Below, one piece after another: positions 1 to 47,032 of a stretch of DNA of 47,032 bases. The position numbers and the translations under genes were made by a program. Position 1 is the stretch's first letter; each line of letters begins with the position of its first letter. The stretch comes from a virus. The notes below the pieces were generated by a model. It was given only the letters and a program-made list of their open reading frames with translations, was not told the origin of the DNA and did not search any database. Location of the stretch: the IMG/VR virus record IMGVR_UViG_3300008448_000156, positions 1-47,032 of that record; one strand, given 5' to 3'.

Positions 1-61
1 GTTGTGCGTACAGTTCTTGAACTGCCTCGGTCTGTTTACGAATTTGCTCTGGAAGTGCCAT
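1..61 (-). CDS. N-terminal fragment of post-portal gene, possibly scaffold
   Basis: Only the first 20 codons are in the window. The protein begins MALPEQIRKQTEAVQELYAQ and runs off the left edge. The ATG is preceded by AGGAG with 9-nt spacing, so the start is credible. The visible residues are charged and helical, with no recognisable domain. The gene sits just downstream of the portal and a 71-aa gene. In T7-like phages the capsid assembly (scaffold) protein sits in that place, so scaffold is a positional guess only. Confidence 0.6.
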   Translation of the reverse strand, partial: MALPEQIRKQTEAVQELYAQ

Positions 62-111
62 AGTAAAACGCTCCTATCGGTATGCGTGGATTAGACGGCG
101 AGTCATATCAG

Positions 112-327
112 TTAGGACTTTGCCGCTAGTTCAGGGGACTCTTTGGCGAGCTTGTAAATCTCGCCCAAAACTTGGCATCGCCCCTGCATCAATGCCGCGT
201 TGTTTACCGCAGATGGTAGCTGCTCTAGCTCGTGCATACGCCATGACTTCAACCACTCCAGAATCTCTGGGTGCTGACGCACAGCGACAGAAAGAGCTTT
301 CACAACTGATGGGTCAGGACGTATCAC
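112..327 (-). CDS. Small conserved-type phage protein downstream of portal
   Basis: A 71-aa soluble, mostly helical protein with no recognised domain. The start is GTG, chosen because a GGAGG sequence lies about 6 nt upstream and because the codon overlaps the portal stop in a GTGA arrangement typical of translational coupling. It has no membrane segment, signal peptide or Cys cluster. Its position between portal and the presumed scaffold suggests a head-assembly accessory role, but that is inference from location. Confidence 0.75.
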   Translation of the reverse strand: MIRPDPSVVKALSVAVRQHPEILEWLKSWRMHELEQLPSAVNNAALMQGRCQVLGEIYKLAKESPELAAKS

Positions 328-2381
328 GGCTGACCTCCACTACGGTTCATGACTGTGTTCGCTTCCATTCCACCTTTGGGTGCGCCATCAGGTTGGAGTG
401 CCGCTCCAGCGGGCTGCTGTGCAGCCTGTTGTGCTTGAGCTTGCTCCGCAGCCGCTGCTACGCGGGTCTGATAAGCGAGTTTGTCCCGAGATGGAATAAG
501 TTCGTCCACAGGCATTTGCAACCCTTTAGCCACTTCACGAAGAATCGCGGCGCGACCATCCCGACCCATAATCGACATGTCGATTTCATTGGCGGTTGCG
601 TTGAGGAATTCAATGCGGCGCACGTTGACAGTCTCTTTGACAGCCAAGTTAACTGCGCCACGGGCCACGACTTGAACGTCGCCCTTAATAGATTCGTCCT
701 CGTCGTAGCGCATGTTGTACACGAACTGACGTTGGACAATGGGCTTAATCACATCACCGTCGATGTGACCAACCACTTGACGGATGCCTTTACCAGCAGC
801 ACCCATCAACATAGAAAGACCAGACGACGTGCGGCCTGCGCCTTGCACATCGGTGTTGCCGTACAGGTAGGCAGGGATACCAGAGTGGTCATCTGCCAGA
901 CGAGCAAACTTATCGTACACAGCCACCAACGTGTTGGCGTTGTCTTCAGGCTGTGTGAAGCGTACAGCAGGTGCACTCGAACCCACAGGGTCGTTGGTCA
1001 CTTGCCAAATCTTCCAAGGTGACATCTGTGTGATGTCCTCGTTCGGAGGAATACGCTCTAGGTTCACTTCGACCTGAGGGCCAGAAGCGATACCCATGTT
1101 GTTCACGAGAGCGCGAGCCGCTGCGTTACAGACATTCTGGATGTCTTCGATGATTTCAGGGATACCCTTACCCCAGAAAGCGCCGGGGCACTTGATGAAC
1201 GAAGTCTTGCAGTAAGGCTTCTGACCCAGTGGGTCATAGTTCAACACAGCCTTGATGACGTAGTTACCAATCATCCAGACGTTGGCATCGTACTCTTGGG
1301 CTTCATCAGGAACTTCTTCCTCAGTCAAACCCCACTCACGAAGCATCTTGCCGGAGACTTTGCCCCAGAACTCAAGTGCGTCGAACACATCGGTCGGACG
1401 CATGTACGAGTAGAACTTGCGCTCCTCCTCGTTCTTGATGAGTTCCACGTCTTCGTTAATCCAAGATGGGCCAGAGCCTTCATCCAAGATACGACGAATA
1501 GCATCCTCGTCATAGCCCGGCACACCAATAAGGTCTGACAGGTCTGAACGAGAAAGGGGGTGGTGCTCGAACAAGTAGCCTTCTTCGATGCGAGTAATGC
1601 CCGGCTCAGGATAAATACGGAACGGGTCAACACGCTCGAACTCAGGAGCGAGACGTTCAGTTGGCTCGACAACAGTCTTACCCATGACGGTCTTCCAACC
1701 GAGGGTACGCTGACGACGAACAATCGGGCCTTTGATGAAGGCCGCAGGGAAAGTCACGAGGTCAGTGATGAAGTCGTTGAATGAATCAGACCAACCGCCT
1801 TGGGCGAACTGGTCTTCAATCTTGAGCTTCATCTTGTCAGCACGGTTCTGTGCGTCTTGCAAAATCTTGAAGCGATAGTCTTGTGAGACCATCTCTTTAA
1901 TCTGTGCCATCTCCTCTTTGGTAGGAGCTTTCTGATTCTCTTGCAACATCGTCAACACTTCGTTGGCGAAGATGTCTTGAATCTCACGACGGTCGTTCGG
2001 AGACAAATCAGGAATCGGGGTGGGCACAATATCCCACGGTGGAGTACCACTATCGAGCAAGATGTCACGTAGCCAAGATTCCGCTGCGCGGCACTTGACT
2101 TCAGTAATCATCATGTAAATCTCTGAGCCGCCTTGCGCTTTAATCTGCTGCAACTTGTCAGGCTCGTACTGTCCGTTACGCTGACGTAGCGCACGCAACA
2201 TCTCATCTTCAATTGGCTTCTTGGCAATCTTTGCCACATCCCAGCACATACGAATATGCTGCGCCAGACCCAACACCATCGGTTGGTTTTGGCGTTCCTG
2301 CAAAGCCTGTGCCGCTGCTTGCTCGTCTTGTTTGTCGAGTTCAGCGTTGGAGACTACACGAAGGAAAGTTAGGCCAGCCAT
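324..2381 (-). CDS. Portal protein
   Basis: A 685-aa protein expected to form the dodecameric ring at the unique capsid vertex, through which DNA enters and to which the tail attaches. The length falls between T7 gp8 and P22 gp1. The sequence has the portal character seen in podophages: a long charged helical N-terminal half, a central region with VDPFRIYPEP and KCPGAFWGKGIPEIIEDIQN, then helices around NAAARALVNNMGI and a Gln/Ala-rich disordered tail (about residues 635-685). ATG start with GAGGT 4 nt upstream. Upstream are two small genes and the terminase genes; downstream a GTGA-coupled 71-aa gene. Assignment is by family resemblance and context, without a database search. Confidence 0.9.
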   Translation of the reverse strand: MAGLTFLRVVSNAELDKQDEQAAAQALQERQNQPMVLGLAQHIRMCWDVAKIAKKPIEDEMLRALRQRNGQYEPDKLQQIKAQGGSEIYMMITEVKCRAAESWLRDILLDSGTPPWDIVPTPIPDLSPNDRREIQDIFANEVLTMLQENQKAPTKEEMAQIKEMVSQDYRFKILQDAQNRADKMKLKIEDQFAQGGWSDSFNDFITDLVTFPAAFIKGPIVRRQRTLGWKTVMGKTVVEPTERLAPEFERVDPFRIYPEPGITRIEEGYLFEHHPLSRSDLSDLIGVPGYDEDAIRRILDEGSGPSWINEDVELIKNEEERKFYSYMRPTDVFDALEFWGKVSGKMLREWGLTEEEVPDEAQEYDANVWMIGNYVIKAVLNYDPLGQKPYCKTSFIKCPGAFWGKGIPEIIEDIQNVCNAAARALVNNMGIASGPQVEVNLERIPPNEDITQMSPWKIWQVTNDPVGSSAPAVRFTQPEDNANTLVAVYDKFARLADDHSGIPAYLYGNTDVQGAGRTSSGLSMLMGAAGKGIRQVVGHIDGDVIKPIVQRQFVYNMRYDEDESIKGDVQVVARGAVNLAVKETVNVRRIEFLNATANEIDMSIMGRDGRAAILREVAKGLQMPVDELIPSRDKLAYQTRVAAAAEQAQAQQAAQQPAGAALQPDGAPKGGMEANTVMNRSGGQP

Positions 2382-2392
2382 TGATACCTCAG

Positions 2393-3040
2393 TTAATCTG
2401 ATTTCTTTTTACGCTGCTTAGCGTATTCGAGCATATCGCTCACATACAACAGTGTACTCTTAGGCGTCAACATTGTCGCGGTCTTTACGAGCGAGTCCAT
2501 TGTAAGGCTAGTTGGAGAAGGCTTTGGTATCGCAGCTTTCTCAGATGTTTTCGGTAGTGCAAGCTGCACTGCCTTCTGAGTTAGCGCGGGTACTTTGGAA
2601 TAGATTGGGTCAGACTTTGTTTGCCCGGGAAGCACATTACCCGTTCTGATAGCAGCATTTTCTGCACGGCGGTTGTACGCATCCCAACGTTGTTGGTTCA
2701 GCTTCTCAGCTTCCCCTTTAAATTCGTCCCCGAAGTACTCGATGTTAGTAGGCTTAGCAACCTCAGGCATAGCGGTAGTTCTTGCAGCCTCTCCGTAACC
2801 AACGGTCGGGGCTTTAGCAAACGCTTCCATCGTGGTGTCATAGGCTTCATACTTCAGCCCACGGCCTTCGGCATTACGAGTATCAGTCGGCGCAGCAGGA
2901 GTAGCAGGAGCAGGTGGGTTAACAGGTGTCAGAGTAAGTCTACCTTCGCCCACGATACCGCCATCTTTGTAGCCCTTTACGGGTGTAGATGGTGCACCCA
3001 TCTTCGGGTTGCTGTTACTGTAGGATAGTACTTTTGCCAT
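2393..3040 (-). CDS. Hypothetical virion-operon protein with Pro-rich N-terminus
   Basis: A 215-aa protein of unknown function. The N-terminal 65 residues are low complexity (Pro, Ala, Thr, Gly) and contain GYKDGGIVGEG. That string resembles short Tyr-x-x-Gly-Gly motifs in other proteins of the late region (37593-38576 and 44930-45079). The middle is charged and helical, and the C-terminus ends in a basic KQRKKKSD tail. The start has GGAGG 5 nt upstream, overlapping the end of the preceding 63-aa gene. It sits between terminase and portal, so it may be a minor head protein or packaging accessory; nothing in the sequence proves this. Confidence 0.7.
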   Translation of the reverse strand: MAKVLSYSNSNPKMGAPSTPVKGYKDGGIVGEGRLTLTPVNPPAPATPAAPTDTRNAEGRGLKYEAYDTTMEAFAKAPTVGYGEAARTTAMPEVAKPTNIEYFGDEFKGEAEKLNQQRWDAYNRRAENAAIRTGNVLPGQTKSDPIYSKVPALTQKAVQLALPKTSEKAAIPKPSPTSLTMDSLVKTATMLTPKSTLLYVSDMLEYAKQRKKKSD

Positions 3041-3232
3041 TTAGTCCTCCTCAGTATCCGGGCGTTTGCTTGTCTTGTACTCTTGAACTTCCATGATGTC
3101 TTCAATAGTCATCACAGGCGGTTTCCACTCAAGAGGTTCATACTGCTTAGGCTTTCCGGCAAGGCCACTGTTGTCCATCTTCTCGTTGTCCGAAAAGATT
3201 TTTGAAGTCTTCGTAACCTTAATCTTCGCCAT
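3041..3232 (-). CDS. Small hypothetical protein, first gene after promoter
   Basis: A 63-aa hydrophilic protein with no recognised domain. An upstream in-frame GTG at 3250 exists, but the ATG at 3232 is preferred because AGGAGG lies 5 nt before it. Its leader contains the promoter at 3286-3315, making this the first gene of the portal transcript. The N-terminus is basic (MAKIKVTKTSK) and the C-terminus acidic. Function unknown. Confidence 0.7.
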   Translation of the reverse strand: MAKIKVTKTSKIFSDNEKMDNSGLAGKPKQYEPLEWKPPVMTIEDIMEVQEYKTSKRPDTEED

Positions 3233-3285
3233 TACAGCCTCCTGATTCACACCCTACCACATATTGTAGGTTGCACATGACAGGA

Positions 3286-3315
3286 AGTATACACATACTG
3301 AAAAATAAAGTGCAA
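3286..3315 (-). promoter_or_regulatory. Sigma70-type promoter for the portal operon
   Basis: On the minus strand, TTGCAC (3315-3310) and TATACT (3291-3286) are separated by 18 bp, close to the consensus TTGACA/TATAAT. It lies directly after a terminator and about 50 bp before the first small gene of the portal block, so it would restart transcription for the head genes. Predicted from sequence only. Confidence 0.65.
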
Positions 3316-3317
3316 GC

Positions 3318-3351
3318 GAAAAAAATCCCCCGGAGCGAACTCGACGGGGGG
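3318..3351 (-). terminator. Rho-independent terminator after large terminase
   Basis: On the minus strand, a CCCCCG arm pairs with CGGGGG. Inside it is a GAG/CTC stem capped by a TTCG tetraloop, with a 2-nt bulge, and the hairpin is followed by ATTTTTTT. This is a textbook intrinsic terminator located 58 bp after the large terminase stop codon. Confidence 0.85.
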
Positions 3352-3408
3352 AAGTCCCTTGGAGAAAGGGCGAGGTGACAACTGCCTGCTTGCAGTGCCC
3401 CCATCATA

Positions 3409-4797
3409 TCAAGTCCAGCCCGCAGATGCAACAGGGCGAATGTCGCGCCGCTGCGGCATGTGGTGTCCTTCTCCAACAGATGCGATGTGTAGCATCAGAT
3501 ACTGTAGTGCTTCAGCTACGTGAGAGTGTTTGTTCTTGTCGATGTCGCCATCACCCTTGGGTTTGTACCTATACCCACCCATCATGGCGGCTTTAAGCTG
3601 TGTGCACCCGGGGTCAAGTAAGAACGCTGGGTCACCGTCCACTTGACGCATGAGGTAGTCGTCCACCGCATTAAGGCGGGCTGACACGTTGTTGGTCTTG
3701 GCTGGTATGACCTTCAGTCCCTCAGCCTTGATGATGTCCACTGCACTGCGCTCGTCGGTCTGCGCCCGCTGCACACCCGCAGGGTCAACGACCACTAGGA
3801 TGGGTGCACCACCGAACCGCTCGTAAATCATGGGCTTGAGCATGGTGCGCACGAAACGCTGGATACCCATGTCAAACGATACACACTCGCCAAGTATCAG
3901 CGCCCGACCACGGGGGTCTTGCTGTCCGATGACTGCGGCGGGGGTAAGTCCCAAGTCCATGCCGATGACAATAGGGCGCACACCGTTGTTGATGTGGCGG
4001 AGCTTCTGCTTGCCCATGTGGTAGTCCGGTCTGAAGTATTTGTAGACGGGCATACCAGCAGACGACAGACCGTACTCGCCGTCGATGTAGACACGGATGT
4101 ATTCTTCCGAGCGACCTTGGGTATCGTAGTAGCCATCTGGCAGATTCTCCACGTTCTCCGCATACACGCTTCGACCGGACGGTTGCTTGAACACATCCCA
4201 GCCGTTGTCGTTGGCAGACACACCATCTTTGGGGTCAAGCCCCTCCATCTGGTAGTACCACCACGTATCCATAGTCGGTGGGTTGGTGTCGCCCCACATC
4301 CCATGCCACGTCGGGCCACCGTCTTTAGCAGACGGGAATCGCCCAATACGTTTAGACATCGCATCAACAATGTCTGGGTGAATGTCTCGGCACTCGTTGA
4401 ACCAAGCGAACGTCAATTCCAAGGAGTTCAAGTTGGCAACGTCGTCCGCATCGTCCAGTGCTCGGAACATAATCTCGCACTCGATGTCGCCCACTTTGAA
4501 GAAGTATGTCTTGGTCGTGCGCATGTACTGACCGCACTGCCCCGGCGGGAACCAGTCCAAGAATGTCTTGATGGTCGTATCCTGCAACTGGCGTGCAGTC
4601 TCACGGACAATTGCCGCCCGTGTTCTGCGGATGCCCTGCTGGTTGGGCGCTTGCATACTCGCCCTGCGGATAACCTCGAACGATGAAGTCACTGACTTGC
4701 CGGAACCGACTGGCCCCATCAGTACTCGCATCTTGGCGTCGGACGCCATGAATTTCTTACCCGTTGGAGGTGGGGTGTAGTTGATGTCAAGTGCCAC
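3409..4797 (-). CDS. terL: Terminase large subunit
   Basis: A 462-aa packaging motor ATPase and nuclease. The Walker A motif GPVGSGKS is at residues 28-35. The Walker B region LELTFAWFNE ends in the catalytic Glu at 135. The C-terminal RNase H-like nuclease shows VIGMDLG (D281) and VVVDPAG (D338), with a HVAEAL segment near the end. The length is normal for a compact TerL. It powers translocation of DNA into the prohead through the portal and cuts the concatemer. The start overlaps the preceding 68-aa gene by 11 nt. The gene is followed by a strong terminator, so the packaging genes form their own short transcription unit. Confidence 0.95.
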   Translation of the reverse strand: MALDINYTPPPTGKKFMASDAKMRVLMGPVGSGKSVTSSFEVIRRASMQAPNQQGIRRTRAAIVRETARQLQDTTIKTFLDWFPPGQCGQYMRTTKTYFFKVGDIECEIMFRALDDADDVANLNSLELTFAWFNECRDIHPDIVDAMSKRIGRFPSAKDGGPTWHGMWGDTNPPTMDTWWYYQMEGLDPKDGVSANDNGWDVFKQPSGRSVYAENVENLPDGYYDTQGRSEEYIRVYIDGEYGLSSAGMPVYKYFRPDYHMGKQKLRHINNGVRPIVIGMDLGLTPAAVIGQQDPRGRALILGECVSFDMGIQRFVRTMLKPMIYERFGGAPILVVVDPAGVQRAQTDERSAVDIIKAEGLKVIPAKTNNVSARLNAVDDYLMRQVDGDPAFLLDPGCTQLKAAMMGGYRYKPKGDGDIDKNKHSHVAEALQYLMLHIASVGEGHHMPQRRDIRPVASAGWT

Positions 4798-4993
4798 TGT
4801 GTGCCTCCACTAGCAGGACAAGGTAGCTATTACCCTTGCGTTTGTGTTTGATGATTTTGGTTTTGTAAGACTGCCCAGCCACCCTTAGGCTGTTCTCCAT
4901 GTTGCGTGCCTCGCTGGCTGCGGCAAACCGCGCCGCCCGCATCCCCTCATACATCTCTGTAAAGCAGTTCTCAATTATCAATGGCAGGGACAT
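4787..4993 (-). CDS. Small protein between terminase subunits
   Basis: A 68-aa protein of unknown function, overlapping the small terminase gene by 23 nt and the large terminase gene by 11 nt. The ATG at 4993 is preferred over the upstream in-frame TTG because GAGG lies 6 nt before it. The N-terminal half is an amphipathic, Ala/Arg-rich helix and the C-terminal half is basic and beta-like (KTKIIKHKRKG, then YLVLLVEAH). The double overlap implies translational coupling with packaging genes, so a packaging accessory or DNA-binding role is plausible but unproven. Confidence 0.7.
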   Translation of the reverse strand: MSLPLIIENCFTEMYEGMRAARFAAASEARNMENSLRVAGQSYKTKIIKHKRKGNSYLVLLVEAHSGT

Positions 4994-5450
4994 CGGTGGC
5001 CTCAACTACATCAGCTTCAATTGTTCGTGCATCCCGTGGGTCGTTGCCAAGGTTGATGGTGATACGCACTCCGCCACCGCCGCCTTCGTTGCTCACCTCA
5101 GTCTTCGGCTCTAAGCCACCCCACTTGACCGTGGATTTAATCAGGTCAGCTTTGACTGCGGGGGATACGGCTGGGTCGTGAATCAACATCCAAGAAGTTG
5201 TCAGGAGTTCTTCCGCTTGGGCGCGGGCCTTGAGCTTGAATGTCAGACCCTTCTCTTGAATCTCGCCGCGATAATGCTCGACCTTCTTCAAGAACACCGG
5301 GTCGGCGTTGAAGTCAATGATGTCAGATGCGGCTATCTTGTGACGTGTCATGACCTCTTGCAAGGTCTCGCCGCTCCCCTCTAGTGTGAGGGCAATGTCG
5401 AACGCCAGCCTATCTGACCACTTGGTGTGGTGTAGTGGTAGGGTATCCAT
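4971..5450 (-). CDS. terS: Putative terminase small subunit
   Basis: A 159-aa protein, first in the packaging transcript and followed by large terminase, the usual place for the DNA-recognition subunit. The N-terminal half (about residues 10-60) is helical with a helix-turn-helix-like stretch around TLQEVMTRHKIAASDI. The middle is a long helix, and the C-terminus has a GGGGG linker followed by a beta-like VRITINLGND segment and an acidic end. The ATG at 5450 has almost no Shine-Dalgarno sequence, but a promoter -10 element ends 6 nt upstream, so the message may be leaderless. An in-frame TTG at 5471 lies inside that promoter and is rejected. Confidence 0.75.
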   Translation of the reverse strand: MDTLPLHHTKWSDRLAFDIALTLEGSGETLQEVMTRHKIAASDIIDFNADPVFLKKVEHYRGEIQEKGLTFKLKARAQAEELLTTSWMLIHDPAVSPAVKADLIKSTVKWGGLEPKTEVSNEGGGGGVRITINLGNDPRDARTIEADVVEATDVPAIDN

Positions 5451-5456
5451 GCTCGC

Positions 5457-5487
5457 AATATAACACAGCAACTTACTTGGGTGTCAA
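5457..5487 (-). promoter_or_regulatory. Strong sigma70-type promoter for the terminase unit
   Basis: On the minus strand, a perfect TTGACA (5487-5482) is followed after 19 bp by TATATT (5462-5457), or after 18 bp by TTATAT (5463-5458). Transcription should begin 6-8 nt after the -10 element, which is at or next to the A of the small terminase ATG at 5450. This predicts a leaderless mRNA. Confidence 0.65.
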
Positions 5488-5643
5488 TAGGTTAGGCGAT
5501 TGAGCTAACTTTACACGTTCCTTTTTTTGGGTCTTGGTTTAAGCGGTTTACCTATATAGGGGCGGGGGTCAAAAGTCCAATCCATGTACCCCCCGTCTGA
5601 CCAAACCAAAAGCAAGCCAAAACGAAAAGCAAAACGCATCGAA

Positions 5644-5670
5644 ACGCCTTGATTTCAGGCGTATTTGACA
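5644..5670 (+). promoter_or_regulatory. Inverted repeat next to a TTGACA element
   Basis: ACGCCT (5644-5649) and AGGCGT (5657-5662) form a perfect 6-bp inverted repeat with a 7-nt spacer. It abuts TTGACA at 5665-5670, which sits in the 10-mer GTATTTGACA that recurs at 6847-6856. A good -10 hexamer 16-18 bp downstream is not evident, so this may be a regulated or activator-dependent early promoter. Identification is tentative. Confidence 0.35.
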
Positions 5671-5720
5671 TTTTTGTAAAGTCTGGCAATCTGAATTTGT
5701 CGATGCAATTCCGCAACGAC

Positions 5721-5754
5721 AGCAGGTGCAAACCCTGCACCTGCTCTTTAAAAA
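5721..5754 (+). promoter_or_regulatory. Leader hairpin followed by boxA-like sequence
   Basis: AGCAGGTGCA (5721-5730) pairs perfectly with 5736-5745 around a 5-nt loop, giving a 10-bp stem. The sequence TGCTCTTTAAAAA (5742-5754) overlaps the right arm and closely resembles rRNA and lambda boxA elements (TGCTCTTTAACA, CGCTCTTAAAAA). It lies just before the Shine-Dalgarno AGGAG of the first plus-strand gene. A role in antitermination of the early transcript is possible. The lack of a U-tract argues against a terminator. Confidence 0.45.
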
Positions 5755-5772
5755 CTTGTTAGGAGTTATACC

Positions 5773-6042
5773 ATGAGTGAACGCACTCCGACCGCTAAGC
5801 GGTCAATCGCCCCCGTCACTGTGACGGTTGAAATCACAGCAACTCGTATCAACGAGAACGGGACACTAAGCGGGATAACCGCCAAAGTGGTCAAGCAAAG
5901 CGTCAAGGGCAACGAGTTTAAAACCTCAGTGCCCCCAATGGCAGGCGGTGCAATCTACCTGAAAGCCCTGAGCTTAGACGGATTGCAGTTACTGTCAGAC
6001 GACGAGCCAAAGGCGACAGCCGTAAAGCGTAAGTTGTTCTAA
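5773..6042 (+). CDS. Early small protein, paralogue A of a duplicated pair
   Basis: An 89-aa protein of unknown function, the first gene of the plus-strand program. It is clearly related to the 85-aa protein at 7078-7335. Both share a PVT-TV/I opening, a INENGT/VNENGT turn, a PP-AGGA-Y motif, LDGL, and a C-terminal KxKLF or KAKLF end. The pattern suggests a small beta-rich fold with a conserved terminal Leu-Phe. AGGAG lies 7 nt before the ATG. It is followed by an intrinsic terminator at 6050-6080, so it may be made as its own abundant transcript. No membrane segment or Cys cluster. Early position suggests a host-interaction or DNA-metabolism role, which is inference. Confidence 0.8.
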   Translation: MSERTPTAKRSIAPVTVTVEITATRINENGTLSGITAKVVKQSVKGNEFKTSVPPMAGGAIYLKALSLDGLQLLSDDEPKATAVKRKLF

Positions 6043-6049
6043 ACCAAAC

Positions 6050-6080
6050 CCCGACTGGTGACAGCAGTCGGGTTCTTTTT
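6050..6080 (+). terminator. Rho-independent terminator after paralogue A
   Basis: CCCGACTG (6050-6057) pairs with CAGTCGGG (6065-6072) around a 7-nt loop and is followed by TTCTTTTT. An 8-bp GC-rich stem with a U-rich tail is a convincing intrinsic terminator 8 bp after the stop codon. Confidence 0.8.
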
Positions 6081-6101
6081 CAAACCATGAGGAGAAATCC
6101 G

Positions 6102-6266
6102 ATGAAGGTACGCAAAGCAGAGTTGCACAAGTTCTGTGTCAAGTGGATAGAAGGCGATTCAATCTACTTTCGCTGGTTCAAGCGGGACAAACAAGCCCTA
6201 CAGTTCCAGCAAGAGTTGATAGACGATGGAATCCCGATGCAAGATGTCCGAATCACGATGAAGTAA
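6102..6266 (+). CDS. Small hypothetical protein (54 aa)
   Basis: Encodes 54 residues starting MKVRKAELHKFCVKWIEGDS and ending DVRITMK. GAGGAG lies 7 nt upstream of the ATG, which makes the gene credible despite its size. It is basic and aromatic, with a single Cys and no membrane segment. It follows a terminator by about 20 bp, so expression needs read-through, antitermination or an unseen promoter. Function unknown. Confidence 0.7.
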   Translation: MKVRKAELHKFCVKWIEGDSIYFRWFKRDKQALQFQQELIDDGIPMQDVRITMK

Positions 6267-6271
6267 ACCAT

Positions 6272-6293
6272 AGCAGGGGAGAAATCCCCTGCT
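6272..6293 (+). other. Intercistronic hairpin with GAAA loop
   Basis: AGCAGGGGA (6272-6280) and TCCCCTGCT (6285-6293) form a perfect 9-bp stem closed by a GAAA tetraloop. There is no U-tract, so it is more likely an mRNA stability or processing element than a terminator. It sits 6 bp after one small gene and 14 bp before the next. Confidence 0.6.
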
Positions 6294-6307
6294 TTACAGG
6301 AGATAAC

Positions 6308-6403
6308 ATGGAAAAGTTCTGTGAGAACCACCCCGAAGTAGCAGCCATCATCATTGCACCAGTACTTTACATACTGTTGTGGCTGGCAATGGCACTGTTC
6401 TAA
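6308..6403 (+). CDS. Tiny single-span membrane protein (31 aa)
   Basis: Encodes 31 residues starting MEKFCENHPEVA and ending in a hydrophobic helix (about residues 12-31, IIIAPVLYILLWLAMALF). AGGAG lies 5 nt before the ATG and a strong terminator follows 4 bp after the stop, together supporting a real gene. A single transmembrane helix with a short N-terminal acidic segment is predicted. Tiny early membrane proteins in phages often modulate host envelope functions or superinfection; that role is only a suggestion here. Confidence 0.65.
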   Translation: MEKFCENHPEVAAIIIAPVLYILLWLAMALF

Positions 6404-6407
6404 CCCC

Positions 6408-6433
6408 AAGCCCACCGAAAGGTGGGTTTTTTT
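6408..6433 (+). terminator. Rho-independent terminator with GAAA loop
   Basis: CCCACC (6411-6416) pairs with GGTGGG (6421-6426) around GAAA, the stem is extended by flanking A-T and G-T pairs, and a run of seven T follows. This closes the small leftward part of the early region before the non-coding stretch. Confidence 0.85.
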
Positions 6434-6554
6434 GTGCCCTAAACTTTACATTCTATGTATATAAATATAAACCATACGCCGGGGGGTGCAGCCATGACAA
6501 GTTCAGCGCATAAATGTAAAGTAATGAAGGGGCATAACGCTTTAATCCATGAGC

Positions 6555-6842
6555 AATCTAAGACATACGGCCCATTTAGATTGTTGTAAGGTTTAACTTG
6601 ACACGCTGGAAGCCAGTATTCATGCGGGTCTAAGCCATTCTGTAGTAGAGTTAATCTAAATAATCTAAATAATCTATCTGATTCACACATATACCCTTTC
6701 ATCTAGGGGTAAGACTGTAAAGTTAAGGAAGGCGGGTGCAAGTTGTTGCGTTTTGTCACCATAACCTTACAAGATTATTTGACTTTTTTAGATTATTGCC
6801 CCGTAAGTTGTTGATTCATATACGAATTCCTAATAATCTAAG
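6555..6842. repeat. AATAATCTAA iteron-like repeat array
   Basis: Exact AATAATCTAA occurs at 6659-6668 and 6832-6841, and in the opposite orientation at 6788-6797. Shorter copies of AATCTAA or AATCTA lie at 6555-6561, 6653-6659 and 6671-6676, and inverted at 6576-6582; an AGATTATT copy is at 6772-6779. The copies at 6653, 6662 and 6671 are in a 9-bp tandem register. Repeats of this size in an AT-rich intergenic region resemble origin iterons or repressor operators. Confidence 0.6.
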
Positions 6843-6846
6843 TTTT

Positions 6847-6856
6847 GTATTTGACA
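6847..6856 (+). promoter_or_regulatory. Second GTATTTGACA element, possible promoter
   Basis: The 10-mer GTATTTGACA also occurs at 5661-5670, upstream of the other copy of the duplicated gene pair. TTGACA is a perfect -35 hexamer, and a poor TACTCG preceded by TGT sits 17 bp downstream as a possible extended -10. It likely drives the main early block starting at 7078, but the -10 match is weak. Confidence 0.35.
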
Positions 6857-7077
6857 GTTGTTCTTGTATCTGTTACTCGCGGTGATGGATTGTAGCGTGA
6901 CCTTGTAAAATTACTTAACTCAGCCGACCCTCCGAAGTTAGTGCTCGCTCACCCGCCAAGCCTTGCCCAGCCTGTGTTTGCGTTTTTCGCCGAGCATGGC
7001 AATCTGTCCCTGACCCCAGCAACACCGCTGTGGTGTCAAAGATGTAATGTAAACTTAACCAACTTTAGGAGTATGCT

Positions 7078-7335
7078 ATGCAAGCAACAGTGAAAAAGTC
7101 CATCAAGCCTGTTACCTTCACCATCAAGGTAGTAGCCAAGAAGGTCAATGAGAACGGCACATTCAGTGCCTTCGAGGTACAGAGTGTCAGTGGTAGTGTA
7201 AAGAACAGTACCTTTAAGGTAGTAGCCCCACCACAAGCAGGTGGTGCTCTGTACATCAAGTGTGAAACCTTAGACGGCTTGGAGATTATGCAAGAAGGTG
7301 CAGTATCCAATGCACCCAAAGCCAAGTTGTTCTAA
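7078..7335 (+). CDS. Early small protein, paralogue B of a duplicated pair
   Basis: An 85-aa protein homologous along its whole length to the 89-aa product of 5773-6042. They share PVT-T, NENGT, a PP-AGGALYIK-type motif, LDGL and a final KAKLF. AGGAG lies 6 nt upstream of the ATG. It is the first gene of the main early block, placed after the repeat-rich control region. Retention of both copies under separate control suggests different timing or dose. Function unknown; there are no membrane spans or metal-binding Cys. Confidence 0.8.
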   Translation: MQATVKKSIKPVTFTIKVVAKKVNENGTFSAFEVQSVSGSVKNSTFKVVAPPQAGGALYIKCETLDGLEIMQEGAVSNAPKAKLF

Positions 7336-7348
7336 CTTGACACACCAA

Positions 7349-7373
7349 GGCAGAGGTAACCCCTCTGCCCTTT
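7349..7373 (+). other. Intercistronic hairpin, possible weak terminator
   Basis: GGCAGAGG (7349-7356) pairs with CCTCTGCC (7362-7369) around a 5-nt loop and is followed by CTTTCT. The tail is poor for an intrinsic terminator, so partial termination or mRNA processing is more likely. Confidence 0.5.
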
Positions 7374-7395
7374 CTACAACTTATTGGAGGATGAT

Positions 7396-7764
7396 ATGAA
7401 CCAATCAGACCTTGTAGGCTTACCTCGTGTAGCCAATTCCAGTTGCCGACCATATGTCGAGAAGCGTGAACCCTTTAAGGGGAGTAACCTCTACGGCATC
7501 TATTCGCTGATGGATGCAGACCAAGAAGTTTACACAGTGTATAGCTTCGACACCCACTACCCCATGTACATCTATGCCAATGGCATGTGGTTTGAGAACG
7601 AGGATGAGTACAGTCGTACAACTTCAAAGCACAAGTCGCAAGCTAGACCGATGGGTGTACGCCCCATCCTACTGTCAACACGATGGATGCAACGCCTAGC
7701 CAACAACGGCTTTCAGTCTATTGCCAAAGAGCGCATCTTAACCACCGAACCTATGGAGGCTTAA
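7396..7764 (+). CDS. Hypothetical early protein (122 aa)
   Basis: No recognised domain. The ATG at 7396 has GGAGG 5 nt upstream, better than the in-frame TTG at 7384, which itself lies next to that Shine-Dalgarno sequence. The protein is rich in aromatic residues (YSFDTHYPMYIY, GMWFENEDEY), suggesting a compact beta fold, with a basic helix near the C-terminus (LLSTRWMQRLANNGF). Its end overlaps the Shine-Dalgarno region of the following zinc-ribbon gene, so the two are probably translated together. Confidence 0.7.
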   Translation: MNQSDLVGLPRVANSSCRPYVEKREPFKGSNLYGIYSLMDADQEVYTVYSFDTHYPMYIYANGMWFENEDEYSRTTSKHKSQARPMGVRPILLSTRWMQRLANNGFQSIAKERILTTEPMEA

Positions 7765-7766
7765 TC

Positions 7767-7979
7767 ATGGAGGACTACCACCTTCCCATCTGTACCAACT
7801 GCTATGCCGTGAGGGTTGAACCTCAACGCCGCAACATGGCAAGACCCACCTGTATGCGGTGTGGTGAGGAAGTAGCCAAGCAACGCAAGTTTACAGTGGC
7901 TTGCAACAACAAGCAGGGGTATGAGCTAATCACCGACCCCAATCAACTCAAACAACTTAACCCAAAGAGGACAACATGA
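7767..7979 (+). CDS. Small zinc-ribbon protein
   Basis: A 70-aa protein with two Cys-x-x-Cys knuckles, CTNC at residues 9-12 and CMRC at 29-32, the pattern of a zinc ribbon that binds one Zn2+. The remainder is basic. GGAGG lies 7 nt before the chosen ATG. The stop overlaps the next start (ATG at 7976). Such small zinc ribbons bind nucleic acid or protein partners; no target can be read from the sequence. Confidence 0.75.
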   Translation: MEDYHLPICTNCYAVRVEPQRRNMARPTCMRCGEEVAKQRKFTVACNNKQGYELITDPNQLKQLNPKRTT

Positions 7980-8056
7980 GAACAATCAAGTGGATGCTTT
8001 ACGGCTTAATCATGGGTGGCTTAGCCGCCTACATCTTGGATGTACTGACCCGATGA
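7976..8056 (+). CDS. Tiny membrane protein (26 aa)
   Basis: Encodes 26 residues starting MRTIKWMLYGLIMGGLAAYI and ending LDVLTR, essentially one hydrophobic helix flanked by basic residues. AGAGGA lies 4 nt upstream. It overlaps the previous gene by 4 nt and the next by ATGA, a tightly coupled arrangement that supports translation. A single-span inner-membrane peptide is predicted; function unknown. Confidence 0.6.
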   Translation: MRTIKWMLYGLIMGGLAAYILDVLTR

Positions 8057-8277
8057 AGCCAACACCCATCAAACCAATGGGAGTATCAGTCAATGACTCG
8101 ATACTCAAACGAATCCTTCGATGGTTGTTCACTGCCGTAGTGATGGTGCTCTTTTGTACCTTCATGGCAGTGTTAGCCATCGAGTGGATGGCAGGGTGTG
8201 GCGAAAGCTATACCGATGCCAAAGGCAATGTGCACTTGAACGAGTGTGTATTTATCAACTTTCCCCCTAAGGAGTAA
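8053..8277 (+). CDS. Small membrane protein with C-terminal soluble tail
   Basis: A 74-aa protein. The ATG at 8053 overlaps the previous stop (ATGA), favouring it over an upstream in-frame start. A basic N-terminus (SILKRILRW) is followed by a strong hydrophobic helix (about residues 24-46). After it comes a polar tail with two Cys (GCGESYTDAKG, NECVF) that could form a disulfide if periplasmic. This resembles small phage inner-membrane proteins with a periplasmic domain. Function unknown. Confidence 0.7.
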   Translation: MKPTPIKPMGVSVNDSILKRILRWLFTAVVMVLFCTFMAVLAIEWMAGCGESYTDAKGNVHLNECVFINFPPKE

Positions 8278-8280
8278 ACC

Positions 8281-8460
8281 ATGAAGCGACTATTCGCCAT
8301 CCGTGATAGCCGTGGACAACTTGTCCGCAATGAAGATAAACAACCGATGTACTTCGCTGACAAGCAAGCGGCACGAACATACCGCAGTAAGTTGACACAA
8401 GAAACTGGTGTGTACTTCGTGACATACGGCATTGACCATAAACTTTACAAAGGAAACTGA
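8281..8460 (+). CDS. Small hypothetical protein (59 aa)
   Basis: A basic, soluble 59-aa protein starting MKRLFAIRDSRGQL, with an ADKQAARTYR helix and a VTYGIDHKLYKGN end. The layout (beta hairpin, helix, beta strand) recalls small phage proteins of the type that carry a modifier-like fold. AAGGAG lies close upstream of the ATG. It ends one base before the MoxR-like ATPase gene. Function unknown. Confidence 0.65.
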   Translation: MKRLFAIRDSRGQLVRNEDKQPMYFADKQAARTYRSKLTQETGVYFVTYGIDHKLYKGN

Positions 8461-8461
8461 C

Positions 8462-9448
8462 ATGCGAGCCTCACTACTTAAGGACACCATCAAGTCCACA
8501 TTCCCTATCCAACGAACACTCTGTATCGAGGGTAGCCCCGGTGGTGGTAAGACAACCATCGTGCATGAAGTTGCCAAGGAACTTGACATCCCAGTTATCG
8601 AACGACACATGCCAACCATGCTTGTCGAGGACTTCGGTATCTTGTTCCCCAAAGAGGGCAACGGGCTTGAATACAAACTGCCTGACTGGTTTCCAGTTAA
8701 GGGCAAAGCACCTGAGCGTGGCATCCTGTTGTTCGATGACCGCAACCAAGCCAACGCTGACTTGCAGAAAGTCCTAGCCAACATCTGCCAAGCCCGTACT
8801 CTGCACGGCACACCAATGCCTGATGGGTGGCAGGTCATCTCCACTGGCAACCGACAAGCAGACCGAGCAGGTGCTAACCGAGTGCTATCCCACCTTCGCA
8901 ATCGTGAGACTGTGGTCGAGTTGGAAACCCACCTCGATGACTGGACTACATGGGCACTTGACCATGATGTAAAGCCTGAGGTGATTAGCTTCATCCGCTT
9001 CCGCCCTGCATTGCTTCATGACTTCGATGCTCAGCGTGACCAAAACGCTACGCCTCGTTCATGGGTTGAAGGTGTGTCCGACATTCTCGGTGTATGCCCT
9101 GCTGATGCTGAGTTCGAGATGTTCAAGGGTGCAGTGGGTGAAGGTGCGGCGGCTGAGTTCGTAGGCTTTCTGCGTATCTTCCGTAAGCTACCCAACCCTG
9201 ATGCAGTCCTGATGAACCCGACTACTGCTGATGTGCCTGCTGACCCTGCCACCTTGTATGCCCTGAGTGGTGCACTGGCAGAGCGAGCAACTGAAGGCAA
9301 CTTTGAACGAGTGTGTACCTATGCAGAGCGTATGCCTGCTGACTTCAGTGTGCTCACTGTGTCGTATGCCTCTCGTAAGAAACCCGAACTGGCTAACACG
9401 CAAGCGTTTACCAAGTGGGCAATGAAACACCAAGATGTTTTGTTCTGA
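8462..9448 (+). CDS. MoxR/CobS-like AAA+ ATPase
   Basis: A 328-aa AAA+ protein. Walker A is GSPGGGKT at residues 24-31. Walker B is ILLFDD at 88-93, with Asp in place of the usual second Glu. A sensor-1-like VISTGN lies near 122-127, and a C-terminal lid helical region follows. MoxR and CobS ATPases remodel partner complexes, usually with a VWA-domain protein, and that partner is encoded two genes downstream. AAGGA lies 7 nt before the ATG at 8462; an upstream in-frame TTG is rejected. The protein may be annotated elsewhere as a cobaltochelatase CobS-like subunit, but nothing here supports cobalamin synthesis. Confidence 0.85.
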   Translation: MRASLLKDTIKSTFPIQRTLCIEGSPGGGKTTIVHEVAKELDIPVIERHMPTMLVEDFGILFPKEGNGLEYKLPDWFPVKGKAPERGILLFDDRNQANADLQKVLANICQARTLHGTPMPDGWQVISTGNRQADRAGANRVLSHLRNRETVVELETHLDDWTTWALDHDVKPEVISFIRFRPALLHDFDAQRDQNATPRSWVEGVSDILGVCPADAEFEMFKGAVGEGAAAEFVGFLRIFRKLPNPDAVLMNPTTADVPADPATLYALSGALAERATEGNFERVCTYAERMPADFSVLTVSYASRKKPELANTQAFTKWAMKHQDVLF

Positions 9449-9458
9449 TTAACCAACC

Positions 9459-9476
9459 GAGGGGCACATGCCCCTC
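9459..9476 (+). other. Intercistronic hairpin in the AAA+ cassette
   Basis: GAGGGGC (9459-9465) and GCCCCTC (9470-9476) form a perfect 7-bp GC-rich stem with loop ACAT and no U-tract. It lies between the AAA+ gene and the DUF3150-like gene, a position suited to differential mRNA stability. Confidence 0.55.
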
Positions 9477-9498
9477 ACCAACAGAAGGAGTGACGACT

Positions 9499-10347
9499 AT
9501 GAATCTGAATGACAGAGCATTGCTTGTGCAGTTATCCGTATCCCAATGGACTGCCCGCAAGTACGACAAGAAGGCAACCCAAGATGTTGCCAACACCTAC
9601 GGCACATCGACCCAAGCAGGTAGGTTCAACAAGGCATTGCTTCCTGCCAATGACCTGCTTGACCATGTGCACAAGAAAACCACCCACATTCGCAGTAAGT
9701 TCTACGAGAACACATTGCCGTGGGGTATGGAGGGTACGCAGATGCTTCCCTCTGCCAACTACCTTGCCTTCATGACTGACTTCCGTAAGGAGAAAGCTGA
9801 GTGGCAGTACCTTGTAGACCAGTTCATTGCGAACTACGACCAGTTGCGACTGGATGCAAAGCGTTTACTCAACGGACTGTACAACGATGCAGACTACCCC
9901 GATGAGCAGGAGATAGCACGGAAGTTCAAGATGGACATGGCTATCTTCCCAGTGCCATCGACCGACTTCAGGGTAAGCATTGCATCCGATGAGTTGACAC
10001 GCATCCAAGAAGATGTTGAGCGTAGAGTTGCAGAAGCACAGACTGTAGCTATGAAGGAGGTATGGGGTAGGTTGTATGAACGAGTCAAGCATATGGCTGA
10101 GAAGTTAGCTGACCCCAAGGCTATCTTCCGTGACACCCTAGTGGAGAACACCAAGGAACTGTGTGCCCTACTGCCCCGCTTGAACTTCATGGATGACCCT
10201 GACCTAGAAGCACTGCGTGTACAGGTAGAAGGTGCGTTGATTAAACACCCTGATGCCTTACGCAATGACCCCGACCTACGCCGTGACACGGCAGTAGAAG
10301 CCAAGCAAATCATGGACAAGATGTCCGTATTCATGAAAGGAATTTGA
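9499..10347 (+). CDS. DUF3150-like partner of the AAA+ ATPase
   Basis: A 282-aa, largely helical protein. AAGGAG precedes the ATG by 8 nt. The sequence has no catalytic motif. It contains long charged helices (SDELTRIQEDVERRVAEAQ and following), and the opening (ALLVQLSVSQWTARKYD) resembles the DUF3150 group found beside MoxR-like ATPases in phages and mobile elements. That family match is from memory, not a search. It sits between the ATPase and the HExxH-VWA protein, so it probably bridges or is a substrate of the complex. The reading frame extends upstream to 9415, but that region holds the hairpin and no better start. Confidence 0.65.
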   Translation: MNLNDRALLVQLSVSQWTARKYDKKATQDVANTYGTSTQAGRFNKALLPANDLLDHVHKKTTHIRSKFYENTLPWGMEGTQMLPSANYLAFMTDFRKEKAEWQYLVDQFIANYDQLRLDAKRLLNGLYNDADYPDEQEIARKFKMDMAIFPVPSTDFRVSIASDELTRIQEDVERRVAEAQTVAMKEVWGRLYERVKHMAEKLADPKAIFRDTLVENTKELCALLPRLNFMDDPDLEALRVQVEGALIKHPDALRNDPDLRRDTAVEAKQIMDKMSVFMKGI

Positions 10348-10348
10348 T

Positions 10349-11512
10349 ATGACCTCAGTCGTACCCAACCATGCAGACTGCGAACCGATGAGCGATGCAG
10401 ACCTCAAGCGCATTGACCGACTGCTTGCCAAAGCCCGTACCGCATTGGTACTTGAGCATCCCTTCATCGGCAACATCGCATTGAACATGCCGTTCGTAGC
10501 TGACCACAGTATCCGTACTGCCATGACCAATGGCAAGGAGATACGATACAACCCTCGCTTCATGGATAGCTTCGGTGATGAGGAACGCAAGTTCGTAGTA
10601 GCACACGAGTGCTTTCACCCTATGCTTGAACACAACTTCCGTAGAGGTGAACGACAACACAAGCGGTGGAACAAGGCAGGTGACTATGTGATTAACCAAC
10701 TGCTGACCGATGAGAACATTGGCAAGATGCCATCCTTCGGACTGCTTAACCCACAACTGTACAAGGCAGGTGGTGGTAGCACCGATGGTATCTACAACTT
10801 GTTGCCCGATGAACCCGATGACGGCTCAGGTGGTGATGGTACTGAAGCAATGGATGACTGTGCAGATGGTGGCGGTAGCCCTGCCGAACAAGCACAACAA
10901 CAAGCCGAGTGGAAAGTACGAGTAGCACAAGCGGCACAAGCCGCTAAGATGATGGGCAAGATGAGTGCAGGACTTGAACGCTTAGTCAGTGAGGTACTTG
11001 CACCCAAGGTAGACTGGCGAGATGTGCTTCGCAAGTTCGTTGAGAAGTGCAAGAGTGACCAACGCTCATTCGCTAGACCGAACCGCAGGTTCTTGTCACA
11101 AGGACTGTACTTGCCCAGTGCAAGTGGTGAATCACTCGGTGAGATAGCCATTGCAGTTGACTGCTCAGGTTCGATTGACGATAGAGTTCTTGCCCAGTTT
11201 GCAGGTGAGATTAACGCAATCAAAGAAGATGGCAACCCATCATGTATCCATGTGGTGTACTTCGATAGCCGTGTATCACACTACGAGAAGTATGAGCGTG
11301 ACGATACGCTAGACATCAAAGCACACGGCGGTGGAGGTACTGCCTTCAGCCCAGTGTTCGAGTACTTCAACGAGCATGACATTGAACCTATCGCATGTAT
11401 CTTCCTGACTGACTTGTGTTGCGATGACTTCGGTGATGTACCTCAGTACCCAGTACTGTGGGTGTCAACAGATGAGGGCACTGCACCCTTCGGTGAAGTA
11501 GTACTGATGTAA
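10349..11512 (+). CDS. HExxH metallopeptidase-like and VWA-domain protein
   Basis: A 387-aa protein with two modules. The N-terminal domain has HECFH at residues 86-90, a zincin HExxH motif, as in the putative metallopeptidase domain paired with DUF2201/VWA-like proteins. A Gly/Asp/Gln-rich linker follows (about 150-195). The C-terminal VWA domain has a MIDAS motif DCSGS at 271-275 and a GGGGTAF segment, so Mg2+-dependent ligand binding is likely. Together with the AAA+ ATPase it resembles MoxR-VWA and CobS-CobT chaperone pairs. AAGGA lies 7 nt before the ATG, which follows the previous stop by one base. The biological target is unknown. Confidence 0.85.
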   Translation: MTSVVPNHADCEPMSDADLKRIDRLLAKARTALVLEHPFIGNIALNMPFVADHSIRTAMTNGKEIRYNPRFMDSFGDEERKFVVAHECFHPMLEHNFRRGERQHKRWNKAGDYVINQLLTDENIGKMPSFGLLNPQLYKAGGGSTDGIYNLLPDEPDDGSGGDGTEAMDDCADGGGSPAEQAQQQAEWKVRVAQAAQAAKMMGKMSAGLERLVSEVLAPKVDWRDVLRKFVEKCKSDQRSFARPNRRFLSQGLYLPSASGESLGEIAIAVDCSGSIDDRVLAQFAGEINAIKEDGNPSCIHVVYFDSRVSHYEKYERDDTLDIKAHGGGGTAFSPVFEYFNEHDIEPIACIFLTDLCCDDFGDVPQYPVLWVSTDEGTAPFGEVVLM

Positions 11513-11522
11513 GGAGAGCAAG

Positions 11523-11726
11523 ATGATTACATATGTAGAACTCATGGTGCTTGCTGTATATGCGGCAATGGCAGGGTACATCATGTACCTGCAACACCAA
11601 CTCAAGAAGGCTAAACACGCATGTGAAATGCTTGCAATGGTAGTGCGTGACATGGTGAATGGTGATGTTGAAATCGAAAGGACAGACGATGGAATCCACA
11701 TTAAACATAACGGAAGCAACGCTTGA
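11523..11726 (+). CDS. Small single-span membrane protein
   Basis: A 67-aa protein with an N-terminal hydrophobic helix (about residues 3-23), then a basic helix (HQLKKAKHAC) and an acidic C-terminal part ending in a His-containing tail. AAGGAG lies 6 nt upstream. The 3' end overlaps the next gene by 38 nt. Likely an inner-membrane anchor with a cytoplasmic tail. Function unknown. Confidence 0.7.
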   Translation: MITYVELMVLAVYAAMAGYIMYLQHQLKKAKHACEMLAMVVRDMVNGDVEIERTDDGIHIKHNGSNA

Positions 11727-12279
11727 TAAGTACCGCCATATCAATGTAGACCATATTGATTGGTGGGATAGCACCGAGGAGTGCTACAAGGAGGACATGA
11801 AGGAACAGGGTATCTATGTAAGCGACATGTACTTCAGTGGTTTCTGTTCTCAAGGTGATGGTGCTTGCTTCAGTGGGCATCTTGATGATGTACCTTTGTT
11901 CATTGAAAAGAACTTCAAGCCTGATGACTACCCAATGATACGCAAGTTGTTGGATAGTGGTGGCTCACTGAAGTTCAGCGTAGAGCATAGCGGGCACTAC
12001 TACCATGAGAACTGCACTCGGTTTTATATCGAGGCTGACCGACTAGAGTATTGCGTAAATATGCCGACAGAGTTTCATGAACAGATAGTAGAACAGTGGG
12101 ATAAAGAATTGGATAACGAGATTGTAGATTTTGAGAAGCAAAGCATAGAGATATTCAAGAACCACATGCGAGAGTTGTATCGCAAGTTGGAGCAAGAGTA
12201 TGACTACTTAACAACTGATGAGGCGGTGAGGGAAACCATTGTCGCCAATGACTTACAGGAGGAAAGCGATGACGATTGA
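11689..12279 (+). CDS. Conserved-type phage protein with FSGF-SQGDGA signature
   Basis: A 196-aa soluble protein of unknown function. The ATG at 11689 is chosen over an in-frame start at 11659 because AAGGA lies 6 nt before it. The segment DMYFSGFCSQGDGACFSG (about residues 47-64) resembles a signature I recall from many uncharacterised phage proteins. It is followed by a beta-rich part with SVEHSGHYYHENC and an acidic helical C-terminus ending in EESDDD. The acidity and compact size would suit a protein-binding inhibitor, but that is speculation. Confidence 0.75.
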   Translation: MESTLNITEATLDKYRHINVDHIDWWDSTEECYKEDMKEQGIYVSDMYFSGFCSQGDGACFSGHLDDVPLFIEKNFKPDDYPMIRKLLDSGGSLKFSVEHSGHYYHENCTRFYIEADRLEYCVNMPTEFHEQIVEQWDKELDNEIVDFEKQSIEIFKNHMRELYRKLEQEYDYLTTDEAVRETIVANDLQEESDDD

Positions 12280-12433
12280 TGAACAACAAAGAGTAGTACT
12301 AGCAATCAACAACTTGTTGTACTTGGTTGAGGTGTTCTATCCCGACCCAGTATATGCAGAGCAGTACCATGTTGATGAAGTGGTAGAGCAAGGGCGCAAA
12401 GCCTTAGAGATATTAACCAAACAAGGAGAGTGA
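12269..12433 (+). CDS. Small helical protein (54 aa)
   Basis: An acidic 54-aa protein starting MTIDEQQRVVLAINNLLYLV, with no recognised domain. AGGAGG sits 6 nt upstream of the ATG at 12269, so earlier in-frame starts are rejected. It overlaps the preceding gene by 11 nt and is followed one base later by the next gene. Probably two helices; function unknown. Confidence 0.65.
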   Translation: MTIDEQQRVVLAINNLLYLVEVFYPDPVYAEQYHVDEVVEQGRKALEILTKQGE

Positions 12434-12434
12434 C

Positions 12435-13067
12435 ATGGCAACAGTACGATTTTCAGATGAGTTGAAGGGTGCAATCATTAAGAACGCAGAAGCTATCTTC
12501 AAGAAACAGATTGACGATGCGCTATCTTCATACCCCAAAGACTGGGCAGACCGAGTGTATGAGCGAGCCTTTGCACCATACATCCCAAGCATGAACGCAT
12601 TACCCTCATGCTTCTTCACCACAGTAGGTACTCTTAACATTGCCAAGATTGGTGACATGCGAGTGGGTGTAGCCTGCGAACTTACCAACAAGCGAGCATA
12701 CCCCCATGCCCTGCCAAACACTGATGACTTCCCAGTATCTAAGGCATCGTATGGTGATACCGAGTTAGCACTCAAAGATATTGCTATGTTCGAGGACATC
12801 AAGGTAGAAGCTATTGCCTATATGGAACGAGTAAGTACTGCACGACAACGCAAGGATGTATTCGTTGAACAGGTCAAGAAGATTATCAATGCACATGCAA
12901 CCCTTGCACCTGCCCTCAAGATGTGGCAACCACTGTGGGACTTAGTGCCTGAGGAATACAAGGAACGCCACCGCAAGGTAGTAGAGCGTACCAAGAACGA
13001 GGTGACTGTGGATGTAGACCTTGGGTCATTGACCGCCGCAGTAGTAGCACACAAACTAACACGATAA
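12435..13067 (+). CDS. Hypothetical early protein, Nmad5-like pattern
   Basis: A 210-aa protein with AAGGAG 6 nt before the ATG. The opening (VRFSDELKGAIIKNAEAIF), then a WADRVYERAF helix and a long C-terminal helical region with ERVSTARQRKDVF, recall phage proteins labelled as nucleotide-modification-associated domain 5. I cannot confirm that match without a profile search. There is no obvious catalytic motif and no membrane span. It lies in a run of uncharacterised early genes. Confidence 0.65.
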   Translation: MATVRFSDELKGAIIKNAEAIFKKQIDDALSSYPKDWADRVYERAFAPYIPSMNALPSCFFTTVGTLNIAKIGDMRVGVACELTNKRAYPHALPNTDDFPVSKASYGDTELALKDIAMFEDIKVEAIAYMERVSTARQRKDVFVEQVKKIINAHATLAPALKMWQPLWDLVPEEYKERHRKVVERTKNEVTVDVDLGSLTAAVVAHKLTR

Positions 13068-13076
13068 GGAATAGAT

Positions 13077-13901
13077 ATGCGTACAGATAAACTCTCATAC
13101 GAACAAGTTGCAGAATGGTATACCAAGGCAAGGAATCCCGAAGCGGGTAGACCAGTGCAGTCATGGGCACGGATGTTCAAGGTAGGTGACAACTACGAAC
13201 TGCGGTTCGGTACTTCCGTGGTCGGTGTGTTTACACCTGACAACAAGTTTACATTTAAGATGACTGCGCAAGAAGCACGGCGCAACAGTATCACTCTGAG
13301 CCAAGCACTACAACGAGCCATTCCATTTGTATGGGTGCGTAAGAGTACTGGTAGGTATGTAGTCAAGCCTACCCCACAGTACGAGAAGTTCAAGGAGAGT
13401 AACCCTGATAACTATGGTGCGTGGAATTACTTTACCAAGGTAGAAGGCTATGAACTATTCGACGGCTTATGCTTTGACCTCAATACCTATGAGCCTATCA
13501 ATGCCAAGCCCTCACTCAAAGACACCGAGGTAGTACAGGACAACAAGTTGGAGTGGCTTCGTGCTCTGCGTAAGTTCAAACATGCAGTCAAAGTTCGTGC
13601 TCGTATGGGTGTATTGGAATCCTTGATACAACAAGTTGATAAGGAACGAGTAGGTGTATCCCGATATGATTGGGAACAACCCGACTGGAACAGTGAATCA
13701 TGGCAGGATATGCTATACACTGCACTCAAAACAGGTGAGTGCCCAACAGAACTACTCAAAGGTATTATCAAATCGGTAAGCCGTGGCTATTATCAAACCA
13801 AGATAACAGTCGATGAGGTAGTATCAGAGGTCGATAAGATATGTGGTACATATAGTCTTGACCTGCGTAGAAAATTCGGTGTGTTCAAAGAGTCAACCTA
13901 A
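13077..13901 (+). CDS. Hypothetical early protein (274 aa)
   Basis: A soluble, basic protein of 274 residues with no domain I recognise. The N-terminal half is beta-rich and aromatic (YELRFGTSVVGVFTPDNKF), and the C-terminal half is helical with many charged residues. AAGGA lies 7 nt upstream of the ATG. The neighbours are small early genes. It may bind nucleic acid given its basic helices, but no motif proves this. Confidence 0.7.
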   Translation: MRTDKLSYEQVAEWYTKARNPEAGRPVQSWARMFKVGDNYELRFGTSVVGVFTPDNKFTFKMTAQEARRNSITLSQALQRAIPFVWVRKSTGRYVVKPTPQYEKFKESNPDNYGAWNYFTKVEGYELFDGLCFDLNTYEPINAKPSLKDTEVVQDNKLEWLRALRKFKHAVKVRARMGVLESLIQQVDKERVGVSRYDWEQPDWNSESWQDMLYTALKTGECPTELLKGIIKSVSRGYYQTKITVDEVVSEVDKICGTYSLDLRRKFGVFKEST

Positions 13902-13910
13902 GGAGATGAC

Positions 13911-14111
13911 ATGACTGATACCCTCAAGCGTGATGGTGCGTACTCGCACTTCATTGGTAGCGTAGCTACTGAGAATGATGGTGGGTGGAGTAAAGAAGTA
14001 TGGGATGCCGCATGGCATGAACAACAAAAAGAAATTGACCTTCTACATGCACGGGTCAAACTGCTTGAAGAAGAATGTGCATGGCTTAACTCAGTAGGAA
14101 AAGACAAATGA
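13911..14111 (+). CDS. Small coiled-coil protein (66 aa)
   Basis: A short protein whose C-terminal half is a predicted heptad-like helix (EIDLLHARVKLLEEECAWL). AAGGAG precedes the ATG at 13911. The stop overlaps the next start (ATGA at 14108). It may dimerise. Function unknown. Confidence 0.65.
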   Translation: MTDTLKRDGAYSHFIGSVATENDGGWSKEVWDAAWHEQQKEIDLLHARVKLLEEECAWLNSVGKDK

Positions 14112-14539
14112 AAAGCAAAACACAAAAGGTACGAGAGTACTTCCGCAAGCACCCGCTTGCCACACCAAAAGAAGTTGGTGCGAAGTTCAAGGTAGCTATG
14201 CCTATGGTGTACAAGATTCGCAAGGAAGAACACGCTGACTTCATTGAGCGCAGTAATGCAGGGCATGTGAACCCACAGATTACTGATGCGGTGACACAGT
14301 TCAAGCCAAGCAACAAGGCTGATGACTTACAGATTGGTGGCGACCACTACAAGAACATGGGTGTACAACCTTGGAAGGCTATGGAATCATGGATGACACC
14401 CGAACAATTCGCAGGGTTCTTGCGTGGTAACGCAATCAAATATCTTGCACGATGTGATGCTAAGGGTGGCATTGATGACATCAAGAAAGCCCGACACTAC
14501 ATCGACAAACTTGTTGAGGTAAGAGGTAACGATGATTGA
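14108..14539 (+). CDS. HTH and DUF3310-domain protein
   Basis: A 143-aa protein with two parts. Residues 1-45 look like a winged or simple helix-turn-helix (TPKEVGAKFKVAMPMVYKIR). Residues about 76-138 match the DUF3310 pattern: GGDHYKNMGVQPWKAM, then FLRGNAIKYLARCDAKGG and a final helix. DUF3310 proteins are common in phages and are often labelled nucleotide kinase-like, without solid biochemical proof. The start overlaps the previous stop (ATGA) and the end overlaps the next gene. The HTH fusion hints at DNA binding or regulation. Confidence 0.8.
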   Translation: MKSKTQKVREYFRKHPLATPKEVGAKFKVAMPMVYKIRKEEHADFIERSNAGHVNPQITDAVTQFKPSNKADDLQIGGDHYKNMGVQPWKAMESWMTPEQFAGFLRGNAIKYLARCDAKGGIDDIKKARHYIDKLVEVRGNDD

Positions 14540-14642
14540 TGCCATTATCTTTGGCTTTAAGTTTATGTTGATGGGGATAGGGTTCTTGGTAGTTGCTTTC
14601 GTAATCTTCTGCCTTGTCCTTTACTACCTTGAAAGACGCTGA
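14532..14642 (+). CDS. Tiny membrane protein (36 aa)
   Basis: Encodes 36 residues starting MIDAIIFGFKFMLMGIGFLV and ending YYLERR, a single long hydrophobic helix with a basic C-terminal end. It overlaps the DUF3310 gene by 8 nt and shares a base with the next gene (TGATG). An AGAGGT sequence lies just upstream. Predicted inner-membrane peptide; function unknown. Confidence 0.6.
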   Translation: MIDAIIFGFKFMLMGIGFLVVAFVIFCLVLYYLERR

Positions 14643-15112
14643 TGCGTAAGCGCAGTAAGTACCGACCAAAGAAAGTGCTAGTTAATCCAGTGGGGTATGT
14701 GCTTGAGGGCATGACCCCAGTGGGTAAGCACGATAGCTTCTTGCTTGACCTAAAGATAAAGAACCATCTCTCGATGTCTAGTCTTACACAGGGCAAGGCT
14801 ACTCGTGAGGACATGGACAAGCTAATCAGTATGTCGAACATCACTGAAGCCTTGTATCGCTTGGGGTTTGGTACTGACTACAAAGATGTATTGCGAGATG
14901 GAAGTACTGCGTTGCTCGACATTGCAAGGAGGGGGGCTGAGACCAACCGCTTTGTCCTATGGGGGGTCGAGATGAAGGCACTCAATACCCTGATGGAATT
15001 GCATGACGCACAGATGGAAGTCATCACCATCAAAGACATGGAGAGGGCAGTTGCCCTTGTAGAAAATGAGCGCAGACAAAAGCGCATGACTTCAATAATA
15101 GAAAGGAAGTGA
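14642..15112 (+). CDS. Hypothetical protein before DNA polymerase
   Basis: A 156-aa basic protein. The N-terminus is very basic (MRKRSKYRPKKV) and the rest helical, with a GVEMKALNTLMELHDAQMEV helix. The start is coupled to the preceding stop (TGATG). It ends two bases before the DNA polymerase gene. A DNA- or polymerase-associated role is suggested only by position and charge. Confidence 0.7.
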   Translation: MRKRSKYRPKKVLVNPVGYVLEGMTPVGKHDSFLLDLKIKNHLSMSSLTQGKATREDMDKLISMSNITEALYRLGFGTDYKDVLRDGSTALLDIARRGAETNRFVLWGVEMKALNTLMELHDAQMEVITIKDMERAVALVENERRQKRMTSIIERK

Positions 15113-15114
15113 CA

Positions 15115-16992
15115 ATGGACATCGTAACCATTGACTTTGAAACCTACTACGACAAGGACTACTCCCTGTCTAAGATGACCACCGAGCAGTATGTTCGTAG
15201 CAATTTGTTTGAGGTCATCGGGGTTGGCATCAAGGTCAACAACTACCCAACCGACTGGTACTCAGGCAGTGACCCTGCCAAGTTCTTGAAGTCGCTTGAC
15301 TATTCAGACAAGGCAATCCTTTGCCACAACACTGCGTTCGATGGGGCTATCTTGTCATGGCACTTTGGAATTAAACCAAAGCTATGGCTCGACACCCTAT
15401 CAATGGCAAGACCACTCCACCAAATGACTGTGGGGGGTTCGCTCAAAGCACTGGCTACTTACTATGGGTTAGGGCAGAAGGGCGAGGAAGTTCTTAACGC
15501 ATTAGGTAAAAGAAAATCTGCGTTCACACCTGACGAGATGGCTAGGTATGGTGAGTACTGCAAGAACGATGTGGAGTTGACCTATCAGTTGTTCAAGAAA
15601 CTGAGCAAGGGTTTCCCCACCAGTGAGTTGATGGTCATTGACCAAACCATACGCATGTACACCGAGCCTACGATTGAACTCGACAGGCAACTCTTAGAGC
15701 AACATCTTGAGGAAGTCAAAGCAAGGAAGCGCACCCTCATCACTGACATGGGACTCACTGGTATCAGTGACGAAGCAATCACCAAGACATTGATGAGTAA
15801 CCAAATCTTTGCGAAGTACCTCGTCAACCTTGGGGTCGAGCCACCAACCAAGGTGAGCGCACGCACAGGCAAGGAAACATTTGCGTTTGGCAAGACCGAC
15901 AAAGCGTTCACCGACCTGCTCGAACATCCTAATGAGAAGGTTCAGGTTGCGGTCGCCGCAAGGCTCGGCGTGAAGTCCACCCTAGAAGAAACTCGCACCG
16001 AGAATTTGATTGGTGTGTCCGAGCGCGGTCGCCTGCCAATCATGCTCAACTATTATGGTGCACACACAGGCAGGTTCTCAGGCGGTGACAAGCTGAACTT
16101 GCAGAATCTACCCGCTCGTGGGAACAACACAATCCGACGGGCATTGCGAGCACCCAACGGACAAGTTCTTGTGGCATGTGATTCGTCACAGATTGAGGCC
16201 CGCATGGTAGCTTGGGTAGCAGAGCAACATGATTTGGTCGGTGCGTTTGCCGAAGGTCGTGATGTATATAGTGAGTTCGCATCCGAAGTCTATGGTCGCA
16301 AGGTCACGAAGGCTGACAAGATTGAACGATTTGTTGGCAAGACCTGCATCTTGGGACTGGGCTACGGCATGGGTGCTGAGAAGTTCAGACGCACCCTTGA
16401 GATTGGGCAAGGCGGTATCAGTGTGAAGATTGACCTTGCCGAAGCAGAGCGTATCGTTCGCTTGTACCGACAGAAGAACCACAAGATTGTTGCCCTATGG
16501 CAGAAGTGTGGAAGCGCACTGGGTGGCATCGTGTCACGACAGACAGGTTCAATCGCAAAGATGTTGACGTATGACGAGCAAGGCATACGGCTGCCGAATG
16601 GTTTGTACATTCGATACCCTGCACTCCGTGCCAACGGAAGCAACTACGAGTACATCGGTGACGCACGAACATATCGTAAGGCGGTGACTGACAGGGTGAT
16701 GACTGGGCAGGTGTCCGACATCTCGTGGACAAAAATCTATGGGGGTAAGGTCACAGAGAACATCATCCAAGCGATGGCTCGTATCGTGGTGTCCGAACAG
16801 ATGACTGCCATCGGTCGTCATTACCATGTGGCTTTCCAAGTGCATGACGAAATTATCATCACAGCCCCGGCGACACATGCGACAGAGGCAGAGCAACATC
16901 TTGTCACGATAATGTCCACCGCACCTAGCTGGTGTGCCGACTTACCAGTGGCTTGTGAAGCAGGTCACGCAGAGAACTACGGAGATACCTGA
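15115..16992 (+). CDS. polA: Family A DNA polymerase with 3'-5' exonuclease
   Basis: A 625-aa replicative polymerase that lacks the 5'-3' exonuclease domain, as in other phage family A enzymes. The exonuclease has DFE (D7, E9), a CHNTAFD segment (D76) and a YCKND segment (D152). The polymerase domain has motif A ACDSSQIEAR (D356), motif B around KIERFVGKTCILGLGYG, and motif C VHDE (H577-D578-E579). ATG at 15115 with AAGGA 7 nt upstream is preferred over GTG at 15109. It would extend primers made by the primase-helicase at 22146. The exonuclease residues look intact, so proofreading is expected. Confidence 0.95.
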   Translation: MDIVTIDFETYYDKDYSLSKMTTEQYVRSNLFEVIGVGIKVNNYPTDWYSGSDPAKFLKSLDYSDKAILCHNTAFDGAILSWHFGIKPKLWLDTLSMARPLHQMTVGGSLKALATYYGLGQKGEEVLNALGKRKSAFTPDEMARYGEYCKNDVELTYQLFKKLSKGFPTSELMVIDQTIRMYTEPTIELDRQLLEQHLEEVKARKRTLITDMGLTGISDEAITKTLMSNQIFAKYLVNLGVEPPTKVSARTGKETFAFGKTDKAFTDLLEHPNEKVQVAVAARLGVKSTLEETRTENLIGVSERGRLPIMLNYYGAHTGRFSGGDKLNLQNLPARGNNTIRRALRAPNGQVLVACDSSQIEARMVAWVAEQHDLVGAFAEGRDVYSEFASEVYGRKVTKADKIERFVGKTCILGLGYGMGAEKFRRTLEIGQGGISVKIDLAEAERIVRLYRQKNHKIVALWQKCGSALGGIVSRQTGSIAKMLTYDEQGIRLPNGLYIRYPALRANGSNYEYIGDARTYRKAVTDRVMTGQVSDISWTKIYGGKVTENIIQAMARIVVSEQMTAIGRHYHVAFQVHDEIIITAPATHATEAEQHLVTIMSTAPSWCADLPVACEAGHAENYGDT

Positions 16993-17177
16993 TGGTTGAC
17001 ATAACCAAATGCAAAGGCTTTGGATGCCGAGTGCGTGAGGAGTGTTACAGATTTACCGCACCTACCAGTGACTGGCAGTCTTGGTTTGAGATTACCCCAG
17101 TCAACGATGATGAGAATGGGTGCGACATGATGATTGACAACGAGAGGAAACAAAATGAACGTCACAAACTTGACTAA
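16992..17177 (+). CDS. Small Cys-rich protein after polymerase
   Basis: A 61-aa protein with Cys at 7, 12, 18 and 44 in a pattern (CKGFGCRVREECYRF) that recurs in many small phage proteins, and probably binds a zinc ion. The start is coupled to the polymerase stop (TGATG). It overlaps the next gene by 23 nt. Function unknown. Confidence 0.7.
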   Translation: MVDITKCKGFGCRVREECYRFTAPTSDWQSWFEITPVNDDENGCDMMIDNERKQNERHKLD

Positions 17178-17388
17178 TGTAGTAGGGAATAAACGCAAGG
17201 AAGAAGTTGTTGCCATGTTGCAGTCAGCACTGGCACGGGTAGAGGAGGGGGGTGCGACTGATGTGCTCATCATGCTGAAGGCAGATGACATGTACACCCG
17301 CTACTCCACCAAGATGGAGAGCGTGACTGAGGTGATTGCCCAGTTGGAAATTTTGAAGTACGACATCTTGCGCCGTATGCACGAGTGA
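17155..17388 (+). CDS. Small conserved-type phage protein (77 aa)
   Basis: A 77-aa protein with GNKRKEEVVAMLQSAL, a central strand (DVLIMLKAD) and a final helix. This small alpha/beta layout looks familiar from other phages, where it has no known role. AGAGGA lies close before the ATG at 17155, which is preferred over an upstream TTG. No Cys cluster or membrane span. Confidence 0.65.
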   Translation: MNVTNLTNVVGNKRKEEVVAMLQSALARVEEGGATDVLIMLKADDMYTRYSTKMESVTEVIAQLEILKYDILRRMHE

Positions 17389-17449
17389 TGTACACTGGAC
17401 TTTCCAAATAAACAGAGAACCCCAAGGACACCCCGAGGGGCTACAACCT

Positions 17450-18109
17450 ATGCGCCTTAGCCACTCCTACTCATCCATTAAGTTGTATGAGAATTGTCCG
17501 TACCGCTACTTCCGCCAACGCATTGTTAAAGATGTGGTCGATGCAGGAGGGGAAGCCAGCAAGTATGGGGAACGCATCCATGAATATCTTGAGCATAGAC
17601 TCAAGTCCAATGCCCTACTCCCCCAAGAGATTGCTCACTACGAACCACTGTGTTCATCGGTCGAGCGCATCTCACAGGGGGGTGAACTGCACATCGAGAA
17701 GGAGCTAGTCCTCAGCGACAACCTTACACCAACAGGTTGGTGGGATGCTGACGCATGGCTACGCAGTAAACTTGACATCCTTGTAATCAATGGGCACGAT
17801 GCCAACGTGATGGATTGGAAAACAGGCAAGCGAAACCCTGACTTCTTTCAGATGCAGATATTCGCCGCCCAAGTATTCAAGCATTACCCTGAGGTGCAAC
17901 GAGTCAAGACTTCACTGGTGTGGCTCAAGACTATGGAGATGGACACCGAGGTGTACAACCGCATCGACATCAATCCCTTGTGGGCTGAGATTATGAAGCG
18001 TATCCAACGTATCCACAGTTCATTGGAGCATGACAACTGGCCTGCCAAACCATCGGGGCTATGCAGATTCTGCCCTGCTCGGCACGACTGTGATTCAGCT
18101 AGGGTTTAA
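17450..18109 (+). CDS. PD-(D/E)XK exonuclease with four-Cys cluster (Cas4/RecB-like)
   Basis: A 219-aa nuclease of the RecB/Cas4 type. The active site is seen as KLDI (D109) and DWKTGK (D122, K124). C16 near the N-terminus and C205, C208, C214 at the C-terminus match the four Cys that hold an iron-sulfur cluster in Cas4 and AddB. Likely a 5'-3' or single-strand exonuclease in phage recombination, replication or host DNA degradation. GAGGGG lies 9 nt upstream. No cas1, cas2 or repeat array is present, so adaptation is not indicated. It is followed by a VRR-NUC and an SNF2-like helicase. Confidence 0.85.
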   Translation: MRLSHSYSSIKLYENCPYRYFRQRIVKDVVDAGGEASKYGERIHEYLEHRLKSNALLPQEIAHYEPLCSSVERISQGGELHIEKELVLSDNLTPTGWWDADAWLRSKLDILVINGHDANVMDWKTGKRNPDFFQMQIFAAQVFKHYPEVQRVKTSLVWLKTMEMDTEVYNRIDINPLWAEIMKRIQRIHSSLEHDNWPAKPSGLCRFCPARHDCDSARV

Positions 18110-18141
18110 CCTTACTTGACATTGATGTAAAGGAAGCTATA

Positions 18142-18450
18142 ATGAGCGCAATGACACCCGAAGGCAAGATAAAACGTAAGGTTGTCGAGGTACTGAAGAC
18201 ACACAATGTGTGGTACTTCTTCCCTGCCAACAATGGATTCGGTAAGGCAGGTATCCCCGACATCATTGCGATTGTCAAAGGTAAGTTCGTAGGGATTGAA
18301 GTCAAAGCTGATAGGACAAAGAAGCCTACGGCATTGCAGGTGCAGTGTGGTGAACAGATACAAAGTGCAGGTGGTTGGTGGTTCTTAGTCTATGACCAAG
18401 ACACCATCGCCTCATTAGAACAAGCGATAGAAGAAAAACTTTACAGGTGA
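18142..18450 (+). CDS. VRR-NUC domain nuclease
   Basis: A 102-aa stand-alone VRR-NUC protein of the PD-(D/E)XK superfamily. The core is GIPDII (D40), GIEVK (E53, K55) and a KPTALQ helix (Q66), all as expected. Phage VRR-NUC proteins are predicted to act as structure-specific, often Holliday-junction, nucleases. AAGGA lies 7 nt before the ATG. The gene ends 4 bp before the helicase gene, so the two may work on the same branched substrates. Confidence 0.9.
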   Translation: MSAMTPEGKIKRKVVEVLKTHNVWYFFPANNGFGKAGIPDIIAIVKGKFVGIEVKADRTKKPTALQVQCGEQIQSAGGWWFLVYDQDTIASLEQAIEEKLYR

Positions 18451-18454
18451 CGAC

Positions 18455-20008
18455 ATGTTGGTAGTGGAACAGGCAAGGACACTTGCTCTGAAATTGAACA
18501 ACCCCAATCGGGTGCTTGATAGCATACCGACTGCCAAGACTATTGAAGTCCGTGGCATACCGCTTGTGGTTGCTCCCCATAAGTTGGATGAGGTAAAGGT
18601 ATTGAACAACCTTGGCATCAAAGCCCCCTCACCCATCTTGCATTACTACGACTGGCCCGGCCAGTACACGCCGTATGACCATCAGAAAGATACTGCTGCG
18701 TTCTTGACGCTCAACCATAGGGGGTTGGTGCTGAACGAAATCGGTACAGGCAAGACCCAATCTTCTCTGTGGGCTGCGGATTATCTCATCAAATCCAAGC
18801 ATGTAAAGAAGGTGCTGATACTTTCACCACTGTCCACACTGGAACGTGTGTGGGGTGACGCGCTCTTTACTGGATTCCCACACCGCAAGTTCGTGGTGTT
18901 ACATGGCACGGCAGAGAAGCGTAAGAAGTTGTTGCAGAAGGATGTACAGTTTTACATCATCAACCACGATGGGTTCAACATCATTGCCGAAGAAGCCAAG
19001 GGGATGTTTGACTTGGTGATTGTGGATGAGGCGGCGGTACTGCGTAACCCATCGACACAACGCTTCAAGATATTCCGTCGGTGGATGGATGCTAACCCGT
19101 CAACACGTTTGTGGTTGATGACTGGCACACCTACACCGAACGACCCTACAGATGCGTGGGCACTTGCCAAGTTGGTGAACAGTCCATTCTGCACCAAGAC
19201 ATTCACGGCTTTCCGTGAGCAGGTGATGATGAAGATAGGGCAGTGGAAGTTTGTCCCTCGCCCTGAGTCAGTCGATATTGTGAAGCACATCCTGCAACCT
19301 GCGGTGCGGTACACACGAGACGAGTGCTTTGACTTACCTGACACGGTGATTCAAACCCGCCAAGTAGAACTGACTGCGGAACAGAAGAAGCATTACCAAC
19401 AAATGCTCAGGCATTTTGTTACAGAGATGACCACCGATGGGACTATCACGGCGGTTAACGAAGCAGTGAAGATTCAGAAGTTGGTTCAGATTGCCTGCGG
19501 TGTAGCCTATGGTGACGATGGACAGAACATTGAATTGGATTGTGCGCCCCGCATCAATCTAGTGAAGGAGGTAATTGAAGAAGCAGGGGAAAAGGTGATT
19601 GTGTTTGTACCGCTGACGGGTACTCTACACATGTTGGAGAAAGAGTTGAGCAAGCATTGGTCGGTTGGTGTTGTCAATGGTGAGGTATCCTCATCCAAGC
19701 GCAACCAAATCTTCCACGACTTCCAACACGCTAAACATCCACATGTGTTGATTGCTCATCCTGCGACGATGGCACACGGCTTAACGCTCACGAGTGCGTC
19801 AACAATCATCTGGTATGGCCCGATTACTAGCAACGAACAATATGTTCAAGCGAATGGTCGAGTCGAGCGTATCGGCAAGAAGCATGTATCGAACGTCATC
19901 CACATCGAGGCGACAGACCTTGAGTACAAGATGTATGAACGATTGAAGAACAAGCAGAAACTGCAAGGCTTGCTTCTTGATTTAATTCAACAACAGACTA
20001 ATAGGTGA
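18455..20008 (+). CDS. SNF2-like superfamily 2 helicase
   Basis: A 517-aa SF2 ATPase. Walker A NEIGTGKT covers 94-101, Walker B DEAA is at 191-194, motif III is MTGTPTP, and motif VI is GRVERIG near 468-474, with LTSASTIIWYGP before it. The layout is that of compact phage SNF2-type helicases, which remodel or unwind branched DNA in replication and recombination. Unlike most SNF2 proteins it lacks long insertions. The Shine-Dalgarno sequence is AGGTG. It is placed directly after two PD-(D/E)XK nucleases. Confidence 0.9.
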   Translation: MLVVEQARTLALKLNNPNRVLDSIPTAKTIEVRGIPLVVAPHKLDEVKVLNNLGIKAPSPILHYYDWPGQYTPYDHQKDTAAFLTLNHRGLVLNEIGTGKTQSSLWAADYLIKSKHVKKVLILSPLSTLERVWGDALFTGFPHRKFVVLHGTAEKRKKLLQKDVQFYIINHDGFNIIAEEAKGMFDLVIVDEAAVLRNPSTQRFKIFRRWMDANPSTRLWLMTGTPTPNDPTDAWALAKLVNSPFCTKTFTAFREQVMMKIGQWKFVPRPESVDIVKHILQPAVRYTRDECFDLPDTVIQTRQVELTAEQKKHYQQMLRHFVTEMTTDGTITAVNEAVKIQKLVQIACGVAYGDDGQNIELDCAPRINLVKEVIEEAGEKVIVFVPLTGTLHMLEKELSKHWSVGVVNGEVSSSKRNQIFHDFQHAKHPHVLIAHPATMAHGLTLTSASTIIWYGPITSNEQYVQANGRVERIGKKHVSNVIHIEATDLEYKMYERLKNKQKLQGLLLDLIQQQTNR

Positions 20009-20012
20009 CACT

Positions 20013-20420
20013 ATGACTGTAAACGTAGATGATGTAGTAGCGACCTACATGAAGCTGAGGTCGCAGAAAGAATCTATTGAGGCTGAGGTGAAAGACCGTG
20101 TGTCTACCATCAAAGCCAAGATGGAGAAGTTGGAAGCATGGATTAAAGAACAAGCTGACGTGCAAGGTGTGACATCGTTCAAGACCAAGCATGGCACTGC
20201 GTTCCTGACAACCACTGACTATGCCAACGTAGCTGACTGGGATGCCGTACTCGATTTCATTCGGACACAAGAAGCGTTCGACATGTTAGAGAAACGCATC
20301 AGCAAGATAGCCGTACGTGGTTACATCGAGGCGAACAAAGCAGTACCGCCCGGGGTTAACTACGGCACGAAACTGGAAATAAATATCCGTAAGCCTGCTA
20401 ACAGAGTCGAAGGAGATTGA
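20013..20420 (+). CDS. Coiled-coil replication-region protein
   Basis: A 135-aa protein with a charged N-terminal coiled coil (residues about 10-50), then a compact part with KTKHGTAFLTTTDY and a final beta segment, PGVNYGTKLEINIRKP. Similar small proteins are frequent near ssDNA-binding and helicase genes in phages, but I know no proven function. It starts 4 bp after the helicase stop and lies one base before the next gene. Confidence 0.7.
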   Translation: MTVNVDDVVATYMKLRSQKESIEAEVKDRVSTIKAKMEKLEAWIKEQADVQGVTSFKTKHGTAFLTTTDYANVADWDAVLDFIRTQEAFDMLEKRISKIAVRGYIEANKAVPPGVNYGTKLEINIRKPANRVEGD

Positions 20421-20421
20421 C

Positions 20422-20820
20422 ATGAGTATCAAATCATTTTTCGGTAAGGGACTGGCGTCTTTACTAGATGCACACCATGCAGACCACACTAGGTCAATAG
20501 GTGCACAGGTTCGTGAATCCAATGAGATGGAGCGTATGTTTGGTAGTTGCACACCTACCATCGTAGCCTTCCGTATCAACAACGGCTTTGTGGTTCGGAC
20601 TATTGATACCGAAGCCGCCTATGTTGGTGGTAGGGCGACAGGCTTTACCTACTGTAAAGACAACCAAGAAATTGCTGAACACATCATCGCATCTGAAGTG
20701 AAGCGCAAGCTGAATGTCGGTGAGGAGTATCAACAAGAAATGTTTGCCGCTGAGAAAGCACGGGCGGTGGCAATGCAGGGCGGTTTAGCCCAAGCCAAAC
20801 GTGCGACCAATCGTATTTAA
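20422..20820 (+). CDS. Hypothetical replication-region protein (132 aa)
   Basis: A 132-aa protein with no domain I recognise. It has a beta-rich centre (PTIVAFRINNGFVVRT) and a charged helical C-terminus rich in Ala and Gln. GGAG is 6 nt before the ATG. It lies between a coiled-coil protein and the putative ssDNA-binding protein. Role unknown. Confidence 0.7.
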   Translation: MSIKSFFGKGLASLLDAHHADHTRSIGAQVRESNEMERMFGSCTPTIVAFRINNGFVVRTIDTEAAYVGGRATGFTYCKDNQEIAEHIIASEVKRKLNVGEEYQQEMFAAEKARAVAMQGGLAQAKRATNRI

Positions 20821-20844
20821 CCCGCTCACTAAAGGAGAATATCT

Positions 20845-21828
20845 ATGAGCAACGCAATCACTCTTGCCAATGTGCAAGTCCCAGCCCACCTCGCTCAACG
20901 TGTAGGTGTCCCTTCTGTTTTGTCACAGTCCTTGAGTGGCGGTATCGGTGGTGGTGAATCCACTGCACGTATCTCTATCAAAGGCTCACGCTTCCGTATC
21001 GCTGAAGGTGGTACTGAGACTGTGCTTGACTCCACATCTTTGGATGTGGTCATCGTTGGTGCTAACCCTCGCCTGTCTAAGACTTGGTACGCCAAGGCAT
21101 GGACTCCTGAGAGCGAACCATCTAGCCCTGACTGTTTCTCTTTGGATGGTGTCGGCCCTGATGCACAAGCCACTGAACCACAAAACGATTTGTGTGCGTC
21201 TTGCCCACAGAACGCATGGGGTAGCAAGGTAACTCCACAAGGCAAACAAATCAAAGCCTGCTCTGACCAAAAGCGTTTGGCAGTTGTGTCTGCTGATGAC
21301 CCAACAGGCCCGATTTACCTGTTGCAAGTTACTCCTGCCGCACTGCAAGGCTTGGGTAAATACCAAAAGGAATTGTCTCTGCGTGGTATCCCTGCCGAGA
21401 TTGTCCGTACCCGTGTATCGTTTGACACTGACGCATCGTTTCCGAAACTGAAGTTCGACTTCGGTGGTTTCTTGGATGCCGACACACAGCAAGAAGTTGA
21501 CAAGCTGTTTGGCTCTGAGGAAGTTCGTCAAATCACAGGTGAGTTGCGTACGTCTGCTGCCCCGGCAGTACCTAAGATTGCCGCACCACAACAAGTTGCA
21601 CCGAAACCCGCTCCCGTGGCGGCTCAACCTGAACCTGCTCCTACCCCCGTGGCAGAAGAATCTGCCGCTCCGAAGCGTGGTTTTGGTGCTCCTAAGAAGG
21701 CAGCTACCCCTGCACCTGCACCGCAGGCTAAGGCTACCCCTGCCGCCCCTGCGACTGCTCCATCTGCCGCATCACTGGCTGACGAGATTGCCGCCCTTGT
21801 TGGTGAGGTGAACGCAGATGACGCCTAA
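20845..21828 (+). CDS. Putative ssDNA-binding protein with Cys cluster
   Basis: A 327-aa protein. Residues 40-225 form the likely core, with C97, C117, C120 and C139 (CASCPQNAWGS and a later single Cys) arranged like a zinc site. Residues about 230-305 are a long Pro/Ala linker, and the C-terminus is acidic (VGEVNADDA). A folded core, disordered linker and acidic tip are hallmarks of phage and bacterial SSBs, so ssDNA binding with tail-mediated partner recruitment is likely. Its place among replication genes agrees. A 24-bp gap and AAGGAG precede the start. It was not confirmed by profile search. Confidence 0.7.
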   Translation: MSNAITLANVQVPAHLAQRVGVPSVLSQSLSGGIGGGESTARISIKGSRFRIAEGGTETVLDSTSLDVVIVGANPRLSKTWYAKAWTPESEPSSPDCFSLDGVGPDAQATEPQNDLCASCPQNAWGSKVTPQGKQIKACSDQKRLAVVSADDPTGPIYLLQVTPAALQGLGKYQKELSLRGIPAEIVRTRVSFDTDASFPKLKFDFGGFLDADTQQEVDKLFGSEEVRQITGELRTSAAPAVPKIAAPQQVAPKPAPVAAQPEPAPTPVAEESAAPKRGFGAPKKAATPAPAPQAKATPAAPATAPSAASLADEIAALVGEVNADDA

Positions 21829-22105
21829 CCCGCCCATTGACTTTACAAAGGTCGAGGCGTTGCGGAAGCACATGATGTTGACAACCAACGACATGGCTTC
21901 CCTGTTCGGAGTCAGTCGCATGACGTATTATGGTTGGGTGCGGGGCAAGGTTCTCCGCAAAGCCAACGATGAAACGGTGCGGACTGTGCTCAAGCAGTTG
22001 CTATCCATCATGGTCGATGACAAATGGCCTACTCCCGATGTGATTGCAATGGAACAGAAGCAGAGGAAAGAACGTCTTGATGAATGTATGAAGCGTTTTA
22101 ATTGA
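21818..22105 (+). CDS. Helix-turn-helix DNA-binding protein
   Basis: A 95-aa XRE-type helix-turn-helix protein. The HTH is about residues 19-45 (MLTTNDMASLFGVSRMTYYGWV). The start overlaps the coding sequence of the acidic tail of the ssDNA-binding protein by 11 nt and uses GAGGT inside that gene. It is the clearest stand-alone regulator candidate in the window and could bind the repeat array at 6555-6842, although nothing here proves a link. It could equally act in replication initiation next to the primase-helicase gene. Confidence 0.75.
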   Translation: MTPNPPIDFTKVEALRKHMMLTTNDMASLFGVSRMTYYGWVRGKVLRKANDETVRTVLKQLLSIMVDDKWPTPDVIAMEQKQRKERLDECMKRFN

Positions 22106-22110
22106 GGTAC

Positions 22111-22131
22111 TGGGGGGCTAACCACCCCCCA
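22111..22131 (+). other. GC hairpin before the primase-helicase gene
   Basis: TGGGGGG (22111-22117) pairs with CCCCCCA (22125-22131) around a 7-nt loop, without a U-tract. It sits 14 bp before the primase-helicase ATG and may protect or pause the message. Confidence 0.5.
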
Positions 22132-22145
22132 TTAACGGGGAACAT

Positions 22146-25010
22146 ATGGACACGCTGAGTTTTTTTCAGCGAGTACTACCAAGTGAAGGCTTGTATTGCA
22201 TAGCTAGTTTTGAGGGGGACAATCCTGCACCAAGACATGGCTACTTTGATTCGGTAGAAAAACTCGCTCAGGTTGCACAGGCTCTCAATGACAGAGGGCA
22301 GAACACATACTACGCAATCTCCACATTCACGGAGAAGCGTAGAAAGCAGGAGTTCGTTGAGCGCACGAAGGTGCTTGCTATTGACGTTGACTGCGGGATA
22401 GGTAAGAACGGCAAAGCCAAACCGTTCATTGATGCGAAGGAGGGAGCGAAAGCTCTCGTGACTTTCGTTCAAGCAGTTGGGCTACCGATGCCGATGATTG
22501 TTTCGTCAGGCAACGGGCTACATGTTTACTGGATACTGGCTGATGCGATTGCGCCTGCACAGTGGAAGCCGCTTGCCAACGCTTTGAAAGAAGCATGTGT
22601 GGCTAATGGGTTCACGCCTGACATTGGTGTGACTGGTGATAGCGCACGTATTCTGAGACCGATTGGGTGTGTGAATCCCAAGGGTGGGCGTACCGCTACG
22701 TTGGTACGTGATGCGCAGGATGTGACCTATGCACAACTGTGGTCGGTGCTTGAGAAGTTTGCAGGTAGCTCATCCTATGAGCCACCCGTAGGACAGACAC
22801 GCACCAACTCGTTGCTAGATAACCTAGCAGTCAAGCATGAATACCAACCTGCCATTGCAGACAAGGTGGTCGCAGGTTGCCAACAGATTAAATGGGCAGT
22901 AGAAAATCAGAACGATGTGCTTGAGCCTATGTGGTGGAAGGTCATGGGAGTCGCCGCTTTCTGTGCTGACCCCGAAGCTACCGCCGTTAAGTGGAGTGAG
23001 CAGTACTCAGGATTCAACGAACAAGAAGTTGTATCGAAGGTCATCAACTGGAAGAACGGTGCGACAGGCCCGACAACCTGCGAGAAGTTTAGTATTGAAC
23101 GCCCTGACGGATGTAAGGGTTGTAAGTTCAAGGACAAGATTGGTAGTCCTGCAAGACTGGGCACACAGTTAGCAGAGGTGAAATCTATGGCGGCATTGGT
23201 TGACCCGATTGCCGCAGTTGTACCCGTACCCAAACCATTCAAGCGAACCACAGATGGTATGAAGATGGTGGTTGAGGAGACGGACATTGACGTATGCAAG
23301 TTCGACTTGTACCCAGTGGGGTACGGCAGAGACGAGGGACTTGGGTACGAGGTAGTACGGTTCATGTGGAATCGACCGCACGTTGGTTGGACTGAACTGG
23401 CACTACGGCAGGCGAACTTGGCACAGGGTAGTCGTGACTTCTCTACCGCTATTGCAGACCAAGGCATCCTTCTCTACAACAAGTCACAGACGGAAAATTT
23501 CCAAATGCTTCTACGTTCATACATGGAGGAATTGAAGCAACGCCGAGGACTCACAAACCTGTATTCATCAATGGGATGGAAGTCAGAGTACAACGAGTTT
23601 GTGGTTGGCAACACGCTTCTGCGCCGTGACTCCAGCGGTACTATCAATACAGAGACCATCAACCTTGCTCAAGGTATCGGCAGGATTTCTGAGGACATGT
23701 ACGGCACGAAGGGTTCATTGCAAGAGTGGACTAACTTCACCCGCATCCTTGAGACTGCTGATTTGAAACTCCACAAGTTCCTGATTGGCTTCTCGTTTGC
23801 AACACCATTGCTCAAGGTCAGTGGCTTGAAGGGTTTGATTCTGTCCTTGTACGGCAAGACTGGTGGCGGTAAGACGCTCGGTCAGTACATGATGCAGTCA
23901 GTGTGGGGCAACCCCGACCAACTCCACTTCGGTGGTAAGTTCACACAGAACAGTTTGTTCTCACGCTTGTCCCTGCATGGCAACTTACCCATGACGGTGG
24001 ATGAACTGACGATGCTTGACCGTGAGGAAGCAGGCGACCTAATCTACTGGACTTCACAGGGTAGAGACAAGGCTCGTTTGAACCGCAGTGCAGAGGAACG
24101 TGCAACCAAAGAGTGGGCAACCACCATGACGGTATCGACCAACGAGTCATTGCACAGTATGTTGTACGCAGGTGGTCACGCTACGGATGCCAAGCTCGCT
24201 CGACTGCTTGAGTTCAATGTCCATCCCCATGCACTGTTCACATCGGGTAGCCAAGTGGGTCGTCAGATTCATGCGTTCCTGATGGGCAACTATGGTTTAG
24301 CAGGGCAGGAGTTCATTCGGCGGCTGATGCCACTGGGTGTAGAAGGTATCAAGGCTATGCTCGACCATGCCATCAATGAGTTTCCTAAGAAGTATGGTGT
24401 GAACTTCAGCGGTGACGAACGCTTTTGGGAAATCGGTGTGGTGCTTGCTGACTTGGGCAACCGCCTTGCCAAAGAGTATGGGCTTATCCAGTACGACTAC
24501 GAAGACGCAACTGAGTGGGCACTGGGTGAACTGAAATCCATGAAGGTGTCTGCCGCTTCCAATCGTATGGATGCGTTCGATGCACTGGGTGAATTCATCA
24601 ACGAACATATGGATGCGACCTTGACGGTCATGCACACCCCCGGTCAGAAGCCGATGCGGGATAACAACCGACCATATATTGCTGACATCATGGTGCGTTA
24701 CGACCTGTACCGCAAGACCTACGATGGCAAGTTCGAGAGCGGCACTGTCCTCATCGAGCGAACCAAGTTGCGTAGGTGGCTCAGCAATCGTGGCTATGAC
24801 TACAAGGCATTTGTCCAAGAGTTCGAGGTCGAGGGTATCGTTGCTACACCCAAGTCACAGAAGGCGTACTTCGGTAAAGATGTTGGTATCAAGATTCCAC
24901 AATGTTATGTGGTCGGTATCAACCTCAATCACCCACGCTTAATGGGAATCTTGGATGACGCCGACCACTCCGTGGCTGACTTAACTCAAGGACAACTCAA
25001 GGTTGTTTAG
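22146..25010 (+). CDS. AEP-type primase fused to DUF927 helicase
   Basis: A 954-aa replication protein. The N-terminal primase domain of the archaeo-eukaryotic type has IDVD (D80, D82), SSGNGLHVYW (H126) and a downstream Arg-rich RILRPIG segment with NPKGG. A short Cys-containing region (about residues 313-327, CEKF to CKGCKF) links to the C-terminal part. There a DUF927-like helicase has GKTGGGKT at 570-577 and a DELT Walker B further on. It would unwind DNA and lay primers for the family A polymerase. GGGGA lies just before the ATG. Its stop codon interlocks with that of the giant late gene on the other strand. Confidence 0.85.
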   Translation: MDTLSFFQRVLPSEGLYCIASFEGDNPAPRHGYFDSVEKLAQVAQALNDRGQNTYYAISTFTEKRRKQEFVERTKVLAIDVDCGIGKNGKAKPFIDAKEGAKALVTFVQAVGLPMPMIVSSGNGLHVYWILADAIAPAQWKPLANALKEACVANGFTPDIGVTGDSARILRPIGCVNPKGGRTATLVRDAQDVTYAQLWSVLEKFAGSSSYEPPVGQTRTNSLLDNLAVKHEYQPAIADKVVAGCQQIKWAVENQNDVLEPMWWKVMGVAAFCADPEATAVKWSEQYSGFNEQEVVSKVINWKNGATGPTTCEKFSIERPDGCKGCKFKDKIGSPARLGTQLAEVKSMAALVDPIAAVVPVPKPFKRTTDGMKMVVEETDIDVCKFDLYPVGYGRDEGLGYEVVRFMWNRPHVGWTELALRQANLAQGSRDFSTAIADQGILLYNKSQTENFQMLLRSYMEELKQRRGLTNLYSSMGWKSEYNEFVVGNTLLRRDSSGTINTETINLAQGIGRISEDMYGTKGSLQEWTNFTRILETADLKLHKFLIGFSFATPLLKVSGLKGLILSLYGKTGGGKTLGQYMMQSVWGNPDQLHFGGKFTQNSLFSRLSLHGNLPMTVDELTMLDREEAGDLIYWTSQGRDKARLNRSAEERATKEWATTMTVSTNESLHSMLYAGGHATDAKLARLLEFNVHPHALFTSGSQVGRQIHAFLMGNYGLAGQEFIRRLMPLGVEGIKAMLDHAINEFPKKYGVNFSGDERFWEIGVVLADLGNRLAKEYGLIQYDYEDATEWALGELKSMKVSAASNRMDAFDALGEFINEHMDATLTVMHTPGQKPMRDNNRPYIADIMVRYDLYRKTYDGKFESGTVLIERTKLRRWLSNRGYDYKAFVQEFEVEGIVATPKSQKAYFGKDVGIKIPQCYVVGINLNHPRLMGILDDADHSVADLTQGQLKVV

Positions 25011-28000
25011 TCGGGGATGCCCGAAAGGGTTTCCTCGTCTACGCCGTAGATGCGTAGCAACTCCTTGGCTTCTGCACGACCACCTTTCGCTGACGACTTG
25101 AGGCTACGCAATGCGAGTGGCTTCTTGGCTTCACGGAAGGCTTGGCTCAAACCTTTCTCGAAGTTGCGAATCTCTAAGCGTGTGCCCTTGGTGGATTCGT
25201 TCCAGTCTTTGATGTACTCTTTGACTTCCTTCTCAGCCTCGGCGTCACCTGACAAACGAGCGGCAACTGCCTGACGAGTAGCCTCAGTCTTAATCATGGA
25301 CATGTAGGCTTGTTCTTGTGAGTCAGCCATCAACCAGTCCATCTGTGCCTGTGCACGAGATGGATACCAACCGAGAGCCTTACCAAGTATTTCCCAAGCA
25401 CTGGCGTTCTGCGCTACAACATATCCCTTGGTGTCCACAATCGCACCAGTGTCGTAGAACTTAAACGCAGTACCCAAGTTCTTGATAGCGGTCGCGGGAC
25501 TGTCGGTCAGCAAAGCACCTAGACCCTTACGCCCTGTGGCTACGGCAGGCAATGTGTTGAACGCATATTCAAACGTACCCACCAAGAAAGATGTTGGTGC
25601 ACCTGCGATGTTAACCACCTCACGCAGAATCTCTTGCTTCGTAGCCGATGGCTTGAGCAGACCAGTTCCGGGGATGATGTCGCCAAGACCCAAGCGGTTC
25701 GAGAATGAAAGACCAGTGAAGTGGTCAAGCAAACCACGCATAACGATTGGGTTAATCTCTGCTGCCAACTCGTCACCGAATACGCTACGGGTCAGACGGG
25801 CAAACTCTTTCTCAATCGAGCCGACCTTCAAGCCGAGGCGTTGTGCGATGCCGTCAACAATGTCCAAGATGTCGTCAGAACCCGGTATGCCACGCACACC
25901 AGACAACAAGAGCAACGACCCGAGCATGATGATGCGACCTTCGTAGTTCATGTTCTTCAACAACTGAACCATCAGGATTGGGTACTGCTTGTACATATAG
26001 ATGAACGACTGCAATCCACCACGGAAGAAAGCAGGGCGGTTGTACTGAGCGTAGTCACCTTGGGTAGCATCAACCGCACGAGAAGCTGCTGCACGGGCAG
26101 CAAGGTCAGCTTGGTTGTGGTCTACGCCGGATGCACGTTGGCGGTCATACTCACCACGATAGGCTGCTAGGAGCGTTGTTCGACGGTTGAACTGCTCGGA
26201 GTAGCTGAACGGGAACATCCACACCTGAATAAATTTCTGTGCGGTTGGGTTACCAGTAATCTTACGACCACGGCTAGTACCAGTCAGAGCGTTGAACTGT
26301 GCCGCATCAAGGCGTTGTTCCTCAGTCATGGTTTGGAGGAAGTTCAGTTCGGCAAAGGTCAAGCCGTCTTTGTTCTTATCCTTACCAGTGTCTTGGAGTT
26401 CCTTAATCTGTGCCTTGATGTAGTCAAGGTTGGAGTAGCGGAAGTTACCTGCCTTACGACCATAGTCAAACAACAGTGTGGCGGCACGACCTGCACCCAA
26501 GCCTAGACCAAAGCCATTCTTAGGATTGAAAGCTGAGAGGTACGCCCATGAGTTGGTCGGCAACGAAAGCATCTGCGTCACACCAGTAGCGATAGAGCCA
26601 CCGAGTTGGGCAAGAGCCGCCCATGTACGAGCAGCAACAGACCACTCGTTGTTTGTCCAAATGTCGTCAGCGTGAACGATGTCACCTGTGGATTCTTTCC
26701 AGTCGAGCAAAGACTTGGCACGTTCTTTGTACCAGTTGCCTCGCTCCACCCGCTTGCCGTCAATGGTTTCAACAGCGTTGTCGTAGTAGAACTTCTCTTG
26801 GAAATACTCACGGGCTGCAATCTCTTTTGCCTCGCCAGTGCTGCCTTCCCACTTGACACGCAGTTCTTCCAAACGAGTTGGGTCGCCTTGCCAGTTGTAT
26901 GGGTTGTCCAGTACTTCGTCATACTGGTGACGGAATTCTTTGTTGGCTGCGGTGTATGCCTGCTGCTCCAGATAAGCCGACGCACTCTTGACAACATCTT
27001 TATCCCAGCCTGCTACACCCGAACGCTTCAGGTTTGCACGAGCACGGGTGTTCTGTGCAGTAATCTTTTGCACCAAGACCTGACGCTGTTCAGGAGTGAT
27101 GTTGATACCCAAGCGGCTGAGCGAGTACATCACCTCGTCATAGTGGAGGATGTCCACAAGGGCGGGAGTCTGCTCGGCAACCGATGCAATGGCTCGCAAC
27201 TTAACTGTCTGCACATTGCCATCCGCGTCACGCATGTCGTGCTCGCCTGCAAAGATGTTGTCCAATTCGTCTTGGAGTTCCTGTGCATCTTTCTGATTGC
27301 CAGCCTTGCCGTAGAACAACGAGTCTTGCTGACCGGGGCGCAGCTTCACAGGAACATCTTGCCCGTTGACAGTCTTGTAGGCTTGGATGCGAACTTGCCA
27401 GTCACCTTCACGGATGAGGGGAACATATGAGCCAGCGATGGTTCGCTTGGCATAGAACTGGTCGTCATTGATAGAGGCGGCAAACATTGCACGTTCTTCA
27501 ATGCGGTGCTCCAGTGCCCAAATAGAACTATCCCGAATGTCGTCAAGGTCAGGGTCTATCTTGGAACGCAACTTCTTACGCATCCCACGCACAATCGTGT
27601 CAACCTCAGCGGCGGTGTAGCCTTCCACCATTTTGGTCAGGTCGCCCAATGCAAGGTCGGTGTAGAACGAGCGGGCAAACTTCATACGCAACCACTCGTC
27701 AGCATCCTCTTGAGCAGCTTCATTCATCTCGAAGCGGTTGTTCTTGTAGCCTGAGTCCTTCAGACGCATACGGTCGTACTGCTCAACCACATCCTCAATG
27801 AACTTGGTTTCCTGTGCGGTCAGCGATTGGTTGAACGCTGCACCGATACCAGTACTGATGGCTCGCTTCTGTTCGTGGATAGCACCGAGGTACTTACCAA
27901 TCAACACGTCAGCGGCAGACTTAGAGATGGCGTCATGGAACTGCAAGTACACCTGATACTCAAGGCTCTTACCTGTATAGGTCACAGTACCGTCGTCGTT

Positions 28001-31000
28001 CTCAATCACAGAACCGTCAACATCTTTGAACCAAGCAGGGGAGTCCACCATACGAGGAGCTTCGTAAGTTTTCTCGTTCATCTGTTTGGTGTAGTACCGC
28101 TTGGTGCTTTCCATGTTGCTGGCGTACTTACTTTCGAGACGCTTGATACGCAACTCGAACTCTAGCTTAGCTTCTTCATTGACAGCCGCAGCCAGTTTCT
28201 TTTGCAGACGGGCAAGTTCTCTAGCTTTACCTGCTTCCATATTGGCGAGTTCTTTGTCCCGCTGCGCACCCAGTTCCGCTTTGTATTCCTCAGTCATTGG
28301 GCGTTCTTCAGTACCCTGCTGGACTTTGAATGTGCTGCGGAATTCTTCAGGGGTCATGCGACCAACCTGCTTCAACTGGTTAAACCCTTCCACGTTGACC
28401 TTGGGCACAGGCTCAAGGTTGTCAGGGTCGTAGAACACGATGTTGTCCATCTGTGCAATCTTGGTATCCGAGACTTGGTTCATCTTGAACAGCGTTGCAT
28501 ACGCCATCAGTTCACCAGCACGGACACTTTGCTCAGGCGTTAAGCCATCACCAAAGCCAAGGAACTTAGCTTCGTGGGCAATCTTGGTCATCTCAGAGTA
28601 CTGAGTCTTGAGTTCAGTCTGACGAGCCGCTTGGTCTTGCAGTAGGGTAAATACCTTGTAGTAACCCTTGGACTTGCGAGCCATGTTGTCTTGCGTTTGG
28701 ATACCGTCAAGAACTTTCTGAACCACGTTACCCACGTTGGCAAGGACACCCTTACCCTGCTTGCGCATCTCGGCAGCTTTCTGTGAAGCACCAACGATGT
28801 CTTGGATAGAACGAGAGATGCCACCATAGATGGCGAAGTCACGGTTCACAAAGTTCTGCGCAAAGTAGGCAGAGCCTTGGGCAGCAGACTGGGCAAAGCG
28901 CAACACCTCAATGTCAGACTGCTCGGTAGCCAGTGCCTCGTTGATTTCCTTGAACAGACCAGAGGTGTTCACTTCGCTACGACCAACGCCTTGACGCACG
29001 TACTTGCGCGATAGGCTGATAAGGTAGCGAGCCGCATCGTCATTGAACGAGAAGCCTAGTTTGTTGAGTTGGTCTTTCAACCAGTTCCAAAAACGCAGGA
29101 CTGTGTTATTGTCGATGGCAGCAGCACGGTCTGCCAACACCTCCTCGACTGCTTCGAGGAATGGGATACCTTTGCCGTTCGCATAGATGTTTGCCTCATG
29201 TGTGAGATGAGGGTCAGCATCGGCAACGAACCGCAGAATCTTGTCGAGTGCTTGGTTGCTGAACAAACCACGGAAACCAACGTGACCAAGAGTCTCGTGG
29301 GCAATGATGAAGCGGGCATGTTCCTCAGAGTGGATGAGGTCTGCAAACAGAACCACGTTGTCACCCCAAGCCATACCTGCGGCGTTAACCGCTTCGATGT
29401 CACCATCCTTACGAGCCTTTGCTGCCGCTTCAAACAGGGCAGGGTTGCTACGCTTCATGTCTTGGATGTTCGAGAACACAGACACCCGTGGCTTACGAGC
29501 GTACTTAGAGATGACACGGGCTGCGAACAAGCGCAGTGGGCCAGCCTTCATAGGATTCAGAGGCTTACCATCCGAACGGAAGGCACGCCAGTCGTCATCA
29601 CTGTTAGGCTTGCGGTCATAGAAAGGGTCGAACTGGAGGTCATCCAGTGTCGTTTGGTTCTCGGTATCTTCCATGTCACGCAACTCTTTGCGTGCGGACT
29701 CATGCTTAGCCACGAAGTCAGACTTGGTAGTCTTCTCCTCAGCCGTAGTGTTCGGGATGAAGTACGATGTGCCAGCAGGCTGGGTCACAAATGGGTTTCC
29801 ATCAGCGTCAAAGAAGTCTTTGATGCGACCACGCTTGCCAACTGCAAAGGTGTCATCGTCAATCTTGGCGTAGTACTTCTTGAGCTTGTCAACCAACTGT
29901 TGGCGGTTAGGCCACTGTGGATTGGAGTCAATGAAGTTGGCAAGGCTTTCCTCAGGAGAGATGTCAGAGTTAGCCCCAATGGTTTCACCAACCACTGCTT
30001 CTTGCGTTGCCTTAGCCCCGGGCATACGCACATTCTTCATGACGTTCACATCGTTGAGCAAGCCAGCATCGGCAAGCAAACCATACAGACGGGAATTTGG
30101 TTTGATGGCGTCTGCGTCCAACGCAACTTCACGCAAAGCGGCTACATAGTCACCCTTCGGTACACCGCCTTCATCCGTCAAGAACTTTGTGGATGTCTTC
30201 AGTAGGTATGTGCGGTCTTTACCATAGACATAGGCAGACACAATGTCATACAACGCCTCGGCGTAAGCCGCTGCGTTCTTCGTAGTTTCAGCCGTCTCGA
30301 TAGCCATATCGAGTTCTTCGTTAGCCTCTAAGGTTTCTGCCGAGGTTACTGGCGCACCACGTTTGGCAGGCTGACTTTCAACCACAGCACCTTGCTCTGT
30401 CGCAGCCATAAGCTGACCAACCATTGCAGCCATACCACTTGGGCCTTTCTGCAACTTGGCTGCTTTCGGTGCAGCTTCACCCTTCGCCTCAGTTTTCTTC
30501 GGCTCTTTCTTCAGGGTCTTCTTACCACCCTTAGGAGGTGTAGGCTCAGTCGGTTCGGTTGGCTCGGTAGCCGTAGTTACTTCTGCTTGCTTCGCCCCGC
30601 GCTTGAGAGACTTGCCGCTACCGCTTGCTTCAGTGCCGCCGCCTTGCTCTTGGGTCTTGGGCTGTTGCCCAGCTTTCCGCCCGCCTTGTACTCCCGCATT
30701 ATCTTGCTGACGTTTTGGCTGACGACCTTGTTGCTGCTTCCCTTCTTGAGTGGCATCTGGTTCTCCTTGTGCTTCGGGTTGTAAAAAGTCTCCATCATCA
30801 AACTGACCATCGAACACAGTGCCGTCAGCATCCTCAAAGCGACCAGTACCATGTGGCTTGCCGTCCTTGAACTGACCTGTGTATGTGGAAGTGTCAGAGT
30901 AAATCAGAGTACCTTGACCATTTGGCACACCCTTCTTCAACTGACCTGTATATACAGAGCCGTCTTCAAAGGTGATAGTGCCAGTCTTTTCTTTCTTCAG

Positions 31001-33346
31001 AGCAGCACCCTTGGCTGCTTCGGATGTAACCGCAGTGACAGGTGCACCTGTCGGTGCAATCTGGGTAGCGCCTTGCTGCACTGTTGGTACAACTTGTTGT
31101 CGTGTGCCTGCACTCTTGAGGGCGGCCACGGTAGGCTGACCTTGCTGAGTGAACATCGCCATCTGTGGAGACGAACGCAAGTCCTGACGTGGGATTACAG
31201 GAGTCCCAGTGGGTTCAGGCAACTGCGTACCTACACCACGGCGTAAGCCTTCAGCACGGGATGGGCGTGGGGCTTCTCTACGGCTGAACAATTCCAACTG
31301 CTGGGGTGCACGCACGGGCAGCGGTCTTGTAGGAAGTTGTTGCTGTGTCTGTTGCTGCTGCGCCCGGGCCGCATCCATAGCTTGCTGAGCAATGTCGAGT
31401 TGCCGCTGCGCATCCGCTTGCACCTGCATCCTGTTGAGGTCTGCCTCACGCTGTGCGGCTGCTGCGGATTGGGCTTGTGCCTGAGCCTGACGGCTTTGCG
31501 CCAGATTCATTGCCTGCTGCATGGCAGGGTTTACCACAGGGGCAGCTTGGTCAGTAAAGCCTACACCGCTAGGAGCGGGAGGGGCAAACTGCAACGCCAA
31601 CTGGTTAGGGTCGGTGAACTGTTGCTGCGGGCCAATCTGAGCAGCTTGTTCTTGAGGGCTGACTTCACGCCATGATTGGGTAGTTACATCCCACACCCGT
31701 TGTGGCTGCACATTGCCTTGCATACTGCGAGCCTTGGCTTCAGCCACAGGGATACCGCCGAGGTCAAGTACACCTTGTGCACCACCGAACTGGTTAGGCT
31801 GAACTTCACCTGTGTAGATGCGGTCGCCCGGCGTAGATGCACGGACACCTTGAGCACCAGCCACAAAGTCAGGGCGTGCGCCCATACCACCAGCGGGGCT
31901 TGGCCCCCCGATAGGACTAATTTCACGGGAGTCGCTAGGTGTTGGGTCGGTCGTTTGACCGGGGTTCAACAAGTTGGTAGGTTGTTTACCGATAGGGCCG
32001 CGTCGTAGGTTCGCACCAGCACCAATCGTTCCACCAACACCAAAGCCAGCGGCAAAGGATTCAACGAGTCGCTTCTGTACATCAGGGTCATTAAAGTCCT
32101 GACCAGTCATACCAACGAGCAAACTCTCTTGTCCAAGTTCAGTCAGACCTTCAGACGTACCGCCGACTACTGCGCCTTTTCCTCCACGCTTGAGCAGTTC
32201 TGCACCACGTAAGCCTTGCGTCCCGAGGAAAGTTTTCCCCTGTATATCTTGTAGGTTGGTCGCCCCACCTCGTGCGGACAAACCGCCAGCACCAAACAAG
32301 CGGGAAGCGAGTAGGAACTCAGGGACAGATTCGAGGATGGCGTAGGGGACTGCGCCAGACAAAGCGGCAAGACGAGCATTGGTATCATCAGCACCTGACC
32401 CTTGTTCACGGAACTCGCCGTAGATGTCAGCCGCACCAGTGGCGTAATTCTGACCTACGCTGAAGATGGTTGCACCTGTAAGACCAGCGGCCTCACGTAG
32501 CAACTTAGTCTCAGTAACATCAAGGGCTTCACCTGCTGCACGTTTCTTCAGCGCAGCAAGAACAGATTGTTTGAAGGCGGCTTTGCCCGCCAAGCCAGCA
32601 AGGGCAGCACCAGCACCAGCTACGGGGTTAGCTGTGGCAGCAGTACCAGCAAAGAAACCAGCAGCCGCAGTAGCTACGGACTCAAGAATGTTCGGGCCTT
32701 GTTGGGCGACAGTTGCAGCCAGCCAGTCGATTGCACCCTTGGTAGAGTCAATCTCAGAGAACTCACGGCGGTACGGAAGGTTCTTTGCTAGGTCACCACG
32801 GATGGTGTCTGTACCCATCTGCTGGTCAACGATACGTTGCCCTGTTTCCTCAGCCCCCATAAGCTGAAGCCCACGACCAGCGAGTAATTGCAACTGGTCA
32901 ACACCGATACCAAAGTTCTTGGACATGAGGCGACCAAGACCGGGGTTGCGGATTGTGCTGGCAATCTGACCATATGCTTGTGGAGTGAGCGTTACCCAGT
33001 CACCACCTTGTGGCATACCCACCGACGGGCGGTCAAGCAACTGCTCTGCACGCAGAGTCATGTCGGAGTCATCCTCGTCAAAGGTGACACCTTGTACAAA
33101 CAACTTCTTCTGTGATGGGCTATACGCGATAGCCGGAGGACGCTTGACCTGTGGCAGTTCAAACTGTGTCAGCTTCTGCCCAACAGCCCCCATCGTAGCG
33201 ATGTCGGCAAGACCCTTCTGAAGTGCATCTGCCCCCGTGGAGGAGGCAGGATTCAAGAAGGTATACGGACTCATCTGACTGGCAACTGAGCCACCAGAGT
33301 CAGAGTAAAGAGGATTTTCAAATGACTGCGGGGCTTTAGTCGCCAT
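25007..33346 (-). CDS. Giant polyvalent-type internal virion protein with MORN repeats
   Basis: A 2779-aa protein, last of the late genes, in the place of T7 gp16. In order: a Gly/Ala-rich hydrophobic segment (about 219-255); a long Gln/Pro-rich stretch (about 450-750); three MORN repeats (about 789-853, with YTGQLKKGVPNGQG, YTGQFKDGKPHGTG and FDGQFDDG); a basic low-complexity linker; a zincin-like motif HETLGH (H1350, E1351, H1355) with a possible third ligand in EAVEEVLAD (1398-1406); long helical regions; and a C-terminal helical part (about 2410-2500) resembling LPD38 of phage polyvalent proteins. Probably ejected with DNA to breach or remodel the envelope and host. Domain names are from motif reading, not searches. 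AAGGTG lies 4 nt upstream. Confidence 0.85.
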   Translation of the reverse strand: MATKAPQSFENPLYSDSGGSVASQMSPYTFLNPASSTGADALQKGLADIATMGAVGQKLTQFELPQVKRPPAIAYSPSQKKLFVQGVTFDEDDSDMTLRAEQLLDRPSVGMPQGGDWVTLTPQAYGQIASTIRNPGLGRLMSKNFGIGVDQLQLLAGRGLQLMGAEETGQRIVDQQMGTDTIRGDLAKNLPYRREFSEIDSTKGAIDWLAATVAQQGPNILESVATAAAGFFAGTAATANPVAGAGAALAGLAGKAAFKQSVLAALKKRAAGEALDVTETKLLREAAGLTGATIFSVGQNYATGAADIYGEFREQGSGADDTNARLAALSGAVPYAILESVPEFLLASRLFGAGGLSARGGATNLQDIQGKTFLGTQGLRGAELLKRGGKGAVVGGTSEGLTELGQESLLVGMTGQDFNDPDVQKRLVESFAAGFGVGGTIGAGANLRRGPIGKQPTNLLNPGQTTDPTPSDSREISPIGGPSPAGGMGARPDFVAGAQGVRASTPGDRIYTGEVQPNQFGGAQGVLDLGGIPVAEAKARSMQGNVQPQRVWDVTTQSWREVSPQEQAAQIGPQQQFTDPNQLALQFAPPAPSGVGFTDQAAPVVNPAMQQAMNLAQSRQAQAQAQSAAAAQREADLNRMQVQADAQRQLDIAQQAMDAARAQQQQTQQQLPTRPLPVRAPQQLELFSRREAPRPSRAEGLRRGVGTQLPEPTGTPVIPRQDLRSSPQMAMFTQQGQPTVAALKSAGTRQQVVPTVQQGATQIAPTGAPVTAVTSEAAKGAALKKEKTGTITFEDGSVYTGQLKKGVPNGQGTLIYSDTSTYTGQFKDGKPHGTGRFEDADGTVFDGQFDDGDFLQPEAQGEPDATQEGKQQQGRQPKRQQDNAGVQGGRKAGQQPKTQEQGGGTEASGSGKSLKRGAKQAEVTTATEPTEPTEPTPPKGGKKTLKKEPKKTEAKGEAAPKAAKLQKGPSGMAAMVGQLMAATEQGAVVESQPAKRGAPVTSAETLEANEELDMAIETAETTKNAAAYAEALYDIVSAYVYGKDRTYLLKTSTKFLTDEGGVPKGDYVAALREVALDADAIKPNSRLYGLLADAGLLNDVNVMKNVRMPGAKATQEAVVGETIGANSDISPEESLANFIDSNPQWPNRQQLVDKLKKYYAKIDDDTFAVGKRGRIKDFFDADGNPFVTQPAGTSYFIPNTTAEEKTTKSDFVAKHESARKELRDMEDTENQTTLDDLQFDPFYDRKPNSDDDWRAFRSDGKPLNPMKAGPLRLFAARVISKYARKPRVSVFSNIQDMKRSNPALFEAAAKARKDGDIEAVNAAGMAWGDNVVLFADLIHSEEHARFIIAHETLGHVGFRGLFSNQALDKILRFVADADPHLTHEANIYANGKGIPFLEAVEEVLADRAAAIDNNTVLRFWNWLKDQLNKLGFSFNDDAARYLISLSRKYVRQGVGRSEVNTSGLFKEINEALATEQSDIEVLRFAQSAAQGSAYFAQNFVNRDFAIYGGISRSIQDIVGASQKAAEMRKQGKGVLANVGNVVQKVLDGIQTQDNMARKSKGYYKVFTLLQDQAARQTELKTQYSEMTKIAHEAKFLGFGDGLTPEQSVRAGELMAYATLFKMNQVSDTKIAQMDNIVFYDPDNLEPVPKVNVEGFNQLKQVGRMTPEEFRSTFKVQQGTEERPMTEEYKAELGAQRDKELANMEAGKARELARLQKKLAAAVNEEAKLEFELRIKRLESKYASNMESTKRYYTKQMNEKTYEAPRMVDSPAWFKDVDGSVIENDDGTVTYTGKSLEYQVYLQFHDAISKSAADVLIGKYLGAIHEQKRAISTGIGAAFNQSLTAQETKFIEDVVEQYDRMRLKDSGYKNNRFEMNEAAQEDADEWLRMKFARSFYTDLALGDLTKMVEGYTAAEVDTIVRGMRKKLRSKIDPDLDDIRDSSIWALEHRIEERAMFAASINDDQFYAKRTIAGSYVPLIREGDWQVRIQAYKTVNGQDVPVKLRPGQQDSLFYGKAGNQKDAQELQDELDNIFAGEHDMRDADGNVQTVKLRAIASVAEQTPALVDILHYDEVMYSLSRLGINITPEQRQVLVQKITAQNTRARANLKRSGVAGWDKDVVKSASAYLEQQAYTAANKEFRHQYDEVLDNPYNWQGDPTRLEELRVKWEGSTGEAKEIAAREYFQEKFYYDNAVETIDGKRVERGNWYKERAKSLLDWKESTGDIVHADDIWTNNEWSVAARTWAALAQLGGSIATGVTQMLSLPTNSWAYLSAFNPKNGFGLGLGAGRAATLLFDYGRKAGNFRYSNLDYIKAQIKELQDTGKDKNKDGLTFAELNFLQTMTEEQRLDAAQFNALTGTSRGRKITGNPTAQKFIQVWMFPFSYSEQFNRRTTLLAAYRGEYDRQRASGVDHNQADLAARAAASRAVDATQGDYAQYNRPAFFRGGLQSFIYMYKQYPILMVQLLKNMNYEGRIIMLGSLLLLSGVRGIPGSDDILDIVDGIAQRLGLKVGSIEKEFARLTRSVFGDELAAEINPIVMRGLLDHFTGLSFSNRLGLGDIIPGTGLLKPSATKQEILREVVNIAGAPTSFLVGTFEYAFNTLPAVATGRKGLGALLTDSPATAIKNLGTAFKFYDTGAIVDTKGYVVAQNASAWEILGKALGWYPSRAQAQMDWLMADSQEQAYMSMIKTEATRQAVAARLSGDAEAEKEVKEYIKDWNESTKGTRLEIRNFEKGLSQAFREAKKPLALRSLKSSAKGGRAEAKELLRIYGVDEETLSGIPD

Positions 33347-33354
33347 AATTCACC

Positions 33355-35445
33355 TTACCTACCTTGTTGTTGAGGAGCGTTCACCGCACTCCAAATGCTC
33401 CTATCAACACCAGACACTCGTTGAGCGTTTACGCCAAGGTCTACTGTAGCACCGTTGATGGTCGTTGTCTTGTTTTGCGTATCAATCACAAAGACGTCAC
33501 CAAGACCGTTGCTGTAAACTACCTTACCATCACCTGAGTTAGTAGAAGCTGCCTTAAAGCCAGACAACTCGAGTTTTTTCTCAGCCAGTTTGATGTTCCC
33601 TTTGATGATTTCAAGTTGAACTTCACGAGCAGTTTGAAGTGTTTGATTGGAGACAGCCTTGTTGGTTTCCTCACGGATACGCAAGTTGGATTTGAATTCT
33701 TCTGTACCACGCTCGACTTGCAAATTAGCAAGCTGCTTACGATACTCAGAATCCACTTGGGTACGAACAAGCTGCTCAACCTGTGAGCCTTCGAGTGCAG
33801 CCTTAGCAACCTTACCGTTGACATATAAGTCGAACTTACCATCAGGGCGTTGCATAACTTGGTGTGGAGAACCAGTGAATGTAGACAGCACAGACATGGC
33901 ACGACTGAAGTTGCCAGTAGTAGCGCCCTCATACACACCGATGTCAGCTTGGTTCTTGTACAAGCCAAGGTCAAGAGCTTGAATCTTAGACACTGCTTCC
34001 CATGCTTTGTCGCCCATACCGTACTGGTTGAACAACGCCACTTGCTTTTGCAGCGCAGCACGAGTCGTCAGAATCTGTTGAATCTGTGGGTTGCGAGCAC
34101 TTGCGTCAAGCTGAGCAGGGCCATACATCGTGCCATCTTTAGAAGGCTGAACTGGTACAGCATTAGACGCAGCAGTTGCAACATCAGTAGCAGTGCCAGT
34201 GGCTACTGCTTGAGGGACTGTCTGAGTAGCTGGCGCAGCCGCTGGTGCTTGTTTACCGCCATTCATAAACGACAGAACTTTAGGAATATAGTTGCGTGTT
34301 TCCGCAGGCATCTTGTCCATGCCTTGACGTTGTACGTTACCAATACCCCAGTTGTACGCAGCCAGAGCAGTCTGCAAATCACCATTGGATGACTTCAACA
34401 AATCACGCAGCAAACGTGCCGCACCATCTGCTTCAGAGTTCAGGTCGTTGACTTTGACTTTGTACTGTTTCGCAGTATCAGGCATGAACTGGAAGTAGCC
34501 TTGTGCACCAGCAGAAGATGTTTGGTTAGGAATACCACGGGACTCAGCCATCATCACAGCGTTCAGCAAACCAGCGGGGAGTTTGTATTTCTCCTCCAGC
34601 TTTTGGAAAGTTTGCGGAGCAGCTTTGATGTCTGCTTCAAATTTTTGCTGGGCAGCCCGTGTACGGGTAGCTTCACCAGTCTTCAAACGCTCAAGCAGTT
34701 GTGCTTCAGTTACTGACTGGTTTTCTGCGTCTGACCTACGCAAGCGGTCGGTAAAAGGCGTAATTGAACCACTGCCGGGGACAGTGACGCTTGTAACGTC
34801 TGGGTCGTAGAGACCTATGGCTCTACCAAAACGGGCAAAGTTCATTGCGTTTGCTGCGCTTTCGACTCCTTTAGCAGCAGCAGTAAACGGCAGCGCGGCA
34901 ATATCAAAAGCAGCCGCAGGCGGTGCAGCGACAGCCGTATCAATACGGCTAAGTCTACGGCGGTCGTTTTCTATCTGTAAGCGTCTAAGGCGTTCTTGCT
35001 GCGGTAGAGCTTGGAACTCAGCAGCAGTTAACTGGTCAGTAGCGACAGCAGATAGTTGGGCAGGAGTACGTGGTGCAGCCGCAGGAAGTTGTGGTACAGC
35101 AGAAGCAGCCGCAGGCGGTCTAGCCGCAGCAGGTGCAGCATTAGAAGGCTGTGCCACAGGTCGTGTAGGAGCGGCAGCAACAGGTGCTGCGTTAGCGGCA
35201 GCAGGTGCAGTAGGCGCATTGGGGTTACCAATGACAGTGCCCGGAGATTGCACAAACTCTGGTATAGCAACATTGGCTGCATCAACCGCACCCTCGCCCA
35301 TGCGAGAACGAATCTCCATTAAGCGATTCGCTTCCTGTACCTGCATCAAAGTCTGGCGTTGCTGGAGCATTGCGTCTTCAGCTTGCCGCTGACGATTCGC
35401 AACAATACCAGCCCCACTGACCAGTTGTCCGAAATTTAGAGCCAT
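33355..35445 (-). CDS. Internal virion protein with lytic transglycosylase domain
   Basis: A 696-aa protein in the T7 gp15 position. An SLT-type lysozyme-like domain spans about residues 285-390: MMAESRG with catalytic Glu at 301, GYFQFMPDTA, and AAYNWGIGN near 360. The N-terminal part is Ala/Pro/Gln-rich (about 60-150), and the C-terminal 300 residues are helical and mixed. In T7 the muralytic domain is in gp16; here it lies in this protein instead. It should be packaged in the virion and open the peptidoglycan during DNA entry. AAGGAG lies 6 nt before the ATG. Confidence 0.9.
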   Translation of the reverse strand: MALNFGQLVSGAGIVANRQRQAEDAMLQQRQTLMQVQEANRLMEIRSRMGEGAVDAANVAIPEFVQSPGTVIGNPNAPTAPAAANAAPVAAAPTRPVAQPSNAAPAAARPPAAASAVPQLPAAAPRTPAQLSAVATDQLTAAEFQALPQQERLRRLQIENDRRRLSRIDTAVAAPPAAAFDIAALPFTAAAKGVESAANAMNFARFGRAIGLYDPDVTSVTVPGSGSITPFTDRLRRSDAENQSVTEAQLLERLKTGEATRTRAAQQKFEADIKAAPQTFQKLEEKYKLPAGLLNAVMMAESRGIPNQTSSAGAQGYFQFMPDTAKQYKVKVNDLNSEADGAARLLRDLLKSSNGDLQTALAAYNWGIGNVQRQGMDKMPAETRNYIPKVLSFMNGGKQAPAAAPATQTVPQAVATGTATDVATAASNAVPVQPSKDGTMYGPAQLDASARNPQIQQILTTRAALQKQVALFNQYGMGDKAWEAVSKIQALDLGLYKNQADIGVYEGATTGNFSRAMSVLSTFTGSPHQVMQRPDGKFDLYVNGKVAKAALEGSQVEQLVRTQVDSEYRKQLANLQVERGTEEFKSNLRIREETNKAVSNQTLQTAREVQLEIIKGNIKLAEKKLELSGFKAASTNSGDGKVVYSNGLGDVFVIDTQNKTTTINGATVDLGVNAQRVSGVDRSIWSAVNAPQQQGR

Positions 35446-35455
35446 GATGCTCTCC

Positions 35456-37111
35456 TTAACCGCGACCGATGTTTAAAGTCAAACCAGTACCAGATGCTTT
35501 TTCTCCACCCGTGAATGTCCCGAATAGGTCACCGATGTCACCAGCAGCTTGACGACGGCGGCGGTCTGCCGCATCGTACAAACCACCAACATAAGAACCG
35601 TACTGCAACGAAGAAGCATTACCCGAAGTAGGTAGCACGTTAAGGCCAGCAGTCTGAGTACGGAGTTTGTTCTGCTGCGCAGCGTCTGCACCTTGGAGGT
35701 AAGCAGTCTGACCGCCAGTCGAGATACCCAAGTCAAAGCGGCGTTCCTCTGCACGGCGCAAGCCAGCACGCTGGTTGCCGTATTTACCAAGGGCTTCACG
35801 TTTTGCACGAGCACCAGCAGTCTGAACAGCACGTTGACTTTGCAGACCGAAGTAGGCTGGGTCAAAGTACTTAGACTCACCAATCATGTTTTGAGCTTCT
35901 TGCAAACGCTGGTTGAACAACTCTTGGTTAGTCTCACGCAACTGACGGAGTTCAGCCGTTTGCTGGTTGAGCAGAGCTTTTTCTTCATCAGACAAGCCAT
36001 CACCCGCAATCGCAGAGCCAGCAATCTGACCAGCAGCACGGAGGAACAAGTCAGCTTGATTACGTGGGTCAGTAAATTTCTGCTTGAGGGCTTCAGTAAA
36101 TGTCGTAGGTGCAGCAACAGCAGCACCACCAGCCGCAGTAGTACCACCAGCAGGAGCGGCTATAGTTTGTGCAGGAGTAGTTCCTTTTGCGGCTACGTTG
36201 ACCATCTCACCTGACCGCACAGCAGCGTTAGCAGCAGCTTGCTCCATTGCAGGAGTAGCTTGCAAACCAGCTTGTGCGTAGCTAGGGGCAGAACCAGCAA
36301 CCGCAGTTGTTGGGTCGTAGTACATACCACCACCACCAAACGCAGCAGCGTTACCGCCAATTGCACCGGGGGTGTTAACAGCCATTGTGCCGGACGCATT
36401 GATTGCATCAGCAAGACCTTGAGCGCCGACACTGCCAGAACTCAACTGACTAGCCAGTGCGCTGTCAACAGTACCGCCATAAGCGATGTTCTGAGTAGCG
36501 ATTGTGCTACCGCTCATAGGGTCAATATACGCACCAAGTTCAGGAGACCAGACCCCAGTACCAGAACCGACGTTAGTTACAACAGCGTTAGCTGTCGGCG
36601 CAGTAGTAACAGGAGTACCTGCGGAAGTAATGCTAGTAGCACCAGTACCGACGTTCTGTCCTTGGGCTGTAATACTGCCAGCTTGTGAGTAACCACCGAT
36701 ACCGCCGCCGATTGCGCCAAACAATGCGCCTCGACCTACGTCACCACCAGTAACCTTAGCAGACACAGCGCCTAGACCAGCACCCACAATCGCAGAACCA
36801 ATCACAGCACCAGCCGTAGTACTCAGAGCCGCAGTAACAAACGGCATCGAAGCAGCAATCGCTGTACTAGAAGCAATCGCACCGACAATCGCAGGTGCAG
36901 CAAATGGAATCGCAACGGCAGCAACAAGGCCGACCACTGCTTTAAGACCACCGCCGCCGCCACCTTGTGGGCGAATACCCATAGCTTGGACAAGTGCCTT
37001 ACGTTGCATCGGAGGCAGGTCGCCACCAAAAGCCGCTTCGGGCAGTTCAGGAATACCCATAGCCAGCATCTGTTTGCTGGTTGGCATACGGACAAATTTA
37101 GTTGCGTTCAT
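35456..37111 (-). CDS. Ala/Gly-rich internal virion protein (T7 gp14-like position)
   Basis: A 551-aa protein. After a short N-terminus ending in a Gly run, residues about 55-130 are strongly hydrophobic (VVGLVAAVAIPFAAPAIVGA and following) and can form membrane-inserting helices, as in ejection proteins that make the outer-membrane pore. The centre is a Gly/Ala/Thr-rich disordered region. The C-terminal 170 residues are charged and helical (RQLRETNQELFNQRLQEAQN). Position directly before the transglycosylase core protein matches T7 gp14. The start overlaps the preceding stop as ATGA, with GGAGG 7 nt upstream. Function inferred from composition and order. Confidence 0.75.
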   Translation of the reverse strand: MNATKFVRMPTSKQMLAMGIPELPEAAFGGDLPPMQRKALVQAMGIRPQGGGGGGLKAVVGLVAAVAIPFAAPAIVGAIASSTAIAASMPFVTAALSTTAGAVIGSAIVGAGLGAVSAKVTGGDVGRGALFGAIGGGIGGYSQAGSITAQGQNVGTGATSITSAGTPVTTAPTANAVVTNVGSGTGVWSPELGAYIDPMSGSTIATQNIAYGGTVDSALASQLSSGSVGAQGLADAINASGTMAVNTPGAIGGNAAAFGGGGMYYDPTTAVAGSAPSYAQAGLQATPAMEQAAANAAVRSGEMVNVAAKGTTPAQTIAAPAGGTTAAGGAAVAAPTTFTEALKQKFTDPRNQADLFLRAAGQIAGSAIAGDGLSDEEKALLNQQTAELRQLRETNQELFNQRLQEAQNMIGESKYFDPAYFGLQSQRAVQTAGARAKREALGKYGNQRAGLRRAEERRFDLGISTGGQTAYLQGADAAQQNKLRTQTAGLNVLPTSGNASSLQYGSYVGGLYDAADRRRRQAAGDIGDLFGTFTGGEKASGTGLTLNIGRG

Positions 37112-37596
37112 TTCATAGCCTCCGTCAATTCGAGTCGCATGTGTGTATACACAGGCTTAAAACCATAACGAGAAATCACCCGCTCCATTGCTGGGGAAAC
37201 CCATCCCTCAATAGCACGGACACTGTTCATATATGCCCAACCACAAAGCATTTTCCAATACTTATCGTGTAAGGCATCCAAGTCATTCCCACCCAGTGCA
37301 ACGATGTTCATTGCAGCTAACTTAGGGTACGGAATAATTTCGATTGCGAGTGCCAGCTTCACACTCTTAGTAATTGTTTTATCAGATTTCACGACAAAGA
37401 TATACATCTTGCCTTGAAGTGCAGCGTTGTAAATGTCCTCGATGGACATCTCACCGTGCATGGCGCGTTTGATACAACGCTCCAACAGGGGCTTAGTCGA
37501 AGGCCAATACGCGTCGAAGTGCTCCTTCGTAGACAGGAGCAAAGGCTCGAAGTCATCTAACGGTATTGGGTCGTACCCTGCTGGAAGTGTGCTCAT
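37108..37596 (-). CDS. GNAT-like virion protein (T7 gp13-like)
   Basis: A 162-aa protein with the strand-helix pattern of a GNAT acetyltransferase: YIFVVKSD, then ALAIEIIPYP, and a final VISRYGFKPVYTHMRLEL, the typical last helix and strand of the fold. T7 gp13 and related core proteins are placed in such a GNAT-like family, often labelled DUF2833. The usual acetyl-CoA loop (Q/R-x-x-G-x-G/A) is not clear, so it may be a non-catalytic structural relative. Gene order (after nozzle, before the Ala/Gly-rich core protein) agrees. ATGA overlaps couple it to both neighbours. Confidence 0.75.
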   Translation of the reverse strand: MSTLPAGYDPIPLDDFEPLLLSTKEHFDAYWPSTKPLLERCIKRAMHGEMSIEDIYNAALQGKMYIFVVKSDKTITKSVKLALAIEIIPYPKLAAMNIVALGGNDLDALHDKYWKMLCGWAYMNSVRAIEGWVSPAMERVISRYGFKPVYTHMRLELTEAMK

Positions 37597-38576
37597 GCGC
37601 TTTGATATTTCTTGAGGAGTGAGTCGAAGAAGTCTTTACCCTTAGCCTGAACAATCTTGGCTGGGATAACGTACTCGCCTGCGGAAACACGGATTGGGAT
37701 GCTATCGCTAGTACCAGTGCCGGGGCCAACAACCTTACCGCCAGCAGCAGCATGGTCACCCATCGACACATAACCACCATTCGCCATACTCATCACTGGC
37801 TGCTCAGGCATACCAGTCTGCGTACCCATACCGCCCATACCACCTGCGCCACCTGTCTGTTGCTGTGCAACACGAACGGCTAGGAGTAGAACGAACACCA
37901 GACCTTGGTCATAGGTAGGGGACAAATCTTCTTCAGATGCCATGCCTTGTTGGATAGCGAACTGACGTACGTACTGGTACATCTCAGGATTCTGAAGGGC
38001 AGTCATAGCCAACTGGCCTGCCATGTTCAGTTCTTCAGGAGTAATCTCACCAGTCTGGAAACCAGCCATGATGCCGTTTGCGATTTGCTGAACCTGTTGC
38101 GGGTTCTTACGCATGAACTCTTGAAGCTGCATCTCCAACATCTGTGGAGACATTGCTTGTTGTTGACCACCCTGCATACCAGCAGGACGCACAGGCATAC
38201 CATTTTGTCCGACCATACCGCCCTCCGCGTATGTAGGTTGTAGACGGAAGTCCAACGCAGGAGCATTGGGGTTAGAAGCAACTGTACCAGTCTGTGCCAG
38301 TTGTTGCGTTTGTTGCATTACCACAGGCTCGTTAACAGCTATCTGCGGGCTACCTGAACCAAGCAAACCTTGCAACGATGCAGGGAGGTCAAGTGAGGTA
38401 GTAGCCGCAGGGAGGTCAGCAGGCATTGCCGCTGAAGGTGTCATAACCGGAGCAGGCACGTTTGACAGGTTTACTGACGCTGGCCCCTGAGGGGTAGGCT
38501 GCGCCGCTTGTGGCAACGAGGCCGGAGCCTTCGGTTGCATATTCAAAATAGACAGTACTGGGTTCGGTGCAGCCAT
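37593..38576 (-). CDS. Tail-associated protein with C-terminal GEYVIPA motif
   Basis: A 327-aa protein. The first 130 residues are Pro/Ala/Gln-rich and contain TYAEGGMVGQNG. A helical middle (about 135-220) with a Gln-rich segment follows, then a Gly-rich part with MANGGYVSMG. The C-terminus has VVGPGTGTSDSIPIRVSAGE then YVIPAKIV, a motif common at the ends of phage tail or tape-measure-like proteins. It lies between the nozzle block and the internal virion genes. Probably a virion protein; the exact place is unknown. AAAGGA lies 6 nt upstream. Confidence 0.7.
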   Translation of the reverse strand: MAAPNPVLSILNMQPKAPASLPQAAQPTPQGPASVNLSNVPAPVMTPSAAMPADLPAATTSLDLPASLQGLLGSGSPQIAVNEPVVMQQTQQLAQTGTVASNPNAPALDFRLQPTYAEGGMVGQNGMPVRPAGMQGGQQQAMSPQMLEMQLQEFMRKNPQQVQQIANGIMAGFQTGEITPEELNMAGQLAMTALQNPEMYQYVRQFAIQQGMASEEDLSPTYDQGLVFVLLLAVRVAQQQTGGAGGMGGMGTQTGMPEQPVMSMANGGYVSMGDHAAAGGKVVGPGTGTSDSIPIRVSAGEYVIPAKIVQAKGKDFFDSLLKKYQSA

Positions 38577-38579
38577 GAT

Positions 38580-38927
38580 TTATCCTTTCAATTGGGCGAT
38601 GAGCGCATTAACGGTATTCCGTAAGTTCGCCACATCATTTGCAAGAAGTTGAACATCGTTAAGTAACTTTCCGTAGTCGTCCAAATCCGGCACGTTTTGC
38701 CCGCTAATAGTATACCCCTTACCCGTCGCAGATACACGAGAAAATGTTGGGTTGGGTGCGGTGTTTACACGGAGTTGGCTTCGAGTGACTGCCTTACTAG
38801 CCAAGTCAGCCTCGCCTCGGATACCTGCTAAGAGTTCCACGTTTTCTTTCATGGCACGCAGAATCTGCCCTTGCCACTCAGTGACGTTACCAGTAGGTAT
38901 AGAAGGTATGGCTGTGAATCGGCTCAT
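38580..38927 (-). CDS. Small tail protein with C-terminal coiled coil
   Basis: A 115-aa protein. The N-terminal part has EWQGQILRAMKENVELL, a helix. A beta-like middle carries SRVSATGKGYTISG, and a C-terminal heptad helix follows (LLNDVQLLANDVANLRNTVN). It starts one base inside the nozzle gene stop, indicating coupling. Likely a minor tail or trimeric coiled-coil component; no family recognised. Confidence 0.7.
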   Translation of the reverse strand: MSRFTAIPSIPTGNVTEWQGQILRAMKENVELLAGIRGEADLASKAVTRSQLRVNTAPNPTFSRVSATGKGYTISGQNVPDLDDYGKLLNDVQLLANDVANLRNTVNALIAQLKG

Positions 38928-41545
38928 TATGCTGTCCTCAATCCAAATGGGGTTTCGCCAATATGGATGGCTCGGACTCGCGCAGAACCAGACACGCCCA
39001 CCTCGAAGGTATCAGAGCGGTATCCTGACGGCAGACGGAACACATCATCTGTAGACACTGTGGCTTGGAAGGCAAGCTGCTTATCCACCCACAGGCGGAA
39101 GGTAATTGGCAATGTACCTTCGATAGTTTTAAACGTACGTGTCAAGTTGTCGCCATTGATGACCACAGAGTTGAGCGTACCAAAGTTGACGATGCGGTTG
39201 CCTAGACTGTCGGTGCGGTCGTATGGGCCGTTCATGTCGCCAAGACCTTTCAAGCACTCAATCGTGGCAGAGCCGTCAGATGTAGTACCAACATCACCAC
39301 CCACATCAGCGTAGGTGAATGTCGTAGCATTGACGACCGTGACAACCGAGTCAGTCGTATTGAACGTAGCACCGACTGGGGTGACAAATCCGGTCACACT
39401 TACACGGCAACCTGTTTGTAGTTGGTGAGCAGTGGCTGTTACAACTGTCGCTACGTTCGATGTACGGGCGTATGACACCGAGATAGATGTATGGTTGTAA
39501 TCATTCCACACACCAAGGTTGTACGCAGGCACGCCAGCGTTGTACGCAGCAATCGCTTCTGCCTCAGCGTCAGGCGTAGCGTAGTCAGCAATGATACGAG
39601 CCGCACCAAGGTTCATGAAGTCCTTGGTCACAATGGTCTTAGATTTCCACTCTGCCGCTGACAGAGGCTGAGTTGTTTTATCCCACTCATAGATATTGCC
39701 AAGGTTGTCAGCAATATAGTAGAGGGCGTTCCCTTGAGGGTCGTACCACGCAGCAGTAAATTTGTAGTTGATTTGCACAAAGAAGCCGCCGATACGGTCG
39801 TCACGCTCAAAGATGAACGAGGCTGTACCGTCAGAGCCAAAGTACTTGCCGTTGTAAAAACGACCCGTGACATTGGTCAAGTCAACTGCTTCAGGCCAAG
39901 TATCCCAGTCGTGCACGAACTTCGTAATCAAGTCCATACCACCCGATGGGTTGTACACAGCCAGTCCACCAAACGTCACGTACGCTACGCCATAACCCAT
40001 GTTCACAATAGAACGCTTTGACAGGCAGGGGTAGAGTGTGTCGATACGTGCGTACGCCATCGTCGCAGGACTGTTACCTGAGACTTGGTATGGGTACTCG
40101 TCTGTCATGACGAGGATGTATCCACCTACGGAAGCGACACCTACGATGTCGTATTCAAACGTCAGCGCGTATTTGGCAGGCCAAGCATGTGGAACATTTG
40201 GCTCGGAAAAGAATAACTGATTACCATCAAAACCAACCAGAATGTTATTCTGTGCTGCGATAAGACCTTTAAGGTTTTCAGGAGGTGGGTCATATTCGGC
40301 TGTCCCCAGTGAGTCAAACAAACTCCGAGAGTCAAAGTCATCGGTGAAGGTGTAACTACCATCGCCCCAGTAACGAGCAGGCTTATCCAAATCTTCAGCA
40401 ACATCGTGGTACACCGTGCCAGCAGTCTCAGCTTTGTCAGCTACGTTACCTGCTGTCTGGGCGTATGTGAACGTGTAGTCGTCGATGATGTCAAGTACGA
40501 CACCACCTGTAATGTTGAACGATGAATCAGTACAACCGCTGAGTTTGAAGCGGTCGTCAATAGCCAGATTGTGGTGGTTGTTCAAACGTACCCGCGACAC
40601 ATTGCCTGTACGGCTAACGCGAGATGTACCCGTTGGAAACCACAAGGTGGCGAGGCGGAAGTACTCTGTACCCGCAGACGAAGCAAGCGTACGATACAAG
40701 CGCACACCACGCACAAAGTTGCTGCCAGTAGGTTTAGCAGTCGGCAAGTTGCTGACTGTGACTAGCTGACCTTCTTTGATATACAAGTTGTCTGATGGTT
40801 CAGACGCAATAGATTCTTCTTCCCACGGTGTATACCATGTATAGACATAGTTCCGAGGGACTGTGTTACCAGCAAGAGAGATACGTCCTGCCGTGTCAGA
40901 TGTTGTGCCGACTTGCTCACCGGGACTGAAATACGTGAAGGTCGTGTCATTAACTACGGTCACTTCAGCGTTGGTCGCATTGAATGTAGCAACAGAAGAA
41001 GTTGCCGCAGGGAAACCGCTGATGGTGATAATCATGCCTGTGCGCATACCATGCGCAGCCGAGGTCACAACCGTGGCGTAGTTACCAGCATCACGAGCAC
41101 GGCTAACAGATTCCTTCTGCGCAAACGATGTAGCTGTTGTAGTCAGCACCGTCTCAGGAAGTTGCAAACCTAGGTCGTACGAGTTGTTTGGATACGGCAC
41201 ACCAGTCTGGGTAGCCAACTCATAGTTGCTGACCTTAGGTACACCGTCGCCTGTGTAGTAGAAACGCTGCTCTCGGTCGTCTGAAGCAGAGGCGGTAATG
41301 ATGTCAACGTCAGTTGCCCAAGTCAACCAAACCAGTGCACCAGTGTCGGGGTTGCGCAAAGCGTGCAGCGTCTTGATGTCACCCACACGGTCTACGTTAC
41401 CAGCAAGGAATGGCAGACGATATGGAATCAAATCGCCAGAGTACAGCTTGACGTTAAACGCAATCTGAGCAGCGGCGTCAGGCAACAACTCCGAAGCAAT
41501 CTTCGGAGCTTCACCTAAAAATTTGACTATCTTTACGGCTGCCAT
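38927..41545 (-). CDS. Tail nozzle-like protein with repeated beta modules
   Basis: An 872-aa protein in the place of T7 gp12. The start, VKIVKFLGEAPKIASELLPD and then IAFNVKLYSGDLIPYR, resembles nozzle or stabilisation proteins of podophages, and the middle has the Trp/Tyr/Asp-rich beta-propeller-like sequence of that family. Inserted in it are three copies of a beta module (about residues 148-223, 310-378 and 690-775), recognisable from VVNDTTFTY, IIDDYTFTY and VVNATTFTY. It should form the end of the short tail, binding fibres and closing the DNA channel. AAGGG lies 6 nt upstream. Family assignment is by resemblance and gene order. Confidence 0.8.
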   Translation of the reverse strand: MAAVKIVKFLGEAPKIASELLPDAAAQIAFNVKLYSGDLIPYRLPFLAGNVDRVGDIKTLHALRNPDTGALVWLTWATDVDIITASASDDREQRFYYTGDGVPKVSNYELATQTGVPYPNNSYDLGLQLPETVLTTTATSFAQKESVSRARDAGNYATVVTSAAHGMRTGMIITISGFPAATSSVATFNATNAEVTVVNDTTFTYFSPGEQVGTTSDTAGRISLAGNTVPRNYVYTWYTPWEEESIASEPSDNLYIKEGQLVTVSNLPTAKPTGSNFVRGVRLYRTLASSAGTEYFRLATLWFPTGTSRVSRTGNVSRVRLNNHHNLAIDDRFKLSGCTDSSFNITGGVVLDIIDDYTFTYAQTAGNVADKAETAGTVYHDVAEDLDKPARYWGDGSYTFTDDFDSRSLFDSLGTAEYDPPPENLKGLIAAQNNILVGFDGNQLFFSEPNVPHAWPAKYALTFEYDIVGVASVGGYILVMTDEYPYQVSGNSPATMAYARIDTLYPCLSKRSIVNMGYGVAYVTFGGLAVYNPSGGMDLITKFVHDWDTWPEAVDLTNVTGRFYNGKYFGSDGTASFIFERDDRIGGFFVQINYKFTAAWYDPQGNALYYIADNLGNIYEWDKTTQPLSAAEWKSKTIVTKDFMNLGAARIIADYATPDAEAEAIAAYNAGVPAYNLGVWNDYNHTSISVSYARTSNVATVVTATAHQLQTGCRVSVTGFVTPVGATFNTTDSVVTVVNATTFTYADVGGDVGTTSDGSATIECLKGLGDMNGPYDRTDSLGNRIVNFGTLNSVVINGDNLTRTFKTIEGTLPITFRLWVDKQLAFQATVSTDDVFRLPSGYRSDTFEVGVSGSARVRAIHIGETPFGLRTA
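39245..41110 (-). repeat. Three diverged beta-module repeats inside the nozzle gene
   Basis: Coding copies lie near 41110-40876, 40620-40400 and 39481-39245. Each encodes a V-x-x-AHG/AHQ/HHN turn, a hydrophobic SG/TG segment, a FN or ITGG strand and a final D/N-x-TFTY strand followed by VG-T or AG-V. They are diverged at the DNA level, so duplication is old or they were acquired as modules. Confidence 0.6.
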
Positions 41546-41554
41546 AGTAAACCC

Positions 41555-42019
41555 TTATGCTTGGAGACCCGGCAAATACACAGTCTTGCCGTTCTCTTTA
41601 ACGGCGGTCAAGGATTGCTTCTTCAAATTACTTGGTACGTACGACACATGCACCCAGCCGGAGTCAGGAACACCACGAGTGTAGAACTCTAGAATGACTT
41701 GGGTGAACGCTAGGTTGTTCTGAATCCACTCAGCCAACTCATGGTTAGGTACACCAGCAATCTCGATGTCAGCAGCCTGACCCATACAGTGGTCAGAAGT
41801 CTTTGAACCACCAACGGCAGCATTGACTTCAGGCGCACGGTAGCCGGAGCTAACCTTGACGCTCTTGCCGTAGTGGTCACGAATCGGTTGTAACACCTTC
41901 TCGCAGAGCACTTTGAGGTTTGCAGTGACCTCAGGCGTAGGCTCATTGTTCAGACCTTGACGCAGAGCAGTCTCGCTCTTGGTCAATTCGTTGAGTGTAA
42001 AGTTGGCGGAGAGGTTCAT
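41555..42019 (-). CDS. M15 family D-Ala-D-Ala peptidase endolysin
   Basis: A 154-aa peptidase of the M15_3 type that cuts peptidoglycan cross-links for host lysis. Zinc ligands are H77 and D84 in SDHCMGQAADIE and H124 in GWVHVSY, and SSGYRAP precedes them as expected. There is no signal peptide, so it needs the holin encoded just upstream. Its start overlaps the holin stop by 4 nt (ATGA). The length is complete for a single-domain endolysin. Confidence 0.92.
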   Translation of the reverse strand: MNLSANFTLNELTKSETALRQGLNNEPTPEVTANLKVLCEKVLQPIRDHYGKSVKVSSGYRAPEVNAAVGGSKTSDHCMGQAADIEIAGVPNHELAEWIQNNLAFTQVILEFYTRGVPDSGWVHVSYVPSNLKKQSLTAVKENGKTVYLPGLQA

Positions 42020-42492
42020 TTCTTATCCTTTAGACGACTGCCCATAGACGAGCCGAGCAAAAAACTAAACATGGAGGCAACCATCGTGCCGAGCAAGAAT
42101 CCAAGAATGGTATCTGCAAAACGCTCGTTACCTTCAGGGATGTCCATGAACACGATGGACGGGATGAAAACCATTGAAAAGATAGACCAGCAGGTGATGA
42201 AGTAGTACACATAGCGGCGTACGAACGGGTCATCAGACTGGATGGCTGCAATCTGCATGGCTCGGGCATCGGCACGGTCAGCAGCTTCTGCTTTGAACTG
42301 CTCAAGGTCAATCTGTGCCAGCTTGGCAGCAGCCTCTGGGTCATCTTGCATGGCTTGAGTAACAGCTTCAACCGTATCTGCAACACCCAACTTCTCGGCA
42401 ATCGCCTTGACAGCCATACCACCCATCGGGCCAGCAACAACCGTAGCAAGTGCTGGTGCTGCTGACTTCAAAATTCCTAATAGTGCTTCCAT
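42016..42492 (-). CDS. Holin of the 3TM gene-transfer-release type
   Basis: A 158-aa membrane protein with a hydrophobic or amphipathic N-terminal helix (about 11-32), a charged Ala-rich middle, and two strong transmembrane helices (about 93-115 and 126-148), followed by a basic tail. This layout fits the family called holin of 3TMs, for gene-transfer release. It would form lesions that release the M15 endolysin, whose gene overlaps by 4 nt. It follows the DUF4337 gene with no gap. Confidence 0.85.
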   Translation of the reverse strand: MEALLGILKSAAPALATVVAGPMGGMAVKAIAEKLGVADTVEAVTQAMQDDPEAAAKLAQIDLEQFKAEAADRADARAMQIAAIQSDDPFVRRYVYYFITCWSIFSMVFIPSIVFMDIPEGNERFADTILGFLLGTMVASMFSFLLGSSMGSRLKDKK

Positions 42493-42945
42493 TTAAAACC
42501 CCCACAACATAAAGTACCCGTTGACAAATGATAGTGCCCCTAGCGAGCCTACCGCAATAGACGCCCAGTAAAGCGGCATAGCAATCGCCAAAATCGCAGC
42601 AGTCGATAGCACGATACCAATTTGCAGCAGGCTACCTGCATAAGTAAACCACGGGCTACGAGCTTTGGCTACATTTCTTTCAGCCTCAAGAGCCTTGGCT
42701 TTATCAGCCAACTCTTTCTTATCAGCTTCCATACGCTTGGCATCGTCCTTCTTACCTGCGGTTTCATAGATGACACCACGGATATTCTTAGCTTGATACC
42801 AAGCCCACACGTTGTTGGCTTCAATGGTATTGGTCAAGACTTTACCTGAGTTAGACCCAGCAACCAACGTATTGATAGCCAACAGGGCAGCAAAGATAGA
42901 GATGCTGATTGCTGCCAGTGCTTTGATTTCTTTTTCCGTCTTCAT
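42493..42945 (-). CDS. DUF4337-like membrane protein
   Basis: A 150-aa membrane protein. One transmembrane helix at about 7-29 contains LAINTLVAGSNSGKVLTN, followed by a soluble segment with NNVWAWYQAKNIR and a Lys-rich coiled helix, then two more transmembrane helices at about 98-147. This arrangement and the WAWYQAKNIR segment match DUF4337, a bacterial family of unknown function. Its position beside holin and endolysin suggests a lysis or envelope role, perhaps as a second holin or antiholin. That is inference. Confidence 0.75.
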   Translation of the reverse strand: MKTEKEIKALAAISISIFAALLAINTLVAGSNSGKVLTNTIEANNVWAWYQAKNIRGVIYETAGKKDDAKRMEADKKELADKAKALEAERNVAKARSPWFTYAGSLLQIGIVLSTAAILAIAMPLYWASIAVGSLGALSFVNGYFMLWGF

Positions 42946-43463
42946 TACTGCCCCAGTCGGTTGGTTGTTGCACGCTTCAAGGTGTTCATCTCAGAGCGTA
43001 AAGTACTGGACGTTACATCCAGTTCAGTCTTCTGTGCAGCCAAACCAGAGCGAAGTTCTTTCTGGGTGGACTCCGACATAATCTTGGCTTCACGGGCGTT
43101 GATAGTTGCATCAGACGCACGGTCTTGTAGCTTGCCAAGGGAGTCACGCATTTCTGCTTGGCGGGTATCAAGTACACCCATCCTCTCAGCTAACTTATCT
43201 TCGAGAGTGTCGATTCTTGCCAGCAGCTTAGCCTCAACAGACTCTGCTTTACTCTTTGCAGCCGAGGCATTGGTAGCCACAGTGCTGAAGTCGTTGTACA
43301 TCGCAATGATTTCATTGGCCTTCGTGATGGTGACGTAGCCACCCGAGGCGATTGCTGGGAGTACCGTGACAACGATACCAGCCAGCATGGTGTTTTGTTT
43401 TGCCCAATCAAGCAGTTTCTGTAGCTTACCAGTCGCCGCTTCTATTTTTTGTAGGTCGCTCAT
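42945..43463 (-). CDS. Single-span coiled-coil protein in the lysis block
   Basis: A 172-aa protein with one hydrophobic helix at about 26-44 and a long, nearly continuous coiled coil (about 50-165) with heptads such as ESVEAKLLARIDTLEDKL. GGAG is 8 nt before the ATG, and the stop overlaps the next start by one base. A membrane-anchored periplasmic coiled coil recalls i-spanins, which bridge inner and outer membrane in the last lysis step. No Rz1-type lipoprotein partner is evident, so this remains a suggestion. Confidence 0.7.
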   Translation of the reverse strand: MSDLQKIEAATGKLQKLLDWAKQNTMLAGIVVTVLPAIASGGYVTITKANEIIAMYNDFSTVATNASAAKSKAESVEAKLLARIDTLEDKLAERMGVLDTRQAEMRDSLGKLQDRASDATINAREAKIMSESTQKELRSGLAAQKTELDVTSSTLRSEMNTLKRATTNRLGQ

Positions 43464-43465
43464 GT

Positions 43466-44488
43466 TTATTGCTCCAACTCGATTGCATCTTTAGCCATCT
43501 TGTTAAACATTCCTGATTGGTCTGGAAGATGGCCGCTCAGTAGTTCCATAAGAAACTGGTGGTTTTGCCGTATGTCTACGGGTATATCCGCACCTATGTT
43601 TAATGTTGGAAAAACATTAGGTTGTATTATGCCGGGTTTCACAAAAAATTCCAATGACATAGCAGGACTCAGCCCCCCGATACTAAGAGCAGGTCTACCC
43701 GCATTTTTAGGAGTCTCCTTTACACCACCCGTCGCAGACGTCTGAGGAGCAGAGCTTCCCGCTGTCGGGGCAGCGGAAGTTACCGTGCTGGTTTGGCTCT
43801 GGGGTGCGGACTCTGTTGACCCCATTGCGGATACTTCCGACGTGGGCAGAGGCGCGGAAACAATCGGCGTAGGCATGGTGACTGCCGTCGCAGTCGGACT
43901 CACTACGCTGGTTGGGTTGAGCGGACTGATTGGGGAGACTGGCGAACTGATGTTCGTTGGGTTGGTAATGCTCTTGACGCAAGTGTTTGCTGTTGTCGCC
44001 CACGGCCCCATAATAGCTGGCGCATAGGGGTTCGGACATGATGATGTTTGCATCTGTGTGATGCTGCCCGTATACCCTGTCGGACATTGAAGTGACTGGG
44101 AGTTCGTGGTTACTTGACATGACGGCGGGTTCGGCGTGCAGGTGTCTGCGTAGAGTTGCCATCCGAGGGCTGTGACTTGCCCGTCTGTGCAGGTTTTCGT
44201 TTCTTGCTTGTACTTTTTGACGCCGGAGAAGTTGACCGGGCAACTTTCTGTTTTTTCTGTGAAGGTGCTTGTACAGGTAACTGGGGGTGGGGCTGGGGGT
44301 TGATAGCCTGTGCAGTACTGCTGCTGCCATCCTCCGTCGTATGCACCGGGGGCACAGGCCCAGCAGGTGGTGTTGGCGTAGCACCGCCCATCGCCGTAAG
44401 GAAACGTGCAATAGCAGCTTTGAGCCAGCGCATCACTTGGCCTCAGCAGGCTTAGTGGTAGCAGCAGTAAGAGGAGGAACTTTGCCAT
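43466..44488 (-). CDS. Exported Cys-rich protein with duplicated disulfide module
   Basis: A 340-aa protein with a clear Sec signal peptide (MAKFLLLLLLPLSLLRPSDA, predicted cleavage after A22). The mature N-terminal half has many Cys and contains two related modules: one with ESCPVNFSGVKKYKQETKTC and one with LQCPTGYTGSITQ followed by later paired Cys, each about 40 residues and probably disulfide-bonded. A Ser/Thr/Pro-rich linker (about 175-260) and a C-terminal region with PALSIGGLSPAMSLEFF follow. The ATG at 44488 has no good Shine-Dalgarno sequence; a TTG at 44500 is an alternative. The 5' end overlaps the upstream gene by 56 nt. No known phage family recognised; a periplasmic or cell-surface role is likely. 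Confidence 0.7.
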   Translation of the reverse strand: MAKFLLLLLLPLSLLRPSDALAQSCYCTFPYGDGRCYANTTCWACAPGAYDGGWQQQYCTGYQPPAPPPVTCTSTFTEKTESCPVNFSGVKKYKQETKTCTDGQVTALGWQLYADTCTPNPPSCQVTTNSQSLQCPTGYTGSITQMQTSSCPNPYAPAIMGPWATTANTCVKSITNPTNISSPVSPISPLNPTSVVSPTATAVTMPTPIVSAPLPTSEVSAMGSTESAPQSQTSTVTSAAPTAGSSAPQTSATGGVKETPKNAGRPALSIGGLSPAMSLEFFVKPGIIQPNVFPTLNIGADIPVDIRQNHQFLMELLSGHLPDQSGMFNKMAKDAIELEQ

Positions 44489-44927
44489 AGAGTTTTTCAA
44501 ACTTCTTAGGGTGTCGTTTTATCCACTCATCCCTAGCAGCATCACCTATTAAGCCATCAATCGGACATGGAGTACCTGACATCATCATGGCATCCCACAC
44601 TCTGTCGTCCGCACACAAAACACCTACGGCTGACACTTTCAGGCCAAGGTCATTCAAAGTCTTGGCAATCTTAATGCGCTCACAGTTTGCGTCGGTATAC
44701 ACCGTACCACCAGCAAAGCCAATCACCGTAGAGCTAACCGCCCCAGAGATTGGGATACCGCAAACATCTTGTGAGAAGGCTGACATACTCGGGGCCATAG
44801 CACTAGGTACTGGTTGCCCCTTGTAGTTCATATTCATGTTGGTATCTTGTGAGTTCGCATTGAGAATGAGTAACCCGACGGCAACACCCAGCGAGAGAAT
44901 CAGTACATTACGAACCCACGTGCGCAT
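44433..44927 (-). CDS. Membrane-anchored exported protein with Cys
   Basis: A 164-aa protein with an N-terminal signal anchor (about residues 7-23, VLILSLGVAVGLLIL). A periplasmic domain follows containing Cys at about 56, 82, 104 and 121 and sequences such as GGTVYTDANCERIKIAK and SGTPCPIDGLIGD. The C-terminal tail is Lys/Pro/Ala-rich. AAGG lies about 10 nt before the ATG. The 3' end encodes, in another frame, the signal peptide of the next gene. No enzyme motif found. Likely acts with the adjacent Cys-rich exported protein. Confidence 0.7.
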   Translation of the reverse strand: MRTWVRNVLILSLGVAVGLLILNANSQDTNMNMNYKGQPVPSAMAPSMSAFSQDVCGIPISGAVSSTVIGFAGGTVYTDANCERIKIAKTLNDLGLKVSAVGVLCADDRVWDAMMMSGTPCPIDGLIGDAARDEWIKRHPKKFEKLYGKVPPLTAATTKPAEAK

Positions 44928-44929
44928 GA

Positions 44930-45079
44930 TTACTTACCTTTTTTCATTGCGCATTTACCAGCAGCCTTGCATTTAGCAGGGCTTGGGCAACCAGCACATG
45001 GTTTAAAAGTCATGCCGCCTTTAGCGTAGCCCATAGGCTTGCCAGCAGGTTTCTTAGCAACAGGTTTCTTGTTCATCAT
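44930..45079 (-). CDS. Tiny basic Cys-rich protein (49 aa)
   Basis: Encodes 49 residues. The N-terminus is Lys/Pro-rich (MMNKKPVAKKPAGKPMGYAK), then come GGMTF and a Cys cluster, CAGCPSPAKCKAAGKC, with four Cys that could bind zinc or form disulfides. AGGGG lies 7 nt before the ATG. It fits exactly between its neighbours with gaps of 1-2 nt, which supports a real gene. No transmembrane segment. The YAKGG string is like motifs in the 215-aa and 327-aa virion-operon proteins. Confidence 0.7.
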   Translation of the reverse strand: MMNKKPVAKKPAGKPMGYAKGGMTFKPCAGCPSPAKCKAAGKCAMKKGK

Positions 45080-45080
45080 T

Positions 45081-45260
45081 TCAAATCCCCTTAAAAAGAA
45101 TAGCCACAAGGATACCCGCCATGCCGACTATCAGAGCACCTGCGGTTTTAATCATCAATGACTCCAAGCGGTCTACCCGTTGGATAAATGTTTGGTAGCG
45201 TTCAGCACAGACAGCCTCATGAGAGGTAAGTTGTACTTCTAGTTCATGAGTTGTTGTCAC
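45081..45260 (-). CDS. Small tail-anchored membrane protein (XhlA-like layout)
   Basis: A 59-aa protein. The GTG at 45260 is chosen because AGGAGG lies 6 nt upstream; a TTG at 45293 would add 11 residues but has no such site. A helical N-terminal part (HELEVQLTSHEAVCAERYQT, then a VDRLESL helix) leads to one C-terminal transmembrane helix (about residues 39-56). This layout is that of small hemolysin XhlA-like or holin-accessory phage proteins. It overlaps the preceding gene by 17 nt. Confidence 0.7.
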   Translation of the reverse strand: MTTTHELEVQLTSHEAVCAERYQTFIQRVDRLESLMIKTAGALIVGMAGILVAILFKGI

Positions 45261-45426
45261 GTTCGGCCTCCTGTACCGCTTGTGTCTGGTCAATCACCGC
45301 AGGAAAATCAGATTCCTTCGGCAGTTCAGGTTCTACTACTAGCACGCAACCCTCAGGTACAGTCTCGCAGCGCATCAGTGCGCCGTTCGGAAACATGACT
45401 AGAGGGAGGCGGCGTCCATCAAACAT
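45244..45426 (-). CDS. Small hypothetical protein (60 aa)
   Basis: A 60-aa acidic protein starting MFDGRRLPLVMFPNGALMRC, with a beta-rich N-terminus and a disordered C-terminus. The Shine-Dalgarno sequence is weak, but the ATG overlaps the previous stop by 8 nt, so translation is probably coupled. It overlaps the next gene by 17 nt. Function unknown. Confidence 0.55.
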   Translation of the reverse strand: MFDGRRLPLVMFPNGALMRCETVPEGCVLVVEPELPKESDFPAVIDQTQAVQEAERDNNS

Positions 45427-45724
45427 TCGTGTTTGTCTCGTTCTGACCTAAGCGTGCAGCGAGTTCAGCCATAACTTCTGCCTGACGTTGCGCAGCGGTC
45501 TTAACCCAGTTTTGTTCAAAGGCTAGGTCTACCATTGCATCTTTACTACCCGGAATCGCTGTGTTGGTCTCAAGACATTTCTGCACTGTGATAGCTACGA
45601 TTTCCTCGATAGCAATGCGGCAACGCTCGTGGACTGCGTTCTGAATCCAGTCGTCTTGCGACAAAGCCGCATAAGACAAAGCCTTGTTTTCGGCAGAGGA
45701 AAGATTGATTGTGTAGTTTGTCAT
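45419..45724 (-). CDS. Small helical protein after the tail fibre gene
   Basis: A 101-aa protein. The ATG at 45724 (MTNYTINLSSAENKALSYAA) has GGAAAGG 6 nt upstream and is preferred to a TTG at 45739. It is helical, with RIAIEEIVAITVQKCL and an Ala/Glu-rich C-terminus. Its place directly after the fibre gene is where fibre chaperones or small tail proteins are often found, but no family is recognised. Confidence 0.65.
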   Translation of the reverse strand: MTNYTINLSSAENKALSYAALSQDDWIQNAVHERCRIAIEEIVAITVQKCLETNTAIPGSKDAMVDLAFEQNWVKTAAQRQAEVMAELAARLGQNETNTNV

Positions 45725-45739
45725 ATATAGCCTTTCCAA

Positions 45740-46696
45740 TTATCCAATTAAAAAACCTTCAAACGCTGTTCCGTCAGGTCGAGCGGTATGAGTTCCGGAG
45801 TTGTAATAATATGCTTCAACATAGTCATTTGCAGCCATATTAACAATCCACGTTAAATCTGTTGACACATCGTTACCAACAGGGCTAAACGCATACCTAG
45901 TACCGGGAGACCCTGTTATATACAGACCAATATAAGAACCACTGGCAGGATTACAGTACATCCGAAGATTAAGAAAGTACTTACCCGCAACAGGTGCTGT
46001 AAATCGTTTTGTAGAAGTATTGAAATGACTACCAATATTTATGTCAACAGATGAAAAATCTAGTAGCGCAATTCCACTATTAACTGTTTGGTTTGAAGAA
46101 AGCCGCACAGAAAAAACAGGTTGCTGTGGCGTAATTACACGACCACTCTGGTCAACCTTTAATCTTGTATCAAAGGTAGCAGTTCTTACGTCTAGGCAAT
46201 TATCTCCATCTGCTCCAATGTAACCACCGCCAACCGTTGTGTTAGACCTAAACAACCCGAGTTGAGCCGAACCGCTTGATTGGGTAAACCGAGGATACCC
46301 GTTTACATCAGAACTTGTAAATGCAACACCGCCAACAGCAATTTGCAAATTGCCGGAAACAGTACCACCAGTCAGAGGTAGATACTCGTTAGCGTTCGCT
46401 TTCTCGTTGAACAGTGCAGCCGTTGGGCGCAGTTCAAAGCGGTCGTTGGTGCTGTACGCACGGGCTGTGGTGTTGTCCTGACCACGCACAACTGTCATGG
46501 TGTCAGTACTACGAGCTGTGACTTTCACAATCTCCAGATTGTTCGATGTATCAATCAGCGTAGCGTAGAAATAGTCGCCAGCACTCAGAGTTGGGAATCT
46601 CGCACCTTGACCTGCGGTCAGTACGATAGTCGTCGCAGAACTGTTGATACCTGCGTTCAGAGTGCCAAAGGCGTTGTTCGTTACTTTTAGTCCCAT
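45740..46696 (-). CDS. Tail fibre with C-terminal C1q-like domain
   Basis: A 318-aa fibre. Residues 1-92 form a beta-rich adaptor seen in many phage fibres (TTIVLTAGQGARFPTLSAGD, then IVKVTARSTDTMTVVRGQ). YLPLTGGTVSGNL (105-117) is a common fibre shaft element. Residues about 192-318 resemble a C1q/TNF jelly roll (PVFSVRLSSNQ, FTAPVAGKYFLNL), which would trimerise and bind the receptor. GGAG is 5 nt before the ATG. A chaperone-like gene lies just upstream, overlapping by no bases. Confidence 0.85.
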   Translation of the reverse strand: MGLKVTNNAFGTLNAGINSSATTIVLTAGQGARFPTLSAGDYFYATLIDTSNNLEIVKVTARSTDTMTVVRGQDNTTARAYSTNDRFELRPTAALFNEKANANEYLPLTGGTVSGNLQIAVGGVAFTSSDVNGYPRFTQSSGSAQLGLFRSNTTVGGGYIGADGDNCLDVRTATFDTRLKVDQSGRVITPQQPVFSVRLSSNQTVNSGIALLDFSSVDINIGSHFNTSTKRFTAPVAGKYFLNLRMYCNPASGSYIGLYITGSPGTRYAFSPVGNDVSTDLTWIVNMAANDYVEAYYYNSGTHTARPDGTAFEGFLIG

Positions 46697-46698
46697 GA

Positions 46699-47007
46699 TT
46701 ACTCCGTAGGCTTAGGATACTTGGCTTTGACAGCTTGTACCTTCGCCAGCATTTCGGCAGCAGCATCGCCACCTTTCCACAAAGCGTCAAGCTGGTCACC
46801 AATTGAAGGGTACTCTGGGGCACGCTTGCGTGCGTACTCTTTGTTGCGATACTCTAACTGTAAACGCTGCAACTCTGCGGCGGCTTCCGACTCAGTAGGC
46901 ATAGGAATATCAGGAGACAGCCAAGTGACCCCGCTATATTCATTACCCTCAGACGAAAATTTGGCTTGCGGTCTTAGAGAAATAAGCGCATCAATAATAT
47001 CAAACAT
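46699..47007 (-). CDS. Tail fibre assembly or XkdW-like small protein
   Basis: A 102-aa protein. The ATG at 47007 has AGGAG 8 nt upstream; a GTG at 47010 is a minor alternative. The second half has ARKRAPEYPSIGDQLDALWK and a final VQAVKAKYPKP, a pattern frequent in small proteins next to phage tail fibre genes and similar to XkdW-type proteins. It likely helps fold or attach the fibre. The N-terminus may be complete, as the Shine-Dalgarno sequence lies in the last bases of the window. Confidence 0.75.
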   Translation of the reverse strand: MFDIIDALISLRPQAKFSSEGNEYSGVTWLSPDIPMPTESEAAAELQRLQLEYRNKEYARKRAPEYPSIGDQLDALWKGGDAAAEMLAKVQAVKAKYPKPTE

Positions 47008-47032
47008 CACTGAATCTCCTGAACAATAAAAA

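Follow-up and report, generated by a model that had tools for sequence, protein, structure and literature searches.

A three-gene AAA+ ATPase, DUF3150-like and zincin-VWA cassette shared by phages and plasmids: a candidate protein-remodelling machine

The window analysed here is the whole of a viral contig from IMG/VR (IMGVR_UViG_3300008448_000156; 47,032 bases), and it carries a cassette of three adjoining genes, all on the + strand at positions 8462-11512. This three-part kit recurs in shuffled order in many other phages and on plasmids, most often near genes for DNA replication or recombination, and is thus an accessory widespread in mobile DNA. We hold, with about even confidence, that the three products make up a single ATP-driven protein-remodelling machine of mobile elements, which would act on a client in DNA metabolism and add proteolysis in most lineages. 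We read the cassette as a remodelling machine because MoxR/VWA pairs are known to act in that way, and the genomic context and plasmid distribution point to a replication or recombination client. The coordinates, strands and GSPGGGKT, HECFH and DCSGS motifs given for the three genes in an initial annotation were all correct on re-checking. The features are as follows.

8462..9448, + strand: AAA_5/MoxR-type AAA+ ATPase; homologue of N4 gp24; PHROG_1297
9499..10347, + strand: middle gene, distant DUF3150 homologue; helices predominate, with short strands
10349..11512, + strand: zincin-like domain (DUF2201_N) fused to a VWA domain (DUF2201); homologue of N4 gp25; PHROG_1314
10604..10618, + strand: HECFH, residues 86-90, predicted zinc/catalytic motif
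10670..10696, + strand: N108-x-A-x-D112-x3-N116, with D112 proposed as third metal ligand
11159..11173, + strand: MIDAS motif DCSGS (271-275); T331 and D355 complete the site
15109..16992, + strand: family A DNA polymerase; downstream replication-module context, outside the machine
18142..18450, + strand: Hjc-like Holliday-junction resolvase/endonuclease; genomic context

The ATPase gene starts at ATG 8462 and encodes 328 aa. The best start of the middle gene (282 aa) is ATG 9499, which is preceded by an AAGGAG ribosome-binding site, and one base separates its stop from the ATG of the VWA gene at 10349 (387 aa). A DNA-level search of phage records with the whole cassette gave no match, and a genome scan with alignment A2 gave no conserved stretch.

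The ATPase is placed with the MoxR/AAA_5 group by its conserved motifs, namely Walker A (GSPGGGKT, K30), Walker B (ILLFDD, D92), sensor 1 (GN129-130) and a conserved arginine (R148), and it has a sensor-2-like PR198-199 as well. Its Pfam match to AAA is above the cut-off (E = 7.6e-5) and that to AAA_5 just under it (21.4 versus 22 bits); among PHROGs it matches PHROG_1297 (E = 8.5e-70). Profile homology extends to the CbbQ/CobS-type ATPases (E = 4.4e-11), and the closest solved sequence relatives are the AAA domains of Midasin/Rea1 (E = 1.8e-30).

The third gene product matches the Pfam families DUF2201_N, a "putative metallopeptidase domain" (E = 7.9e-49), and DUF2201, "VWA-like" (E = 1.5e-27), and its membership in DUF2201 (PF13203 and PF09967) is secured by scores of 167.1 and 96.6 bits, where the cut-offs are 23.2 and 26.4. 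These domain and profile matches bear out two proposals of the initial annotation, that a MoxR/CobS-type ATPase is paired with a VWA partner and that this partner has a metallopeptidase-like site fused to the VWA domain. The VWA fold is matched and the DxSxS...T...D pattern is present; its MIDAS residues D271, S273, S275, T331 and D355 are kept in every viral homologue with a complete sequence and are invariant in bacterial and plasmid copies too, wherever the sequence is complete. Toward the N terminus, the HExxH motif and a putative third ligand, D112, make up the conserved pattern of a zincin metallopeptidase. A set of 103 non-redundant viral homologues, which takes in N4 gp25, has N108, A110, D112 and N116 throughout, and H86, E87 and H90 in all but one (102 of 103). 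That one, PALS_2, may reflect an artefact of start site or alignment. In alignment, D112 falls close to the ED that is invariant in CobT-like proteins, and the AlphaFold model (pLDDT 89.5) predicts that HExxH and D112 lie on successive helices. Structure predictions in this study used alignments built from the window and IMG/VR sequences only. Fold matches to the model are VWA domains, among them the MIDAS domain of MDN1, with a weak match to the zincin selecase. Midasin, which supplies the nearest solved relative of the ATPase, is itself among the fold matches of the VWA protein through its MIDAS domain.

Departures from the HExxH motif are found in bacterial relatives. In the trio on plasmid pIII of Paraburkholderia dioscoreae, H86, E87, H90 and D112 are all lost and the MIDAS is intact, and HHxxH replaces HExxH in four chromosomal ATPase-VWA pairs. 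The joint loss of D112 and HExxH supports the placement of D112 in the same site, and the lost and altered copies together mean that proteolysis is not essential everywhere. The protease-like site is thus strongly kept in phages, yet dispensable in some relatives. The initial annotation had named conservation of the HExxH residues in homologues as a check on its reading; the conservation stands for the viral homologues and fails in the one plasmid trio and the four HHxxH pairs, and ATP-coupled proteolysis is a prediction.

The middle protein of the window has nothing above threshold in Pfam, no DUF3150 match among the results, and does not reach the DUF3150 (PF11348) gathering cut-off. Members of its family nonetheless match DUF3150 weakly (8 of 17 and 11 of 19 members, best E = 5.4e-5), and profile-profile comparison by hhalign with true DUF3150 proteins, taken from bacterial genomes, aligned 218 columns with a probability of 96.2 (E = 2.6e-9). 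The predicted structure (pLDDT 87) has a DUF3150 protein as its top viral fold match (E = 4.3e-19); a PDB fold search gave no significant solved structure. Because it scores under the Pfam cut-off, the middle protein is a distant homologue of DUF3150 rather than a formal member of that Pfam family, in agreement with the DUF3150-like label that it had been given at the outset.

Close relatives always keep the order ATPase-middle-VWA, which is complete at 122 of 146 loci; the remainder run into contig ends or have a part missing, and overlapping loci of one contig are counted repeatedly. More distant viruses show other orders as well. The survey covered 62 diverse viral contigs, with VWA proteins that mostly share 30-41% identity with that of the query, L080. 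All three genes are present in 47 of them, on a single strand in every case and within 4.5 kb in 46. The order is ATPase-VWA-middle in 34, middle-ATPase-VWA in 12 and ATPase-middle-VWA in 1. Where the middle gene is missing, the flanking sequence is ample in both directions in L269 and L270 only. Since functional linkage predicts just such retention despite shuffling, the persistence of the trio through three gene orders is strong evidence that it is a functional unit. The idea that the three genes travel as a mobile unit, for which co-occurrence in other phages had been named as the check, is therefore upheld, by the viral contigs and by plasmids as well.

The middle protein is encoded on 44 plasmid records, mostly from Burkholderiales, and a syntenic trio is present on plasmids of Simplicispira, Paraburkholderia, Cupriavidus and Rhodovastum (loci L275-L277 and L279 among them), some of which have PRTRC cassettes and type IV secretion genes nearby; the trio is also found in Cupriavidus and related genomes. 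Canonical DUF3150 is found on 1,168 plasmid records, 978 of them conjugative. Genes of this canonical type keep company with those of a CbbQ/CobS-type AAA_5 ATPase, a CobT-like VWA protein or both; the N-terminal part of the CobT-like protein bears an HExxH, and an ED.R.E motif comes after it. The IncC plasmid pNDM10505, for example, has the gene row ATPase, unknown, ssb, bet, exo, DUF3150 and VWA, the last encoding a protein with HEAAH and a MIDAS. This parallel cassette has the same three-part logic as that of the window, and its CobT-like partner likewise combines an N-terminal HExxH with a C-terminal MIDAS, but the ATPases and VWA proteins belong to different subfamilies. The zincin regions of the two subfamilies, DUF2201-type and CobT-like, align marginally (probability 57, E = 1e-4) and, on this alignment, are likely to have a common origin. 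Related MoxR and VWA genes, those of pCAR1, were earlier noted as common to R478, Rts1, SXT and R391 (PMC2642839); the searched text of the Rts1 deletion paper does not name them.

Phage copies of the cassette adjoin replication genes, not virion genes. Of 69 related viral loci with at least 6 kb downstream (overlapping loci of the same contig being counted apart), 55 have a relative of the window DNA polymerase on the downstream side, and the Hjc-like resolvase has a relative in 49 of the 62 diverse loci. In the Schitoviridae LIT1, SBP1, EcP1 and JSF3 the VWA gene is followed by a helicase and then a DNA polymerase, and the virion genes of the window are on the strand opposite to the cassette. 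Such a neighbourhood is no proof of function, since phage genes of the early or middle class group with those for replication in any case. As to timing, use early in infection had been suggested for the cassette, which the nearest studied case does not support because N4 gp24 and gp25 are middle transcripts (PMC4193335). The ATPase-VWA genes are not named in the searched text of the AR9 transcription paper.

The ATPase-VWA pair is not new, since N4 gp24/gp25 and a jumbo-phage MoxR-vWA pair have already been described, the latter in 2021 as group 2.2 with an N-terminal metallopeptidase (Iyer et al., PMC7824862). N4 gp24 (AAA+ ATPase) and gp25 (vWFA) are clear homologues of the window ATPase and zincin-VWA protein, lie adjacent on one strand and in the same order as in the window (locus L154), and are listed among the shared genes of Schitoviridae (PMC7650795; PMC2784036). 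N4-like phages differ in having no detectable DUF3150 gene, and the window contig, unlike N4, has no vRNAP match. Schitoviridae membership of the window phage was considered and rejected, its 2779-aa protein giving matches to a MORN repeat and to an unknown PHROG and none to vRNAP. The group 2.2 description agrees with the window in VWA-protein architecture and pairing, includes no DUF3150 partner, and proposes a role in virion assembly and processing (PMC7824862). The cyanophages MinM2, Pag-Yong1 and Pra-JY27 have the whole trio, with the ATPase, DUF3150 and VWA families in the window order (annotated MoxR / DUF3150 / VWA-like in MinM2) but at about 30% identity and with small ORFs between the genes. 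In cells, Midasin/Rea1 and RavA-ViaA also couple a MoxR/AAA_5 ATPase to a MIDAS/VWA module, without a zincin domain or DUF3150 and with cellular functions. The plasmid gene cluster, for its part, is known as sequence. In the literature that we searched, mostly without subscription papers, we found no description of any of three things: a connection of the phage trio with the plasmid cassettes, the order-shuffled linkage, and the natural loss of the protease site.

From these comparisons we infer a physical complex in which the AAA_5 ATPase would form a ring and the zincin-VWA protein would dock on it as a co-chaperone, gripping the client through its MIDAS. The DUF3150-like protein is presumed to be the adaptor or scaffold, and would either give the choice of client or couple the ring to the VWA protein. 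Driven by ATP hydrolysis, the machine would then pull on the client complex or take it apart; for most lineages, cutting of the client at the HExxH site is predicted as well. The adaptor role would not be universal, because iterated HMM searches of N4-like phages and the tested jumbo phages detected no middle gene, nor was one detected in Thermus phage phiFa, and Schitoviridae and jumbo phages thus have the pair without a detectable middle protein. The likely client is the element's own replication or recombination nucleoprotein complex, or a host factor met there, and not a part of the virion.

A different client is implied if the cassette is a virion-assembly chaperone with a processing protease that assembles or matures tail or head proteins, as was proposed for the jumbo-phage pair on the model of a MoxR-vWA system for tail assembly in an archaeal virus (PMC7824862); a middle-phase structural-gene module near the gp24/gp25 homologues of roseophage RPP1 points the same way (PMC4193335). 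Such a role fits poorly with the trio and its parallel version on plasmids encoding conjugation systems, and the phage cassette sits among replication genes; plasmid occurrence and neighbours together argue against a purely virion-assembly role, which we regard as unlikely. Slightly less doubtful, though still improbable in our view, is a counter-defence or host-takeover machine that pulls out and cuts a protein of host defence or regulation. Lytic phages and plasmids face the same host barriers and both carry the cassette, a distribution that fits this reading nearly as well; a protease site is present, and in EcP1 the VWA gene is followed by a Lar-like restriction-alleviation gene. The sharing of gp24/gp25 across Schitoviridae (PMC7650795) would be unusual for a counter-defence gene, however, and PADLOC gave no specific match to a known anti-phage defence system, the ATPase having P-loop-level matches only (IetA, mad8 and BrxF) and the middle and VWA proteins none.

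The machine might also remodel without cutting, the zincin domain being a structural or client-binding module. The intact trio and MIDAS on P. dioscoreae pIII and the four HHxxH pairs favour this. Against it, H86, E87, H90 and D112 persist in virtually every phage copy and almost every plasmid copy, across separate lineages, and we think it improbable. That the genes encode metal-chelatase-like CobST subunits boosting cobalamin synthesis is very hard to credit. A viral cobST proposal has been published (PMC8651126) and the parallel cassette is assigned to the CobS/CobT type, but the window VWA protein matches DUF2201 and no CobT profile, the ORFs scanned include no CobN-like gene, and HExxH fits peptidase chemistry. 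Nor is any DUF3150 protein known to be a chelatase subunit.

The remodelling-machine reading can be widened, tentatively and with less confidence than we place in the machine itself, to a remodeller-protease of DNA metabolism that lytic phages and conjugative plasmids share in two parallel AAA+/DUF3150/zincin-VWA subfamilies. If so, its clients would be replication and recombination nucleoprotein complexes, or host factors that attack them, and the occasional protease-dead versions would mark remodelling as the core function. Treating Schitoviridae gp24/gp25 and the DUF3150/VWA genes of widespread conjugative plasmids as versions of one cassette would offer a single testable hypothesis for both, and the phage-plasmid link calls the virion-assembly reading into question.

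Relatives of the ATPase are present in 684 phage records and those of the VWA protein in 554. The VWA protein matches PHROG_1314 (E = 4.8e-102), whose label reads "HNH endonuclease"; Pfam shows no HNH domain in the protein, and this label, which many phage database records carry, is probably wrong.

The VWA protein of the window (10349-11512) is made up of a zincin domain and a VWA domain, and no HNH domain was detected in it. Its family, PHROG_1314, bears the label "HNH endonuclease," which has been propagated to many of the approximately 550 phage records, N4 gp25 among them.

The trio VWA protein encoded on plasmid pIII of Paraburkholderia dioscoreae (L276, 20824-22188) lacks all four proposed active-site residues, despite which its MIDAS is retained. 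HHxxH replaces HExxH at the equivalent position in the chromosomal ATPase-VWA pairs L305, L306, L307, and L309. Close to the trio in L276 and L277, both from Burkholderiales plasmids, lies the PRTRC cassette of ThiF- and ParB-related plasmid genes.

The ATPase gene of Vibrio phage JSF3 may be interrupted, since two separate ORFs match the ATPase (L160, 2565-4354) and intron-type homing endonucleases are annotated nearby.

Further genes of the window are as follows.

11659-14539, + strand: the genes that separate the cassette from the DNA polymerase, with PHROG_5162 among them
20013-20420, + strand: small protein, weakly similar to Mu Gam/Pam3 gp33
25007-33346, - strand: 2779-aa protein containing a MORN repeat, its C-terminal part matching an uncharacterised 3431-aa PHROG

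In close relatives, genes of the first region again lie downstream of the VWA gene. The small-protein gene directly follows those for an SNF2-type helicase and an Hjc-like resolvase. The 2779-aa protein gave no RNA polymerase match, and its gene is situated among virion genes.

Follow-up and report, generated by a model that had tools for sequence, protein, structure and literature searches.

The main new result of this analysis is that the giant protein encoded in the window, which is the whole virus record of 47,032 bases, appears from comparison with its relatives to be modular, with MORN repeats as an exchangeable block. On the best reading, the protein is a chassis with variable cargo between residues ~450 and ~1250, and the MORN module is the cargo of the window lineage. 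The 2779-residue open reading frame had been proposed, with no strand given, by an earlier sequence-only reading; it was confirmed, on the minus strand (33346-25007). Several domains of unlike activity share the chain (zincin-like, MORN and PLxRFG, with ART-PolyVal in the relative L061). Phage records gave no near match to the window at the DNA level, and two profile scans of the genome collection returned no relatives of the giant protein. Its parts are as follows.

25007-33346, minus strand: giant putative ejection or polyvalent protein, 2779 aa (ORF and relatives)
31997-33346, minus strand: N-terminal part, residues 1-450, Ala/Gly-rich
30992-31996, minus strand: linker A, residues 451-785, 16% Gln (composition)
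30782-30991, minus strand: MORN module, residues 786-855, three repeats (Pfam, PDB sequence, model)
30347-30781, minus strand: linker B, residues 856-1000, fast-evolving and mosaic
28973-29602, minus strand: zincin-like metallopeptidase domain, residues ~1249-1458 (motif, model)
29282-29299, minus strand: HETLGH (HEXXXH), residues 1350-1355
29138-29155, minus strand: EAVEEV, residues 1398-1403, with invariant A1399, E1401 and E1402
25145-26389, minus strand: PLxRFG C-terminal domain, residues 2320-2734 (phrog_11358, NF032893)
25877-25933, minus strand: hydrophobic stretch, residues 2472-2490 (Kyte-Doolittle)

Much of what had been read from the letters alone was borne out, including the three MORN repeats, the HETLGH and EAVEEV motifs, the Gln-rich low complexity (16% Gln in residues 451-784 and 13% in 856-1000) and the helical C-terminus. 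The MORN module is recognised by Pfam (PF02493, E 2.4e-10; 40.1 bits, cut-off 22.5; two stretches pass on their own) and by sequence match to PDB entries. The YxG/FxG cores lie at residues 799, 822 and 845, 23 apart, and the MORN-like pattern was observed twice, against 0.0005 times per shuffle when the protein was shuffled 2000 times. Confidence in the AlphaFold model of residues 780-1500 is low on average (mean pLDDT 54.5), but residues ~790-849 form a beta meander at pLDDT 80-90. Foldseek aligned this part with T. brucei MORN1 (6t4r; E 7.9e-6), with a deviation of 1.1 A across 70 columns, while the best MORN superposition in the VIA second look was to a MORN2 chain (Z 12.1). Residues 140-480 of the N-terminal part gave no Pfam match.

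Modularity is seen in how the MORN block is distributed among relatives. When every member was searched with Pfam, MORN was present in 11 of the 20 close members and absent in nine, or present in 9 of 16 after collapsing the four pairs whose protease stretches do not differ (L003/L004, L011/L012, L010/L029 and L025/L026). Repeat contigs of earlier loci (L014-L023, L028, L033-L039, L041-L048, L050-L051, L070, L072-L078 and L080-L081) were counted once, L040 and L049 do not span the region, and L071, L079 and L082, which were found by searching with MORN, were excluded from the 11 of 20. Members L010, L024-L027 and L029 show a clean alignment gap at the MORN block between shared flanks, and L030-L032 carry other linker sequence in place of the MORN region. 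An extra block in L030 looked ADP-ribosyltransferase-like by eye, had no Pfam match and is not claimed here. The MORN label has to change three times on the protease tree, and supported branches require two or more of these changes, a test that includes L082 and so leans on the MORN-based search.

MORN also occurs on a second backbone. L082 carries it (Pfam E 1.6e-7) in a protein that falls in a different clade from the window by its protease stretch and C-terminus: identity to the window protein is 59% in MORN against 39% in the protease stretch and 38% in the C-terminus, and the C-terminus is 66% identical to that of L062. The L082 N-terminus is equally close to the two groups (~41% identity), and the first linker of L082 resembles the window's group only (45-50%). 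What L082, which sits on a long branch, received may therefore have been MORN plus the linker, or all of the N-terminal third. At positions 6658-14544 of L082 the giant gene is interrupted and appears as three ORFs, through either a real mutation or a sequence error.

Similar differences occur elsewhere between otherwise close relatives. For example, L061 and L062 are mostly 83-100% identical, falling to 62-78% in parts of the linker, and L061 holds an extra block of ~170-190 residues that contains an ART-PolyVal domain (E 1.3e-10, above cut-off). L055 and L056 diverge sharply between residues ~530 and ~1170. The pair L066 and L068 was considered as a clean cargo swap and set aside, since the entire N-terminal third differs between them and the remainder is 88-100% identical, which points to recombination instead. 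A second zincin-like HELGH motif precedes the conserved HEXXXH domain in L053 (~residue 980) and L056 (~residue 1000); the best Pfam matches there are eCIS_core in L053 (E 0.0044, below cut-off) and only DUF4771 in L056 (E 0.062).

The end of the chain places the protein among the polyvalent proteins. Residues 2320-2734 match NCBIfam NF032893 'PLxRFG' (E 6.3e-45; 153.8 bits, cut-off 100). The end had earlier been called LPD38-like, a label that we dropped: Pfam LPD38 did not appear with the whole window protein (threshold E 1), with its final 497 residues (threshold E 10) or among the families matched by C-terminal segments of 24 members (threshold E 0.1). In the structural model, the final 1200 residues are mostly helical (mean pLDDT 69.5). 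Among viral structures, Foldseek gave 35 matches to the C-terminal half at E<=0.001 with low TM-scores (0.13-0.40); six rows carry names of large polyvalent proteins, and two Roseobacter phages contribute an 'Internal virion protein D'. A profile search of the PDB gave six matches, all at E 0.12 or worse. No PDB fold matched at E<=0.001, and this and the low TM-scores count against the explanation that we favour. The DarB-like, truncated relative L059 shares both the protease motif and the C-terminal end.

The surrounding genes are consistent with a protein of the ejection type.

33355-35445, minus strand: 696-aa putative ejection protein with an SLT transglycosylase domain (Pfam SLT, E 1.3e-17)
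35456-37111, minus strand: 551-aa Gly/Ala-rich, putative small ejection protein (position and composition only)
38927-41545, minus strand: 872-aa protein of the phrog_511 'internal virion protein' family (E 1.5e-107)
22146-25010, plus strand: primase/helicase-like gene, convergent, with a 4-base overlap with the giant gene

The 872-residue protein, which we take to be the probable tail nozzle, resembles proteins of Bcep22-like, Vibrio and other podoviruses, and the 551-residue protein had no family match passing a cut-off. The giant gene is the last, after the tail genes and the two smaller ejection-type genes and in the same direction, and relatives show the same gene order wherever the locus extends far enough. 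A small M15-type peptidase, likely the endolysin, lies among the tail genes (41555-42019, Pfam E 2.5e-22). Terminase and portal genes occupy the left end of the window (1-4797) and a tail-fibre gene the right end (45740-47032); two small plus-strand ORFs at 5773-6042 and 7078-7335 look mutually paralogous. No major capsid gene was found among the ORFs searched, a subset of those in the window, and the contigs of several relatives reach 54-56 kb, suggesting that the window record may be incomplete.

Among known systems, the nearest comparison is gp60 of Pseudomonas phage H66 (3787 aa, F116 group), which shares the PLxRFG C-terminal domain (30% identity over the aligned part), is likewise last in a block of structural genes and has a record note that begins 'verified by mass spectrometry as part'. 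It differs in carrying LPD23, LPD3 and a methyltransferase-like part with no MORN match, and the genes that precede it have no SLT match, unlike those of the window. Domains are described as swapped between ejection proteins in a review of these proteins (PMC8954989), which fits the position of the SLT domain in the neighbouring gene. A DarB-like protein, JC1 gp69, was reported in purified virions (PMC9144972); the window protein lacks the helicase-methylase match of DarB-like antirestriction proteins (P1 DarB, Bcep22-like phages), and the 47 records matching it in tblastn include no Burkholderia phage. The virion RNA polymerase of N4 (gp50) is described as an N-terminal part, cargo, a HExxH zincin-like domain and a large helical C-terminal domain (PMC12633501), a layout similar to that of the window protein, and each gene is the last of its block. 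However, N4 gp50 has HEXXH where the window protein has HEXXXH and no polymerase match, and C-terminal homology to the N4 polymerase was sought and not found (hhalign probability 0.2 with 11 N4-like sequences), so that we treat the resemblance as one of layout only.

Taken together, the PLxRFG end, the DarB-like relative, the gene order with its SLT neighbour and the H66 gp60 record argue for a polyvalent or ejection-type protein, as had been proposed from the sequence. The explanation that we favour, with reasonable though far from full confidence, is that a short-tailed phage encodes it as its final and largest ejection protein, polyvalent and DarB-like, with a cargo region in which MORN is the cargo. 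The chassis would comprise the N-terminal part, the low-complexity linkers, the HEXXXH zincin-like domain and ~1300 mostly helical residues ending in PLxRFG. Such a protein would be packaged in the head and leave through the tail together with the products of the two neighbouring genes; its C-terminal half would join a DNA-entry complex, and the protein is probably injected with the phage DNA. We infer its presence in virions, its ejection, its proteolysis and the substrate of this, and the partner of the MORN module.

The zincin-like domain follows the proposed cargo region. HETLGH has three residues between Glu and His and is thus HEXXXH rather than HEXXH; the HExxGH pattern was observed once against 0.001 times per shuffle (2000 shuffles of the protein). 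Across 24 sequences the pattern A-H-E-x-x-G-H-x-G-x-R, followed ~50 residues on by A-x-E-E, is invariant, and the HEXXXH and the following Glu motif each lie on a predicted helix in the AlphaFold model. In the VIA second look, residues ~1248-1458 matched lethal-factor zincins at Z 6.5-7.3 and 8-10% identity, a moderate match, Z below 8 being no proof. No zincin was among the best 50 Foldseek PDB matches to the first model, which are filled by MORN-type rows, and a PDB profile search of the same region returned 29 sequences of MORN type and no zincin. No Pfam peptidase rose above its cut-off (Peptidase_M48, 13.9 bits against 20.3). Of the profile searches and structure predictions proposed with the sequence-only reading, those for MORN succeeded in both sequence and fold, that for a zincin found a moderate structural match and no Pfam peptidase, and those for the C-terminus found neither LPD38 nor a PDB fold at E<=0.001. 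A HEXXXH set is described among the metallopeptidases of polyvalent proteins by Iyer et al. (PMC5512222), who arrived at the same lethal-factor zincin structure via profile search.

The protease motif is kept in all 20 close members, the window included, and in 15 of 18 further loci; the printed ORFs of the other three are without it, two being fragments and that of L058 not being the one matched. For L052-L059 one of the two search patterns contained the protease motif, which biases this set towards it, whereas L060-L069, ten loci found via the C-terminal domain, have it in eight, the other two being fragments without the region. A protease that stays constant while the cargo changes fits self-processing or cargo release, which are among the options named by Iyer et al. 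(PMC5512222). The metallopeptidase would then cut its own chain, its own linker being the simplest substrate, and the cut would free the cargo or mature the chain. We tentatively consider, as a possibility short of an expectation, that in the ejection proteins of this podovirus group the cargo bay stands before a self-processing HEXXXH metallopeptidase and that the MORN block, exchanged among lineages through recombination within or near the linker, is a non-enzymatic cargo that enters the bacterium and captures or clusters a host protein. The same conservation beside varying cargo could also suit an effector that cuts a host protein after entry, with MORN helping to find the substrate, and host targets are again an option named by Iyer et al. 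(PMC5512222). This appears doubtful, as the same domain occurs beside very different cargo, which fits self-processing better than it fits one fixed host target, though the domain may still cut something in the host or the virion.

On the explanation that we favour, the MORN cargo would bind a protein partner or drive oligomerisation. MORN repeats are often assumed to bind lipids or membranes, and the sequence-only reading had proposed that they anchor the protein to the host membrane as the DNA enters, with the zincin cutting a target in the host or the virion. Junctophilins are among the structural matches to the MORN part, which lends this proposal some support, as does the report that T. 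brucei MORN1 bound individual phospholipids and co-purified with phosphatidylethanolamine (PE) from E. coli (PMC7725318). However, the same study, which is the source of several of the best structural matches to the module, reported that MORN1 dimerises and bound neither membranes nor vesicles, and proposed protein-protein interaction (PMC7725318). In the giant protein, MORN is missing from 9 of the 20 close members, the module is acidic (17% D+E against 9% K+R), and the only 19-residue stretch with a mean Kyte-Doolittle hydropathy above 1.4 (residues 2472-2490) sits inside the C-terminal domain. As MORN is optional and acidic, and MORN1 was reported without membrane binding, a role in protein interaction is likelier than a membrane anchor, which we consider improbable.

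The module also looks to be under selective constraint, judging from codon comparisons. In three pairs (window against L002, L003 and L007) dN/dS was 0.062-0.072 for MORN, close to the protease (0.045-0.072), and 0.10-0.16 for linker A and 0.30-0.48 for linker B; the MORN values rest on 70 codons without error bars and are indicative, and against L011 synonymous change was saturated in MORN, hence no ratio is given. It is very unlikely that MORN is a functionless neutral passenger left in the linker by recombination, as its place in a low-complexity mosaic linker and its occurrence on two backbones might suggest, given this protease-like constraint against that of linker B.

MORN in this setting is unusual, as had been anticipated. 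A tblastn search with the MORN piece, which detects short repeats poorly, gave no match in 50,697 phage records at E<=1e-3, and at E up to 10 it gave seven weak phage records, the best coming from a Streptococcus phage and annotated as a MORN protein. One paper states that phage endolysins can contain MORN repeats. In viral contigs, a 1015-residue protein with seven MORN stretches (L083, 6571-9615; L084, 66-3110; Pfam E 1.4e-42) has them adjoining phage tail lysozyme and peptidoglycan-binding domains, a setting unrelated to that of the window. In open-access papers we found none that joins a MORN repeat with a polyvalent protein and no related paper on MORN in phage ejection, and the accessible main text of Iyer et al. 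(PMC5512222), supplements aside, does not mention MORN.

A MORN cargo would be non-enzymatic, unlike most domains discussed for polyvalent proteins. The relatives of the giant protein provide a natural with-and-without series, in which related ejection proteins differ by one block (MORN, ADP-ribosyltransferase or nothing), and with this series one can directly test the substrate of the HEXXXH domain in polyvalent proteins, and the idea that such proteins serve as chassis whose cargo can be exchanged.
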